Source of the DNA: Panax quinquefolius
Lineage: Eukaryota > Streptophyta > Magnoliopsida > Apiales > Araliaceae
Assembly (NCBI GenBank): GCA_020205615.1
Contig: JAINUW010000512.1
Location: forward strand, 372,001-436,000
Reading direction: 5' to 3'
DNA length: 64,000 nt
Part shown: positions 1 to 64,000 of the stretch, piece by piece
Layout: the number at the start of each line of letters is the position of its first letter
Numbering within the stretch: position 1 is the first letter of the stretch
Notes under the pieces: generated by a model
Databases searched by the model: none
Seen by the model: the letters and a program-made list of their open reading frames with translations, nothing else
Told to the model about the DNA's origin: nothing
Program-made: the position numbers and the translations under genes

Positions 1-475
1 TGAGCGAGAATTACGTAACCATTATTTAGTAGTGCCTTCTTACGTAAGAATCAATAATTGGTGCAATACTGGTAATCTTCTTGTTCAACAACGCGTATTA
101 GTGTGTTTTAACCCTTGGGTATTCCAACAAGATACTTGGTAACAACTACTGTAGTTATTTAAAAACAACTTATATTTGTCGTTTTCTTCATCCAATCGCT
201 TTTAGTTATGGGGCCCACACATGGGCTGTGCGTAAATGCGAATATTCGAGCGATTTGAATATTCCACGACCAAACGAATATTCCCAAGCGATCACGAATA
301 TTCCACAACCAAACGAATATTCCCAACGATAATGAATATTTTATAACCACTTGCTTATTTTGAAATATTTGTGTATTTAACTCTTAACTATCCATATTAA
401 TCAAATCAACCCTTACTATTTCAAAATAATAAATAAAGGAAATTCCTTTTTATTTAAAAACTTCGGGGTCTTACA
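1..475 (-). repeat. Partial 3' LTR of element A (U3 portion)
   Basis: On the minus strand this begins TGTAAGACCCC at 475 and matches the corresponding part of the 5' LTR at 7520-8001 and of the LTRs C and F. It includes a cluster of GAATATTC palindromes at 238-350. The rest of this LTR lies to the left of the window. Confidence 0.85.
238..350. promoter_or_regulatory. Cluster of AATATTC palindromes in LTR U3
   Basis: Six copies of AATATT-centred palindromes, mostly GAATATTC, lie at 16-25 bp spacing. The same module is in the other A-type LTR (7765-7870), with three copies in C (33505-33558) and two to three in F and in the D/G LTRs. Each GAATATTC contains the GAAnnTTC dyad of a heat-shock element, but the dyads are separated rather than contiguous. 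The position in U3 upstream of the TATA box suits an enhancer; this role is inferred. Confidence 0.5.
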
Positions 476-2040
476 ACCTCCTCTCCTTATGAAATTTCGT
501 CCTCGAAATTGACGTACGTACCTGGTGTTTCGAAAAGGTGAGGATACCTCGCTTTCATTTCCGTTTCCAATTCCTAGGTCATTTCCTCTATAGCATGATT
601 CCTCCACAAAACTTTAACTTGTGGTATGACCTTGTAGCGTGGGACATGCTCCTTCCTATCCAAAATCTTGGCAGTACCTCCTCACACGTTAAGTCTTGGC
701 TATCTCGTCCGGTTCTAACTTTCTATAACGTGGTTCGGGTCTTTCACATATTTACGAAATGCACCGATATGTGAAACACATTATGAACACGAGACATACT
801 TGAGGTAACGCAAGTCTATAGGCTACATTTCCTACTCGGTCAAGAATTTGAAATGGACCGATAAATCGTGGATTGAGCTTTCCTCTCTTCCCAAATCTTG
901 TAACTCCCTTCCATGGAGCAACTTCATGACAATACATGATCCCCTACACTAAATTCCACGTCCTTTCGATGAAGATCCGCATAACTCTTTTGTCGATCTT
1001 GTGCCGTTTGTATATCGTTGTCGAATTATTTGAATCTTTTCGGTGAGTCATACGTCTTACTTTCGGGTCCCAACAATGTTGCTTCACCCACCTCATCCCA
1101 ACATATTGGAGAAGCGACATTTTCGTCCATATAATGCTTGAATGGAGCCACACCTATACTTGCACGATAATTGTTGTTGTAGGAGAATTTCACCAATGGT
1201 AAATACTTATCCCAAGCGCCCTTGAAGTCTAGGACCACGAGTCTTAATAAATCTTCAAGAGTTTGAATAGTCCTCTACGATTGTCCGTCAGGTTTGGGGA
1301 TGGTATCTTAGAACTAAATCGCAAATCCGTGCCCATAACTTTTTGCAAGCTAACCCAAAATCTTGAAGTGAATCTTGGGTCACGATCCAAAACTATGGAT
1401 CTTGGCATGCCATGCAACCTCACAATCTCATTCACGTCACATACTAGCAAGGCGTTCAAAGGAATAAGTCTCCGTGTCGGCAAGAATGAAAGCGGAGACT
1501 TGGTTAATCTATCAACAATAACCCAAATAGCATTGATGCCTTGAGAAACCGTAGGAAGACCCGTAACGAAATCCATAGTAATGTGTTCCCACTTCCATTC
1601 CGGAATCTCAAGTGGTTGCAACGGACCCTTAGGTACAAGATGCTTCGCCTTTACACGTTGGCAAGTTAAACACATCGAGATAAACTTTGCAATCTCTCTC
1701 TTCATATTGTTCCACCAAAATGTATGTCGAAGATCACGATACATTTTAGTACTTCCAGGATGGATTGCAAATGGCGTATTGTGTGCCTCCATCATAATCT
1801 TGTACTTCAAATCAGAGTCGTTAGGAACACAAAGTTTAGAGTGGACTCGAAGTATTCCTTCTTCATCAATTCTCGCTTCCGGAATAGCTCCTTCTTGTAC
1901 TTTCTTCTTCATACGCATCAGCTCCGGGTCGGTGGCTTGAGCAACCTTAACTTTTTCTATTAAAGTTGGCTCTATGCGTATACTTGACATCATTGCACTC
2001 GTTCCCGCATATGATCTTCTACTCAACGCGTCACCATTTA
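476..2040 (-). pseudogene. Element A integrase and chromodomain region, frameshifted
   Basis: The longest open stretch (1244-2026, 260 residues) carries the integrase zinc-binding segment (HPGSTKMY followed by CLTCQRVKA), the first catalytic aspartate in MDFVTGLP, and the second in [12 protein letters not shown]. The region with the catalytic glutamate falls after a frameshift: it reads on in other frames at 1026-1238, with a block resembling DKYLPLVKFSYNNNY. A further stretch (752-937) has the integrase C-terminal signature APWKGVTRFGKRGKL and GPFQILDRVG. The region 476-750 corresponds to the chromodomain-like tail seen more clearly in element D at 44900-45060. This enzyme inserts the element DNA into chromosomes, and the chromodomain is thought to steer insertion to heterochromatin. 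It cannot make a complete protein here. Confidence 0.85.
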
Positions 2041-3160
2041 CGTTAAACTTTACCGGGATGGTATTGAATAGTGTGGTCGTAGTCTTTCAATAGCTCGAGC
2101 CAGCGTCATTGCCCGCGTGTTGAGTTCTTTTTGAGTGAAGAAATATTTAAGGCTTTTATGGTCAAATATATCTCCACTTTCTCCCCATATAGATAGTGCC
2201 TCCATATTTTTAGCGAAAAGCTTATTGTTGCTAACTCTAGATCATGAGTAGGATAATTCTCTCTCATACTCTTTAAGTTGTCATGAGGCATAGGCTATGA
2301 CTTTCCACGTTGCATGAGAACACATCCTAACCCTTTGCTCGAAGCATCATTTGTAGATAACAAATCCATCCAAGAACCGGATGGTATTGTTAGAACAGTC
2401 TTAGAAATAAGTCTCCTCTTAAGCTCTTGGAAACTTTTCTCGCATTCTTCGCTCCAAACGAATTTTGTATCCTTTAGAGTTAAATTGAGTTAATGGAGTA
2501 GCGATTAGAAAACCCTTCCACGAATCTCCGATAATAACCATTAAGCCCAAAAAGCTACGTACTTGATCCACCGACGGTTGCTCCAACTTTGTATTGCTTC
2601 AATCTTGGCCGGATCAGCGGATACTCCATGTTTCGACACCACGTGCCCAAGGAATGCTACTTCTTCTCAAGCCAACTCGCATTTCTTCAATTTGGCATAT
2701 AGTTGGTTTTCACGAAGCCTTTGGAGTACCGAGCTTCAAATGGTGCTCATGATCTTCACGGCTTTTGGAATATATGAGGATGTCATCAATAAAGACAACA
2801 ACGAATTGATCCAAATATTCCTTGAATACTCGGTTCATCATATCCATGAAAGCGCAGGAGCATTAGTTAGTCCGAAAGACATGACTAAGAATTCATAATG
2901 CCCATCTAGGAGTTAAAGGCGGTCTTTGGAATATCCTCGATTCTAATCTTTGGTGATGATATCCGAGCGAAAAATCGATTTTGAAAAGAATTGTGCCTTG
3001 CAATTGGTCAAACAAGTCATCAATACGAGGTGAGGATACCTATTCTTGATGGTGACATGGTTCAATTCAGATAGTCAATACAAAAAGTCGCATACTCCGT
3101 CTTTCTTCTTTACAAATAAAGCAGGAGCACCCCGAGGAGATGTACTAGGGGCGAATGAAA
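2041..3160 (-). pseudogene. Element A reverse transcriptase / RNase H remnant
   Basis: Reading leftward, the strand matches the element D pol between its RT (42300-42960) and RNase H (42970-43500). Recognisable pieces include an RNase H segment at 2106-2291 with a [17 protein letters not shown] block and [13 protein letters not shown], and the RT palm around 2770-2800, where the minus strand encodes a DDILIYS-type catalytic block. No open frame spans more than a short piece, and single-base length changes occur every 100-200 bases. It is a dead copy, assigned by alignment by eye to D rather than by an intact domain. Confidence 0.75.
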
Positions 3161-3389
3161 CCGATGTCCAACAATTCTGTAGTTGGACCTTTAACTCTGA
3201 AGTTCAATAGGAGCCATTCGATATGGGGTTTTAGAAATGGGCTTTATGCGAGTTCAAGATCAATAAAGAATTCAACTTCACGTTACGGGGTAGACAGGAA
3301 GTTCTTGAAATCGTCGGAAAAGTCAATAACAACAGGAATATTATTCAAATTTGACATGTCTTTATTCAAATCCATAACATGGGCTAAGA

Positions 3390-3875
3390 AAGCTTGACAT
3401 CAGTTTTCAATAAGCGAATAGCTTTATGATTAGATATAGCGGTGATTGATTTTAATGGTTTAGTTGCTTGAATTGCATGCAATGAGGTTGGTTAGGAATA
3501 TGAAAACTAACAACCTTACGAAAACAATCAATTTTGGCATGATGAGTAGTTAACCAATCAATCCCCTAAAATCACATCAAAAGCAAGTATCTTTAAAGAG
3601 ATAAGGTCAACGGTAAGGTAATGGTGCCAACTTGAATCAAACAAGATTTATAAGCGAGTGGATGTGATGAAAGTTTCTCCTAATGAGTTTCCCACAGATA
3701 GGTCAAAGTCTAATTTCTCTCGAGTCAAGTTTAAGCGTTGAGCACAAGCGGGAGAGATAAATGAATGGGTATGCACCGGTATCAAGTAAGGTATAAACTT
3801 AGCAAGAATTTATAAATAGCTTACCCGTGATCACCTCGTTTGGGTTCCTCGCATTTTGACGATCCACAACAAACG
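3390..3875 (-). pseudogene. Element A aspartic protease remnant
   Basis: The minus strand aligns with the protease of element D (41640-42000). The equivalents of the TLFDTGSTHSFIS active-site segment (about 3760-3800), of TLPVDLISLKILAFDVILG and of the WL motif (about 3545-3620) can be followed in shifting frames. Retroviral-type pepsins cut the Gag-Pol polyprotein. No continuous frame remains. Confidence 0.65.
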
Positions 3876-3879
3876 TTCT

Positions 3880-5048
3880 TCCGGAATCGTTGACTTTGAC
3901 TTTTACGGGACGATCTTTTGAGTCACCGTCCCCATTGAACTAGGTTTCGCCACTGTCTAATCTCGAAGCGATATGTTCTTCCTTTCCACAATTATAGCAT
4001 ACCTTGAAGCTGTTATGGACGGTTTTGGTGATATGTCCCTCTTTCCGCATTTATAGCATATGGCCGGTGGTCGTTCTCCTCCTTAGAACCGATTCTTTCG
4101 TTTAAGTACTGTCGTCTTATATACGGTCGTTGTTAAATCTCCTCTTTTTAAAATCTCTCCTCGACTCGCTTCTTACATTTTCATGGCCATGATTACCACC
4201 AGAGTGGTTACCATTTTGTCCGTCTGTTTCTTTCTCATTTGGTTATCATTATTACATTGATTGCTATCTCGAGTACGATCTGGTTGTGGTCCTCAGTTGA
4301 CCATACTCGTTATCTCGCTCTAATAATTGAGCCCCGTTAACAACATCTGAATAGAGAAAATTTATGAGAAATTAGATCATCAAGTATGTCGGGTTTCAAA
4401 CCTCTAAGAAACATCCGCGTCATCGTTCCTCATTCTCCACCAAATGAGGTCTGAACACGGATAACTCTCGCAAACTTTGCCTCGTCTTTGAGACACCGTC
4501 GTATTGTTACGCTCGCCGGTCTAATAAACTCCACTTCCTTCATATAGCGAACACTTTCGGGAAAGTATTTGTCATTAAATAGTTCTCAAAGCGTCTCCCA
4601 AGACATCTTTGAGTCTTAATTTGGATGGATGGTACGCTTCTGAGACTCCACCGATGTCGCACCGCCGCCGGAACATAAAGGTGGCGAATGGAACCTTCGT
4701 TCCTCGTGCATCCCAAGACATCGAATATCTTGGTAATTTGTTTGACCCATGTTTCCGCCGTGATCGGATCGGCTTTCCCTTAAATTCTGGTGGTCCCAAC
4801 TCTTTGAAGCGCTTGTTGTGTGACAACCCGTGAATTGCTATCATTTCCTCATATTTTGAACACGAGTCTCCTCGTCGATTTTGCATGAAGCGCAAAAAGC
4901 TTCTATACATCCCCTCGTTCATCATCTCGCCGGTGGTGTTGTTCATGGGAGAAACATTGCCCGACTGTTTGCGTTTCTCCTCGTTGGTGAGTACATGCGT
5001 CTCCACGGTCTCATTTCCATTGTTAATATTCTCGGTCGACATTCTCAA
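3880..5048 (-). pseudogene. Element A gag (capsid and zinc knuckle), frameshifted
   Basis: The clearest open stretch is 4575-5048 (157 residues). It starts at an ATG just inside the leader and contains the N-terminal segment conserved with elements B, C, D and G (MMNEGMYRSFLRFMQ, FKELGPPEFKGKP). The capsid core continues in other frames to about 4140, and the zinc-knuckle region is at 3970-4070. Gag forms the virus-like particle and the knuckle binds RNA. A possible splice acceptor (minus-strand AG at 5053-5052) lies a few bases upstream of the start codon. Confidence 0.8.
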
Positions 5049-5212
5049 ATACTATCATAAAACAAGGGTTAATTAGGAAATCAATATATCACATAATATC
5101 CCTATATCTTGACCAACTAACAAATAAGCTTAGGTAGGACACACTAGCGAAGGATTTACTCGTCTCTCCCTCCTAGTTCTATTCCCGATCTCCATGGAGA
5201 TCATATCCCTAA

Positions 5213-5224
5213 GCTACGATACCA
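5213..5224 (-). other. Primer-binding site, initiator tRNA-Met, element A
   Basis: The minus strand reads TGGTATCGTAGC, matching the 3' end of plant initiator tRNA-Met (TGGTATCAGAGC) with two changes. It lies 2 bases inside the end of the 5' LTR, the normal position for the minus-strand primer. Confidence 0.85.
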
Positions 5225-5767
5225 GTTGTGGCGCCCCCAAAATAGGTATACATCACACATTACGAGTTGTCAAATACATGGTATGCGAAACAACTACAAC
5301 TTTATTATTACAACAAGAAAAGCGTGAGTTTGAATACAAATATTATCTTCAGACAATATCTATACTCAAATAAATCCTCATCACATTTATTGATACATTA
5401 TTTTATAAAAATGGTGAGGACTACTAAACAATTCTTTCTAAAACCTTCATTCCATACCCCAGGCTAAGACTCGCTTATATTCTCGCCTCACGAGAAGAAA
5501 AATGGAACAAAAGGAAAAGGGTGAGCTCAACTAGCTCGGTAAAGAATGTTATGACTAAGATAATATACAACAAATTATCGTTAGTCTTCAACGAGGAAAA
5601 ATATAATAGAATCTGATAGACAACAAATTTTAAATCAATATTCGCAATGAAATAATAATTCATTAGAAGAGTTAAGTAGAGAATGCAAACTACTATCTTC
5701 TATGTATGAATTTAAAAGTTCATCGTCTATCTTTTATCCCTGTAACATCAATCAATATACATACGGA

Positions 5768-5915
5768 ATCAAATATTCATCTTTGCACTACTGGGCCAAA
5801 GATATTCATCGATTAAGTCATGTTCATCTAAACACTGTTCATCTTTGCACTACTGGGCCAAAGATATTCTTGAAATCATTCATCTTTGCACTCTGAGCCA
5901 AAGATATTCAATAAT
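5768..5915 (-). repeat. GGCC-loop hairpin array in LTR A (3 units)
   Basis: Three copies on the minus strand of ATCTTTG-(GGCCCAGTAGTG type loop)-CAAAGAT, each a 7-bp stem. They lie downstream of the TATA box, so they would be in the transcript. See the same structure in C, D, F and G. Confidence 0.75.
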
Positions 5916-6149
5916 ATCATCATTTAAGACCGAGGATGATGAAAAATATTTTAAAGAAAGCGAATCCGATTGAAACAAAATGACAAGGATTAAGGATTAA
6001 GGATTAGTACTTTTGTTTTATCCATGTTCAAAAGATACCTCAAAAATAATCATAGTGGTGTAAAATTCAAGAATGATCAAAACATGGATACAATCAAAGC
6101 TAGTATCCGAATAGATATTTTGGACAAAAAAAGAAGAAATTTTATTTTT

Positions 6150-6330
6150 AGGTGAATAGTCAGATAGTATCGTGAATAGTCTTGAGTATCGTGAATAGTA
6201 ACTCAGACACCAAAAGATAAAAATTCCACAAAAAACATCTTCACGACTTTCATGAATAGTACTTTCGTGAATAGTAACTCGTGAATAAGTAACTCATGAA
6301 TAGTAACTCGTGAATAGTAACTCATGAATA
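6150..6330 (-). repeat. TATTCAC/TATTCATG minisatellite in LTR A
   Basis: Irregular tandem repeats of GAATAGTA.CTC(A/G)TGAATAGT on the plus strand (ACTATTCACGAG on the coding strand). Equivalent arrays are in C (34790-35030) and F (48237-48420), which marks the A/C/F LTR subfamily. Confidence 0.75.
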
Positions 6331-6610
6331 AGTAACCCAGAGCATGAAAAAGTTCCAAATTTGATAAAAAGTTCCAACCAATATTTCAGCATAATGATAT
6401 TGAAGAAATAATATCATTTGAGAAGAAAATAACATCCCTTACCTCGAAAGATCAGTACTTCTAGCTGAAACATCGGATATAGGCTATGACTTGGACTTGC
6501 ACCGTATAGCAATACTCAAAGTATACTCAAAATACTCACAAGAATACGCTCGATAATATAGAGAGAAAACTTCGGTTTACGGTGTGATTTTCAATTCTAA
6601 CCTAAGCACC

Positions 6611-6620
6611 TTATTTATAG
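6611..6620 (-). promoter_or_regulatory. TATA box of LTR A
   Basis: The minus strand reads CTATAAATAA, followed by the GGTGCTTAG block that follows the TATA box in LTRs C and F too. It is the likely pol II promoter of the element. Confidence 0.65.
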
Positions 6621-8001
6621 GAAAACGCTTAGAACACAAAAGCGAAAATTTAATAAAATATATTATTATTAATAAATTTCCTCGTCTCTTTGGAAATCAG
6701 ATTCCAACATTTCCCACATGCCAACCTTCTAGAAAAAATGATAAAAAACGTTTTTCATAAAATAAATAATTAAAACTTACAAAAATCAATTATTTGAAGC
6801 TTGAACGTCAATAATTCATAATAAATAGCCCTTTCATCGGAAAATTCGAATCTCGCTAGTTTTTATAGGAAATTCAATTCTCTACAACTTGCGAGAAGAA
6901 AGTTTTCCAAATTCCAAATAGAAATTGGATAGAAATCCACAAAGCAGTCGATTTTACGAAATTTATAATCAAATTTCGGTCAATAAATGGGGTCCGCGAC
7001 ATGTTTAACATGTTTTAAACATTTATTGCAAACAAAATACTCTTCCTCCTCGTATACTCATATATCCCACATTCGTTGTAAAAATATCACCATTATTATA
7101 TTATTAAAATAATATATTTAAATGAATTATTTTATCGAGAAAAAGATAAAATATTAATTTTCAACAATTGTCATTTTAAAATTTTCTCCATCTATATCCA
7201 CATAAAATCAATATTTTCCTCATCATATAAATCAATAATTAATTATTCACAAATAATATTACTGAGAATCACAATATTAACAACGAGGCGGTTCAGAAAA
7301 GGGGGCTTTCCAATAAGAATTTCTTCTTCTTGGTGGCGCTTGATTAGGTGACCAAACCTCTCCTTAGGCGAACTTTCTAGACATTGCCAATAATGTTATC
7401 TAATAATATTATTAGGATAATATGAATTATTAGCCGATAATGAAAAATCTTGTGTAATGACAATTATTGAAACAACAACAATATAAAATATCAACGCAGC
7501 AATTATTAACTCAATAAAATCTTTGAGCAGAATTAATCGTAACCATTATTTAGTAGTGCCTTCTTACGTAAGAATCAATAATTGGTGCAATACCGGTGTC
7601 TTCTTGTTCAACAACAGCGTATTAGTGTGTTTTAACCAGGGTATTCACAAAGATATTAGCGGTAACAACTACTGTAGTTATTTAAAAACAACTTATATTT
7701 ATCGTTTTCTTCATCCAATCGCTTTTCAGTTATGGGGCCCACACATGCGCTGGCCGTCAGTCATACGAATATTCCCCGACGATCTGAATATTCCACGACC
7801 AAACGAATATTCAAACGATCTGAATATTCCACAACCAAACGAATATTCCCTAAGCGATAATGAATATTTTATAACCACTTGCTTATTTTGAAATATTTGT
7901 GTATTTAACCCTTAACTATCCACATTAATCAAATCAACCCTTACTTATTTCAAAATAATAAATAAAGGAAATTCCTTTTATTTTAAAATTTTGGGGTCTT
8001 C

Positions 8002-8966
8002 TGATTCGTTCTCCTTCCTTAACCACGGTTGCTGGTGCTGACGTCTTTCCATCATTATTGAATCTCCTTTTCTTGAAATGTCCATTTTTACTATCTTGGC
8101 CATGATTACCACCGAAGTGGTTACCATTTCTAGCATGTTGATTCCCTCCACATTTGTTGTCACCAGTTAGATGGTGATACCCTTGGTATTTTCATGTTCT
8201 TGCCGCTTTCTCTTGGTTGCGTTGACTCGTTACTGCGCTCCAATAACTGAGCCCTATTTACAACATCTGAGTACAAACACAGTTTATGAGAAATAAGATA
8301 TTGAAGTCTCTCCGGTTTCAAACCTCTTAAAAATATTTGCATCATTCGCTCCTCATTATCGACCAAATGGGATGCAAACCGGGATAACTCCGCAAATTTA
8401 GCCTCGTATTGCGACACGGTCATATTGTTTTGCTCTAACTTGATAAACTCCACCTCTTTCATGTGACGAATACTTTCGGGAAAGTACTTGTCGTTGAATA
8501 GCTCTTGGAACTTCTCCCAAGAAATCTTGAGTGCACCAGTGAGTACGTTTTCTGATTCCCACGATGAATCGCCTCTTTCACGCATACATGAAGGTGGCGA
8601 AGGAACCTTTGCTCCTCGGAGCATCCTAAGACATCAAACATCTTGGTGATCCGCTTTATCCATGCTTCTGCCTTAAGTGATTTTGGCTCTCCAATAAACT
8701 CCGGTGGTCCCAGCTCCTTGAACTGTTTAGCGATGACCGTCCGAGAGTTCCCAGTGTTTCCACCTATATTTTGGATAGAGCGCTCTCGCTTTGATGTTGC
8801 ATGAATTGCATAAAGCCTCTAAACAATCCACCATTTTCAGTTGGTGTTGTTGTTGTTTGCATGAGGATTATGCGCCTTCACGATGCACATTATCCCGATT
8901 ATTGATATGTGGAGACTCAGCGGTCTCCTGTGCTCCATTGCTATTCTCAACATTCTCGGATGTCAT
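8002..8966 (-). pseudogene. Element B gag fragment, cut off at its 3' end
   Basis: Start codon at 8966-8964 (minus) in the same context as in D and G. The capsid core is open at 8160-8624 and contains SWEKFQELFNDKYFPESIR, EVEFIKLEQNN, YEAKFAELSRFASHL, EERMMQIFLRGLKPE and the C-terminal SHKLCLYSDVVNRAQLLE of the retrotransposon gag family. Reading on to 8002, the sequence stops abruptly at the LTR of element A, just before the zinc knuckle, which fits insertion of A into B. The N-terminal part (8625-8966) is frameshifted. Confidence 0.85.
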
Positions 8967-9133
8967 TTTGACATCGCCACAAAACAAGGGTTAGTTATCA
9001 TATCACATATTATTCCTATACTCGATTGACCAATTAAATACCAAATAACTTAGGTAGGTCATACTAACAAAGGAATTCCCGTCTCTCCCTCCTAGTTCTT
9101 GTCTCACATCTCACCGGGGATCATATATCCTAA

Positions 9134-9145
9134 GCTTTGATACTA
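9134..9145 (-). other. Primer-binding site, element B (mutated)
   Basis: The minus strand reads TAGTATCAAAGC, the initiator tRNA-Met site with two G-to-A changes. It lies 2 bases from the LTR end at 9148. Confidence 0.75.
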
Positions 9146-9679
9146 ATTGTGGCGCCCCAAAATAGGTATACATCACCTATTCTGAGTCACCAAATACATG
9201 GTACAAAATATAAATACAATCTTAATTATACAACAAGAGAGCTGTGAGTTTAAATACAAATACTATCTTCTAGACAATATGCACTCTCAAAATAAGTCCT
9301 CATTATATTTATTGTCACACTATTTAACAGGATAGTGAGGACTACTAACTAATACTATCATCCGGACCATCACTCCGTTCCCCGACTCGTCCCAGCTACG
9401 TTCTCATTTCCTGAAGAGAACAACGAAAGAAAGGGTGAGCTCAACTAGCCCAGTAAGAAATATTATAACTAAGATAATGCAGAATAAATTATCATTAGCC
9501 TTCAACAGTGTTAAACTGATAAAATATAACAACATCAAGTTTAACTGCAGCGGAACAAACAATCCATTAAAAGAGTCAAGTAGAGAATAAAATCTACTAT
9601 CTTTTATGATTTAAAAGGTTTTTCATCACTTTTATATGGGATTTGGGACTCGACAATAAATAATTCACATCACCGAATC

Positions 9680-9935
9680 ACCCCTGCACTATGGCCAAGG
9701 ATATTCTTTAGTATCACAACCACAAATTATCCATGCACTACGGGCCAAGGACATTCGTGTATTCATCAATGGTCATGATCATGCCAACAACTATCCATCA
9801 ATGCACTATGGGCCAATGAGGACTTTTACCACATCATTTGTAACATTACGGTCGTGATTATACCGAATAATCCCTGGTCATAATCATACCAAGTCCATCT
9901 ATGCACTACAGGCCACAGATGACTTTCAAAAAATA
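9680..9935 (-). repeat. Hairpin array in LTR B
   Basis: Four to five units on the minus strand with the loop GGCC.(A/G)TAGTGC. Stem variants include TCATTG/CATTGA and GTCATCTGTG/CATAGATGGAC. There is also one ATGATTATGACC / GGTATAATCA hairpin (about 9890-9845). Confidence 0.7.
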
Positions 9936-10039
9936 TAAACATGAGGATGATGACAATGATATAAGAATTCAATAAAACAAGTTCAAGAATTAATTTATTT
10001 AGGAACTAATAACGTCCAAGTTGTCAACATGATACTGCT

Positions 10040-10700
10040 TTGTGCAGTAAAATTCAAGAATGCTCAGAAGAATATTTCCATGAAAAGATACTGGATGAAG
10101 CGCAAATATCAAGAATATACCACTAATTTCATGGAGTATAGAAGTCAAAACTTTAGCCAACTGAGTATAATAAAGAATGGCATAACAAAAGAAATCACCA
10201 GGAATGCGATAGAAGCGCTTGTGAGGCGAGTTATTCTAACAAAATAATAATTAACGAAATCGGTCCCGGCAGAAAAGCGCATGCAGCGAGGATATTAACG
10301 AGAAAAGTAAAGAGCGGAATCGATTCCGGCAAAAACGCAAAAACGAGGATATTCAATGAGAATAATAAAAGCGGAATCAAGTGCGGCGTAACGCGCATGA
10401 TGGGATATTCAACGAGAATAATAAAGAGCGGAATCAGTCCGGCGTAAAATGTCTGAGCAGGATATTCCAATGAGAATAATAAAAAGCGGAATCAGTCCCA
10501 CAGTAAAAGCGCATGAGCAGGATATTCAATGAGAATAATAACGACGGAATCGAGTCCGGTAGTAAAAGCGTCTGAGTGAGGATATTTTAACGAGAATAAT
10601 AAAAGGCGGAATCAGTCCCACGTAAAAGCGCATATGAGCAGGATATTCCAACAGAATAAATAACGAATGGAATAACAGAAGAATTTCACCAAGTGTAGGG
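10040..10700 (-). repeat. TTATTCCA/TGGAATAA minisatellite in LTR B
   Basis: About 60-85 bp units, each with a degenerate GGAATCAGTCCGGCG..AAAGCGCATG block and a GATATTC(C)AA(C/T)GAGAATAATAAA block on the plus strand. The same array lies in the D and G LTRs. Confidence 0.7.
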
Positions 10701-11040
10701 TAGCCAGCGTATACAGGTTATTCCAACAGAATAATAAATAATGGAATAACAGAAGTTCTCTTCATGAATACAAAAGAAATAATACCCCTTACGAGTACAA
10801 CAAATAATATCCCTTACCGTAAAAGAAACTTGATATAAGGGTAGGGAAGTAGCAGAATACTTTTCTTCTTTCTCTCTATAATTTCTCTCTCTAGAGTTTC
10901 AGTGAATTCGTAAGAAATAATGAAGGAATGAGCTTCTATTTATAGAAGAATGGACTGTATAGTAACTATTTTATGAACGGTCCAGATTGATTTACTTTTA
11001 ATCGAACGGTCCATATTTAAAACAAAATTTTTTAAATAAA

Positions 11041-11083
<43 letters not shown>

Positions 11084-11175
11084 ACATATGTTTAAAAAAA
11101 ATTTGTCACGGGTTATGCTCAAGTGTGAATTCCACAAATCAAATATATCATATATATATATATATATATATATAA
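11041..11175. repeat. Two (AT)n microsatellites inside LTR B
   Basis: TATATA tracts at about 11041-11090 and 11150-11175 with 60 bp of unique sequence between. Simple repeats, probably post-insertion expansions. Confidence 0.9.
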
Positions 11176-11842
11176 TACTTTTATATATATACATATAAAA
11201 CAAACCTATAATAATAATAAACTTAATAATTGAACCTTTCCTTTCTCATCATCCAACCACCCGTGACAAACACAATTTCATCCCATTTCATTTTTCAACA
11301 TGTGGTCCCCCACATTTATTATATTAAATAATCTTCTACCGATTATTTTGAAAAACGGGTACATGGGGGTCCATAAAATAACAACACTGAGTGACTTATC
11401 ACATAAACATCAATAATCAATACCGTGTGCTACTATGCAACCACGCGTATTACTGTACTTTTACTACCGAGTAGTTCAACAGTTAACGGTAAAATTTCCG
11501 CCGTTATTTTTATAAAAAGATATTTTTGTTGTTTTCTCAATCCGACAATAATTCCGTTGTGGGGTCCCAATCGAATATTATATAACAACTTGCGTACTTT
11601 GCAAAATTTATAAATATTACCCACAACTATAACATTATATCAAATTTACTCCATAATATTCAAAAATGATATTTATTGAAAATTCATATTTATTTATAAA
11701 AGTTGGGATCTTACATGGTGATCCCATGCTTCTTAATAAAAAAATTCAAGAGATTCATATTAAAGGGGAAGAAAGGATTGTTATGCCTGATCTTGGCCCA
11801 ATAGATTATGCGTAAGAATTGCATACCAAAGAAGCTGAAGGA

Positions 11843-11844
<2 letters not shown>

Positions 11845-11880
<36 letters not shown>
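11845..11880. repeat. (AT)n microsatellite, left of foldback
   Basis: About 18 AT units directly next to the foldback's left arm. Confidence 0.95.
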
Positions 11881-11882
<2 letters not shown>

Positions 11883-11890
11883 ATCTGTCT

Positions 11891-12136
11891 CTGATTCGGA
11901 TCTAAAAGCCCACCCTTATCCAACTCACCCGAGCTCACCCCCCCTTTAGTGACGGACCTGGCGACGGTTCGGTCATACAACCGTCGTCTATACTTTTAGT
12001 GACACTATATATTGTTCGTCGCTAAAAGTATAGAGACGATTTATTGTATAACCGAACGTCGTCGTCGTCCGCTAAAGGAGGGTGATAAAGGAGGTGAGTT
12101 GAGTGAAGTTGGATAAGGGGTGAGTTTAAGATCCGG

Positions 12137-12140
<4 letters not shown>
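11891..12140. mobile_element. Foldback MITE of about 250 bp between two (TA)n tracts
   Basis: The left arm (about 11892-12004) and right arm (about 12016-12140) are imperfect inverted repeats more than 100 bp long. GGATCT.AAA, CACCCCTTATCCAACT, the GTCGTCGCTAAAAGT-type block and CCGAACGTCGTCG can be matched arm to arm. The loop is only about 12 bp (ACTATATATTGT). Both ends open into (TA)n, as described for the micron class of plant MITEs. No coding capacity. Confidence 0.75.

Positions 12141-12177
<37 letters not shown>
12141..12177. repeat. (TA)n microsatellite, right of foldback
   Basis: About 18 TA units directly next to the foldback's right arm. Confidence 0.95.
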
Positions 12178-12178
<1 letters not shown>

Positions 12179-12466
12179 CGAAGGAGAGAAACATAACGAA
12201 TAGATCCGCCTAAGCCCAACAGGGGAAGGAGATAAGTCAAAAGATATGTATACTTGTATATAAATTAATTTTTTGTAATCTTGACTGTTGTAAATTCTCT
12301 ATACTTTGTACAATTATTTGATTTTATCAATAAATTTATACTTTTGATCTAGTAATACAACTACTTACTGTATATTAAGACATATTTATCTTTAAAGTTA
12401 TTTGCATCGTAAAATTGATGAATGCTCTGAAACTGCTGGTTTTGTCATCATCAAAAAGGGGGAGAT

Positions 12467-13341
12467 TGTTCAGAATTGCATTTTTAAATTTGATGATGTC
12501 ACTACAACATAAAGGGTTATTTTTGACGTCGAGAATATCTTAATTTTGACGAATAATCAGTCAAAAATTTGATTCGAATATAAAGCATCGAAATTAACTC
12601 AAATCGATCTTTTTTATGCGAAATAACAAACGTCGACAAAAATATTTTCGACCAACTATTGATCGAACTTATCTTATCCTCGACAAAATCTAGTCCATCG
12701 TAATTATTATTGATTCGAGGTTAGTCCGCCACGTGGCAAAATAGGTAATCGTGTAGGAGCCTTAAGGCTGACGGAATTCTGTTGAGGCTATCCTTATTCC
12801 GTCGAGCTTAAGGTATTTTTTTAAAATTATTTTTTCTATTTTGGAAATATCCAAGGTAATAACCCACATTTTTGTACTTGTAAACCTCTTTTTTTCCAAC
12901 AACACATACAACATAATTATAACTATCCAACAACATGAATATGAATTACCAAGGCCAACAATAATAAAAATTCTCTAATTTTCCATAAGATATACAAAAT
13001 TGACATGTTAAACTAAAATAAAGATGAATAAAATATGTCAAACATCAACTAAACAAGAAGTTAAGATGTCGTACTTCGAACCACTTAAAACATCTTCTGT
13101 TATTTATATTCTGTTTGTTATCTACAATATTTATTTATGGCTGAAATCCATAAGAACTAAATTTAGAACTGAGATTGAAGTTAAATCTTTGAAGGGGTTT
13201 TCAAACTAATATTTTGTTGTGCTTAATTAATTTATTTAATTAACAATCTGGTAATACATCCTTAATAAGTGAAAAGTTTTAAAGGATTTATTTGACCCCC
13301 CCCCCCTTTTATATCTCTTTTGTGCCTTTGGGAAATAACAA
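12467..13341 (+). repeat. Probable LTR of copia element X, with a CACTA-like insertion
   Basis: Starts TGTTCAG immediately after the polypurine tract and may end at GGGAAATAACA (13341), after a poly-C stretch (13297-13308) that resembles the CCCCCC tract near the end of the intact copia LTR. At 12501 the sequence CACTACAACATAAAGGG begins, the typical terminal motif of CACTA (En/Spm) transposons, followed by repeated GTCGA(C/G) subterminal motifs to about 12810. I did not find the matching GTAGTG end. Both the LTR end and the CACTA extent are uncertain. Confidence 0.4.
12501..12810 (+). mobile_element. CACTA-like terminal fragment
   Basis: Opens CACTACAACATAAAGGGTTA and carries many GTCGA, CGTCGAC and TCGACAAAA motifs, as in the subterminal regions of plant CACTA elements. 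The opposite terminus was not found, so this is one end only. Confidence 0.45.
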
Positions 13342-13950
13342 GTCTTGATCTCCTCCTAACAAACGGCCACTGACTAGGCAGGGTTTGAAGAACAATTTAT
13401 CCCTATTCTCCTCATGTTCACAGGAGTGGGGCATGTGTTTTCTCCTTCTTTCGTGAGAGCTTCCAAATCGATGTGATCTAGATGGACTCTATAATGTGGA
13501 CTCTCGGTGCTTGCGCAGACCTAGGGAAACCTTTTCTTTTCCTTCCAATTCGACCAACTGTGCATCACATTCTTCCTGTTGAAGACATAGAGCCTCCAAA
13601 GCATCCTTCATCTATTGAATCTTATGCATCCGAATCATCTCTCGTTTGTCCTATTTATTTTGTTCTCAATCCCGCTCTTGGCAAGTGTGCGTTTGGGACT
13701 GATTGTTTACCCTGCGGTTATATGGATTGAGAGTCTTTTGGCTTGTAAAAAATAATTGTTATCGAACTGGAGCTAACTAAGCCTTTGAAAGGACCACAAT
13801 ATAGTTGTTAGGCCTGAGCCTCTCTTTGACCGACTTACGAATCTGTGTTGTGGGGTTGACCAAAGACCTCTCATGGTCAAAAGTTTCCTTAACTTTTCGC
13901 AATATCTATTCGGCTTAAAGTAAGTAGGTGATCATAAAAAAGCAAAACAA
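13342..13950 (-). pseudogene. Gag-like remnant of gypsy element H
   Basis: The minus strand keeps two coding-like pieces. One, at about 13915-13785, includes RKVKETFDHERSLVNP and KSVKERLRPNNYIVVLSKA. The other, at about 13640-13490, is glutamate-rich and coiled-coil-like (MKDALEALCLQQEECDAQLV). They follow directly, in the right order, after a PBS-like site and LTR end. No family could be named with certainty, and gag is inferred from the position. Confidence 0.4.
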
Positions 13951-13967
13951 CCCTCTTTCTAGCGCCA
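13951..13967 (-). other. PBS-like site of element H
   Basis: The minus strand reads TGGCGCTAGAAAGAGGG one base from an LTR-like TGTTAACG end. TGGCGC(T/C)AGAAnGAGG sequences are common just after the 5' LTR of plant Tat-group gypsy elements. The tRNA (Arg-type in that group) is not verified. Confidence 0.5.
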
Positions 13968-14145
13968 ATGTTAACGCCTAAATCTGCCTGCTCGTCGAAT
14001 CATGAAACAACGAACGTAAAACATGCACAATGAACAAACAACCACACTAAAAAGCTTGATGGTGACGTCGGGGCCGCTGAGAGATAGCTCTAGTGTGTGA
14101 ATAAGTACATGCTAGAAATGTTAAGAATAGAGGTATATAATTACT

Positions 14146-15655
14146 TGTTGACTTAGTCATATTCTAGCCTTATGTTTTGATGATGAAAATGTTCAAGTAC
14201 TAAATTTGTTTTATGATGTTTCAGGTATTTGTTGATAAAAGAATGTTGGTGGAATCTTCAAGTGAAGGAAGAAAGTTTTCTTTTTCTAGGAGAAAAATGT
14301 AAGATTAATCGAATAATAATTGATTTTTCATTTAAAGGCTCTAGAACATTATTTACATTATTATTATACGTCTTAGATGAAAAATGTTTTTAAATGATTT
14401 TATGAAAAATGTTTTATCCGTGTTTAGCATGCAAATTATATTTAATTCACACACTTGGATTACATGTGGATATATAGCTAAAAAGGTGGATTGTGATATG
14501 CATGCATGTAATCATGATTTCCTCGAATAACTAAAGGATGGCAGCTAGACTTTGTTGCATGTACGGGTCTCAAGGAATGATAATGATTATCTTGGATATT
14601 GGAGTAACCTTGAGTATTGGAAAAATGATAAAGACTGTTACACTTTTTGGTGTCTTACGCCACTTGGAAATAGAGAAAGATAAAGTCAAAGTTATTTCTT
14701 GAAAGTGGGTTATCTACATAAAGGGTTGGTTATATTTATCTCAAACACTAAATATAAGCCTGGTTTGTTATTTGGATAAGTATTACCTTTGTCGTTGGAG
14801 TTGTATACCGTTGAAATTTTGAATAAACAAGACTTATCCTTATTAACGGTAATATTATATGGGCTATAAATTAGTGTTTGCATATCTTGAAAAATACAGA
14901 ACTCACGAATTATACTTGCACTGATTATTATTATAAAGCAATCTGATTTTGTTCAAGTGCAATTCTTGAGAAGCTAAGCAGTTTAATTTTTGGTATTATT
15001 TGAGGTGATATTCGGTAAGAAATTAATTGCTTATTTTGTGCTACTTGATCATTGCATATAGTTGAGCCTTTAATTGTTAAATTGATTATTCTTGCATTGA
15101 TCATAGACCTCTATATTGTATTGATTTTTCTATTGTTAGACTAAGTGTAGTCTAAAGGTTTTAATCCTGGTGGATTAGAAAAGTAGTTACAAAACGAGTT
15201 CGAGGAAGCAAAGGTGCTTGAAGGTGCATAGGTGCCTGAGGAGCAAGAGAGCTCAAAGAAAATTAATTGTTTATTAATTTTTGAATCTGTTGTGTAATCT
15301 ATATTTATTTATAAAGAAATAAATAAAGTGAGTTTCCAATACTAGTTGGTATTGGACGTGGACTAGGCTATTATCATAGAGGGTAATAGTTGAACCACGT
15401 AAAAAATCTTGGTGTTGATTTTAGTATTTGCTTTACTTTAAAATCACATAAGTTAATTAATTATCTTAATTTGACTACTTGCATTATATTTAGATAATTC
15501 TTTAACATCAAGTATTTTATTCAAAAGGCTATATTAATTCGATGAACCGATTTCAATCATTTTATGCTTTGAAATTAATAGCTTTTAAAAGGTGGCCATA
15601 GATTGCTCTATACTTATTCAACCCCCCCTTATAAGTGTGCCTAGTTAAAATTTCA
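14146..15655 (+). repeat. 5' LTR of the copia element
   Basis: TGTTGACTTAG...AAAATTTCA, 1510 bp, about 97% identical to the 3' LTR where compared. It contains an AT-rich promoter-like stretch (15300-15320, TTTATAAAG) and a CCCCCC tract at 15622-15628. Confidence 0.95.
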
Positions 15656-15657
15656 TT

Positions 15658-15675
15658 TGGTATCAGAGCTTGGCT
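15658..15675 (+). other. Primer-binding site, initiator tRNA-Met, copia element
   Basis: TGGTATCAGAGCTTGGCT, an exact match of the first 12 bases to the complement of the initiator tRNA-Met 3' end, 2 bases after the LTR. Confidence 0.95.
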
Positions 15676-15719
15676 CTACTTATCTTGGTCTTAAAGGTGA
15701 CTTGTAGGGAAAGATTATG

Positions 15720-17692
15720 ACATGGCACGGTTCGAAACAACAATCAAGAAGGTCAATCAACCAATAGACCTCCTTTCTTTGTTTGGCACAAAAATTACAA
15801 CTTAGAAATTACGAATGAGGATCTATCTTAAAAGAGATCCTTGGGAATGGTGGGTTGTGGAGAAGCGGACTAGTTGTTCCACGAAGAGATGATGGGACAC
15901 CAAAGATTACGCTAGAAATGGATTCCACAAGAAATCTACATGGTCTCATATGATTCAAAGGCTATGAACACACTTCTACCGGTAGATGGTACAATCCGAG
16001 ATAGATAAAGTCTCCTCATGCAACACTGCCAAAGAGATGTGGGATACTTTAGTGGTAAGTCATGAAGGTACTTCAAAAGTCCGAGAAGTCAAGCTAAACA
16101 TGCTTATGCATGATTATGAAATGTTCAAGCTCGAAAAAGATGAAACCATCAAGCTAGCTCAAACAAGATTTCTAGTCCTTATAAACTCCTTGAAATTGCT
16201 AAACAAGACTAATCCTCAAAGCGAGATCAACCGTAAGTTGCTTAGGGCTATGCCCAAAAGGTTTGCTTCTAAAATCACTACTCTTCAAGATTCTGTTACT
16301 ATTTCTTCCATGGATACTTTAACCTTGTTTGGTGAACTAGAAGAATATGAACATCAGTTAAAGAGATATGATGATGAGGAGGAAACTCCTCGAAGAAAGG
16401 TTTTAGCTCTTACTGCAGATAATGAAGAGGAACTTGATGATAACTCCGATGAAGAAATAGCAATGATGTCAAGGAAACTCAAGGGGTTACTACAGAGGAA
16501 AAATAAGAGGAGAAATACCTTCAATTCAAATAAATTCAAAGGAAAGCAAAATGAAGAGCGCGTCTTGAATGTGGGCGTCCCTGGCCACTTCAAGAAAGAT
16601 TGTTTTCAACTAAAGAATAAAGGGAAGACCAACTACAAAGACAACAAGAAGAACAAAGCCTTTATTACTTGGAGTGATGAAGAATCCGAAGTGGAGATCG
16701 ATGCTAAAGATGAGATAGCACAAGTATGTTTCGTAGGAGTTGAAGGTGAATCCAATCAGGTATGTTTAAAAGCTAGAGTTCCATCTCAAAAATGGATTCT
16801 TGATAGCGGGTGTTCTCGTCACATGACTGGTGACAAAACAAAGTTCGTGGAGCTAAAAATCAAGAAGAAAAATTGTACAGTCACATTTGGAGATAATCGA
16901 ACCTGCGAGATAATCGGAAAAGGTAAAATTGGAAATGGTAAGGTAAATATTGATAATGTACACCTTGTTAATGGACTTGAATTTAATCTTATTAGTATTA
17001 GTCAATTAATGGATAATGGTCACCAAGTTAGTTTTGATAAAGAAAAATGCACTATTTCTCATGGTACTAACAATATCACTTTAGTTGCACAAAGAGAAGG
17101 AAATATATATACTATTGACTTTGAGCAACAGGATGAAGAATTTTGTCTAGCATCTGTACAAGATGAGGCTAATTTGTGGCACAAGAGGATGGGACATGTT
17201 CACATGGACTTAATCAAGAAACTATCCTCAAAGAATCTTGTCAAAGGGTTGCCGAAAATCAAATATGAAAAGAAGGAAATTTGTGTTCCATGTCAACTTG
17301 GAAAACAAGTAAGAACATCATTTACGGCAAAGAACATGGTATCAACTTCTTCTCCCTTACAACTACTTCATCTTGATCTATTTGGACCAGAAAGACATTC
17401 TAGTATAAATGGTAAGTTTTATGCTTTTGTAATAGTAGATGACTTCTCTAGATACACATGGGTATTATTCTTGAGAACTAAGAATGAAGCATTTAAAGAG
17501 TTTGAAAGATTAATAAGAAAAATTGAAACAAAATATAGTTTCAAACTCATTAGAATTAGAAGTGATCATGGCACTAAATTTCAAAAAGATTTTATAACCT
17601 TTTGTGATCAAAGAGGTATTAGCCATGAATTCTCAGCACCAAGGACTCCTCAACAAAATGGAGTGGTGGAAAGGAAGAATAGGACTCTCTGA
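15720..17692 (+). pseudogene. Copia gag, protease and integrase core
   Basis: The main open frame is 15986-17692 (568 residues). Residues 1-130 are the copia gag capsid (UBN2-like, with MWDTLVVSHEGTSKVREVKL). The zinc knuckle at about 193-206 keeps PGHFKKDC but lost its first two cysteines: the ECG triplet is present in a neighbouring frame, so paired small indels mask it. The protease active site is D273-S274-G275 in ILDSGCSRHMTG. The integrase zinc site is H399, H404, C433, C436. The catalytic triad is D464, D527, E562, with a slightly short D-E spacing. The frame ends right after NGVVERKNRTL at a stop caused by a small deletion. Gag sequence upstream of 15986 is also out of frame. Confidence 0.9.
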
Positions 17693-18575
17693 GGCGACTA
17701 AAACTCTATTACAAGAAAGAAAAGTCGCCAAAGAAATTTTGGGCCGAAGCTGTAAGTACATCGTGTTATGTTTTAAATAGAGTAATCATTCGTCCTATTA
17801 TTTTGAAAACACCATATGAACTTTTAAATAATAAAATTCCCAACATAAGTTATTTCAAAATATTTGGTTCTAAATGCTTCATTTTGAATACAAGTGACAA
17901 TTTGGGAAAATTTGATGCTAAGTTATATGAAGGAATATTTATTGGTTATTCTCAAAATAGTAAGGCCTATCGCATCTTTAATATTAAAAAGTCATGTGTG
18001 GAAGAATCTGTTCATATTACTTTCAATGAGACTAACAATGATCTTCCAAAAAAAAGTGAAGATGATGCAGGTAATTTGGAGATAGTCAACATTTCAAATG
18101 AAACCAAAATGAACAAAAGCAGAGACCGAATGAACAAATTCAAAGAACTTTGAAATGAATGATCAAAGCATGAACATGAACACGAAGATTTGCGAGGATC
18201 TTTAAAAATGAGTCTAATGATCAAGAAGAAGTTATGCATAATATCCAAATGCCAAGAACAGCTAGATACATCAAGAATCATCCTCCAGAAAAATATTATT
18301 GGAGATATCAATAAAGGTATAACTTCTGAGGAGAGGTTTACAAAATCACATGCATTCTCTCGCATTTTTGTTACGAGTTGAGCCAAAGAATGCAAAGGAT
18401 GCTATAATTGATGAGAAGGCGGCTATTGGCAATGCAAGAAGAACTTCAATAATTTGAGAGGTGCCAAGTATGGGAACGTATATCTCCTCCCAAAGATGTT
18501 TCCATCATTGGTACAAAATGGGTTTTCAAGAACAAACATGATGAGCACAACACAATCATTCGTAACAAAGCTAGA
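17693..18575 (+). pseudogene. Copia integrase C-terminus and linker, frameshifted
   Basis: An open stretch at 17803-18153 carries the integrase C-terminal (GKPY-type) region: KTPYELLNNKIPNISYFKIF, then GSKCFILN and YEGIFIGYSQNSKAYRIFN. The link from the catalytic core (17693-17802) and the acidic linker to RT (18154-18480) are in other frames. The start of RT is recognisable at 18505-18575 ([12 protein letters not shown]). Confidence 0.85.
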
Positions 18576-19304
18576 TTGGTAGCTCAAGGATACAATCAAC
18601 AAGAAGGGATCGACTATGATGAAACTTATGCACCAGTAGCAAAGCTGGAATCAATTAGAATTCTGTTAGCATTTGCTTGCTACAAAAAGTTTAAGCTTCA
18701 TCAAATGGATGTAAAGAGTGCCTTCCTCAATGGATACATTAATGAAGAGGTATATGTAAAGCAACCTCCTGGATTCAAACATAAAAAGTATCCTAATCAT
18801 GTGTACAAGCTAAAGAAAGCTCTTTATGGCTTGAAACAAGCTCCAAGAGCTTGGTACAAAAGATTGAGTAAGTATCTCTTATCAAATGGGTTTGTTAGAG
18901 GTAAGATAGATTCTACATTGTTTATTAAGCATAAAAATGCCGATATTATTATTGTTCAAATATATGTAGATGATATAATATTTGGTGCTACTAATGATTT
19001 CCTTTGTGAGTGGTTTTCCAAGTGCATGCATAAAGAATTTGATATGAGCTTAATGGGTGAACTCAAATACTTTTTGGGACTTCAAATCAAGCAAACAAAG
19101 GACGAAATTTACATCCATCAAACCAAATACACAAAAGAACTACTCAAGAGATTTGGCTTTGAAGGATCTAACTCGAAAGGTACACCAATGAGCACATCAA
19201 TAAAACTCACCACTGATGAGAAAGGTATTGATGTAGATATAACAAAATATCGAGGTATGATTGGATGTTTACTATATTTAGCGCTTTTAGACCGATATAA
19301 TGTA
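18576..19304 (+). pseudogene. Copia reverse transcriptase domain
   Basis: 243 open residues. [20 protein letters not shown] is followed by [10 protein letters not shown] (first catalytic aspartate D45), [22 protein letters not shown], and YVDD at 130-133 (18963-18974). These residues polymerise cDNA and all are present. The frame breaks at 19280-19304, where the conserved (T/S)RPD-type block before RNase H is shifted, leaving RYNV and a stop. The downstream part continues at 19307. Confidence 0.93.
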
Positions 19305-19306
19305 TA

Positions 19307-19900
19307 GTGTTTGTCTCATGTGCAAGGTTTCAAGCTAAACCAAAAGAATCACACTTAAATGCTGTTAAAAGGATTTTGAAATATTTAAGTGGTACAATAA
19401 ATTTAGGGTTGTTTTATCCAATTTCCAATCATTTTGAACTAATTAGCTATTCAGATGCTGACTATGCAGGATGTCAAATTGATAGAAAAAGTATGAGTGG
19501 TGCTTGTACTTTCTTGGGACAAAGTCTCGTGTCATGGCATAGTAAAAAGCAAACCTCAGTGGCTCTTTCAACTACCGAGGGTGAATACTTAGCTGCAGGA
19601 AGTTGCTGTTCACAAATTTTATGGATGAGACAAACTCTATGTGATTTTGACATATTATGTGATTGTGTGCCTATTTATAGTGATAATTCAAGTGCTATAG
19701 ATATATGTAAAAATCATGTATTACATTCACGTACAAAGCATATAGAAGTTAGGCATCATTTTTTATGAGACAATGTTTCAGAAGGTTTAATAAAATTAAT
19801 TTTTATTCCAACTGAAAATCAAATTACAGATATTTTTACTAAACCTTTGAGTGAAGATAGATTTTGCATGTTACATAGAGAACTTGGGATATGTACTATA
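19307..19900 (+). pseudogene. Copia RNase H domain
   Basis: The open frame to 19768 contains KRILKYLSGTINLGLFY, the first catalytic aspartate in YSDADYAG, the glutamate in STTEGEYLAAG and the next aspartate in YSDNSSAI. It ends with a TGA at 19766-19768, in RHHFL, where relatives have an arginine codon; CGA to TGA is the change expected from deamination of a methylated CpG. Beyond it the same frame continues to DIFTKPLSEDRF at about 19850. RNase H removes the RNA template during cDNA synthesis. Confidence 0.9.
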
Positions 19901-20293
19901 TGATATTTTTTATCCTAATATTGCATGTATATCGTTTTAACTATTATTAATTAGGATAATTATGTTTTCGGCTGGTCACTTAATTTATGGATGCGAGAAT
20001 CAAGGAATATATCATAATTAGTTTTGGAAACCGAAAAGACCGGTCGGCTGAAAGATTTATTGGGAGACGTATGTGTATATGCATCTTATCATTATTTTTT
20101 AAAAATTGTAAAGACGAGTCAGATATGTTTCTTGGGAAACGTAAGGTTTTGGGAGACGTACGAATGTGAAAGATTTCATGATGCATGTATTCACTTTTAT
20201 ATACTTTGTATCTTTCCACTCATTTCTATTCTCTGATTTTTACTCTCTCTTCTTACGCCTCATCTAGTCTTCAACTGAACTCTTTCATCACCA

Positions 20294-21976
20294 TGAAAAC
20301 ACGTACGAACAAAAGATCACTTATCGATTATGATGATGAACATACCACAGTTCCTCCCCACTCCACTGCCGGACCATCTCGCCGAAAAAAGAAAATGAAG
20401 AGGGATGTGTCGTCAAAGGAAGAGTATTTGGAATCTTCGGCGTCTGATGCTTCCACTTTTAGTCCGTCACTGACGAAATCCACCGGACCCTCTAGGCGAC
20501 GTCAGACTCAGTCTTCCAAGCCGGAAGTTTCACCTTCTCCTATCTCGGTAAACCCTACTCTGTCTTCTGATCTGCCTGACAATTTCTTTAGGAGTAATGC
20601 TTATGAGGTACGTTTTAAAACTGTCATTTTTCCAAAATAGTTGGTTTATGAAAATCAATGGATCAAAATCTTTTTCATGAGTCTCCTTTGAAAAAATTTG
20701 TTTAGGTCTTGTGGTATCTCTTCCATGCTCTTTCCTTCTTCTATTGCATATCCCAGATTAGTTCAACAGTTCTATACTAATCTAGAATGTCATGGGGAGT
20801 TTTATACTTCATTTGTTAAGGGAAAGTCTTTGTATTTCACTGTCATGGACTTCGGTAGCATTTTAAACATTCCATTTACTGGTGATTGTCCATTTACTCG
20901 AAAAGGAGCTGTTCATTCCCCTTTTTCTCCTTTGGAATAATTAAAAATTGTCATGGATAATCCCTTGTTGAGTGATGTTTTTACTCCAAAAACTGTCGAT
21001 GTCTCTCCCCTTGCTTGTGTGATTCATCATCTTGTTCGGTTTAATCTTTTACCTCGATTAGGTAGTAGTGCTAATTTTACTTACCAGGATTTAATCATTG
21101 TTTCCATGATTTTAAAAGGTTTGTCTTTTAATTTAGCCCAAATGTTGCTTTATCAAATGACAAGTTGTCTGAGAAAAACAAAGACTTGTTTGCCATATAG
21201 TGCTACTCTCACCACTTTCTTCAATCACTTTAAAATATCCTTTGAAAATGAACTCTCTGTTGTGGTGAATGAGTCCTTCAGTGTCAACACTTTAAAGCTT
21301 TCTCGTATCACTTTAATTGATGGTCAATTTGTTCGTCTTACTTCTGAGAATTCTGCTCCTCCAATATCAATTCCCTCATCTTACATTCATTTCATAATCA
21401 ATCTTCTTACGAAATAATTGACATGTTAAAAGCTGGTGCAAGAGTAATCAAGAAAAAAAAGTTGGTGTGGTATCGGCCTTAACACCCGTATGTCTATGTT
21501 GGAGAAAGGCAAATTGCCTTTGGGTGCTCCCGAGATTAACAAAATGTATAATAATCTTGAAGACGAGTTTATTGACTTCTGAGCGAGGTTTTGAGTACGC
21601 AAACCACTTTGCTTTAGCGAGAAGTTATGCTGAAGGCTTAATCAAAATTCCTGTCAGTTAAGTCAGGAGATCAAGTTTGTCAGTCATCAGGTAGGAGAAT
21701 TGGCCGAGTTTATGTCTACCCGTTTTAATGATGTGGGATCGAAGCTCCATATGTAGCGTAAACATTCTACAGTTATGGAATGGGTTCACTGCAATTGGTT
21801 GGCCGAGTATCAAGGCGAATTCCTTGACGTGCCCTTACCCCCTGGAACTTTCATTCCAAGACCTCCTCAATTTGCTACTGATTTTACCCTTGCTGAGAGG
21901 ATTCACCGGGAACAACATCGTCCTTAATTCACTAAGCGTGATGCTCGGCATGCGGCGTGGTGGTAGACCTCATTGA
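20294..21976 (+). pseudogene. Extra ORF between pol and 3' LTR (plant retrotransposon accessory protein, broken)
   Basis: Starts at MKTRTNKRSLIDYDD. It has an N-terminal low-complexity part rich in S, P, T and K (about 115 residues), then a globular part in pieces at 20698-20940 (LVQQFYTNLECHGEFY, VKGKSLYFTVMDFGSILNIP) and 20953-21417 (HHLVRFNLLPRLG, FTYQDLIIVSMILKGLSFN), and a C-terminal helical piece near 21660-21760. The globular part resembles the 'putative plant transposon protein' domain seen in extra ORFs of plant retrotransposons; this is family recall, not a search. Breaks are a TAG at 20638, a frameshift near 20690, a stop at 20938 and others. Its place matches the env-like ORF of SIRE elements, but no signal peptide or membrane segment is apparent. 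Confidence 0.7.
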
Positions 21977-21999
21977 TGGCTCTTTTCCTTTTTGTTTGA

Positions 22000-22341
22000 T
22001 GACAAAGGGGGAGAATTTTGGAAATTATTTTGGGGTTATTTTTAAAGACTTAAGTTTTAAAATTTTATGTTGGTTTTGGTTTGGTGTGTTTCACCAAAAA
22101 GGACTTATGTTTAATTTGAGTTTTTAAATATTTGATATATTTGCAGTAATATGTTGATATTTGATGAACTAACAATTACAGCAGGTAACAAAATTACTTA
22201 AAATTGAATTTCACATTTCAGTATCCTGAAATGTTATTGGTGCATAGATTTAGGGGGAGTAAATTTATGTTATGCATTTATTCAGGGGGAGTTTATGAGA
22301 CTTAAACAATTTTGGGTTGTCATCATCAAAAAGGGGGAGAA
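22000..22341 (+). other. Polypurine tracts before the copia 3' LTR
   Basis: The functional tract is AAAAAGGGGGAGAA at 22328-22341, abutting the LTR. Three more GGGGGAG copies lie upstream at about 22007-22013, 22251-22257 and 22286-22292. The PPT primes plus-strand synthesis; the upstream copies could be extra primers or remnants. Confidence 0.85.
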
Positions 22342-23849
22342 TGTTGACTTAGTCATATTCTAGCCTTATGTTTTGATAATGAAATGTTCAAGTACTAAAT
22401 TGTTTTATGATGTTTCAGGTATTTGTTGATAAAAGAATGTTGGTGGAATCTTCAAGTGAAGGAAGAAAGTTTTCTTTTTCTAGGAGAAAAATGTAAGATT
22501 AATTGCATAATAATTGAATTTTCATTTAAAGGCTCTAGGACATTATTTGCATTATTATTATACGTCTTAGATGAAAAATGTTTTTAAATGATTTTATGAA
22601 AAATGTATTATCCGTGTTTAGCATGCAAATTATATTTAATTCACACACTTGGATTACATGTGCATATATAGCTAAAAAGGTGGATTGTGATATGTATGCA
22701 TGTAATCATGATTTCCTAGAATAACTAAAGGATGGCGACTAGACTTTTGTTGCGTATGCGGGTCTCAAGGAATGATAATGATTATCTTGGATATTGGGGT
22801 AACCTTGAGTATTGGAAAAAGGAAAAAGACTGTTACACCTTTTGGTGTCTTACGCCACTTGGAAATAGAGAAAGATAAAGTCAAAGTTATTTCTTGAAAG
22901 TGGGTTATCTACATAAAGGGTTGGTTATATTTATCTCAAACACTAAATATAAGCCTGGTTTGTTAGTTGGATAAGTATTACCTTTGTCGTTGGAGTTGTA
23001 TACCATTGAAATTTTGAATAAACAAGACTTATCCTTATTAACGGTAATATTATATGGGCTATAAATTAGTGTTTGCATATCTTGAAAAATACAGAACTCA
23101 CGAATTATACTTGCACTGATTATTATTATAAAGCAATCGATTTTGTTCAAGTGCAATTCTTGAGAAGCTAAGCGAGTTTAATTTTGGTATTATTTGAGGT
23201 GATATTGGTGAAGAAATTAATTGCTTATTTTGTGCTACTTGATCATTGCATATAGTTGAGCCTTTAATTGTTAAATTGATTATTCTTGCATTGATCATAG
23301 ACCTCTATATTGTATTGATTTTTCTATTGTTAGACTAAGTGTAGTCTAAAGGTTTTAATCCTGGTGGATTAGAAAAGTAGGTTACAAAAAGGGTTCGAGG
23401 AAGCAAAGGTGCTTGAAGGGTGCATAGGTGCACAAGGAGCAAGAGAGCTCAAGGGAAATTAATTGTTTATTAATTTTTGAATCTGTTGTGTAATCTGTAT
23501 TTATTTATAAAGAAATAAATAAAGTGAGTCTCCAATACTAGTTGGTATTGGACGTGGACTAGGCTATTATCATATAGGGTAATAGTTGAACCACGTAAAA
23601 AATCTTGGTGTTGATTTTAGTATTTGCTTTACTTTAAAATCACATAAGTTAATTAATTTTCTTAATTTGATTACTTGCATTATATTTAGATAATTCTTTA
23701 ACATCAAGTATTTTATTCAAAAGGCTATATTAATTGATGAATCGATTTCAATCATTTTAGTAGCCTAAAATTAATAACTTTTAAAAGTTGGTCATAGATT
23801 GCTCTACACTTTTTCAACCCCCTTCTAAGTGTGCCTAGTTAAAATTTCA
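22342..23849 (+). repeat. 3' LTR of the copia element
   Basis: TGTTGACTTAG...AAAATTTCA, 1508 bp, directly followed by TTACT, the copy of the target duplication. Confidence 0.95.
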
Positions 23850-23871
23850 TTACTTTAGTGCATAAAATTAA

Positions 23872-24010
23872 GGGTTAAGTTAGGATGACCAAATTTGGGG
23901 TTTGGGCGGTTTCTCACTTAACCACCTATAGTTAGTAAAAGCTACATTTAAACTCCAGACCTTTTGAGTTGAAGTGAAAAAATACTTTCCGTCTTAACTC
24001 CGTTACTTTA
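23872..24010 (+). repeat. Left TIR of the MULE
   Basis: Starts GGGTTAAGTTAGGATGACC. It pairs with 26169-26030 on the other strand at roughly 85-90% by eye. Confidence 0.9.
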
Positions 24011-24229
24011 TTTGGCTAAAGACTTAATTACCCTCACTTTAAAACACTCAGCTGCAAAAAAAAAACAAGAGCTCATCCGTCTCTCTCTCTGTTTTTCTAA
24101 CAAACAAAAAACTAGAGCTCATCCGTAGCAGAGTAAACACCTTAATCTGACAATTCTTCTTGGACAATCAAAAATGTTGTTGCAGGAATTCAAGATTCTT
24201 TCTCTACTAAATTACATAGAAGTGGTACC

Positions 24230-24860
24230 ATGAGCAAGAAATGGTACTACCATTTTCTCTACTTGCCGGTGGGAATGAAACTTTGTTGCAACTCTCAGGG
24301 AGCCATTTGGACTTCATGTAACTGAGTTTCCTCCATGGGGAATGTGGAGCCCACTGTCTTTGAGGGACTGTTTGGCAGCTCTGCTTGTTTGGCAGCTAGG
24401 CAGAGCAAAGAGAGAATCCTGTTTAGCTTTTCTTTAGTTCCAACAAATATGGATGGTAGAGCATATGTTAGCTCTGTATAAATGTTGTAGGCCTTGCCAA
24501 TTCAAATTGAGACCTGAAATCTATATCTACTATTAATCTTGTGGGTTGTTTGGTTGTCCCATTTTCATTGTCCAACATGATATCAATGCACTCGTAATCA
24601 CCTATAATTTAAATACTTAATATAACATTAAAACCCAAATCATGAATCAGAAAAACAGTAAAAAAAACAGAGTAAAACAAAGACCTGAAGGGCGATCAAA
24701 GTTAGAGATCCAAGAATTTTTGCAGAGAGAAGTTGCATAACCTTCCATTTTCAATTTCAACACAATAAATTCCTTGATATTCTTAGTTTTCCCCATATCT
24801 TTCAAATACCAGAGAATTTTCTCAAGAACTTCAGTTTCATCAGCAGAGACTTCTTAAAGC
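24230..24860 (-). pseudogene. Captured DUF506-family (PDDEXK-like) gene fragment with intron
   Basis: On the minus strand, 24860-24684 encodes an exon ending MEGYATSLCKNSWISNFDRP. An 82-base intron (24683-24602, GT...AG) splits a glycine codon. The next exon (24601-24230) carries GDYECIDIML, then RLIVDIDFRSQFELARPT, LPSIFVGTKEKLNRIL and PWRKLSYMKSKWL. These blocks in this order are the conserved core and C-terminus of the plant DUF506 family (function poorly known, PD-(D/E)XK nuclease-like fold). The upstream part of the gene is missing. Two frameshifts, near 24478 and 24343, break the second exon. A retained intron shows capture from genomic DNA, not from mRNA. Confidence 0.78.
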
Positions 24861-24899
24861 ATTTTCTAATAAACATTGCACAAAATTAAAATAATATAA

Positions 24900-25260
24900 T
24901 AAAAATCAAACCCATGAAAAATCCCAGCCATAGCATTCAACATCAGTCGCTCATCATCTTGCCACGGCCTCAATTTCGCTCACCATAGCCTCAATTCAAC
25001 ATCATCTCGCTTACATAGCCTCAATTTCACCATTGCTACCGCAATCAAATTAAAACTCCACCATTAAACCCTGCCAATTGCCATTTGCCCATCAAATGCC
25101 TCCAATCTTGACCTAGCCCCATTAGCCCTAGCCCTCAAAACACCCAATTCCTTAATGACCGCATTATAAACATGCCCAGTTTCTTCCCTAGACCCAATGG
25201 CAAATCTCACGCTTTATATCACAACACTTAGCCTCATAAATTCCGGATATACATATTTTC
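24900..25260 (-). other. MULE interior, second coding-like stretch
   Basis: A minus-strand frame across about 25215-25070 reads ETGHVYNAVIKELGVLRAR and EAFDGQMAIGRV with no stop. I do not recognise the family. It may be another captured fragment, or an upstream part of the same source gene. Confidence 0.3.
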
Positions 25261-26029
25261 ATATGTAATAATACATCAAAATAGAAAATCATTTACTGAA
25301 GAATTTGAGGACGAAGCGGAAAAAAAGCGAGAGTCGGGGCTCCGGATCCTGGAGTATTTGATGGTGATGGATGCAAGTAAAACCCCTTGTGGGCAATTGC
25401 TTTGTTTTTAGCTTCCATATCTATATTTACACTAGGACTAAAACCACTGCATGGAGACCTATTAAGCGAATTGGGTATTAGAGAGTCAGGGGATGAGAGC
25501 CGGGGACGGAAAGCTTGAAGGGCCGGGATGAGAGTCGATCCTTTGTGAGGAGACCTTTGTTCTTAAAAAAAGTTCGCTTTACTGCGTAAAGCTTCAAAAG
25601 ACGGCAGGTTGGTCTGGAGGAGACATCGACGGCGGCGTGCTTTCTTTGTCTCGGAGGATCCGGTGAGCATTTGAACTACTTGTTTGAAGGAGGGCTATGT
25701 CTCCTTGGACGAAGGTTGTTGGGTATGTATTCTTTGGGCTCGGATCTTGTGACAGGTTGGGAGTTGCTAGTGGTGATGGGTGGGGAAGTCCATTGTGGTT
25801 CTTCGCCGCTACTAGAGCTTGAAGTGTTGCTAATATGGGTATTTGGGGATGGAATGGGGATGGGTTTTGATTTTCTTGGAGTTTCGATGAGTGAGGTTTC
25901 CTTGATCTCGCTGCGATGGAGGTGAAATGGGTAGAACAAAATGATAAAAGGCAAGAGGGGTATTTCGGACATTTAATAATTTTTTTTTTACCATTACAGC
26001 CCCTTTCACGCGCTTTTGGCGTCTGATGT
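25261..26029. other. MULE interior, no assignable gene
   Basis: GC-richer than the surroundings, with overlapping open stretches on both strands (plus 25671-25925, minus 25594-26070). Proline/serine-rich minus-strand frames such as SPLATPNLSQDPSPKN have a leader-like or captured-exon look. No domain recognised. Confidence 0.4.
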
Positions 26030-26169
26030 ACACGCACGGTTAAGTTGGATGGAAAAAGTAACGTTTTCACTTCAACTCAAAAGGTCGGGAGTTTAAATGT
26101 AGCTTTACTGACTATAGGTGGTTAAGTGGGAAACCGCCTAAATCTCAGATGGTCATCTAAACTTAACCC
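26030..26169 (-). repeat. Right TIR of the MULE
   Basis: Reverse complement of the left TIR, ending ...AACTTAACCC immediately before TAAAATTAA. Confidence 0.9.
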
Positions 26170-26206
26170 TAAAATTAATTATACCTAAACCGTAATTATG
26201 ATCTTG

Positions 26207-26214
26207 TATTTATA
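26207..26214 (-). promoter_or_regulatory. TATA box of LTR H
   Basis: TATAAATA on the minus strand. The LTR body between it and the PBS is now interrupted by the MULE and the copia element. Confidence 0.4.
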
Positions 26215-26430
26215 ACTTGATTACACCTCTCCCGATTGGGCTACGAGTCCCATGTAAAGAGTTTGCAAATCTTCTGATTTGAATGCAACTCACCCTCAGT
26301 AATAGTAAATCAAATGGAATAAATGTGTTATAAGTCAACTGAAACGGTAGAATCTTAAGAATGTCAAGTCTCCTATTTGTAGTACTCTGCCACGTGGCAT
26401 TATCCACCGAATCTCCCGGATCCATTCAAT

Positions 26431-29100
26431 CATATCCCAATAGAATGATTTTAAGGTATTTTTAGTATATGTTTGATTGTTAGTGGTGGTGAGTGTTGTC
26501 ATATAATGATAAAATTATCACATATATTTATTTTATTGGAATGAACTTTATTCCACCTTCTCCGCATGAAATAAAAAAACTAAAAGAATTGAATGAATTT
26601 TCTTTCTATTAAAAAAATTATTAAATACACTATTTTTATTTTATTTTTTCCTCAATTCCATTATGTCGATTACAACTTGGCATAAATATTTAATAGACAA
26701 TGTAGACTTATATAGAAAAACCTAAAAACTTTAGATATAATTAAATGTTTAATTTGAGTGGACCAGCTAGTTTTGATCCTTGAGGTAAATGCACTTTTCC
26801 GTGCTTTAGATTTGTACTGTAATAATTAGAATTAAATATTGGGTTAGTTGCGCACTTAAGATAGGTAAGTTATGTCAGTAATTCACATACTTGATGGTGA
26901 TTTTTGCCCCATTAGATAGGACATTACTTGTCAAAAGTTTTTGTCAAAGGTACCTCGTGCATGCAATTTGATGCATTAACGGGCACGGAACTGGCTTGGG
27001 GTAAGTGGGATCACACCATCCATTACTAGTTTTTTTATTTTTTTTAAAATAAAATAAAATTTTGAAGTCTATGTACACCTTTTGTTTATGGTCCTATTAG
27101 GTTTATATATTACTAACGCGTTTCCCAATTATATAATCAATATTAATTTTTTTAAAATTAATTTTTAATATTTTAATATTTTTAAATTTAAAATTAATAT
27201 AAATTTATTTATTTTATGTTAATACAATTATAAATATTAATAATTATAAAATTTATTATTTTAAAACTTAAATAAATTATGTAAATTTTAAATTTAAAAA
27301 TATCTTAAATTAACTTTTTATAATTCAAAACGAATGGAGTATTTAATATTCCATAAGCATTTATCCATGTGAAGATGAGTTTGCCCACTTTATATAAGCT
27401 ATATTTTCCCATTTTATTTAGTTATTTACAATATTTTCGTAGTTTTATATCACTATGTTTGGAATACAATATTTATTTATATATTATCATAATTTTATAT
27501 TAATTTTTATTTTTTAGAGCTAAAAATCCTTTAAAATGAGCTTCAAAATTTTTTTTTTTATGCATTACACCACTAAACTCGGGGTTTTTTTATACAATAC
27601 CAATTATTATAAAAGTAAAATATATATCTACTTATAGTATATTTTTTTACTGTTCGGTAGTTTGGTAACAAATTTTATCGTACATTTTCTAATTTTTTTA
27701 TTATATATTAAACAAACTCTTATTGGGCACAAATCCTGCGTCCCTCCCGGTACATTAATGAATAATAAGCCAAATTAATTCTAGCCTCTAAGTTGACTTG
27801 TAGGGATTGTGACTGATCCATCCAATGGTGCCAACATCTTCCCTTAATTTCTTTACTAAATATATTTAAATTTTCTTTGTCTAAATCTGAGCTTGACAGA
27901 TATGAGCTAGATTAAATGAAAAGGTATAAACATTGAGACCCCACAAAATTTCTTCACATGAATAAAGGATTTAAAGGAATGATGCTTTTTATCTTTCTCT
28001 GTACTAATTATATGTGATTATACAAGTGTTATGATTGTGATCTCTCAAATCGAAAAGCGGTTAATATGAAATTAATTTTGATCGATTGATTGATCACGAT
28101 TATTATCTGTGGCGAGATATAATTTTTCTTTTTATGTGTTAGTATTTAGCACTATTTAATTACATGACAAACTTATTATGAAATTAAATTTATGTTAATC
28201 GGATCCTTCAAATTATATTTGCACATAGCCCGGAAGAAAAGAAAAAGGATCAACTAAAGGTAAAGTACATGCATATTATTCCATTTTTTACCTACTTTTT
28301 TTATGTACCGAGAAGATTTTAATCCACACATATAATTAACAATGTTTTCAAGGAGTACAATGATTACGAAATCACTGACGAGCAGCCCCTTATGTTTTTT
28401 CAATTTAGATGATATTCCAACAAAATAAATCTTAAATAAGAATTTCCATACATAATTCTAAATTAAATAATAGTGTTAAAAGTCTCAATTATTTAAAAAA
28501 AAAATTTAATAGATTTTAAATGACGAAGTAAATAAGATAGTATATTAAAAAAAATTTGGGATGTTTTTTAATATTATTTCATATTTAGTCTTTTGCAAAA
28601 AAACTCTGTCCCTTCAATTCTTCTTTAAAATTCATTTTTTAGTCAATTAAAAAGTGTCTATTATGTTTCTTTTTTTGAATTTTATTTAAATTCGCCCAAA
28701 GTTTTGACTAGACCCATTTTTTAAGGACAAATATGTATTCTCATTTGTCTCAAAGGTGTATGAAGTCATTTTGGCGAGGTCTTCATGTTCTAAAAATATT
28801 ATATTTTATTACAATACTATTAATGAATGAATTTTACTTCCTCAAAAATAAAAATTAAAAAATTAAAGGTAAAATTCAATAGCATCTTGGCTACTTCGAT
28901 CAGACATCATATCATGGGCAGCATAAACTATGGGCTCCAAAAGTATCATCATATCAGGTAGATTAGGAATCAAATTCACTTTAATGTTAGTACATATACG
29001 GCCAAGAAAATTTTACTTTAATACAGTACAACATTGAGCCCCCTGTTTACTACTAAAGTATTCTTCATTCTCATGCTTTCATATTTAAGTGTATGACTGA
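26431..29100. other. AT-rich intergenic sequence without recognised gene
   Basis: Long A/T runs, with no open frame beyond about 60 codons that looks like a protein. A minus-strand piece near 28975-28885 reads PDMMILLEPIVYAAHDMMSD, too short to assign. Confidence 0.6.
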
Positions 29101-30040
29101 GCAATTAATTAAATTAGAATTGAAACCGTTTTAAAAATTGTACAAATCGTACTAATTAAAATCGCACCAACGATTTCGGCGTATGTGGTGATTTTAGGTG
29201 GGTTGAATAACTAAATTTACAGTTCCGGTTTAGTTACTAGTCAAAACTGCACGCATAAAATTGAAACTGCACTATATGTGTGTATGTATTTATTATCCCT
29301 AGTAAATTCTAAAGTTACTTTTTACTTGAACACGCTCAGAGAAAACTCCAGTCTTGCATTGTCATTTTTTCACAAATTGAAAGAAGATGATTAGAGGTTA
29401 TAGTCAAAAAATAAGCATTTGAGTTTTGAAAATTCGGATTTGTTTGATGCGTTACTGGATGGGCTTATAGCTGAGGGGCCAAATTTCTTGGTTCGAGCAT
29501 TTGATGCATTGATTAAGGTCTATGTTATAGCAGTAATAGTCTAATAGATTATTTTTCAAATTAGGTACAATTAGGATTATATTCTATAAATCCTCCATGC
29601 AATATGTATATACTTTTAATTTTTGGGGAACTAGATAAACCTTCTTGTTTGTTATCGAATATATAGTCTCCGTTATTTTATATAGCGTATGTGTTGTTTT
29701 TAAAGCATCATTACTTATTATAAACTAAAACTATTTTATGTGTCTCATTGTTCTATGATTTGATGGTGAATTTGACATGTTTGGCAGAAGGAGCTTTGTT
29801 TCTATGCTTGATATAATTCTCATTGCTGACTCTGTCACTAAATTAATTGCTCGATGTGAGCTCTGGGTTAAATTTTATTGAAAGCTTAGACCTTTTTTTT
29901 GTTTCAATTGGTTTTGGAACCGAAACTGCACCAATTGAAACTGCACCGCACAGTTTAAAACAACACTGCACCAATCACAAACAGTTTCATGTGCGGTTTT
30001 GGATTTGTCATACCGCACCATATTCACCCTTATTCAAGTG
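29101..30040. mobile_element. Possible degraded hAT-like element
   Basis: Repeated GCACCG, AAACTGCACC and GGTGCGGT motifs occur at both sides (29160-29275 and 29910-30035), and the right edge reads on the minus strand AAGGGTGAATATGGTGCGG, like hAT terminal and subterminal repeats. A matching left terminus and an 8-bp duplication were not found. Confidence 0.3.
29419..29541 (+). pseudogene. Possible PPR-protein fragment
   Basis: A stop-free frame of about 41 codons reads SDLFDALLDGLIAEGPNFLV and AFDALIKVYVIA, which resembles the N-terminal part of a pentatricopeptide repeat protein (the (V/A)FD.LI..YV pattern). There is no start codon and no second repeat. It lies between hAT-like motifs, so it could be captured host sequence. 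Confidence 0.3.
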
Positions 30041-30126
30041 CATTCCATGTGAATAAATAAGATATATACTTAGCCGTGTTTGTGGTGTTTGGATATCTAA
30101 ATGTCTCGTACCGATTGTAACGCGTT

Positions 30127-30345
30127 CCAATGTACTGATAGAATTATAATTGAAGAAGCTTATAAGGCATGTGAAAATGTCAATTGCTAAATTCATTCTA
30201 AAGTCATCTGCCATTGCAGATGACCCATGTGAATATTCAAAGTACCAATTGTAGATGAATTGCAGATGACTTTAGAATGAATTTAACAACTGGCATTTTC
30301 ACATGCCTTATATGCTCGTCCAATTGCAACTCTATCAGTTCATTG
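30127..30345. mobile_element. Foldback element of about 220 bp
   Basis: The left arm (30127-30212) and right arm (30260-30345) are inverted repeats with CTGATAGA.TT.AATTG, TATAAGGCATGTGAAAATG and AATTCATTCTAAAGTCATCTG matching closely. The loop is about 47 bp. No coding capacity. The transcript would form a long hairpin. Confidence 0.75.
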
Positions 30346-30589
30346 TAAGACAACCGCAAATAATAGAGTAAAGGGGAAATATTCTGAATTTAGGAGTGAA
30401 TATTGTCTACAACCTCATTTGGAGCAAAAAAAAACTTCCAATACAGTACTAAATTCTTCTGAATATAGATATTCCATCAACATAAGTTGAAGAAAATTAA
30501 AACACCTTAAATTAAACCTCGTTGGGACCCTTCCTAAAGAAGATAGAAGTGACAATATCATTAGGGACAAATAGCATAATTAGGTTAAT

Positions 30590-30960
30590 TAATTAATTTA
30601 TTTCATTTCATTTTATTTTATAAATTATTTTATTTTCCTTACTTTGTATTATTTTTTGTTATATTAATTATTTCATTTTAATTAAATCATTATCATTTTA
30701 TTTATTTTAATTAAATCATTATCATTTTATTTTATTTTATTTATTTTGTATTATATTATATTATTTAAATTAATAAATTTAATGAATGTAACTAAGTTAA
30801 TTAATTTAATTTATTTATTTCATTTTATTTTATATTATAAATTATTTTATTTTCTTTACATTACTTTGTATTATTTTTTAATTTTTATATTTATTATTTT
30901 ATTTTATATGTTATTTAATTTAATATTTAATTTATGTATTTAAGTAATATTATATAATAA
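30590..30960. repeat. TTTATT-rich low-complexity tandem region
   Basis: Repeats of TTTTATTTTATTT and of AATTAAATCATTATCATTTT (two copies in a row at 30677-30730). A longer unit, TAAATTATTTTATTTTC.TTAC..TTTGTATTATTTTTT, occurs twice (30620 and 30835). Confidence 0.85.
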
Positions 30961-31222
30961 TGGAAATTATATTATTTTAATTAATTTTTTTTCAATTTAA
31001 AATAATATAATTAGATAACCAATATCAATATTAATTTTACTTAATCAAATTACAAAAGAACAACTATATTTACAACACAAAATTATAACATCAATATCAA
31101 TACACATACATTCACCATATAAGAAATATATATACAAAATACAAACAAAAATCACAAACCTAATCTTTAAATTACACCATATAATGAGAGAGAGACACCC
31201 ACATGAACTATGTATACTCAAT

Positions 31223-31261
<39 letters not shown>

Positions 31262-31319
31262 AATAAATTAATTTAATATATAATTACACAATATGTACGG
31301 TGAAAAAGCTAAAAGTAGG
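30961..31319. repeat. AT-rich stretch with (AT)n microsatellite
   Basis: The microsatellite covers about 31225-31259. No gene seen in the rest. Confidence 0.85.
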
Positions 31320-31437
31320 ACTACCTGATCTTTATGACGACTTGGGCTTGGCCGGCGGCGACTCCTGATCTTCCATTATCCTGCGTTCTCCCTCTCCTTT
31401 TTTATCTTTCGCTCCTGTAAATGGCGGTCGACTGTCT
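31320..31437 (-). other. Unassigned short coding-like tail
   Basis: GC-rich island in AT-rich surroundings. A minus-strand frame reads MEDQESPPAKPKSS and then a stop, with a charged K/R/E-rich stretch upstream. It could be the end of a transposon or host gene. No family recognised. Confidence 0.3.
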
Positions 31438-33357
31438 TGTTAGGAATATGCATGTGAATTTTATTCCTTTATTCTTATAATTTGATTATGAAGATGATGT
31501 AGTTAATGAATGAATATGAAAATATGTTTGCATTGATAAAAGTTGTAAAGTCCTTAATAGATGATAGACAATATGGACAAGGACTTAGATTGAAATGATC
31601 AAATATGTTAGGTTGATCTAATATGAATGAATAGTTTTGTAAAAGTCTTTCAAAAGATCATGATGTACAAGGACTATGAATAGAAAGATCAAACTTGTTA
31701 GGTTTGATCTTATAAAGTGTAATAGATAGGCATGTCTGATCGAAGAACACTTTTTGCCTAGTCATTTTATTCTGCCAAGAAAGTAAGGCAAAATCGTAGA
31801 CTATACTCGGAATCGTAGAAGTTGTCTGCCGAGCGCCTGTCGAGCTAGAATCGTAGGCTTCACTCAGAATCGTGAAGTCTATAAGTCGTCACCAATTAGA
31901 ATCGTAGTCTGCAGAACCAGAGCCAAAGTTGTAGTCAGCCAATTGTTTACTTAGCTATGGCATAATCATAGAGCACTCTACGATTCTCAAAAGGAACAAC
32001 CTTGAAGTGTATGCATAGATCTCATTCTCTGGTAAGAGCAGTCAAGTTTCAAATTGTAGTCTACTTGAAGAATATATGAAAGCAATCTCTAAATGACCTA
32101 CAAGTAAATAGAAGATCAAAGCACCAACTCTATCAGAAAGGCTGATTGAGAAGTGAAAAGCTTTTCAGAAAGATCTTCATCAAAAGACAATGATCGTAGT
32201 GCTTACCAAACAACAAAAGAGCCTGATAAAGAAACTATAAAGATAATGGTAAACCGACCACAGTGTAAGCAGAGGACAAACAAGGAGGACGTAAATGCTC
32301 ATCCTCACCATAAAGTATGATCAAGAGATCACAGGGTAGAACGTTAAGGAAGCTGAGCATGACTAATCAAAAGAGACATACAGACTAAACGACTTAAGCA
32401 GTCAGCTAATCCATTAGTTCTTGAAGCAAAGCAAGGCAAGACAAGCATGATCGTAGAACAGACTGCAAGAGCAAAGTGCAAGATGGTACAACATTGTCAA
32501 ATCACTGAGTTCTATAGAAACCGAAGAGGTGTTAAAGTCAAGTTAATCCACGATTTTCACAGATAAACTACGATTAAGTAAATGAACGTCTGCATCGCGA
32601 TCGTAGAGTTCATTCATCATGCAGTTATCGAGACTTAGCAATGTCCAAATATGAAGATCGACATGAGAAGCGTTGTTTGATTGAGAGTCCCGATGTACTC
32701 TCACCAACATCCTTGATCTAAATCGAAGAACCTAAGCGAAGCATAAAGGTAACTTCCAAGTAGTGCGAAAAGATTGAAAGTGACTTCGCTGAAGTGTTAG
32801 GTGAGAAATCAGACTTCTGTGTCAGTCAAGTCAAAAAGGTGTTGTCACATCAACCAAATATGTCTACATCAAAGACCTCAGAATCCCTGTAGCATTAAAT
32901 GCTTCAAAGAAAACTTTTCAAAGGAAGACTCCCAACGGCTATGTTCCAATGAGAAGATGATAGATGAATCTATAAATAGCTTAAGCTTCAAAGAAGATAG
33001 AGTTGTTGATTTGATACGAAGTAAGTCATATAGAACTTAATAGAGAAAAGGTCTCAGTGAGAGTGAGACCACCACAGAAGAGTGAAGCTCAACTAATGAG
33101 TGTCTTACAATGAAAAAGCTTCACTCTATACAAATGAGTATGATAACGTAGTGGCATCTTTACTGAGAGCCGGAAGGCCAAGAAGACAACAACTAGAGTG
33201 GCAGATCAAAAAGCAGAATACCTGAGCCACTCTACGATTCACCATGAAAACTCTTAGCTAAAGAGAAGAAGGTACAGAACCGAATCTGTACACAAGACAA
33301 CAAGTGTTAAAGGACTGCTAAGGACCAAAAGATGTCAAGCTGAACATACATCTTAGC
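31438..33357 (+). mobile_element. Unclassified LTR-like sequence rich in ATCGTAG motifs
   Basis: Opens TGTTAGGAATATG, has a plus-strand TATA box CTATAAATAG (32970-32979) and no long open frame, which suits a long copia LTR whose internal part was displaced by element C at 33358. Ten exact copies of ATCGTAG or its complement lie within it. No second LTR copy is in the window. Confidence 0.4.
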
Positions 33358-34519
33358 TGTAAGACCCCAACTTTTTATTAATAAAATTGAATTTCCTCTA
33401 ATTATTATTGTGAATAATTAGGTGTTAATTTGATATAATGCTTTAGTTATGGGTGAAATGTGTAACATTTGCAAAATAAGTAAGTGGTTATAAAATATTC
33501 ATTGTCGGGGAATATTCGTTTGGTCGTGGAATATTCTTGCTGTCGGGGAATATTCGTACGATGGCGCAGCCATTTGTGGGCCCCATAACAGAAAATGGTA
33601 GGATGAAGAAAATGACAAGTTTGAGTTTTTACAAATAACGACATAGTTATTCTGAATTAACTTTGTTGGAATACTAAATTGGTTAAAATCTGATGTCTGG
33701 CGTGGTTGATAGTAGTACACTATATTGCACAGTATTTTTGAATTATTGATTCTTACGTAAGAAAGCACTACTCAATAATTGTTACAGTAATTACTGTTCA
33801 GTATTTTATTTTATTAATTCAATAATTGCTACGTTGATATTTTATATTATTGTTGTTTCAATAATTATCACTACACAATATTTTCCATTATCAGATCAAT
33901 AATTCATATTATTTGAATAATATTATTAGATATCATTATTGGCAATGTTTAAGGAAGTTCTATCTAGAAAAGGGGTTTGGTCACCTAATTGCGCGCTAGT
34001 AAGGAGAAATCCTTATCAGAAAGCCCCCTCTTTCCTGAGAACGACCTGGTTGTCATAATTGTGATTCTGTAATATTATTTGTGAATAATTAATTATTCAT
34101 TTATATGATAAGAAAATATTTATTTTATATGGAAATAAATGAAGGAATTAATGTTGATATGTTTTATCAGTATTTTGTCAGAATGGAGGTATTAAAAATC
34201 ATCCGTATGTGGATTTCGGGCATTTTCTGTTTCGAATTTGGAAAAACTTTCTTCTACAAAGTTGTAGAGAATTAAATTTCCTATGGAATAAACATAAAAT
34301 TCATATTTTTTTGATAAAAGGGCTATTTATTATGAATTATTGAAGTTGCTGATTATTGTTTAAATTTAAAAGCGTTTTGAAATTTTCTAGAATGGGTGGG
34401 CCCTACTTTTGGTTGGTGAGAAATGTCTAAAGTTTTATTTCAAAAATGGTGTGCGTGAATAGTAATAGATAAAGCCATCGAGTGACGAGTTAATCTGCTT
34501 TGGCGTTCTAAGCATTTTT

Positions 34520-34529
34520 CTATAAATAG
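34520..34529 (+). promoter_or_regulatory. TATA box of LTR C
   Basis: CTATAAATAG followed by GTGCTTAG, as in LTRs A and F. Confidence 0.65.
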
Positions 34530-34789
34530 GTGCTTAGTTAAATTGAAAATCACCGAGAATCATAAGTTTTCTCTCTATATTATCGGCGTATTTTGTGAGT
34601 GTTTAGATACTTTGAGAGTTGCTATTTAGTGCAAGTTTCCTTGACGTTATATATCGATATTTAGAATGTAAGTACTATTCTTTTGATGTAAGGGATGTTA
34701 TTTTCTTCGTAAATGATATTATTTCGTTCAATATCATTATGCTGGAATATTGATATGAATTTTATTGTGAATTTTTTACCTTTTCATGT

Positions 34790-35030
34790 CGAGGTTACTA
34801 TTCATGTATACGGCACTATTCATAAATACGGTACTATTCATGAGTACTATTCACGAAGTATGATTTTTCTTATGGAATTTTTTACCTTTTCATGTTGGGG
34901 TTACTATTCACGTATATGGCACTATTCATGTGTACGACACTATTCATAAATACGACACTATTCATAGAAAAGTCTTTGATTGTATCCATGTCTATTCACA
35001 AATATGACACTATTCACAAATAATGATATT
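34790..35030 (+). repeat. TATTCA minisatellite in LTR C
   Basis: About ten copies of (G)(G/A)CACTATTCATAAATACG-type units of about 18-20 bp, in two blocks separated by a repeat of GGAATTTTTTACCTTTTCATG. Confidence 0.85.
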
Positions 35031-35224
35031 CATGTCTATTATGGTTACTATCTTTGATTGTATCCATGTTTTGATCTTCATTCTTGAATTTTACTCCACT
35101 ATGGTTTATTACAGAGTATTTTTGAACTTGGATTATCTAAAGTACGAATCCCTAATTTTTGTTCTTTTATCTCACTAGATACGTTTCTTTAAAATATTTT
35201 TCATCATCCTCAGTCCTAAATGGT

Positions 35225-35385
35225 GATATAACTGAATATCTTTGGCCTGTAGTGCAAAGATGAATGATTATCTGATGAATATCTTTGGCTCGTAGTGCAA
35301 AGATAGACAAGTGTTGAGATGAACATGTCAACTGGTGTTACAAATGAATATCTTTGGCCTATAGTGGAAAGATGAATATTTGATT
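35225..35385 (+). repeat. GGCC-loop hairpin array in LTR C (3 units)
   Basis: ATCTTTG-GCCTGTAGTG-CAAAGAT and two variants (loops GCTCGTAGTG and GCCTATAGTG). Each is an exact or near-exact 7-bp stem. Confidence 0.8.
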
Positions 35386-35937
35386 TAAGATGTATATTGA
35401 TTGATGTTACAGGGATAAAATATTGATGATAAACTTTTAAATTCATAGATGATAGTAGATTTCATTCTCTACTTAAATTTTTTAATGAATTGTTATTTTC
35501 GCTGCGAATATTGATCTAAAACTGGTTGTCCATTATATTTTATCTGATTTATTGAAGGCTAACGATAATTTGTTGTACATTATCTCAGTCATAATATTTT
35601 TTACAGGGCTAGTTGAGCTCACCCTTTCCCTTTTTGTTCCATTTTTCTTCTCAGGAGGCGAGAATTTAGCGAGAACTAGTCGGGATGTGGAGTGATGGGT
35701 CCAGACAGTTGTTTTAGCAGTCCTCACTATTTTATAAAATAGTGTATCAATAATTATAATGAGGACTTATTTGAGTTTGAATACTGTCTAGAAGAAAATA
35801 TTTGTATTTAAACTCATAGCATATGTGTTGTCGTATTTTGCACGACAATTGTAATAATGAAGTTGTAGTTGTTTTCTGTACCATGTATTTGGTGACTCAG
35901 AATGTGTTGTGTGGACCTATTTTGGGGGCGTCATAGT

Positions 35938-35954
35938 TGGTATCAGAGCTTAGG
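35938..35954 (+). other. Primer-binding site, element C
   Basis: TGGTATCAGAGCTTAGG, exact initiator tRNA-Met complement in the first 12 bases. Confidence 0.95.
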
Positions 35955-36131
35955 GATATGGTCTCTGGCGGAGATCGGGGAATAGAACTAGGAGGGGAGA
36001 GACGAGTAAATCCTTTGCTAGTGTGTCTCACCTAAGCTTATTTGGTATCTAATTCGTCGGTCAGAAGATAGGGATAATGTGTGGTATGTCAATTTCTTTA
36101 ATTAACCCTTATTTTATGGCAGTATTTGAGA

Positions 36132-37230
36132 ATGGCAGCTGAAAATGTTAACAATGGAGTGAATGAGGCCCGTGGAGACACCTCTAATCACCAACCGGAG
36201 AGGGCGTGTAACATGAAGACAATATTCCTCCTGTAAACAACACTATCGAACAAACGATGAATGATGGGATGTTTAGAAGTTTTTTGCATGTTATGCAAAA
36301 TCAGATGAGGGAGACTCGTGTACAAAATACGGGTGGAAATGATAACAATGCGCGACTTGTCACAGCCAAGCAGTTCAAAGAGTTGGGACCACAAGAATTT
36401 GTGGGAAAGCCGGATCCGATCAAAGCAAAAACATGGGTTAAGCAAATTACCAAGATATTAGATGTCTTGGGATGCACGGAGGAACAGAAGGTTTCATTCA
36501 CCACCTTTATGTTAAGTGGTGAGGCGGATTACTAGTGGGAATCGTGAAGTGTACCTGACCGTACCGCACTCAATATGTCTTGGGAAACGTTTCAGAAACT
36601 GTTCAATGACAAGTACTTTTCTAAAAGTATTCGTCATATGAAGGAGGTAGAGTTTATTAGACTGGAACAAAACAACATGATTGTGTCCCAGTACGAGGCT
36701 AAGTTCGCAGAGTTATCCAGGTTTGTACCTCATTTGGTAGAGAATGAGGAACGTATGACGCGGATGTTTTTGAGAGGTCTGAAACCTGAAATTCTGCAAT
36801 TTCTTATTTCTCACAAATTTTCTCTATATTTAGATGTTCTGAACATGATTCAATTATTAGGACGAGATAATGAGTATGTTCAACCAAGGGAACACAACCA
36901 GGGTCATACCAGTGGTAGCAGTCATCAGAGCAATGACAACCAACGGGGAGAAAATATCTGGACTAAAGCGGTAACCACTCTGGTGGTAATGGTGGCTATA
37001 ATAGTAGAACAAGCGAGTCGAGGGGGGAGATTTCAAAAAGAGAAGGTACAATAATGACAACGTGAAGGCGTCATCACCAAGCTATTTCTGGGGAGGAGAA
37101 CGATCATTGGTTGTATGTTATAAATGCGGGAAAGAGGGACACATCAGCCCAAACTGCCCACAACAATCCAAGGTGTGTTATAACTATGGAAAGGAAGGTC
37201 ATATAGCTAGATTTATTTCTGTAGCAAAAT
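36132..37230 (+). pseudogene. Element C gag with two zinc knuckles
   Basis: ATG at 36132 (MAAENVNNGVNE), frameshifted near 36210. Open again at 36257-36535 (MMNDGMFRSFLHVMQ region, then FKELGPQEFVGKPDP), stop TAG at 36533 in place of a tryptophan codon, and open at 36575-37054 with SWETFQKLFNDKYFSKSIR, EVEFIRLEQNN, FAELSRFVPHL and MFLRGLKPEILQFL (retrotransposon gag family). After another frameshift, the first knuckle [14 protein letters not shown] is intact at about 37111. The second reads [13 protein letters not shown], with cysteines replaced. Gag packages the RNA. Confidence 0.88.
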
Positions 37231-37239
37231 AAAGTCCAG

Positions 37240-37903
37240 CGGGGATGGTGACTCCAAAGGCTGTCTCGAACAAGTCAAAGTCGGTGGTTCCTGGAAGAGC
37301 GTTTGTCATGACTTCCCAAAACGCGAGGAACCCGAACGAGGTGATCACGGGTAAGCTAAACATAAACTCTTGCGAAGTTTATACCTAAATAGATACCGGT
37401 TCTACCAATTCTTTTATCTCTCCTGCTTGTGCTCAATGTTTGAACTTGACTCCAGAGAAAATAGACTTTAACTTATCTGTTTAAACTCCGTTAGGAGAAA
37501 ATTTTGTTACATCCACTGTTTATAAATATTGCTTGATCCAAGTTGGCACCATCACATTACCTGTCGATCTTATTTCTTTGAAAATACTTGCATTTAATGT
37601 GATTTTAGGGACTGATTGGTTAACCACTCATCATGCTAAAATTGATTTTTTTAAGTAAGGTTGTTAGTTTTCATATTCCTAACCAACTTTGTTATGCGAA
37701 TTCAAGCAACCAAACCACTAAAGTCAATCATTGTCATATCAAGCCATAAAGTCATTCGTTTATTGAAAAACGGATGTCAAGCTTTCTTAGAGCATGTCAT
37801 GGACTTGAGCAAAAATACGTCAGTTTTGAATAATATTTCTGTTGTTAGTGAATTTTCTGACGTATTTCCTGAAGAACGTCCCGATCTACCCCCAGAACGT
37901 GAA
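37240..37903 (+). pseudogene. Element C protease and pol start, cut by element D
   Basis: The protease active site region reads IDTGSTNSFISPACAQ (about 37390), with stops on both sides, followed by TLPVDLISLKILAFNVILGTDWL and then a frameshift at about 37652. The open stretch 37661-37984 is real only to 37903 (SVVSEFSDVFPEERPDLPPERE); after that it runs into LTR D. The RT, RNase H and integrase of C are not in the window. Confidence 0.85.
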
Positions 37904-38648
37904 TGTAAGACCCCAACTTTTATGAATAAAGATGAATTTTCTATAAATATCATTTTTGAATATTATGGAATGAATTTGATATAATGTTATAGTTGTGGGT
38001 AATATTTATAAATTTTGCAAAGTACGCAAGTTGTTATATAATATTCGATTGGTTGGGGAATATTCGTACAATGGCACAATCATTGGTGGACCCCACAACG
38101 GAATTATTGTCGGATTGAGAAAATGACAAAAATACCTAATGAAAATAAAGGCGGAAATTTTACTGTTAACTGTTGAAACACCCGGTGTTAAAAGTAAAGA
38201 CGATGTCTGGCGTAGTTAAAGATGACACTGCGGTATTGATTATTGATGCTTATGTGATAAGTCACTCGGTTTTGTTTTATTGGTATTATTAATGTAATAA
38301 AAGCAGAAAAGCTTTTTATATAAAGCAGAATACTTTTATAAAGTTATTCGTTTTATTAGAGCTAATAGTAAAACCTTTTTATATAAAAAGCAGAATACTT
38401 TTATAAATTTATCATTTTTTATTAGACAATAATTAGAATATATTATATTTTATTATGCATAGTGTTTGCATATTACACATATAGTGTTTGCATAGTAAAA
38501 TCTTTTATAAAGTTATTAGGTTTATTAGATTATAAATAGAATATATTATATTTTATTTAAAAGATTTTGCTTTTAAATATGGACCGTCAGATTAAAGTAA
38601 ATCAATCTGGACCTTTCATGAGTTAGTTACTATATACGGTCCATTTTT

Positions 38649-38658
38649 CTATAAATAG
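38649..38658 (+). promoter_or_regulatory. TATA box of LTR D
   Basis: CTATAAATAG followed by AAGCTCATTCCTTCATT, shared with the B and G LTRs. Confidence 0.65.
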
Positions 38659-38834
38659 AAGCTCATTCCTTCATTATTTCTTACGAATTCACTTTGAAAC
38701 TCAGAGAGAGAAATTATAGAGAAGTTATATAGAAAAGTATTCCGCTCCTTCCCTACTCTTATATTCAGTTTCTTTTACGGTAAGGGATATTATTTGTTGT
38801 ACTCGTTAGTGGTATTCCTTCTTTCTTATTGGTG

Positions 38835-39235
38835 AAATTCTTTTGTTATTCCATTCTTTATTATTACATTGGAATAACTTTGTATCTGTGAGGATACCTA
38901 TACTTGGTGAAATTCTTACATTATTCCATTATTTATTATTACATTGGAACATCACATGCATGCGCGTTTCATGGGGACTGGTTCCATTCTTTATTATTAC
39001 ATTGGAATATCCTATATCATGCTTTTTCGTGGGACTGGTTCGATCTTTATTATTACATTGGAATATCACATCGTGCGTTTTTTTATGGGACTGGTTCCAT
39101 TCTTTATTATTTTGTTGGAATATCGTATGCATGCATTTTACATGGACACGGTTCCGTTATTTATTATTACATTGGAATAACACATGCATGCGATCTATCG
39201 CATACTTGGTGATTTCTTTTGTTATTCCATTCTTT
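38835..39235 (+). repeat. Hairpin minisatellite in LTR D
   Basis: Five to six units of 60-85 bp. Each contains (T)TTATTATTACATTGGAA(T/C)A(A/T)C and GGGACTGGTTCCATTC. In several units TTATTCCA pairs with TGGAATAA around a TTCTTTATTATTACAT loop. The long open frames through this block are translations of the repeat, not genes. Confidence 0.85.
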
Positions 39236-39477
39236 ATTATACTCAGTTGGTTAAAACTTTAACTTATATACTCAATGAAATTAGTGGAATATCCTTGATA
39301 TTTGCGCTTCATCCATTATCTTTTCATGGAAATATTCTTCTGAGCATTTTTGAATTTTACTCTACAAAGAAGTATCATGTTGACAATTTGGACGTTATTA
39401 GTTCTGGATAAATTAATTCTTGAACTTGTTTTATTGAATTCTTATATCATTGTCATCATCCTCATGTTTATATTTTG

Positions 39478-39735
39478 TTGAAAGTCATACGTGGCCTATA
39501 GTGCATAGATGGACTTGGTATGATTATGAAAGCGAGGATTATTTGGTGTAATCATGGTAGTAATGTTACAAATGATGTGGAAAAAGTTCTCGTTGGCGTG
39601 TAGTGCATTGATAGGCAGTTGTTGGCATGATCATGAACATTGATGAATACGAATATCCTTGGGCGTAGTGCATGGATAATTTGTGTTTGTGATACTAATG
39701 AATATCCTTGGTAGTAGTGCGGGGATGATGTGGAT
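39478..39735 (+). repeat. GGCC-loop hairpin array in LTR D
   Basis: Four units: AAGTCATACGTG/CATAGATGGACTT, a CTCGTTG/CATTGATAG unit, ATCCTTG/CATGGAT and ATCCTTG/GCGGGGAT, around loops of the GGCC.GTAGTG type. A second hairpin type (ATGATTATGA...GTGTAATCAT) lies at 39520-39558. Confidence 0.75.
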
Positions 39736-40247
39736 TATTTATTAAAATTTGAGTCTCGGTGATAAAAGTCATGAAAAACCTTTTAAATCATAGAAGATAG
39801 TAGATTTTATTCTCTACTTGACTCTTCTAATGGATTGCTTGTTCAGCTGTGATTAAACTTGATGTTTGTTATATTTTATCGGTTTAACACTATTGAAGGC
39901 TAATGATAATTTATTACGCATTATCTTAGTCTTAATATTTCTTCTTGGGCTAGTTGAGCTCACCCTTTCTTTCACCTTTATTCTCTTTGAAATGAGAATA
40001 TATTTGGGACGAGTCGGGGGCGAAGTGATGGACGGATGATAGTATTAGTAGTCCTCACTATTACATTAAATAGTGTGATATTAAATGTAATGAGAACTTT
40101 TTACGAGAGGGATATTGCCTAGAAGGCGATATTTGTATTAAAACTCATGACTCTCTTGTTGTATATTAAAGATTGTATTTGTATTCTGTACCATGTATTT
40201 GGCGACTCAGAATAGGTGATGTATACCTATTTTAGGGGTGTCCCAGT

Positions 40248-40264
40248 TGGTATCAGAGCTTAGG
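40248..40264 (+). other. Primer-binding site, element D
   Basis: TGGTATCAGAGCTTAGG, exact initiator tRNA-Met complement in the first 12 bases, 2 bases after the LTR. Confidence 0.95.
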
Positions 40265-40434
40265 GATATGATCACCTGGCTAAGATGTGAGACTAGAACT
40301 AGGAGGGGAGAGATGGGAATTCCTTCGCTAGTATGACCTACCTAAGTTTTTTTTGGTATTTAATTGGTCGGTCAGAATATAGGGATAATATGTTACATGT
40401 CAATTAACATTTTGTTTTGTGGTAGTATCTAAAA

Positions 40435-41560
40435 ATGACATCCGAGAATGTTGAGAATAGCAATGGAGCACAGGCGACCGTTGATTCACCACATATCAAT
40501 AATCAGGATAATGTGGATCAGGAAGGCGACAATCCTCATGCAAACAACAACACTGATCGAATGATGAATGATGGAATGTTCAGAGGCTTTATGCAATTCA
40601 TGCTACAGCAGGCGAGAGCGGCTCCTTTCCAAAATGTCGGTGGAAACACTGGAAACTCTCGGACGGTCACCACTAAACAGTTCAAGGCTGGGACCACGAG
40701 TTTATTGGAGAGCCAAAACCACTTAAAGGCGGAAGCATGGATAAAGCGAGATCACCAAGATATTTGATGTCTTGGGATGCTCGAGGAGCAAAAAGGTTCC
40801 CTTCACGCCTTTATGTTGCGAGGAGAGGCGGATTCTTGGTGGGAATCGAGTAAAAAGCGTACTCAACTCGCTGCCTTACTAAAAATGTCTTGGGAGAAGT
40901 TTCAAGAACTATTCAACAGTAAGTACTTTCCGAAAGTATTCGTCACATGAAGGAGGTGGAGTTCATCAAGTTGGAGCGAGAATAATATGGCCAGTGTCGC
41001 GATGATGAAGCTAAGTTTACTTAGAGTTGTCGGTTTCGTCCCACTTGGTGGATAATGAAAGAGAATGACGCGTATATTTTTAAGAGGTTTGAAGTCGCGG
41101 ATATCGTCAACATCTTATTTCTCATAAACTATGTTTGTATTGAGATGTTGTAAATAGGGCTCGATTAGTGGAGTAGCGATAATGAGTTACTTATGACCAA
41201 AAAAGCGGTACGCAAAATGATAATACCAGTGAGAGCAGTCATCGAAGCGGTGACAACAAGCGTGGAGGGAATCAACAAGCCAGAAATAGTAACCACTTCG
41301 GTTGTAATCAGGGCCAAAGCAATAAGAATGGACATTTCAAGAAGTGGAGATTCATTAATGATGGAAAGACGCGTCAAAGACCTGACACCGGTTGTTAAGG
41401 AAGGAGAGCGACCACTATCATATGCTTCAAATGCGGAGGGGAAGGACACATCAGTCCAAACTACGTGATGCCGTCCAAAGCATGTTATAATTATGGAAGA
41501 GAAGGTTACTTAGCCCGATTTTATCGTTCACCGAAGACAAGTTCAGCTGGAATAGAGGCA
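40435..41560 (+). pseudogene. Element D gag
   Basis: Open from the ATG at 40435 for 110 residues (MTSENVENSNGAQ, MMNDGMFRGFMQFMLQQ, TTKQF), then frameshifted at about 40690. The capsid core 40800-41130 is in pieces. At about 41428-41520 the zinc knuckles read CFKCGGEGHISPNY and CYNYGREGYLARFY: four metal ligands are changed, the cysteines by Cys-to-Tyr changes (G-to-A) and the second histidine to tyrosine. Element G keeps the same knuckles intact. Confidence 0.85.
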
Positions 41561-42292
41561 CTAAATGCCGTCCCAGAAAAGTCAAAGCCGGTAGTGCAAG
41601 GGAGAACGTTTGTTGTGACCTCCCAGAAAGTAAGGAAAACGAATGAGGTCATCACGGGTAAGCTTATCATAAACTCTAGCGAAGTCTATACTTTATTTGA
41701 TACCGGTTCTACCCATTCTTTTATTTCTCCTACTTGCGCTTAACGATTAAATTTGACTCCGGAGAAATTAGACTTTGACTTATCTGTGGAAACTCCGTTG
41801 GGAGAAACCTTCATTACATCCACTGTTTATAAGTCTTGTTTGGTTCAAATCGGTACCCTCACATTACCTGTCGATCTTATTTCATTGAAAATACTTGCAT
41901 TTGACGTGATTCTAGGGATTGATTGGTTAACTACTCATCATGCTAAAATTGATTATTTCCATAAAGTTGTTAGCTTTCATATTCTTAATCAACCTATTAT
42001 GCAAATTCAAGCGACCAAACCATTAAAATCAATCATGATCATCTCAATCCGTAAAGCTATTCGTTTATTGAAAAACGGATGTCAAGCTTTCTTAGCTACG
42101 TCGCGAGATCTAAACAAAAATACGTCGGTTTTGAATGATATTTCTATTGTTAATAATTTTCTAACGTATTCCACGAAGAACTTCCCGGCCTACCCCAGGC
42201 GTGAAATTGAATTTTGTATCGACCTTGAACCCGAGACAAAACCCATTTACAATGTCCCATATCGAATGGCTCTATTGAACTTGAGGAGTTAA
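41561..42292 (+). pseudogene. Element D protease and pol N-terminus
   Basis: Active site FDTGSTHSFISP at about 41697, then a TAA (41742-41744) where relatives have a sense codon. The frame resumes at 41753-42292 with TLPVDLISLKILAFDVILGI, WLTTHHAKIDY and the link to [22 protein letters not shown]. It ends in a frameshift at about 42275. The protease cuts the polyprotein. Confidence 0.88.
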
Positions 42293-42960
42293 AGACCCAG
42301 CTGCAGGAATTGTTAGACATTGGCTTTATTCGTCCTAGTACTTCTCCTTGGGGTGCTCTGTTCTATTCGTGAAAAAGAAAGATGGGAGTATGCGACTTTG
42401 TATTGATTATCGGGAGTTGAATCATGTCACCATCAAAATAGGTACCCATTGCCACGTATTGATGACTGTTTGACCCGGTTGCAGAGGAGCAAATTCTTTT
42501 CAAAGATTGATCTTCGTTAGGATATCACCAATTGAAGATTAGAGCAGATGACATTCCAAAAGGCGGCTTTTCGGAACTCGATGCGGGCATTATGAATTCC
42601 TAGTCATGTCCTTTGGATTGACTAATGCTCCTCTTTGCCTTCATGGATATGATGAGCCAAGTATTGAGGAATATTTGGATCACTTTGTGGTCGTCTTTAT
42701 TGATGACATCCTTATTTATTCCAAAAGCCATGAAGATCATGAACAACACTTGAGGTCGACACTCCAAAAGCTTCGTGAATACAAGCTTTATGCCAAGTTG
42801 AAGAAATATGAGTTACGGCGAGGAAATAGCATTCCTTGGGCACGTAGTATCAAGTCATGGAGTATCATTGACCCGGTAAAGATTGAAGCAATTCAAAGTG
42901 GGGAGCAACCTAAATCGATGATAGAAATGACGTAGCTTTCTCGGCTTTAATTTGGTTATT
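42293..42960 (+). pseudogene. Element D reverse transcriptase
   Basis: The N-terminal block [19 protein letters not shown] (42300) is followed by several frame changes through the fingers region. The palm is open at 42606-42935 and carries MSFGLTNAP, the catalytic [12 protein letters not shown] (about 42700) and EHEQHLR-type sequence. Catalytic aspartates are retained, but the polypeptide is broken at least five times. Confidence 0.88.
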
Positions 42961-43540
42961 ATCGGAGATTCGTGGAAGGATTTTCTCGAATAGCTACTCC
43001 ATTAACTCAGCTGACTCGGAAAGATACAAAGTTCGGTTGGAGCGAAGAATGTGAGAAGAGTTTTCAAGAACTTAAGAGGAGACTCATTTCAGCACCTGTT
43101 CTGACAATAGCATCTGGCTTGGAGGGATTTGTCGTCTACAGTGATGCTTCGGGTAAAGGGTTGGGATGTGTTCTCATGGAACAAGGGAAAGTCATAGCCT
43201 ATGCCTCAAGATAACTCAAAGAATATGAGAGGAATTATCCTACTCATGACCTAGAGTTAACAGATGTTGTCTTCACACTTAAAATTTGGAGGCATTACTT
43301 GTATGGGGAGAAGGTGGAGATCTTTACGGATCATAAAAGCCTCAAATATTTCTTCACTCAAAAGGAACTCAACATGCGACAACGACGTTGGCTTGAATTG
43401 TTAAAAGATTATGATCATACCATCAATACCATCACGAAAAGCGAGCGTGGTAAGCGGCGCATTGAGTAGAAGATCGTATGCAAGTTCGAGTTCGATATTG
43501 TCAACCAAAGGCCCATTTTGTGTGACTTGCAAAGGATGGA
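42961..43540 (+). pseudogene. Element D RNase H
   Basis: Open at 42972-43214: FSRIATPLTQLTRKD, LTIASGLEGFVVYSDASGKG (first catalytic aspartate in YSDAS), GCVLMEQGKVIAYASR, then a TAA. The same frame continues past it with [40 protein letters not shown] and [14 protein letters not shown] frameshift follows at about 43440. Confidence 0.88.
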
Positions 43541-44460
43541 GATAGAGTTAAAGACTCAGGGGACCCATGTGATGATGGCGAATATCTGAGTAGAGCCGAC
43601 TTTAATTGATAAAGTTAAAATTTGCTCAAGCTTCTGACGGACTGGAGGCGATGCGTATGAGGAAGAAAGTGCAAGAAGGTCTTTATATGCAGAAAGCAAG
43701 AATCGATGAAGAAGGAATAGTTCGAGTCAACTCCGGACTTTGTGTTCTAACGACCACGATTTAAAGTATAAAATCATGATGGAGGCACATAACACACCTT
43801 TTGCAAGCCATCCTAGGAGTTCCAAAATGTATCATGATATTAAATACATACATTTTGGTGGAGCAATAAGAAGAGAGAGATATCGTTGTTTATCTCAAGG
43901 TGTCTAACTTGTCAACGAGTTAAAGCGGAGCATCAAGTACCAAAAGGTCTATTGCAACCACTTGAAATTCTAGAATGGAAGTGGGAGCACATTACCATGG
44001 ATTTCGTTACCGGTCTTCTTAAGGTTTCTCAAGGTATAGATGCGATTTGGGTCATTGTTGATAGATTGACCAAGTCTACTTATTTCTTACCGATACGAGA
44101 AACTTATACACTTGAACGTCTTGCTCGTATGTACATAAATGAGATTGTAAAACTGCATGGTATGCCAGTATCCATAGTTTCTGATCGAGACCCAAGATTC
44201 ACTTCACGATTTTGGGTTAGTTTGCAGAAAAGTATATGGGCATGATTTATGATTTAGCTCGGCATATCATGCTCGAGACAGACGAGATAGTCGGAGAGGA
44301 CTATTCAAACTCTTGAAGATCTATTAAGACTACTGTGTCCTTGATTTCAAGGAAGTTGGGACAAGTTCTTACCATTGGTGGAGTTTTCCTACAACAGCAG
44401 TTATCAAGCAAGTATTGGCATGGCTCCATTCAAGCGTTGTATGGAAAAAGTGTCATTCTC
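43541..44460 (+). pseudogene. Element D integrase
   Basis: The zinc-binding region (43800-43930) keeps HPRSSKMYHD-like and [11 protein letters not shown]. Open at 43886-44245: [13 protein letters not shown] (first aspartate), [18 protein letters not shown] and [13 protein letters not shown] (second aspartate). The segment with the catalytic glutamate (44280-44310) is out of frame. Confidence 0.87.
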
Positions 44461-44619
44461 GATTATCTTTGGGATGAGGTGGGTGAAGCAACGTTGTCGG
44501 AATAGGAGTTGGTACATATGACTACGAAAAAGATTCAAACGATCCCAAGAACGATATAAAATCTCACAAGATCGATGAAAAGAGTTATCTTGATCTTCAT
44601 TGAAAGGATGTGGAATTCG

Positions 44620-45065
44620 ATATAGGAGATCATGTGTTGTTATGTGTTGCTCCATGGAAAAGAGTTACGAGATTTGGAAAGAGAGGAAAGCTCAATCCTC
44701 GATCGAGTAGGAACTGTGGCCTATAGACTCGCTTTACCGCCAAGTATGTCTTGTGTTCATAACGTTTTTTACATATCCATGTTACGTAAATATGTGGAAG
44801 ACTCGAACCACATTATTGAGTTAGAACCAGACGAAATAGCGGAAGATTTGACATATGAAGAGGTTCCTATTCAAATCTTGGATAAGAAGGAACATATTCT
44901 ACGCTCCAAGGTTATACCTCAAGTTAAAGTTTTGTGGAGAAACCACGATGTTAAGGAAATGACTTGGGAGTTAGAATCTGAAATGAAATCAAGGTATCCT
45001 TACCTCTTTGACATACCAGGTACGTACCCTAATTTTGAGGGTGAAATTTCACAAGAAGGGGAGGT
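44620..45065 (+). pseudogene. Element D integrase C-terminus with chromodomain
   Basis: After frameshifts, an open frame at 44632-45065 runs through LALPPSMSCVHNVFYISMLR, EVPIQILDKKEHILRSKVIP and VKVLWRNHDVKEMTWELESE to the terminal YPYLFDIPGTYPNFEGEISQ. The VKVLWRN.....TWE pattern is the chromodomain-like motif of Tekay-type chromoviruses, thought to bind modified histone H3. The stop codon is inside the first bases of the 3' LTR. Confidence 0.88.
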
Positions 45066-46059
45066 TGTAAGACCCCAACTTTTATGAATAAAGATGAATT
45101 TTCTATAAATATCATTTTTGAATATTATGGAATGAATTTGATATAATGTTATAGTTGTGGGTAATATTTATAAATTTTGCAAAGTACGAAAGTTATTATA
45201 TAATTTTTGATTGGTCAGGGAATATTCGTTTTAACAGGAAATATTCGTACAACGGCACAATCATTAGTGTACCCCACAACTGAATTATTGTCGGATTGAG
45301 AAAACTACAAAAATACTTTATGAAAATAATGGCGGAAGTTTCTTCGTTAAGCTGTTGAAACACCGGTGTTAAAAAAAATAATAATCTGGCGTAGTTACTT
45401 GCGATAGTAGCACGGTATTGATTATTGATGTTTATGTGATAAGTCACTCAGTTTTGTTTTATTGGTATTATTAATGTAATAAAATAGAAAAGCTTTTTAT
45501 ATAAAAGCAGAATACTTTTATAAAGTTATTCGTTTTATTAGGCTAATAGTAATACCTTTTATATAAGCGAGAATACTTTAATAAAGTTATATGTTTTATT
45601 AGACAATAATTAGAATATATTATATTTTATTATGCATAGTGTTTTGCATAGTACAAGATAGTGTTTGTATAGTAAAATCTTTTATAAAGTTATTCAGGTT
45701 TATTAGATTATAAATAGAATATATTATATTTTAATTAAAAGATTTTGCTTTAAATATGGACCGTCAGATTAAAGTAAATCAATCTGGACCGTTCATGAGT
45801 TAGTTATTATGCAGTCCATTTTTCTATAAATAGAAGTTTATTCCTTCATTATTTCTTACGAATTCACTGAAACTCTAGAGAGAGAAATTATGGAGAAGCT
45901 ATAGAAAAGTATTCTGCTCCTTTCCTACTCTTATATTCAGTTTCTTTTACGGTAAGGGATATTATTTGTTGTACTCGTTAGGGGTATTCCTTCTTTCTTA
46001 TTGGTGAAATTCTTTTGTTATTCCATTCTTTATTATTCTGTTGGAATAACCTGTATACG
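45066..46059 (+). repeat. 3' LTR of element D, first part
   Basis: TGTAAGACCCCAACTTTTATG as in the 5' LTR, interrupted after GGAATAACCTGTATACG by element E. It continues at 62728. Confidence 0.92.
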
Positions 46060-48236
46060 TGTTGCCTCTTTTTTACAACTAACAAAAGAGCTCTAACTCA
46101 TGCAAGCGTCATGCGTCAACAAGTAATCTGAGCAAGTAAAGTATCGATCCCACAGAGAAAGTTGTTTAACTTAAACTACTATTCATTAATTAAATCACTA
46201 TATTTATATGCTCACACTATGGATTAAACTTGGTTTGTTCTTGAACTATAAATAACAACTAAAACAATAAAAATGATATAATAAGCGATATTGGAACTAA
46301 TGGGATTATAACCCGTTTAATATTTCATTCACTCGCCACTATCATTGCGACTTGTTCACATATCATAGGAAAGTAGCCAAGAGCACTAAAAGAGTATTAG
46401 CCATTTTTCAATGCACTAAGACCTACTTACACAAGCATCCATGAGATGATAGACTCTATGTAATCATCAATATAACCAACGTCACTATATGTCTACATGT
46501 GAAATTGCAACCATATTGATTTCAAATTTAAGCTCTTATTCTAACTTATACGGTGAAACAAAGATATATATCTATACAGTTCACGAAATATATAAGCCAT
46601 ATAACATAGCCCTATATGTAAGACCCCAACTTATTATTAATGAAATTTATTTTTCTCTATTTATTATTTTGAAATAGTAAGGGTTGATTTGATTAATGTG
46701 GATAGTTAGGGGTAAAATCATAAATATTTCAAAATAAGCTAAAGTGGTTATAAAATATTCATTGTTGTCGGAGAATATTCGTTTGGTCGTGGAATATTCG
46801 TCTTATCGGGGAATATTAAATGCGACTCAGTAGCGACCATGTGTGGGCCCCATGTGAAAGCGATTGGATGAAAAACGACAAATATAAGGTGTTTAAAAAT
46901 AATCAGGCGTAGTTATTTCTGATTATCTTGTTAAAATACCCGGTGGGTAAAACACGATGAGATTACGGTATTGCACCAATTATTGATTCTTACGTAAAAA
47001 GGCACTACTCAATAATGGTTCTGATAATTCTTTATTCGGTATTTTATTGAGTTAATAATTGTTTGCGTTGATATTTTATATTCTTTGTTGTTTTGATAAT
47101 TGTTATTACACAATATTTTTCATTATCGAAGAAATAATTCATATTATCTGAATAATATTATTAGATAACATTATTGGCAATGTCTAGAAAGTTACATCTA
47201 AGGAGAGGTTTGGTCACCTAATTGCGTGCAGTAGAAGAAATTCTTATTGAAAGCCCCTCTCTCACGAGGCTGCTTTGGTTGTCGATATTGTGATTCTCGT
47301 AATATTATTTGTGAATAATTAATTATTGATTCATATGATGAGAAAAATATTGATTTTATGTGGATATAGATGGAGAAAATTTTTATTGTGACAATTGTTG
47401 AAAATTGAAATTTTATCTTTTTCTGATAAAATAATTCATTTAAATATATTATTATATGTTAATAATATAATAATGGTGATATTTTTACAACGAATGTGGG
47501 ATATATGAGTATACGAGGATGAAGAGTATTTTTGTTGCAATAAATATTTAAAACATGTTAAACATGTCGGTGGACCCCATTTATTGACTGAAATTTGATT
47601 ATAGCCTGTAAAATCGCCCGTTTGTGGATTTCGGTCAATTTCTATTTGGAATTTGGAAAAACTTTCTTCCGCAAAGTTGTAGAGAATTGAATTTCCTATA
47701 AAAACTCGCGAGATTCGAATTTTCTGATGAAAGGGCTATTTATTATGAATTATTGAAGTTCCGAAGCTCCGAAATAATTGATTTTTGGAAGTTTAAAATA
47801 TTTAAAATTAGAAAAACGTTTTTCTTACTTTTTTCTAGAATGTGGCATGTGTTTGATGGCTGAAATCAGATTCTAGGCATGTGTAGAAAATTTATATAAT
47901 TATATTATTAATTTATTAAATTTTCGCTTTGGTGTTCTAGCAATTTCCTATAAATAGGGTGCTTAGGTTAGAATTGAAAATCACACCAGAACTCAAGTTT
48001 TCTCTCTCTATATTATCGGCGTATTCTTGTGAGTATTTTGAGTATACTTTGAGTATTGCTATACGATTGCAAGTCCAAGTCATAGCCTTTATATCCAGGT
48101 GTTTCAAATTTTAAATCTTGATCTTTCGAGGTAAGGGATGTTATTTTCTTCTCAAATGATATTATTTCTTCAATATCATTATCTTTGAAATATTGGTTGA
48201 AACTTTTATCAAATTTGGAACTTTTTCATGACGGGA

Positions 48237-48420
48237 TTACTATTCATGAGTTACTATTCACGAGTTCTTATTCATGAGTTCTTATTCATAAAAGTTCTTA
48301 TTCACGAAGTCTTATTAAATGAAAGCGTGAAGATGTTTTTGTGGAATTTCTATCTTTTGGTGTGAGATTCTTATTCACGTATATGACACTATTCACGATA
48401 TCTGACACTATTCATAGAAA
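48237..48420 (+). repeat. TATTCA minisatellite in LTR F
   Basis: Repeats of TTATTCATGAGTTCTTATTCACGAG type, homologous to those in A and C. Confidence 0.8.
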
Positions 48421-48639
48421 ATAAAATTTCTTCTTTTGTCCAAAATATCTATTCTGGATACTAGCTTTGATTGTATCCATGTTTTGATCATTCTTGAATT
48501 TTACACCCCTATAATTATTTTTGAGGTATTTTTGGACGTGGATAAAACAAAGTACGAATCCTTAATCCTTAATCCTTGTCATTTTGTTTCTTTGGATTCG
48601 TTTCTTTTAAAATATTTTTCATAATCCTCGGTCTTAAAT

Positions 48640-48800
48640 GATGATATTATTGAATATCTTTGGCACAGTAGTCAAAGATGAATGATTTCTAAAGAATATC
48701 TTTGGCCTGTAGTGCAAAGATGAAGCAGTGTTTAGATGAACATGAATTAACTTATGAATATCTTTGGCTGTAGTGCAAAGATGAATATGTGATTCGAGAT
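48640..48800 (+). repeat. GGCC-loop hairpin array in LTR F (3 units)
   Basis: ATCTTTGGC...GTAGTGCAAAGAT three times. The first unit has a shortened loop (CACAGTAGT). Confidence 0.8.
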
Positions 48801-49511
48801 ATATATTGATTGATGTTACGGGGATAAAAGATAGAGCGGTGAACTTTTAAATTCATACATAGAAGATAGTAGTTTGCATTCTCTACTTAACTCTTCTAAT
48901 GAATTATTATTTTCATTGCGAATATTGATTTAAAATTTGTTGTCTATTGTATTCTATTAAATTTTTCCTGTTGAAGACTAACGGTAATTTTTGTTGTATA
49001 TTATCTTAGTCATAATATTCTTTCTTGAGCTAGTTGAGCTCACCCTTTTCCTTTTGTTCCATTTTTCTCAAGAGGCGAGAATATAAGCGATGCAGTCGGG
49101 GTATGGAATGAAGGTTCTAGAGAGAGTTGTTTAGTAGTCCTCACCATTTTTGTAAAATAATGTATCAATAAATGTGATGAGGATTTCTTTAAGTATAGAT
49201 ATTGTCTAGAAGATAATATTTGTATTTAAACTCACAGTTTTACTGTTATAAAAATAAAGTTGTAGTTGTTTCTGTACCATGTATTGACAACTCAGAATGG
49301 GTGATGTATACCTATTTTGGGGGCGTCACACTATATACGTATACTATCATGATTACAGTCCATATTTGCATGTTCATTGTCAATTCCATACAAATACTGA
49401 AATGAATGGTGATCAAGCATTCATGTATGCAAAACAATCATGAAAGACATCCCATATCATATACAAAACAACCCAGCATTTAAGTATGCAATCAAACTAC
49501 ATAATAAAATC

Positions 49512-50018
49512 CTGTAGGCACCAGTCCACCACGTCAACTAGAAAGCACTCTTCTTCATCCGTTGGTAGACTGATTGCTTTAAAGATATTAAAAGTGACCT
49601 CTTGATCCTGGACACGCATAGTGAGTTCACCTTTCTGTACATTTATTGATGTTCTGCCTGTGGCTAAGAATGGTCTCCCCAGTATTATTGGTATGCTTTT
49701 GTCTTCCTCATAGTCTAGAATGATGAAGTCAGCTGGAAAAATAAACTTGTCTACCTTAACCAACACATCTTCAACAAGTCCCCGTGGATATGTGATGGAT
49801 CTGTCCGCTAACTGCAATGCAATGTTTGTGGGCTTTGGATCCGGCAACCCCAACTGATTAAATACTGACAAGGGCATCAAATTTATGCTTGCCCCAAGAT
49901 CACATAAACACTTACTGAAATTCAACTTTCCTATGGTACATGGAATTGTGAAATTGCCTGGATCCTTCAGCTTTGGAGGTAATTTCTGTTGAAGCACTGC
50001 ACTGCATTCCTCTGTCAA
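49512..50018 (-). pseudogene. Element E aspartic protease (3' end fused to LTR)
   Basis: An open frame of 173 residues (49497-50018). The active site is of the Athila/Tat type, CDLGASINLMPLSVFNQLGL, preceded by KDPGNFTIPCTIGKLNFSKC. Later come DVLVKVDKFIFPADFIILDY and IPIILGRPFLATGRTSI. The last few residues (QDFIM) and the stop come from LTR sequence joined by a deletion. It is the longest undamaged pol domain in this element; the protein would lack everything downstream. Confidence 0.88.
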
Positions 50019-50944
50019 GGCTCTTTTGTCTCAAACTCATCTAATCTCCTCTTCTCGACAATATACCCTTCATAAACTTGGCGTGGGCTGGGCATTTGTT
50101 CCAATGCCTCGGCGAAGGGTATGTTGATCTGCGACTTTTGAACACCTCCAAGAATTTCTTTGGTATTTATCTTCCCTTTTCTTCATTAATCCTTGCGGAT
50201 ACGGAACCTGAATGTGCATTTGTGGTACTGGACTCTTAACTGTCTCCTCTGAGCCTGCTTTGTCTTTCTCTTCCTGTCGTTCCTCAGATTTTTCCAAATT
50301 TTCCTGCTCATTGGTGGCTCTTCTACTCATGTGACCCCGCCTTCCTCGATGTATTCTCATGCGCATGCGCGCGTCTTGCGAGAATCGACAAATCTTTCCC
50401 GATCTCAATGTAATTGCTTGACCTTTATTCCTTCCTTCTCTTCTTGGATTTGTCTCAGACACTTGGCAATGAACCACAGGGCCTGTTAGTAAGTAGGTTT
50501 GCCATCCGCCCCATTTGAGTTTCCAAATTCGTGTATAGCCACCTTGCTTGGCTCTTGATCATAACTTCATGTTTGCCATGTATTTCATCATCATCTCCTC
50601 CACTTCGATTTCTTTTTTCTTGCCGAGGTGCAAATTTGAAGTGTGATATTCTTTGTTGTTGTTGAGAAAATCTTGGCGAGAAAGGGTGGTCTAGGATTAA
50701 ATTATGCATTTATTTGGCCGTGTACTGAAATTGATTGTTTGGTTGAAACCGAGCTTCATTGATTCCTCGATTATTCGACCAACTAAAATTTGGATGATTT
50801 ACATTGTTGGGGTGATATGTGTTTTGAAATTGGCCTTGGTCTTTACGTGAAGTTGCTCATATCTTGACTCGATTCGAAGGTGATAAAGACATTGATCCGT
50901 CGAGTGTGACCCGCACAAATCTCACATATGTAGGAAAGCCGTCT
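50019..50944 (-). pseudogene. Element E gag C-terminal part
   Basis: Open pieces at 50070-50477 and 50455-50709 are rich in charged residues (RRATNEQENLEKSEERQEEK, VPQMHIQVPYPQG), as in the linker between gag and protease of this group. Near 50935-50870 the minus strand reads CEICAGHTRR..., a degenerate single zinc knuckle (CEIC.G.H....C pattern) with the last ligand lost. Confidence 0.7.
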
Positions 50945-51469
50945 TTACCTTTCCTTGACCAAAGTATATATCTTCTTTGCCATACCGCCATCTATCCGTG
51001 GCGATAATCGAGTAATAAGATCAACCTCCAATACACCTGCAACTTTGGTTTGTGGCATTCGGGATGTAGGATTCTGAAAATCATTCGATGCCATTGTCTC
51101 GATAAGATCATAGGCTTCCTCATAGTTCTTTGGCCATAATGCACCTCCCGCAGCTGCATCTACAATCGGTCTCGACTGCCATCCCAGTCCATTATAAAAC
51201 GTGTTGATTACCATCCAATCTGGCATACCGTGATGTGGGCACTTTCTCAGCATTTCTTTGTATCTCTCCCATGCTTCATATAACGACTTGCCCTGTTGTT
51301 GCTCAAACTGAGAGATAGTTGTCCTCATCATGGCAGTTTTCGCCATTGAGAAGAACTTAGCTAAGAATTTCTGTGCTAAATCCTCCCATGTAGTTATAGA
51401 TCCTGCTGGCAGAGAAAAAAGCCAACTTTTCGCTTTATCCCTCAATGAAAATGGGAACAACCTTATTCT
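50945..51469 (-). pseudogene. Element E gag capsid core, separated by G
   Basis: 171 open residues (51460-50945): MFPFSLRDKAKSWLFSLPAG, then LYEAWERYKEMLRKCPHHGM, FYNGLGWQSRPIVDAAAGGA and YEEAYDLIETMASND. This is the Athila/Tat-type retrotransposon gag. Its N-terminal half is at 60525-60860: the frame EDAI|RIRLFPFSL joins exactly across element G when one AATAG copy is removed, so gag was open here before G arrived. Confidence 0.92.
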
Positions 51470-52389
51470 AATAGTGTGAGACCCCAGATTTTATCAATAA
51501 AGATTTAAATTTTGTCGAAATAATTTTTAATATTATGGTGTGAATTTGAGATAATATTATAGTTGTGGGTAGTATTTATAAATTTTGCAAAGTATGCAAG
51601 TGGTTATATTATATTCGATTAGTCGGGGAATATTCGATTTAGCGGGGAATATTCAGACAATGGCTCAATCATTGGTGGACCCTGCGTAATTATTGTCGGA
51701 TCGAGAAAACGAAAAAATATTTTATTGAAATAACGGCGGAAGTTTTCTGCAGTAGTTACTTGTTGAACTACTTTCGGTAGTAAAAGTACGATAATAAGTG
51801 TGGTTGCATAGTAGCTGCGGTATTGATTATTGATGCTTATGTGAGAAGTCACTCGGTTTGATTCCATTATTGTCGATTAATAATATGAATTATTATAGCG
51901 ATAATGACGTTTTGTTTTATTCAGTATTATTAACGTAATAAAACGAAACATCTTTTATATAAAATAGAATACTTTATTAAAAGTTATTCTATAAATAGAA
52001 TATATTATATTTTATTACGCATAGTGTTGCATAGTGTTTTTGCATAGTGTTTTGCATAGTATTGCATAGTGTTTGCATAGTAAAATGTTTTTATATAAAT
52101 AGAATATATTATATTTTATTTAAAAATTTTTCTTTAAATATGGACCGTCGATTAAAGTAAATTAACTGGACCGTTCATGGATTAATTCTTATGCATTCCA
52201 TTTTCCTATAAATAGAAGCTCATTCCTTCATTATTTTCTTTACTTAATTCATTGAAACTCTGAGAGAGAAATTATAGAGAGAAGTTTATAGAGAAAGTTA
52301 TAGAAAGAAGAAGAGTATTCGCTACTTCACTACTTCTATATTCAGGTTCTTTTTACGGTAAGGAGTGTTATTCCTTCTTCTTGAAGAGA

Positions 52390-52890
52390 ACTTCATTATT
52401 CCATTCATTATTATTACATTGGAATAACTCGTAAAAGTGGCATACCCTATACATAACTTTGATACGCTGTGGATACCCTATACTTGGTGAAATCCTTATG
52501 TTATTCCATTGCTTATTATTCATTGGAATAACTCAGATATCATGGTTTACCCTATACTTGGTGACATTCTTCTATTATTACATTTGGAACATCCATACGT
52601 GTGTGTTTTACATAGGACCGGGTTCTGCTTTTTATTATTACATTGGAACATCTCATGCATGTGTGTTTTACAGGACTGGTTAAAATCTTTATCATTCATT
52701 GGAATATCCTATCATGTGTTTTACACCGGATCCGGTTCCATCTTTATTATTCTGTTGGAACATCCCGCCGGTGTGAATTTCACACGAATTGGTTCCGTTA
52801 TTATTATTCTACGTTGAATAACTCGTCATGGCATGGCAATCGCATGCATGGTGATTTCTTTTGTTATTCCATTCTTTATTATACCCCGGT
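52390..52890 (+). repeat. Hairpin minisatellite in LTR G (5')
   Basis: Six or so 60-85 bp units, with TTATTATTACATTGGAA cores. GGTTC/GGAAC and TTATTCCA/TGGAATAA stem variants both occur. Confidence 0.85.
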
Positions 52891-53129
52891 TGGTTAAAAC
52901 TTTGACTTCTATACTCCATGAAATTAGTAGAATATCCTTGATATTTGCGTTTCATCCAAAGATCTTTTCATGGAAATATTCTTACGATCATTCTTGAATT
53001 TTACTCTCACTAAACAAAGATCATGTTGATAATTTGGACGTTAATAATTCATGGATTAAATAATTCTTGAACTTGTTTTATTGAATTATTATGTCATATC
53101 ATCATCCTCATGTTATATTATGTTATATT

Positions 53130-53345
53130 TGGCTTACGTGCATAGATGAACTTAGTATGATTATGACTGAGGATCATTCGGTATAATCATGACTTGATAT
53201 AAATGATGTGACAAAAGTCCTCGGTGGCTTTGTAATGCGTTGATGGATAGTTTTTGGTATGATTATGACCGGGGTGATTCGGTATAGTCATGACCATTGA
53301 TAATTTGATGAAAATCCTTCGACCGTGAATGCGGGGATGATTAGA
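53130..53345 (+). repeat. Hairpin arrays in LTR G (5')
   Basis: GGC.loop units plus two ATGATTATGACCG...CGGTATAATCAT hairpins with 12-13 paired bases (about 53157-53194 and 53257-53294). Confidence 0.8.
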
Positions 53346-53882
53346 TGTGGTGGTTTATTTATTGTCGAGTCAAATGATAAAAATTGATGAAAACCTTTTA
53401 AAACCTAAAAGATAGTAGACTTTATTCTCTACTTGACTCTTTTAATGGATTGCTAATTCCGCTGCAGTTAAACTGGTTGTCTATTGTATTTTATCAGTTT
53501 AACACTGTTGAAGGCTAATGATAATTTATTCTGCATTATCTTAGTCATAATATTTCTTACTGGGCTAGTTGAGCTCACCCTTTCTTTCACCGTTTCTTCG
53601 TGAAATGAGAACATAAATTGGGACGAGTCGGGGAACGGAGTAATGGTCCAGAGGATAGCATTAGTAGTCCTCACTATTCTGTGAAATAGTGTGATAATAG
53701 TTGTAATGAGGACTCCTTTTGAGTTTGTATAATATCTAGTAGACAATATTTGTATTCAAACTCACAGTTTATGTCGTATTTTTTTACGCACAGTTAGGTT
53801 AGTAAGTTGTATTTGAATTTATGTACCATGTAAGTGGCGACCCAAGATGGGTGACGTATACCTAATTTTGGGGCGCCACGGT

Positions 53883-53900
53883 TGGTATCGAGCTTAGGAT
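53883..53900 (+). other. Primer-binding site, element G (one base lost)
   Basis: TGGTATCGAGCTTAGG: the initiator tRNA-Met site with CA lost and G gained compared with D (TCAGAGC to TCGAGC). Confidence 0.85.
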
Positions 53901-54065
53901 ATGATCCACGGCTAAGATGTGAGAATAGAACTAGGAGGGGAGAGGCGGGAATTCCTTCGCTAGTATGACCTACCTAAGTTTATTTGGTATTTGATTGGTC
54001 ACGATCGAGTATAGTGATAATATGTTGCATGTCAATTAACCCTTATTTTGTGGCGGTGTTTGAAA

Positions 54066-55230
54066 ATGGCATCCGAGAATGTTGAGAATAGCAATGGAGC
54101 ACGCGGAGACTGTTGATTCTCCACGGATCAATAATCGGGACAATGTACAACGGGATGGCGATAATCCTTACGTAAATAACAACACCGATCAATTGACTAA
54201 CGACAGACGTTTAAAAGGTTTTAGAATTCATGCAACATCGCGTAAAGCGACTCTGTCCAAAAGCGTAGGTGGAAACACGAAAAACTCTCTCGGCGGTCAC
54301 CGCTAAACAATTCAAGGTTGGGACCACCGGAGTTTAGGGAGAGCTAAAACCACTTTCGGCGGAAGCATGGATAAAGCAGATTACCAAGATATTTGATGTC
54401 TTGGGATGCTCGAGGAGCAAAAGGTTCCTTTTGCCGCCTTTATATTTGCGCTTGAGAGGTGACTTGGTGGGAATCAGTAAAACGTACTCAACTTCTTCAG
54501 ATTGAAGATATCTTGGGAGAAGTTCCAGAGGAGTTTCATTCAGCGACAAATACTTTCCGAAAGTATTCGCCATACATGAAGGAGGTGGAGTTTATCAAGT
54601 TGGAACAAAACAATATGGCCGTGTCGCATGATATGAGGCAAAATTTCTTTGAGTTATCACGATTTCGGCCCCACTTGGTGGATAATGAAGAGAGAATGAC
54701 GCGAATGTTTTTAAGAGGTTTGAAGCGGAGATACGTCAACATCTTATTTCTCATAAACCGTGTTTTTATTGAGATGTTGTAAATAGGGCTCGATTAGTGG
54801 AGTAGCGATAACGAGTCAACGCAACTAAAAAGAAGCGGTAAGCAAAATTATAATACCGGCGAGAGTAGTCATGAGCGGTGACAACAAGCGTGGAGAAATC
54901 AACGAGGCGGATATGGTAACCACCCGGTGGTAATCGGGGCCAAAATAATAAGAATGGACATTTCAAGAAAAGGAGATTCAACAATGATGGAAAGGCGTCG
55001 ACCAAAGACCTGCGTTCAAAGGAAGAAGAACGACCACCGGTCATATGCTTCAAATGCGGAGGAGAGGGACACATCAGTTCGGACTGCGCCATGTCGTCCA
55101 AAGCATGTTATAATTGTGGAAGAGAAGGTCACTTAGCTCGATTTTGTCGTTTACCGAAGACAAATTCAACTAGGATGGAGGCACCAAAGGTCGTCCCGCA
55201 CAAACCAAAGCCGGTAGTTTAAGAGAGAGC
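54066..55230 (+). pseudogene. Element G gag with intact double zinc knuckle
   Basis: ATG at 54066 (MASENVENSNGA), frameshifted after about 15 codons. Capsid pieces at 54459-54782 include HMKEVEFIKLEQNN-like sequence and the SRF.PHLVDNEERMTRMFLR block. At about 55040-55150 two complete knuckles CFKCGGEGHISSDC and CYNCGREGHLARFC are preserved in one frame. The acceptor-like AG before the ATG seen in A, C and D is GG here (TGGCGGTG). Confidence 0.85.
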
Positions 55231-55239
55231 GTTTTTTTC

Positions 55240-55980
55240 TCGTGACGAGGAACCTGAATAAAATTATCACGGATAAGTTAATCGTAAGCTCTTGCGAAGT
55301 CTATACCGTGTTAGATACCAGTTCTACCCACTCTTTTATTTCACCTAGTTGCATTCAACGTTTGAATTTGACTCAAGAAGTTAAACTTTGACTTATTGGT
55401 TGAAACTTCGTTAGTAGGAGCCTTCGTTACCTCCCATGCTTATTAAACTTGTTGTTTCAAATAAACACTTTCAACGTTACTTGTCGATCTTATCTCTTGA
55501 AAATACTTGCCTTGGAGGTAATTTTTTGAAAATAATTGATTAACTACTCGTTATTCTTTTTGTAAGGTTGTTAGCTTTCATATTCCTAACCAATCATATT
55601 ATCACTGAATTCAAAGTAACCAAACCCTAAAGTTAATCCTTTGTTATATCAAGCCATAAGTAAAGAGCCCCGATCATTTCGTTGTTGACTTCCTTGTGTG
55701 GAATGCACCAAAGCGGACTTTTTCGTAGGCGACGCCGTGGATGAAGATGGCAAGTTAATAGGTATCATTGTGAGGTCTTTATCCGGGTTAAGGGATAGAA
55801 GTCACGATTGGTATTAATGTGACGTACTATCCAAGTCTTGGACGAGAGTATGATTTTGAATGATATTTTTATCATTAATAAATTTCTTGGCGTATTCTTG
55901 AAGACTTCTAGCCTACCCTAGAGCGTGAAATCGAATTTTGTATTGACCCCGAAGACAAAACCCATTTCTTAAACCCTCAA
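55240..55980 (+). pseudogene. Element G protease remnant, then abrupt loss of pol
   Basis: DTSSTHSFISPSC at about 55313 (the G of the DTG is changed to S), followed by degraded protease. Within it 55675-55835 is about 160 bp with no counterpart in D (starting GAGCCCCGATC). The EIEFCIDPE-like link to RT appears at 55927-55965. Then sequence jumps to an RNase H-like scrap (NPQIFLQLKGSH, corresponding to the D block at 43340). Almost all of RT is gone. Confidence 0.75.
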
Positions 55981-56039
55981 ATATTTCTTCAACTAAAAGG
56001 ATCTCATTTACGTGGATTATGATGAAAGTCATAATAAAA

Positions 56040-57080
56040 GTATAGAACTAATAAAAATCATGGGTATATGAAGTATTAGTAAGTTTTATGATGAGTTATG
56101 TTGGTTAGTATGTGAAAACATGAAAGTTTCTTAGAAATCACAAAGAGTTGAAAATCGATTTTAGTGAAAAAGCGTAACATGAAATTCAATTAACCATATC
56201 TTCTGTTATATTTTGAATTTTTGAATGTGGTCAAGTCCTAGAGTTAGATCTATGAGTTACCTAACTAATCCAAGTGGAATTACTGGAAAAGGTGTTGTAG
56301 ATTTTTGTGTGGACTGATTTTAGCAAAGGAGTGCAAAGCTGCAAAACCAGAAAAAGCTTCTGCCATGATTTTAGAGAGGCTGTTTCGGCCACTTAAATTA
56401 TGAGAAAAATTCTGGCCTTTTGGGACATGAAAGTATATGGTATAAAGTACCTCCTGTCCAAAAATGAGCTCATTTCGACTTAAAATGAGCAAGTTATGAC
56501 TATTTCAATATTTAGGTTTTTCCGATTAAAAACGCTATAACCTAGGAGTTCTATAACTCGATGACCATGAAATTTAAACTGGAAGCTCACGTTAACATGT
56601 GTAAGGTCCTGCCAAGATTTGGGAATTTTGGAGTTAAACTTGAGGTAGCTAATTTCTTAAGGAATTAATTAGAAATTGATTTTTGAAAATAGTAAATGAA
56701 TTTTAAAATTCGAGAAAAATATATTTTCATTATGGGACTATATTATGCTAAATCCCAGAAAAGAAATATTTTGGGGCTGATTTGGTATTTTCATGAAAAT
56801 AGTTTAATTACTGAACATATGAGTTAAATATGTTATGTGAAGTAATAAAAGTTAAAAATAGGATTTTTGGCTAGAGAATCCTATATAGAATATATGCATA
56901 TTTTTTTGATGAGGATTTGATAATTGGTGATGATATTTTATGAGTATGGCATTTTGAATGATTAAATGCATTATATGGTAAAAGCGTAAACAATTGAGAT
57001 AAATTGTTTATAAATTTAAGAAGTGATTAAAATATTGTTATAATATTAATGATATTAGATTATGAGATTATTAAGTGATT
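56040..57080 (+). other. Foreign sequence inside element G
   Basis: About 1 kb with no match in D. AT-rich, with the block AAAATGAGCTCATTTCGACT and TTAAAATGAGCAAGTTATGA, which looks like LTR or leader sequence of another chromovirus. No open frame of interest. It runs without a clear border into the LTR-like part at 57081. Confidence 0.5.
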
Positions 57081-57960
57081 GAAAACATGGGGATATTCTT
57101 GAATCTTGGATAAATTATATTATAAATGTTTAATATTTATCCTTTATCTCATTTGATTGATTCTTTATATCATTATCCCTATGTTTATATTATGTTGAAA
57201 GTCATTTTGTGGCTCAGTAGGTGCATAGATGGACTTGGTATGATTATGACCACGGATTATTCGGTATAATCATAACCGTAAATGAATACACAATTATCTT
57301 TGGCCATAGTGCATGGATAATTTGTGGTCGTGATACTAATGAATACACAATTATCTTTGGTAGTAAAGCAAAATGGATAATTTGTGGTCGTGATCTTAAT
57401 GAATATCCTTGGCACGTAGTGCGGGGATGATTCGATGATGTGGATTAATTATTGAAATTTGAGTCTCAGAACAATGAAATATTAATTCATGGATGCGTTC
57501 AAAGTCATCGTGGCTTTCGTGCATAGATGGACTTGGTATGATTATGACGAGGGGTTGTTAAGTATAATCATAACCATAATTGAAAACTACTGATTATCTT
57601 TGGCCGTAGTGCATGGATAATTTATGGTCGTGATACTAATGAATATCCTTGGCTCAGTAGTGCGGGGATGATTCGATGATGTGGATTAATTATTGAATTT
57701 GAGTCTCAATGAATGAAATATTAATTCATGGATGCGTTCAAAGTCATCTGTGGCTTACGTGCATAGATGGACTTGGTATGATTATGACCAAGGATTGTTC
57801 GGTATAATCATAACCGTAATTGAAAACACGAATATCCTTAGCCAGTAGTGCATGGATAATTCATGGTTGTGATACTATTAAGTTTGAGTCTCGGTATTAT
57901 TGGTTTTCTGATTGTATATCTTTGGCCTGTAGTGCAAAGATGAATTGTTAATGAATATCT
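57081..57960 (+). repeat. Amplified LTR hairpin array inside element G
   Basis: Starts like the post-minisatellite part of LTR D (CTTGGATAAATT...TTATATTATGTTGAAAGTCAT), then repeats a unit of about 239 bp nearly three times (anchors GATGCGTTCAAAGTCAT at 57495 and 57733, first copy from about 57195). Each unit contains one AGTCATCTGTG/CATAGATGGACT hairpin, one ATGATTATGACC/GGTATAATCAT hairpin and two GGCC-loop hairpins. It joins pol tail sequence at about 58010. Confidence 0.85.
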
Positions 57961-58004
57961 TTGGCCGGATTGCAAAAATGAATTTAATGTTTTAAACGAT
58001 AAAG

Positions 58005-58085
58005 GTATTCAAGGTATCCTCATCTCTTTATCATACCAGGTACGTACCCTAATTTCGAGGGCGAAATTCCATAAGGAGGGGAGAT
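58005..58085 (+). pseudogene. Element G pol tail
   Basis: YPHLFIIPGTYPNFEGEIP then a stop, matching the last 27 codons of element D pol, followed by the short GAGGGGAGATTG tract before the LTR, which would serve as polypurine tract. Confidence 0.85.
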
Positions 58086-60519
58086 TGTGAGACCCCAGAT
58101 TTTATCAATAAAGATTTAAATTTTGTCGAAATAATTTTTAATATTATGGTGTGAATTTGAGATAATATTATAGTTGTGGGTAGTATTTATAAATTTTGCA
58201 AAGTATGCAAGTGGTTATATTATATTCGATTAGTCGGGAATATTAGGGTTTAGCGAGGGGAATATTCGTTTACTAACTACTCAATCATTGGTGGACCCCC
58301 TAATGTAATTATCATTTCGGATTGAGAAAGCGACAAAAATATTTTATTGAAATAACGGCGGAAGTTTTACTAGTGGTTCTTTGTTGAACTACTCGGTAGT
58401 AAAAGTACAAAGTAATAAGTGTGGTTGCGACAGTATAGCACGGTATTGATTATTGATGCTTATGTGAGAAGTCACCGGTTTGATTCCATTATTGTCGATT
58501 AATAATATGAATTATTATAGCGATAATGACGTTTTGTTTTATTCGTATTATTAACGTAATAAAATGAAACATCTTTTATATAAAATAGAATACTTTATTA
58601 AAGTTATTCTATAAATAGAATATATTATATTTTATTATGCATAGTGTTGCGTAGTGTTTTCAGATAGTGTTTTGCATAGTATTGCATAGTGTTTGCATAG
58701 TAAAATGTTTTTATATAAATAGAATATATTATATTTTATTTAAAAGATTTTTCTTTAAATATGGACCGTCGATTAAAGTAAATCAATCTCGACCGTTTAT
58801 GGATTAGTTACTATGCATTCAATTTTCCTATAAATAGAAGCTCATTCCTTCATTATTTTCTTACGAATTCATTGAAACTCTACAGAGAGAAATTATAGAG
58901 AGAAGTTTATATAGAGAAAGTTATAGAAAGAAGAAGAGTATTCGCTACTTCACTTACTTCTTATATTCAGGTTCTTTTTTACGGTAAGGGTGTTATTCTT
59001 TCTTCTTGAAGAGAACTTCATTATTCCATTCATTATTATTACATTGGAATAACTTTTGTAAAAGTGGCATACCCTATACATAACCTCGTGATACGGCATG
59101 TGGCATACCCTATACTTGGTGAAATCCTTATGTTATTCCATTGCTTATTATTACATTGGAATAACTTTGATAATGTGATTTACCCTATACTTGGTGACAT
59201 TCTTCTATTATTTTGTTGGAACATCACATGCATGTGTTTTTTACAGGACTGGTTCCGCTTTTTATTATTTACATTGGAACATCACATCTCGTGTGTTTTA
59301 CACCGGACCTGGTTAAAATCTTTATCATTACGTTGGAATATCCTATCATGTGTTTTACACCGGATCCAGTTCCATCTTTATTATTACGTTGGAACATCCC
59401 GCCGATTGTGAATTTCACCGACTGGTTCCGTTATTATTATTCTGTTGGAATAACCCGCATACGTCAAATACCGCATGCATGGTGATTTCTTTTGTTATTC
59501 CATTCTTTATTATATACCCAGTTGGTTAAAACTTTGACTTTATACTCCATGAAATTAGTAGAATATCTTTGATATTTGCGTTTCATCCGATATCTTTTCA
59601 TGGAAATATTCTTACGATCATTCTTGAATTTTACTCTGTAAAGCGATATCATGTTGATAATTTGGGACGTTAATAATTCATGGATTAAATAATTCTTGAA
59701 CTTGTTTTATTGAATTATTATGTCATTGTCATCATCCTCATGTTATATTATGTTATATTTGGCTTACGTGCATAGATGAACTTAGTATGATTATGACCGA
59801 GGATCATTCGGTATAATCATGACTTGATATAAATGATGTGACAAAAGTCCTCGGTGGCTTTTGTAATGCGTTGATGGATAGTTTTTGGTATGATTATGAC
59901 CGAGGGGTGATTCGGTATAGTCATGACCATTGATAATTTGATGAAAATCCTTGACCGCAGGGTACGGGGATGATTAGATGTGGTGGTTTATTTATTGTCG
60001 AGTCTCAAATGATAAAAATTGATGAAAACCTTTTTAAACCTAAAAGATAGTAGACTTTATTCTCTACTTGACTCTTTTAATGGATTGCTAATTAAGGCTG
60101 CAGATTAAACTGGTTTGTTTCATTGTATTTTATCGGTTTAACACTTGTTGAAGGCTAATGATAATTTATTCTCGCATTATCTTAGTCATAATATTTCTTC
60201 TTGGGCTAGTTGAGCTCACCCTTTCTTTCCTTATTCTCTTGAAATGAGAACATAAATGGACGAAGTCGGGAGCGGAGTAATGGTCCGAGAGGATAGCATT
60301 AGTAGTCCTCACTATTACGTGAAATAGTGTGATAATAGTTGTAATGAGGACTCCTTTTGAGTTTGTATAATATCTAGTAGACAATATTTGTATTCAAACT
60401 CACGGTTTATCGATCGTGCATACACGACGATTAGGTTAAGTAAGTTGTATTTGAATTTATGTACCATGTAAGTGGCGACCCAAGATGGGTGACGTATACC
60501 TAATTTTGGGGGCGTCACA
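58086..60519 (+). repeat. 3' LTR of element G
   Basis: TGTGAGACCCCAGATTTTATC...GGGGGCGTCACA, 2434 bp. TATA box at 58828-58837, donor-like ACGGTAAGGG at 58980-58989, minisatellite at 59015-59510, hairpins at 59755-59970. Very similar to the 5' LTR; many of the differences are short exchanges at C/G-containing spots. Confidence 0.93.
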
Positions 60520-60524
60520 AATAG

Positions 60525-60860
60525 CATCCTCCGTCACACCGTTGTATCTGAATGTATCACAAATTTCAATGAAACTCAATAGATAATCTTTCGGATCATC
60601 TGTAACAGCACCCCCAAACTGAACTGTGTTCTGCACCATTTGAATAGTGCCAGTTTTTATCTCGAATGTGTTTGCTGCTATCGCTGGTCTGACTATGCTA
60701 GACTGAAGTTCGTTAATATTGCGCATGGAATACTCCTTCGAGAGCCCTATGCTCCTCTCTTTGATCTTCTCCTTGTGCCTCTTTGCCGTGTTACCGTCGT
60801 GTTTTCCAATCATTTTGTAAATTTCACGCTTTTCGCTTTCCAACCTCTCCCGTTTATATT
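60525..60860 (-). pseudogene. Element E gag N-terminal part
   Basis: A frame open from 60843 to 60525 includes SMRNINELQSSIVRPAIAAN, then TIQMVQNTVQFGGAVTDDPK and SFIEICDTFRYNGVTEDAI. It then continues, across element G, at 51469. Past 60524 the apparent frame is only LTR translation. Confidence 0.88.
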
Positions 60861-61022
60861 ATCCTGAACAGGTATTAACTCGGGGTTGGTTGACAGTGTG
60901 CGCATAAAAATTTATCAAAATTCCTGAAATAAAAACAAAAATTGAAATGTGATAAGACTAAAATTGTCTAAGTCATACAATATAGCTTAAAACTAATGAT
61001 AATAATACTAAATTAAACGCCT
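60861..61022 (-). other. Element E 5' untranslated leader
   Basis: AT-rich stretch between gag and the PBS. No other feature seen. Confidence 0.6.
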
Positions 61023-61041
61023 TTCCCCGACAATGGCGCCA
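61023..61041 (-). other. Primer-binding site, tRNA-Asp type, element E
   Basis: The minus strand reads TGGCGCCATTGTCGGGGA. Compared with the complement of plant tRNA-Asp (TGGCGCCGTTGCCGGGGA) it has two transitions, both where a CpG stood. It lies about 7 bases from the LTR end. Confidence 0.85.
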
Positions 61042-61047
61042 AAAACT

Positions 61048-62722
61048 TGTTGCCTCTTTTTTACAACTAACAAAAGAGCTCTAACTCATGCAAGCATACA
61101 TGTGTCAACAAGTAATACAGAGCAAGTAAAGTATCGATCCCATAGAGAGAGTTGTTTAACTTAAACTACTATTCATTAATTAAATCACTATATTTATATG
61201 CTCACACTATGGATTAAACTTGGTTTGTTCTTGAACTATAAATAACAACTAAAACAATAAAAATGATATAATAACTGATATTGGAACTAATGGGATTCTA
61301 ACTTCGTTTAATATTTCATTCACTCGCCACTATCATGCACGACTTGTTCACATATCATAGGAAAGTAGCCAAGAGCACTAAAAGAGTATTAGCCATTTTT
61401 CAATGCACTAAGACCTACTTACACAGCATCCACAGATGATAGACTCTATGTAATCATCAATATAACCAACGTCACTATATGTCTATGTGAAATTGCAACC
61501 ATATTGATTTCAAGTTCAAGCTCTTATTCTAACTTATACGGTGAAACAGTATATGTCTATCTGGTTCACGAAATATATAAGCCATATAACACAGCCCTAT
61601 ATACGTATACTATCATGATTACAGTCCATATTTTCATGTTCATTGTCAATTCCATACAAATACTAAAACGAATGGTGATCAAGCATTTATGTATGCAAAA
61701 CAATCATGAAACACATCCCATATCATATGCAAAACAACCCAGCATTTAAGTATGCAATCAAACTACATAATAAAATCCGTTAGAATCCCATAATGGAGTT
61801 TAGTTCATGACTGAACCAAACGCCATTATGGGATCAAATCTAAACATGATCAATAAACGACAATTGATAGATGAAAGTTGAAACTATCAAACCCAATTGC
61901 TGAATACGCATCAATATTTAATCCTCAAAAGATTCCAGCAAAAACTAATATTAATAATCCGCTCTCGTAGAGAAATCCCAAGAAGGAGTAGAAAAGTAGA
62001 GTTATAGCCTCCTTCTATGTTGGAATCCTCTCTAGAGAGTAAAACCCTAATTACCTCATAAAGGTACGTGAAAAACTAATAATATGTCAAGTGATACCCC
62101 TGACATCAGTCAGGAATCGTTTCTAAATCAATTATAACCTTTAAAATTTTGAAATAAAATAAAACAAATCAGCATCTTCATGCTTTGCACAACGGCCACG
62201 CTTCTTCCACTTGATACTCTCTGGCCGAGACTTCCGAGAGGTTCATATGTTTGGCCGGTCTCTAGACGCGCAAGCAGCTGGCCCCTAGGCTTGTCCTTCT
62301 CGCTGACACAAGAACTTGCGAAGGTTGTCCTGGTTTTGTAAGGACCTCACGCGGGCGCGCGCTTCTAAGCTATGTTTACCACGTGGCTTGCAGTTGATGT
62401 ATTTTGATTCAGCTCCTTAGCTTGGTTCTGCATTGTTACTGCTGCTACTGACATGTCCTATGTTTATCCATGCTTGTCCATCCATGCTCCACTCACTCCT
62501 ATGCACATCCTATCTTTTGCTTCGCCTTACGCTTTCATTAGCCTCGTGCCCGATATCACCACCAAACTAAGCTAATTCATGCACTTATTCACCAAAAGAA
62601 GTTTTAAGTATGCGAAATGCAATTTAACATAAAAAGCAGCTAAAACAGACTACAATGTTCTTGAGATGTGCATAGTTTGCATGAATTGGTACTCCATAAG
62701 TAGGTAAAAATCATACTTATCA
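61048..62722 (-). repeat. 5' LTR of element E
   Basis: TGTTGCCTC...ACTTATCA, 1675 bp, complete. Only its first 730 bp (plus-strand order) have a partner at the left end of the element. A GC-richer block at 62190-62370 has no assignable gene. Confidence 0.9.
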
Positions 62723-62727
62723 ATACG

Positions 62728-64000
62728 CGGGATACCCTATACTTGGTGAAATTCTTCTGTTATTCCATTATTTATTATTCTGTTGGAACATCCTGTCTGC
62801 AGACGCTTTTACTTGGGACCGGTTCCATTCTTTATTATACATTGAAATATCACGTGCATGCGCTTTTACTATTTGGACTGGTTCCAATCATTATTATTCG
62901 TTGAATATACATTGGAATATGCGTTTACATGGGACCGGTTCCATTCTTTTTTATCGCTGGGACTGGTTCCATTCTAGTTCCGTTATTTATTATTCTGTTG
63001 GAATAACCTTCCTGTGCGGTCTATCGCATGCCTGGTGATTTCTTTTATTATTCAATTCTTTATTATACTCAGTTGGTTAAAACTTTGACTTCTATACTCC
63101 ATGAAATTAGTGGAATATCCTTGATATTTGCGCTTCATTCAGTATCTTTTCATAGAAATATTCTTCTGAGCATTCTTGAATTTTACTCTACAAAGAAGTA
63201 TCATGTTGACAATTTGGACGTTATTAGTTCCTGGATAAATTAATTCTTGAACTTGTTTTATTGAATTCTTATATCATTGTCATCATCCTCATGTTTATAT
63301 TTTGTTGAAAGTCATCTGTGGCCTGTAGTGCATAGATGGACTTGGTATGATTATCAGCAGGGATTATTCGGTGTAATCATGACCGTAATGTTACAAATGA
63401 TGTGGAAAAAGTTCTCATTGGCCCGTAGTGCATTGATGAACAGTTGTTGGCAAGATCATGACCATTGATGAATACACGAATATCCTTGGTTGTGGTGCAT
63501 GGATAATTTGTGTTTGTGATACTAATGAATATCCTTGGCCGTAGTGCAGGGATGATGTGGATTATTTATTAAGCCGAGTCTCAGCGATAAAAGTCATGAA
63601 AAACCTTTTAAATCATAGAAGATAGTAGATTTTATTCTCTACTTAACTCTTTTAATGGATTGCTTGTTCCGCTACAGTTACACTTGATGTTTGTTATATT
63701 TTATCAGTTTAACACTATTGAAGGCTAAGGATAATTTATTCTGCGTTATCTTAGTCATAATATTTCTTACTGGGCTAGTTGAGCTCACCCTTTCTTTCAC
63801 TGTTCTCTTCAGGAAATGAGAATATAGCTGGGACTAGTCGGGGAACGGAGTGATGGACTAGATGATAGTATTAGTAGTCCTCACTATTCTGTTAAATAGT
63901 GTGACAATAAATGTAATGATGACTTATTCTGATAGTGGATATTGTCTAGAAGATAATATTTATATTAAAACTCACAGCTCTCTTGTTGTATATTAAAGAT
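62728..64000 (+). repeat. 3' LTR of element D, second part
   Basis: Continues the LTR broken at 46059. Minisatellite at 62740-63070, hairpin array at 63300-63560, then the U5 end up to CTCTTGTTGTATATTAAAGAT, which corresponds to 40152-40172 of the 5' LTR. About 75 bp remain beyond the window. Confidence 0.92.
63300..63560 (+). repeat. Hairpin arrays in LTR D (3' copy)
   Basis: AAGTCATCTGTG-GCCTGTAGTG-CATAGATGGACTT (11 pairs and one bulge), then ATGATTATC...GTGTAATCAT, then three further GGCC/GGTT-loop units. This copy has better pairing than the 5' LTR copy at 39478. Confidence 0.8.

Follow-up and report, generated by a model that had tools for sequence, protein, structure and literature searches.

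The stem-loops of the retroviral psi signal are several leader hairpins with conserved loops. In yeast, the dimerisation site of Ty3 (DS/PAL6) is described as a short hairpin near the 5' end of the RNA with an apical palindrome, and localisation and packaging reportedly require both untranslated regions of this element (PMC11381356). For the TIPIRT leader hairpins of Ty1, it is reported that kissing loops drive dimerisation and packaging, as shown by compensatory mutations (PMC5454406). The hairpin arrays described here, found in the LTRs of American ginseng retroelements, resemble Ty3 DS/PAL6 in that the GGCC present in many ginseng loops is also a palindrome, of 4 nt. Unlike the tandem ginseng array, Ty3 has one site and, in contrast to the Ty3 palindrome, the ginseng GGCC is often altered and, in the LTRs of element G, absent. 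Whereas Ty1 has two hairpins with mutually complementary loops, the ginseng arrays carry several units with one common loop; CACTAC, the complement of the GTAGTG in this loop, was absent from B, D and G3 and occurred once in G5; in LTRs A, C and F, all its occurrences lay upstream of the TATA-like box. Similarly to psi, the arrays provide multiple leader hairpins, for which nucleocapsid binding is proposed here, but they differ from psi in lying inside an LTR of 2.3-2.8 kb, 690-790 nt before its end. By analogy with these systems, we tentatively propose that the arrays are cis-acting tandem RNA hairpins in the transcribed leader of a chromovirus, most likely for the packaging or dimerisation of genomic RNA, a reading to which we give a probability of roughly 0.4.

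The window, i.e. the whole stretch of 64,000 nt of Panax quinquefolius plant DNA that was analysed, contains many nested Ty3/gypsy elements with LTRs starting with TGTRAGACCCC. Ten ORF pieces were examined, and matches to gag, protease, reverse transcriptase and integrase were found among the coding pieces. Chromovirus features were present (integrase, LTRs and a primer binding site, PBS), the exact TGGTATCAGAGC primer site lying directly after two LTRs of the window, C and D; the chromodomain match was weak and below the curated cut-off. PgDel (Del/Tekay) is a chromodomain Ty3/gypsy family which is reported to dominate Panax genomes and to show structural variation in its LTRs; the chromodomain element PgDel1 was estimated to represent 34.5% of the P. 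quinquefolius genome, and the word 'hairpin' is absent from the main text of this study (PMC5567358). Judged by the clade named in the original prediction and by likeness to PgDel, the array-bearing elements would be chromoviruses of the Tekay/Del type, and we infer that they are PgDel. Genome-wide counts were made on 3,565,155,480 bases in 821 contigs of this one species; the P. quinquefolius assembly is reported as 3.57 Gb with a GC content of 34.11%, produced on a Nanopore platform (PMC8989883). The window also holds a Ty1/copia element at 14146-23851, which has 1.5 kb LTRs that are 96.2% identical, a long gag-integrase ORF and no match to the loop described below. An Rfam match to snoR71 (46.3 bits, gathering score 40) was found at 51225-51331, opposite a gag ORF piece at 50945-51490 (minus strand).

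The tandem hairpin arrays in these LTRs are real. Six of the eight LTR arrays listed in the original prediction were recovered by a loop scan; the scan missed the other two, in the LTRs of element G, and inspection of these diverged places by eye gave about three diverged candidate units at each (Table 1). A further array, in the internal region of element G, is made of about three tandem repeats of an alpha-to-delta block plus epsilon units, and is located directly upstream of the polypurine tract (PPT) and the 3' LTR of that element. A total of 84 array clusters came from the window together with 80 loci, after omission of two loci that overlapped. In 64 of these clusters the array was followed by the same LTR landmark; 6 clusters received the label pre-PPT, and 14, including some that were cut off, fell into neither class. 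The pre-PPT clusters were those of loci L024, L060, L071 and L080, that of the window and that of L045, which is doubtful. No description of such arrays was found in searches of an open-access literature collection. Searches of viral contigs gave neither a match to the pattern nor a relative of one protease piece.

Table 1. Arrays and associated features of the window, with the arms of the five hairpin unit types
Feature	Position	Strand	Arms (left/right)	Remarks
Array of alpha, beta, gamma and delta hairpins	63300..63560	+		LTR piece 62730-64000, putative remainder of element D 3' LTR
Array in element D 5' LTR	39478..39735	+		LTR 37904-about 40247; loop scan
Array A, three epsilon units	5768..5915	-		LTR 8000-about 5226; loop scan
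Array B, alpha-beta-gamma-delta	9680..9935	-		LTR 11715-about 9146; loop scan
Array C, three epsilon units	35225..35385	+		LTR 33358-35937; loop scan
Array F, three epsilon units	48640..48800	+		LTR 46617-49330; loop scan
Diverged array, element G 5' LTR	53130..53345	+		by eye; absent from loop scan
Diverged array, element G 3' LTR	59755..59970	+		by eye; absent from loop scan
Extra array	57152..57990	+		non-coding 3' end of element G internal region; absent from the original list
TATAAATA box, LTR D	38650..38657	+		offset 746; further TATA-like words also present in LTRs
Primer binding site TGGTATCAGAGC after LTR D	40248..40259	+		exact; second copy at 35938 after LTR C
Integrase C-terminal piece	44626..45087	+		weak chromodomain match (PF00385, 20.8 bits, under curated 25.1)
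Polypurine tract	58073..58084	+		precedes 3' LTR start (58086) of element G
Alpha type			ATCTGTG/CATAGAT	outer AAGTC/GACTT; bulge
Beta type			CTCATTG/CATTGAT	outer GTC/GAC
Gamma type			ATCTTTG or ATCCTTG/CATGGAT	outer ATT/AAT
Delta type			ATCCTTG/CGGGGAT	
Epsilon type			ATCTTTG/CAAAGAT	

The loop motif is real and very abundant. With at most one mismatch to GGCCNGTAGTG, the window contained 17 matches (7 exact) against 0.66 expected and a maximum of 3 in 100 shuffles; 16 of these matches lay within arrays, and the one at 41586 was without arms. Genome-wide, the exact loop was found 316,447 times (157,903 + 158,544), compared with 638 (311 + 327) for the reversed pattern, and one unit type with the loop centre left free was found 277,951 times, its reversed control giving 0. 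The description of the loop as nearly fixed did not survive this analysis: the canonical form, GGCC(T/C/A)GTAGTGC, was present in only 45 of 145 arm-anchored units of the commonest type, in which the length of the string from GG to C ranged from 10 to 16, the canonical length being 12. GG and GTAGTGC were well kept; the loop centre was variable.

This variability was compared between pairs of arrays. In 14 pairs that were 92-94% identical, differences amounted to 0.44 events per site at the loop centre and to 0.066 in spacers, and in 4 pairs that were more than 94% identical the values were 0.128 and 0.05, respectively. Stems varied less than spacers in this comparison, a difference that we discounted, since a stem was recognised by its matching arms in one of the two sequences compared. 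On the spacer tree, loop-centre changes were near those of shuffled labels in 3 of 4 units and fewer in one. Hairpin-linked hypermutation at the loop apex was considered and dropped after comparison of the element G LTRs (51475-53880 and 58086-60519) showed indels and clustered changes LTR-wide: the 121 difference blocks, spread along the whole LTR, corresponded to 94 indels or clustered multi-base changes and 27 single substitutions, a pattern unlike that usual in natural decay. The copia LTR pair was less extreme, with 46 blocks made of 26 single substitutions and 20 indels or clustered changes. Variation measured against the column majority, which differs from the pairwise apex rate, was 0.26-0.37 at CG/CHG sites and 0.17-0.19 at A/T sites; transversions at CG/CHG sites were up only 1.1- to 2-fold, and the CG/CHG comparison alone is not decisive. 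Based on the G LTR comparison, the CG/CHG sites and the Nanopore assembly, we read the variability of the loop centre as probably resulting mainly from decay of methylated C and nanopore basecalling error, and the differences between the element G LTRs may be long-read errors at sites of methylation. Caution is needed in reading frameshifts or loop variants of this assembly.

To describe the arms, 317 loop-selected candidate units from the window and 80 loci were collected, and 294 were kept after removal of 19 zeta-repeat look-alikes and 4 units found alone on their locus strand. Sixty-eight of 82 loci (L001-L008, L023-L082) had been picked because they surround an exact match to the loop on a single strand of one contig; the loop is therefore biased to its canonical form in this set, and the arms played no part in the selection. 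Five main clusters accounted for 238 of the 294 units. The original prediction that arms of differing sequence still pair was borne out by pairing in five types, except that some of the arms cited have T.T at the third pair (ATCCTTG/CATGGAT); this pair is frequently T.T, G.T or T.G in types other than epsilon. Another inverted repeat, zeta (GGTATGATTATGACC ... GGTATAATCAT and variants), was found between alpha and beta units at 9850-9890 (-) and 39518-39560 (+). Its arms were nearly invariant in a search requiring near-matching arms, and are thus uninformative on covariation.

Changes in both arms around the loop had been interpreted as the product of selection on RNA structure. Pairing was indeed kept beyond shuffled and slid controls: 90.2% of cells were paired in 171 distinct arm pairs of the five types, and the covariation score was 0.256, against a mean of 0.139 in shuffles that do not preserve relatedness (0 of 500 reached the score) and 0.115-0.144 in slid registers. 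Pairs with double changes (4) and extra pair types (14) showed no excess over shuffles, 216 and 108 of 500 reaching these numbers, respectively. The alternative that weighs most is descent: one ancestral palindromic unit would have been duplicated and would have diverged, its pairing reflecting recent descent and no RNA function. We consider this doubtful, although it has a substantial chance of being correct. Few unit types exist and most stem pairs lack covariation, as expected from descent; across 226 distinct rows, L4-R4 took rank 2 among 496 column pairs and led all cross-arm pairs, L8-R9 was weakly raised (rank 67 of 496) and the remaining stem pairs were low. This one pair carries most of the covariation signal, and the five types are few lineages with non-independent copies. 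That pair 4 takes three Watson-Crick forms depending on the type (T-A, C-G or A-T) speaks against descent alone.

Permutation of the right arms between types gave results on both sides. Among the five main types, the own right arms ranked first of 120 permutations, albeit narrowly (0.848, next 0.842), and duplex energy also put own partners first (-48.6, next -47.3), which is evidence against descent. A swap test with nine clusters, four of which are register-shifted epsilon variants, did not rank own partners first (68 of 362,880 permutations were at least as good), in agreement with descent.

At the level of individual variants the excess was slight, a further point in favour of descent. Copy counts gave 66 wobble-keeping and 24 breaking transitions, and double changes were pairing in 11 of 12. 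Among one-sided transitions found in at least 3 loci, pairing was kept by 6 variants (45 copies) and lost by 3 (10 copies); the 2 transversions shared to this extent were both broken (7 copies). Two-sided variants in at least 3 loci were pairing in 2 cases (11 copies) and broken in none: C-G to T-A at pair 5 (7 copies), and T-A to C-G at pair 2 (4 copies), where T.G was also seen. Both of these shared two-sided changes keep pairing, which counts against descent. Private variants were made of 14 pairing and 8 broken transitions, 13 broken transversions and 1 broken two-sided change; four register-shifted alpha units were left out of the variant counts. Genome-wide, pair 4 was T-A in 104,453 units, T.G in 8,013 and C.A in 1,422, a T.G to C.A ratio of 5.6 to 1 among copies that are not independent events; most T.G units were of the gamma form among the first 100 places listed. 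Spacer transitions matching the wobble-keeping and pair-breaking classes were 223:242 and 227:183, indicating that mutational strand bias does not explain the 5.6-fold excess, which counts against descent, though few lineages may explain it. The original interpretation is thus supported as far as pairing against the controls is concerned; the variant-level excess is small, and the pattern may be the product of descent of a few unit types rather than of selection.

Single units folded as expected. All eight that were tested, taken from outside the G LTRs, folded alone into the expected hairpin (z -0.25 to -2.06). For the whole array at 63300-63560, neither the sense fold (z +0.67) nor that of the other strand (z +0.01) had an advantage over shuffles, and some units yielded to longer-range pairings in its minimum-energy fold. 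Over 81 arrays, the mean z was -1.28 for the sense and -1.65 for the antisense strand; the sense strand was lower in raw energy in 79 of them, base composition being at least part of the cause. These ordinary folding energies are also in line with descent. Since single units fold and whole arrays are ordinary, local hairpins are favoured over one large compact fold. A search of the whole window found no Rfam family at gathering score in the arrays; with a lax threshold, two array regions gave weak matches only, that at 63250-63620 being a single unrelated one. A hammerhead or snoRNA reading, linked to CTGATGA and GATGA words near units, was rejected, the five C/D-box snoRNA matches at 35180-35460 having E values of 0.56 or worse.

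The units were located downstream of a TATA box, as predicted: TATAAATA with shared flanks was found in all seven LTRs scanned, with the arrays 3' of the box. TATAAATA comes in two forms, at offset 732-771 (B, D, G5, G3) or 1163-1381 (A, C, F), in LTRs that were compared unaligned. In the seven LTRs, array starts lay 690-1010 nt 3' of the box and 690-790 nt from the LTR end, not upstream of the TATA box, unlike U3 enhancer repeats. Judged by the TATA-like box and the PBS, and with a predicted start site, the array would sit in the 5' leader between promoter and gag. Because TATAAATA lies upstream of the arrays, transcription of the units is expected; this expectation is well founded, transcription from that particular box being deduced from sequence.

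The distance between the TATA-like box and the LTR end, approximately 1.2-1.8 kb, would also suit hairpins that act in translation from a long leader, by ribosome shunting or internal entry, or by hiding upstream AUGs. The right arm contains ATG in the commonest form of all five types, and plant pararetrovirus leaders and shunting are the subject of a review (PMC5902531). We nevertheless find a role in translation improbable, as the loop length is not in multiples of three and so gives no fixed short reading frame, and some elements have a further array at their 3' end. That the array works as DNA, providing repeated palindromic binding sites or a chromatin or cruciform element of the LTR, is very unlikely: many tandem repeats of LTRs serve as enhancers, but this array lies downstream of the TATA-like box, its arm sequence shifts while pairing persists, and the excess of T.G over C.A on the sense strand is not predicted by a double-stranded reading.

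Collectively, varying paired arms, an oriented loop motif, the leader position, repetition and an occasional second site fit an RNA hairpin read by a protein. In this favoured reading, each unit would display a GG..GUAGUGC loop on a stem of about 7 bp, which some types extend and interrupt by a one-base bulge. As the arms vary by type and pairing and the outer loop are kept, the recognised feature would be the hairpin shape and the loop rather than the arm sequence. The analogy with the Ty3 and Ty1 hairpins favours recognition by Gag or nucleocapsid, and we place translation control second among the functional choices. The most likely reader would be the Gag or nucleocapsid of the element itself, which may contact more than one loop on each RNA and thereby select genomic RNA or bring about its dimerisation; a second set of hairpins, just upstream of the polypurine tract in some elements, may be available at the other end of the RNA. 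We infer that the hairpins fold in cells, that their loop is recognised and that Gag has a role. A more elaborate version, in which many hairpin copies, present at both RNA ends in some elements, form a multivalent recognition array recruiting Gag by avidity, seems rather unlikely to us.

LTR retrotransposons represent a large share of plant genomes and, to our knowledge, their cis-acting RNA signals are little defined in plants. A repeated, easily spotted hairpin at a known position provides probing and binding assays with a concrete target, and can also mark LTR subfamilies. If the multivalent array reading is true, this motif, with approximately 316,000 exact loops in a single genome, would belong to the most abundant RNA motifs under selection in a plant.
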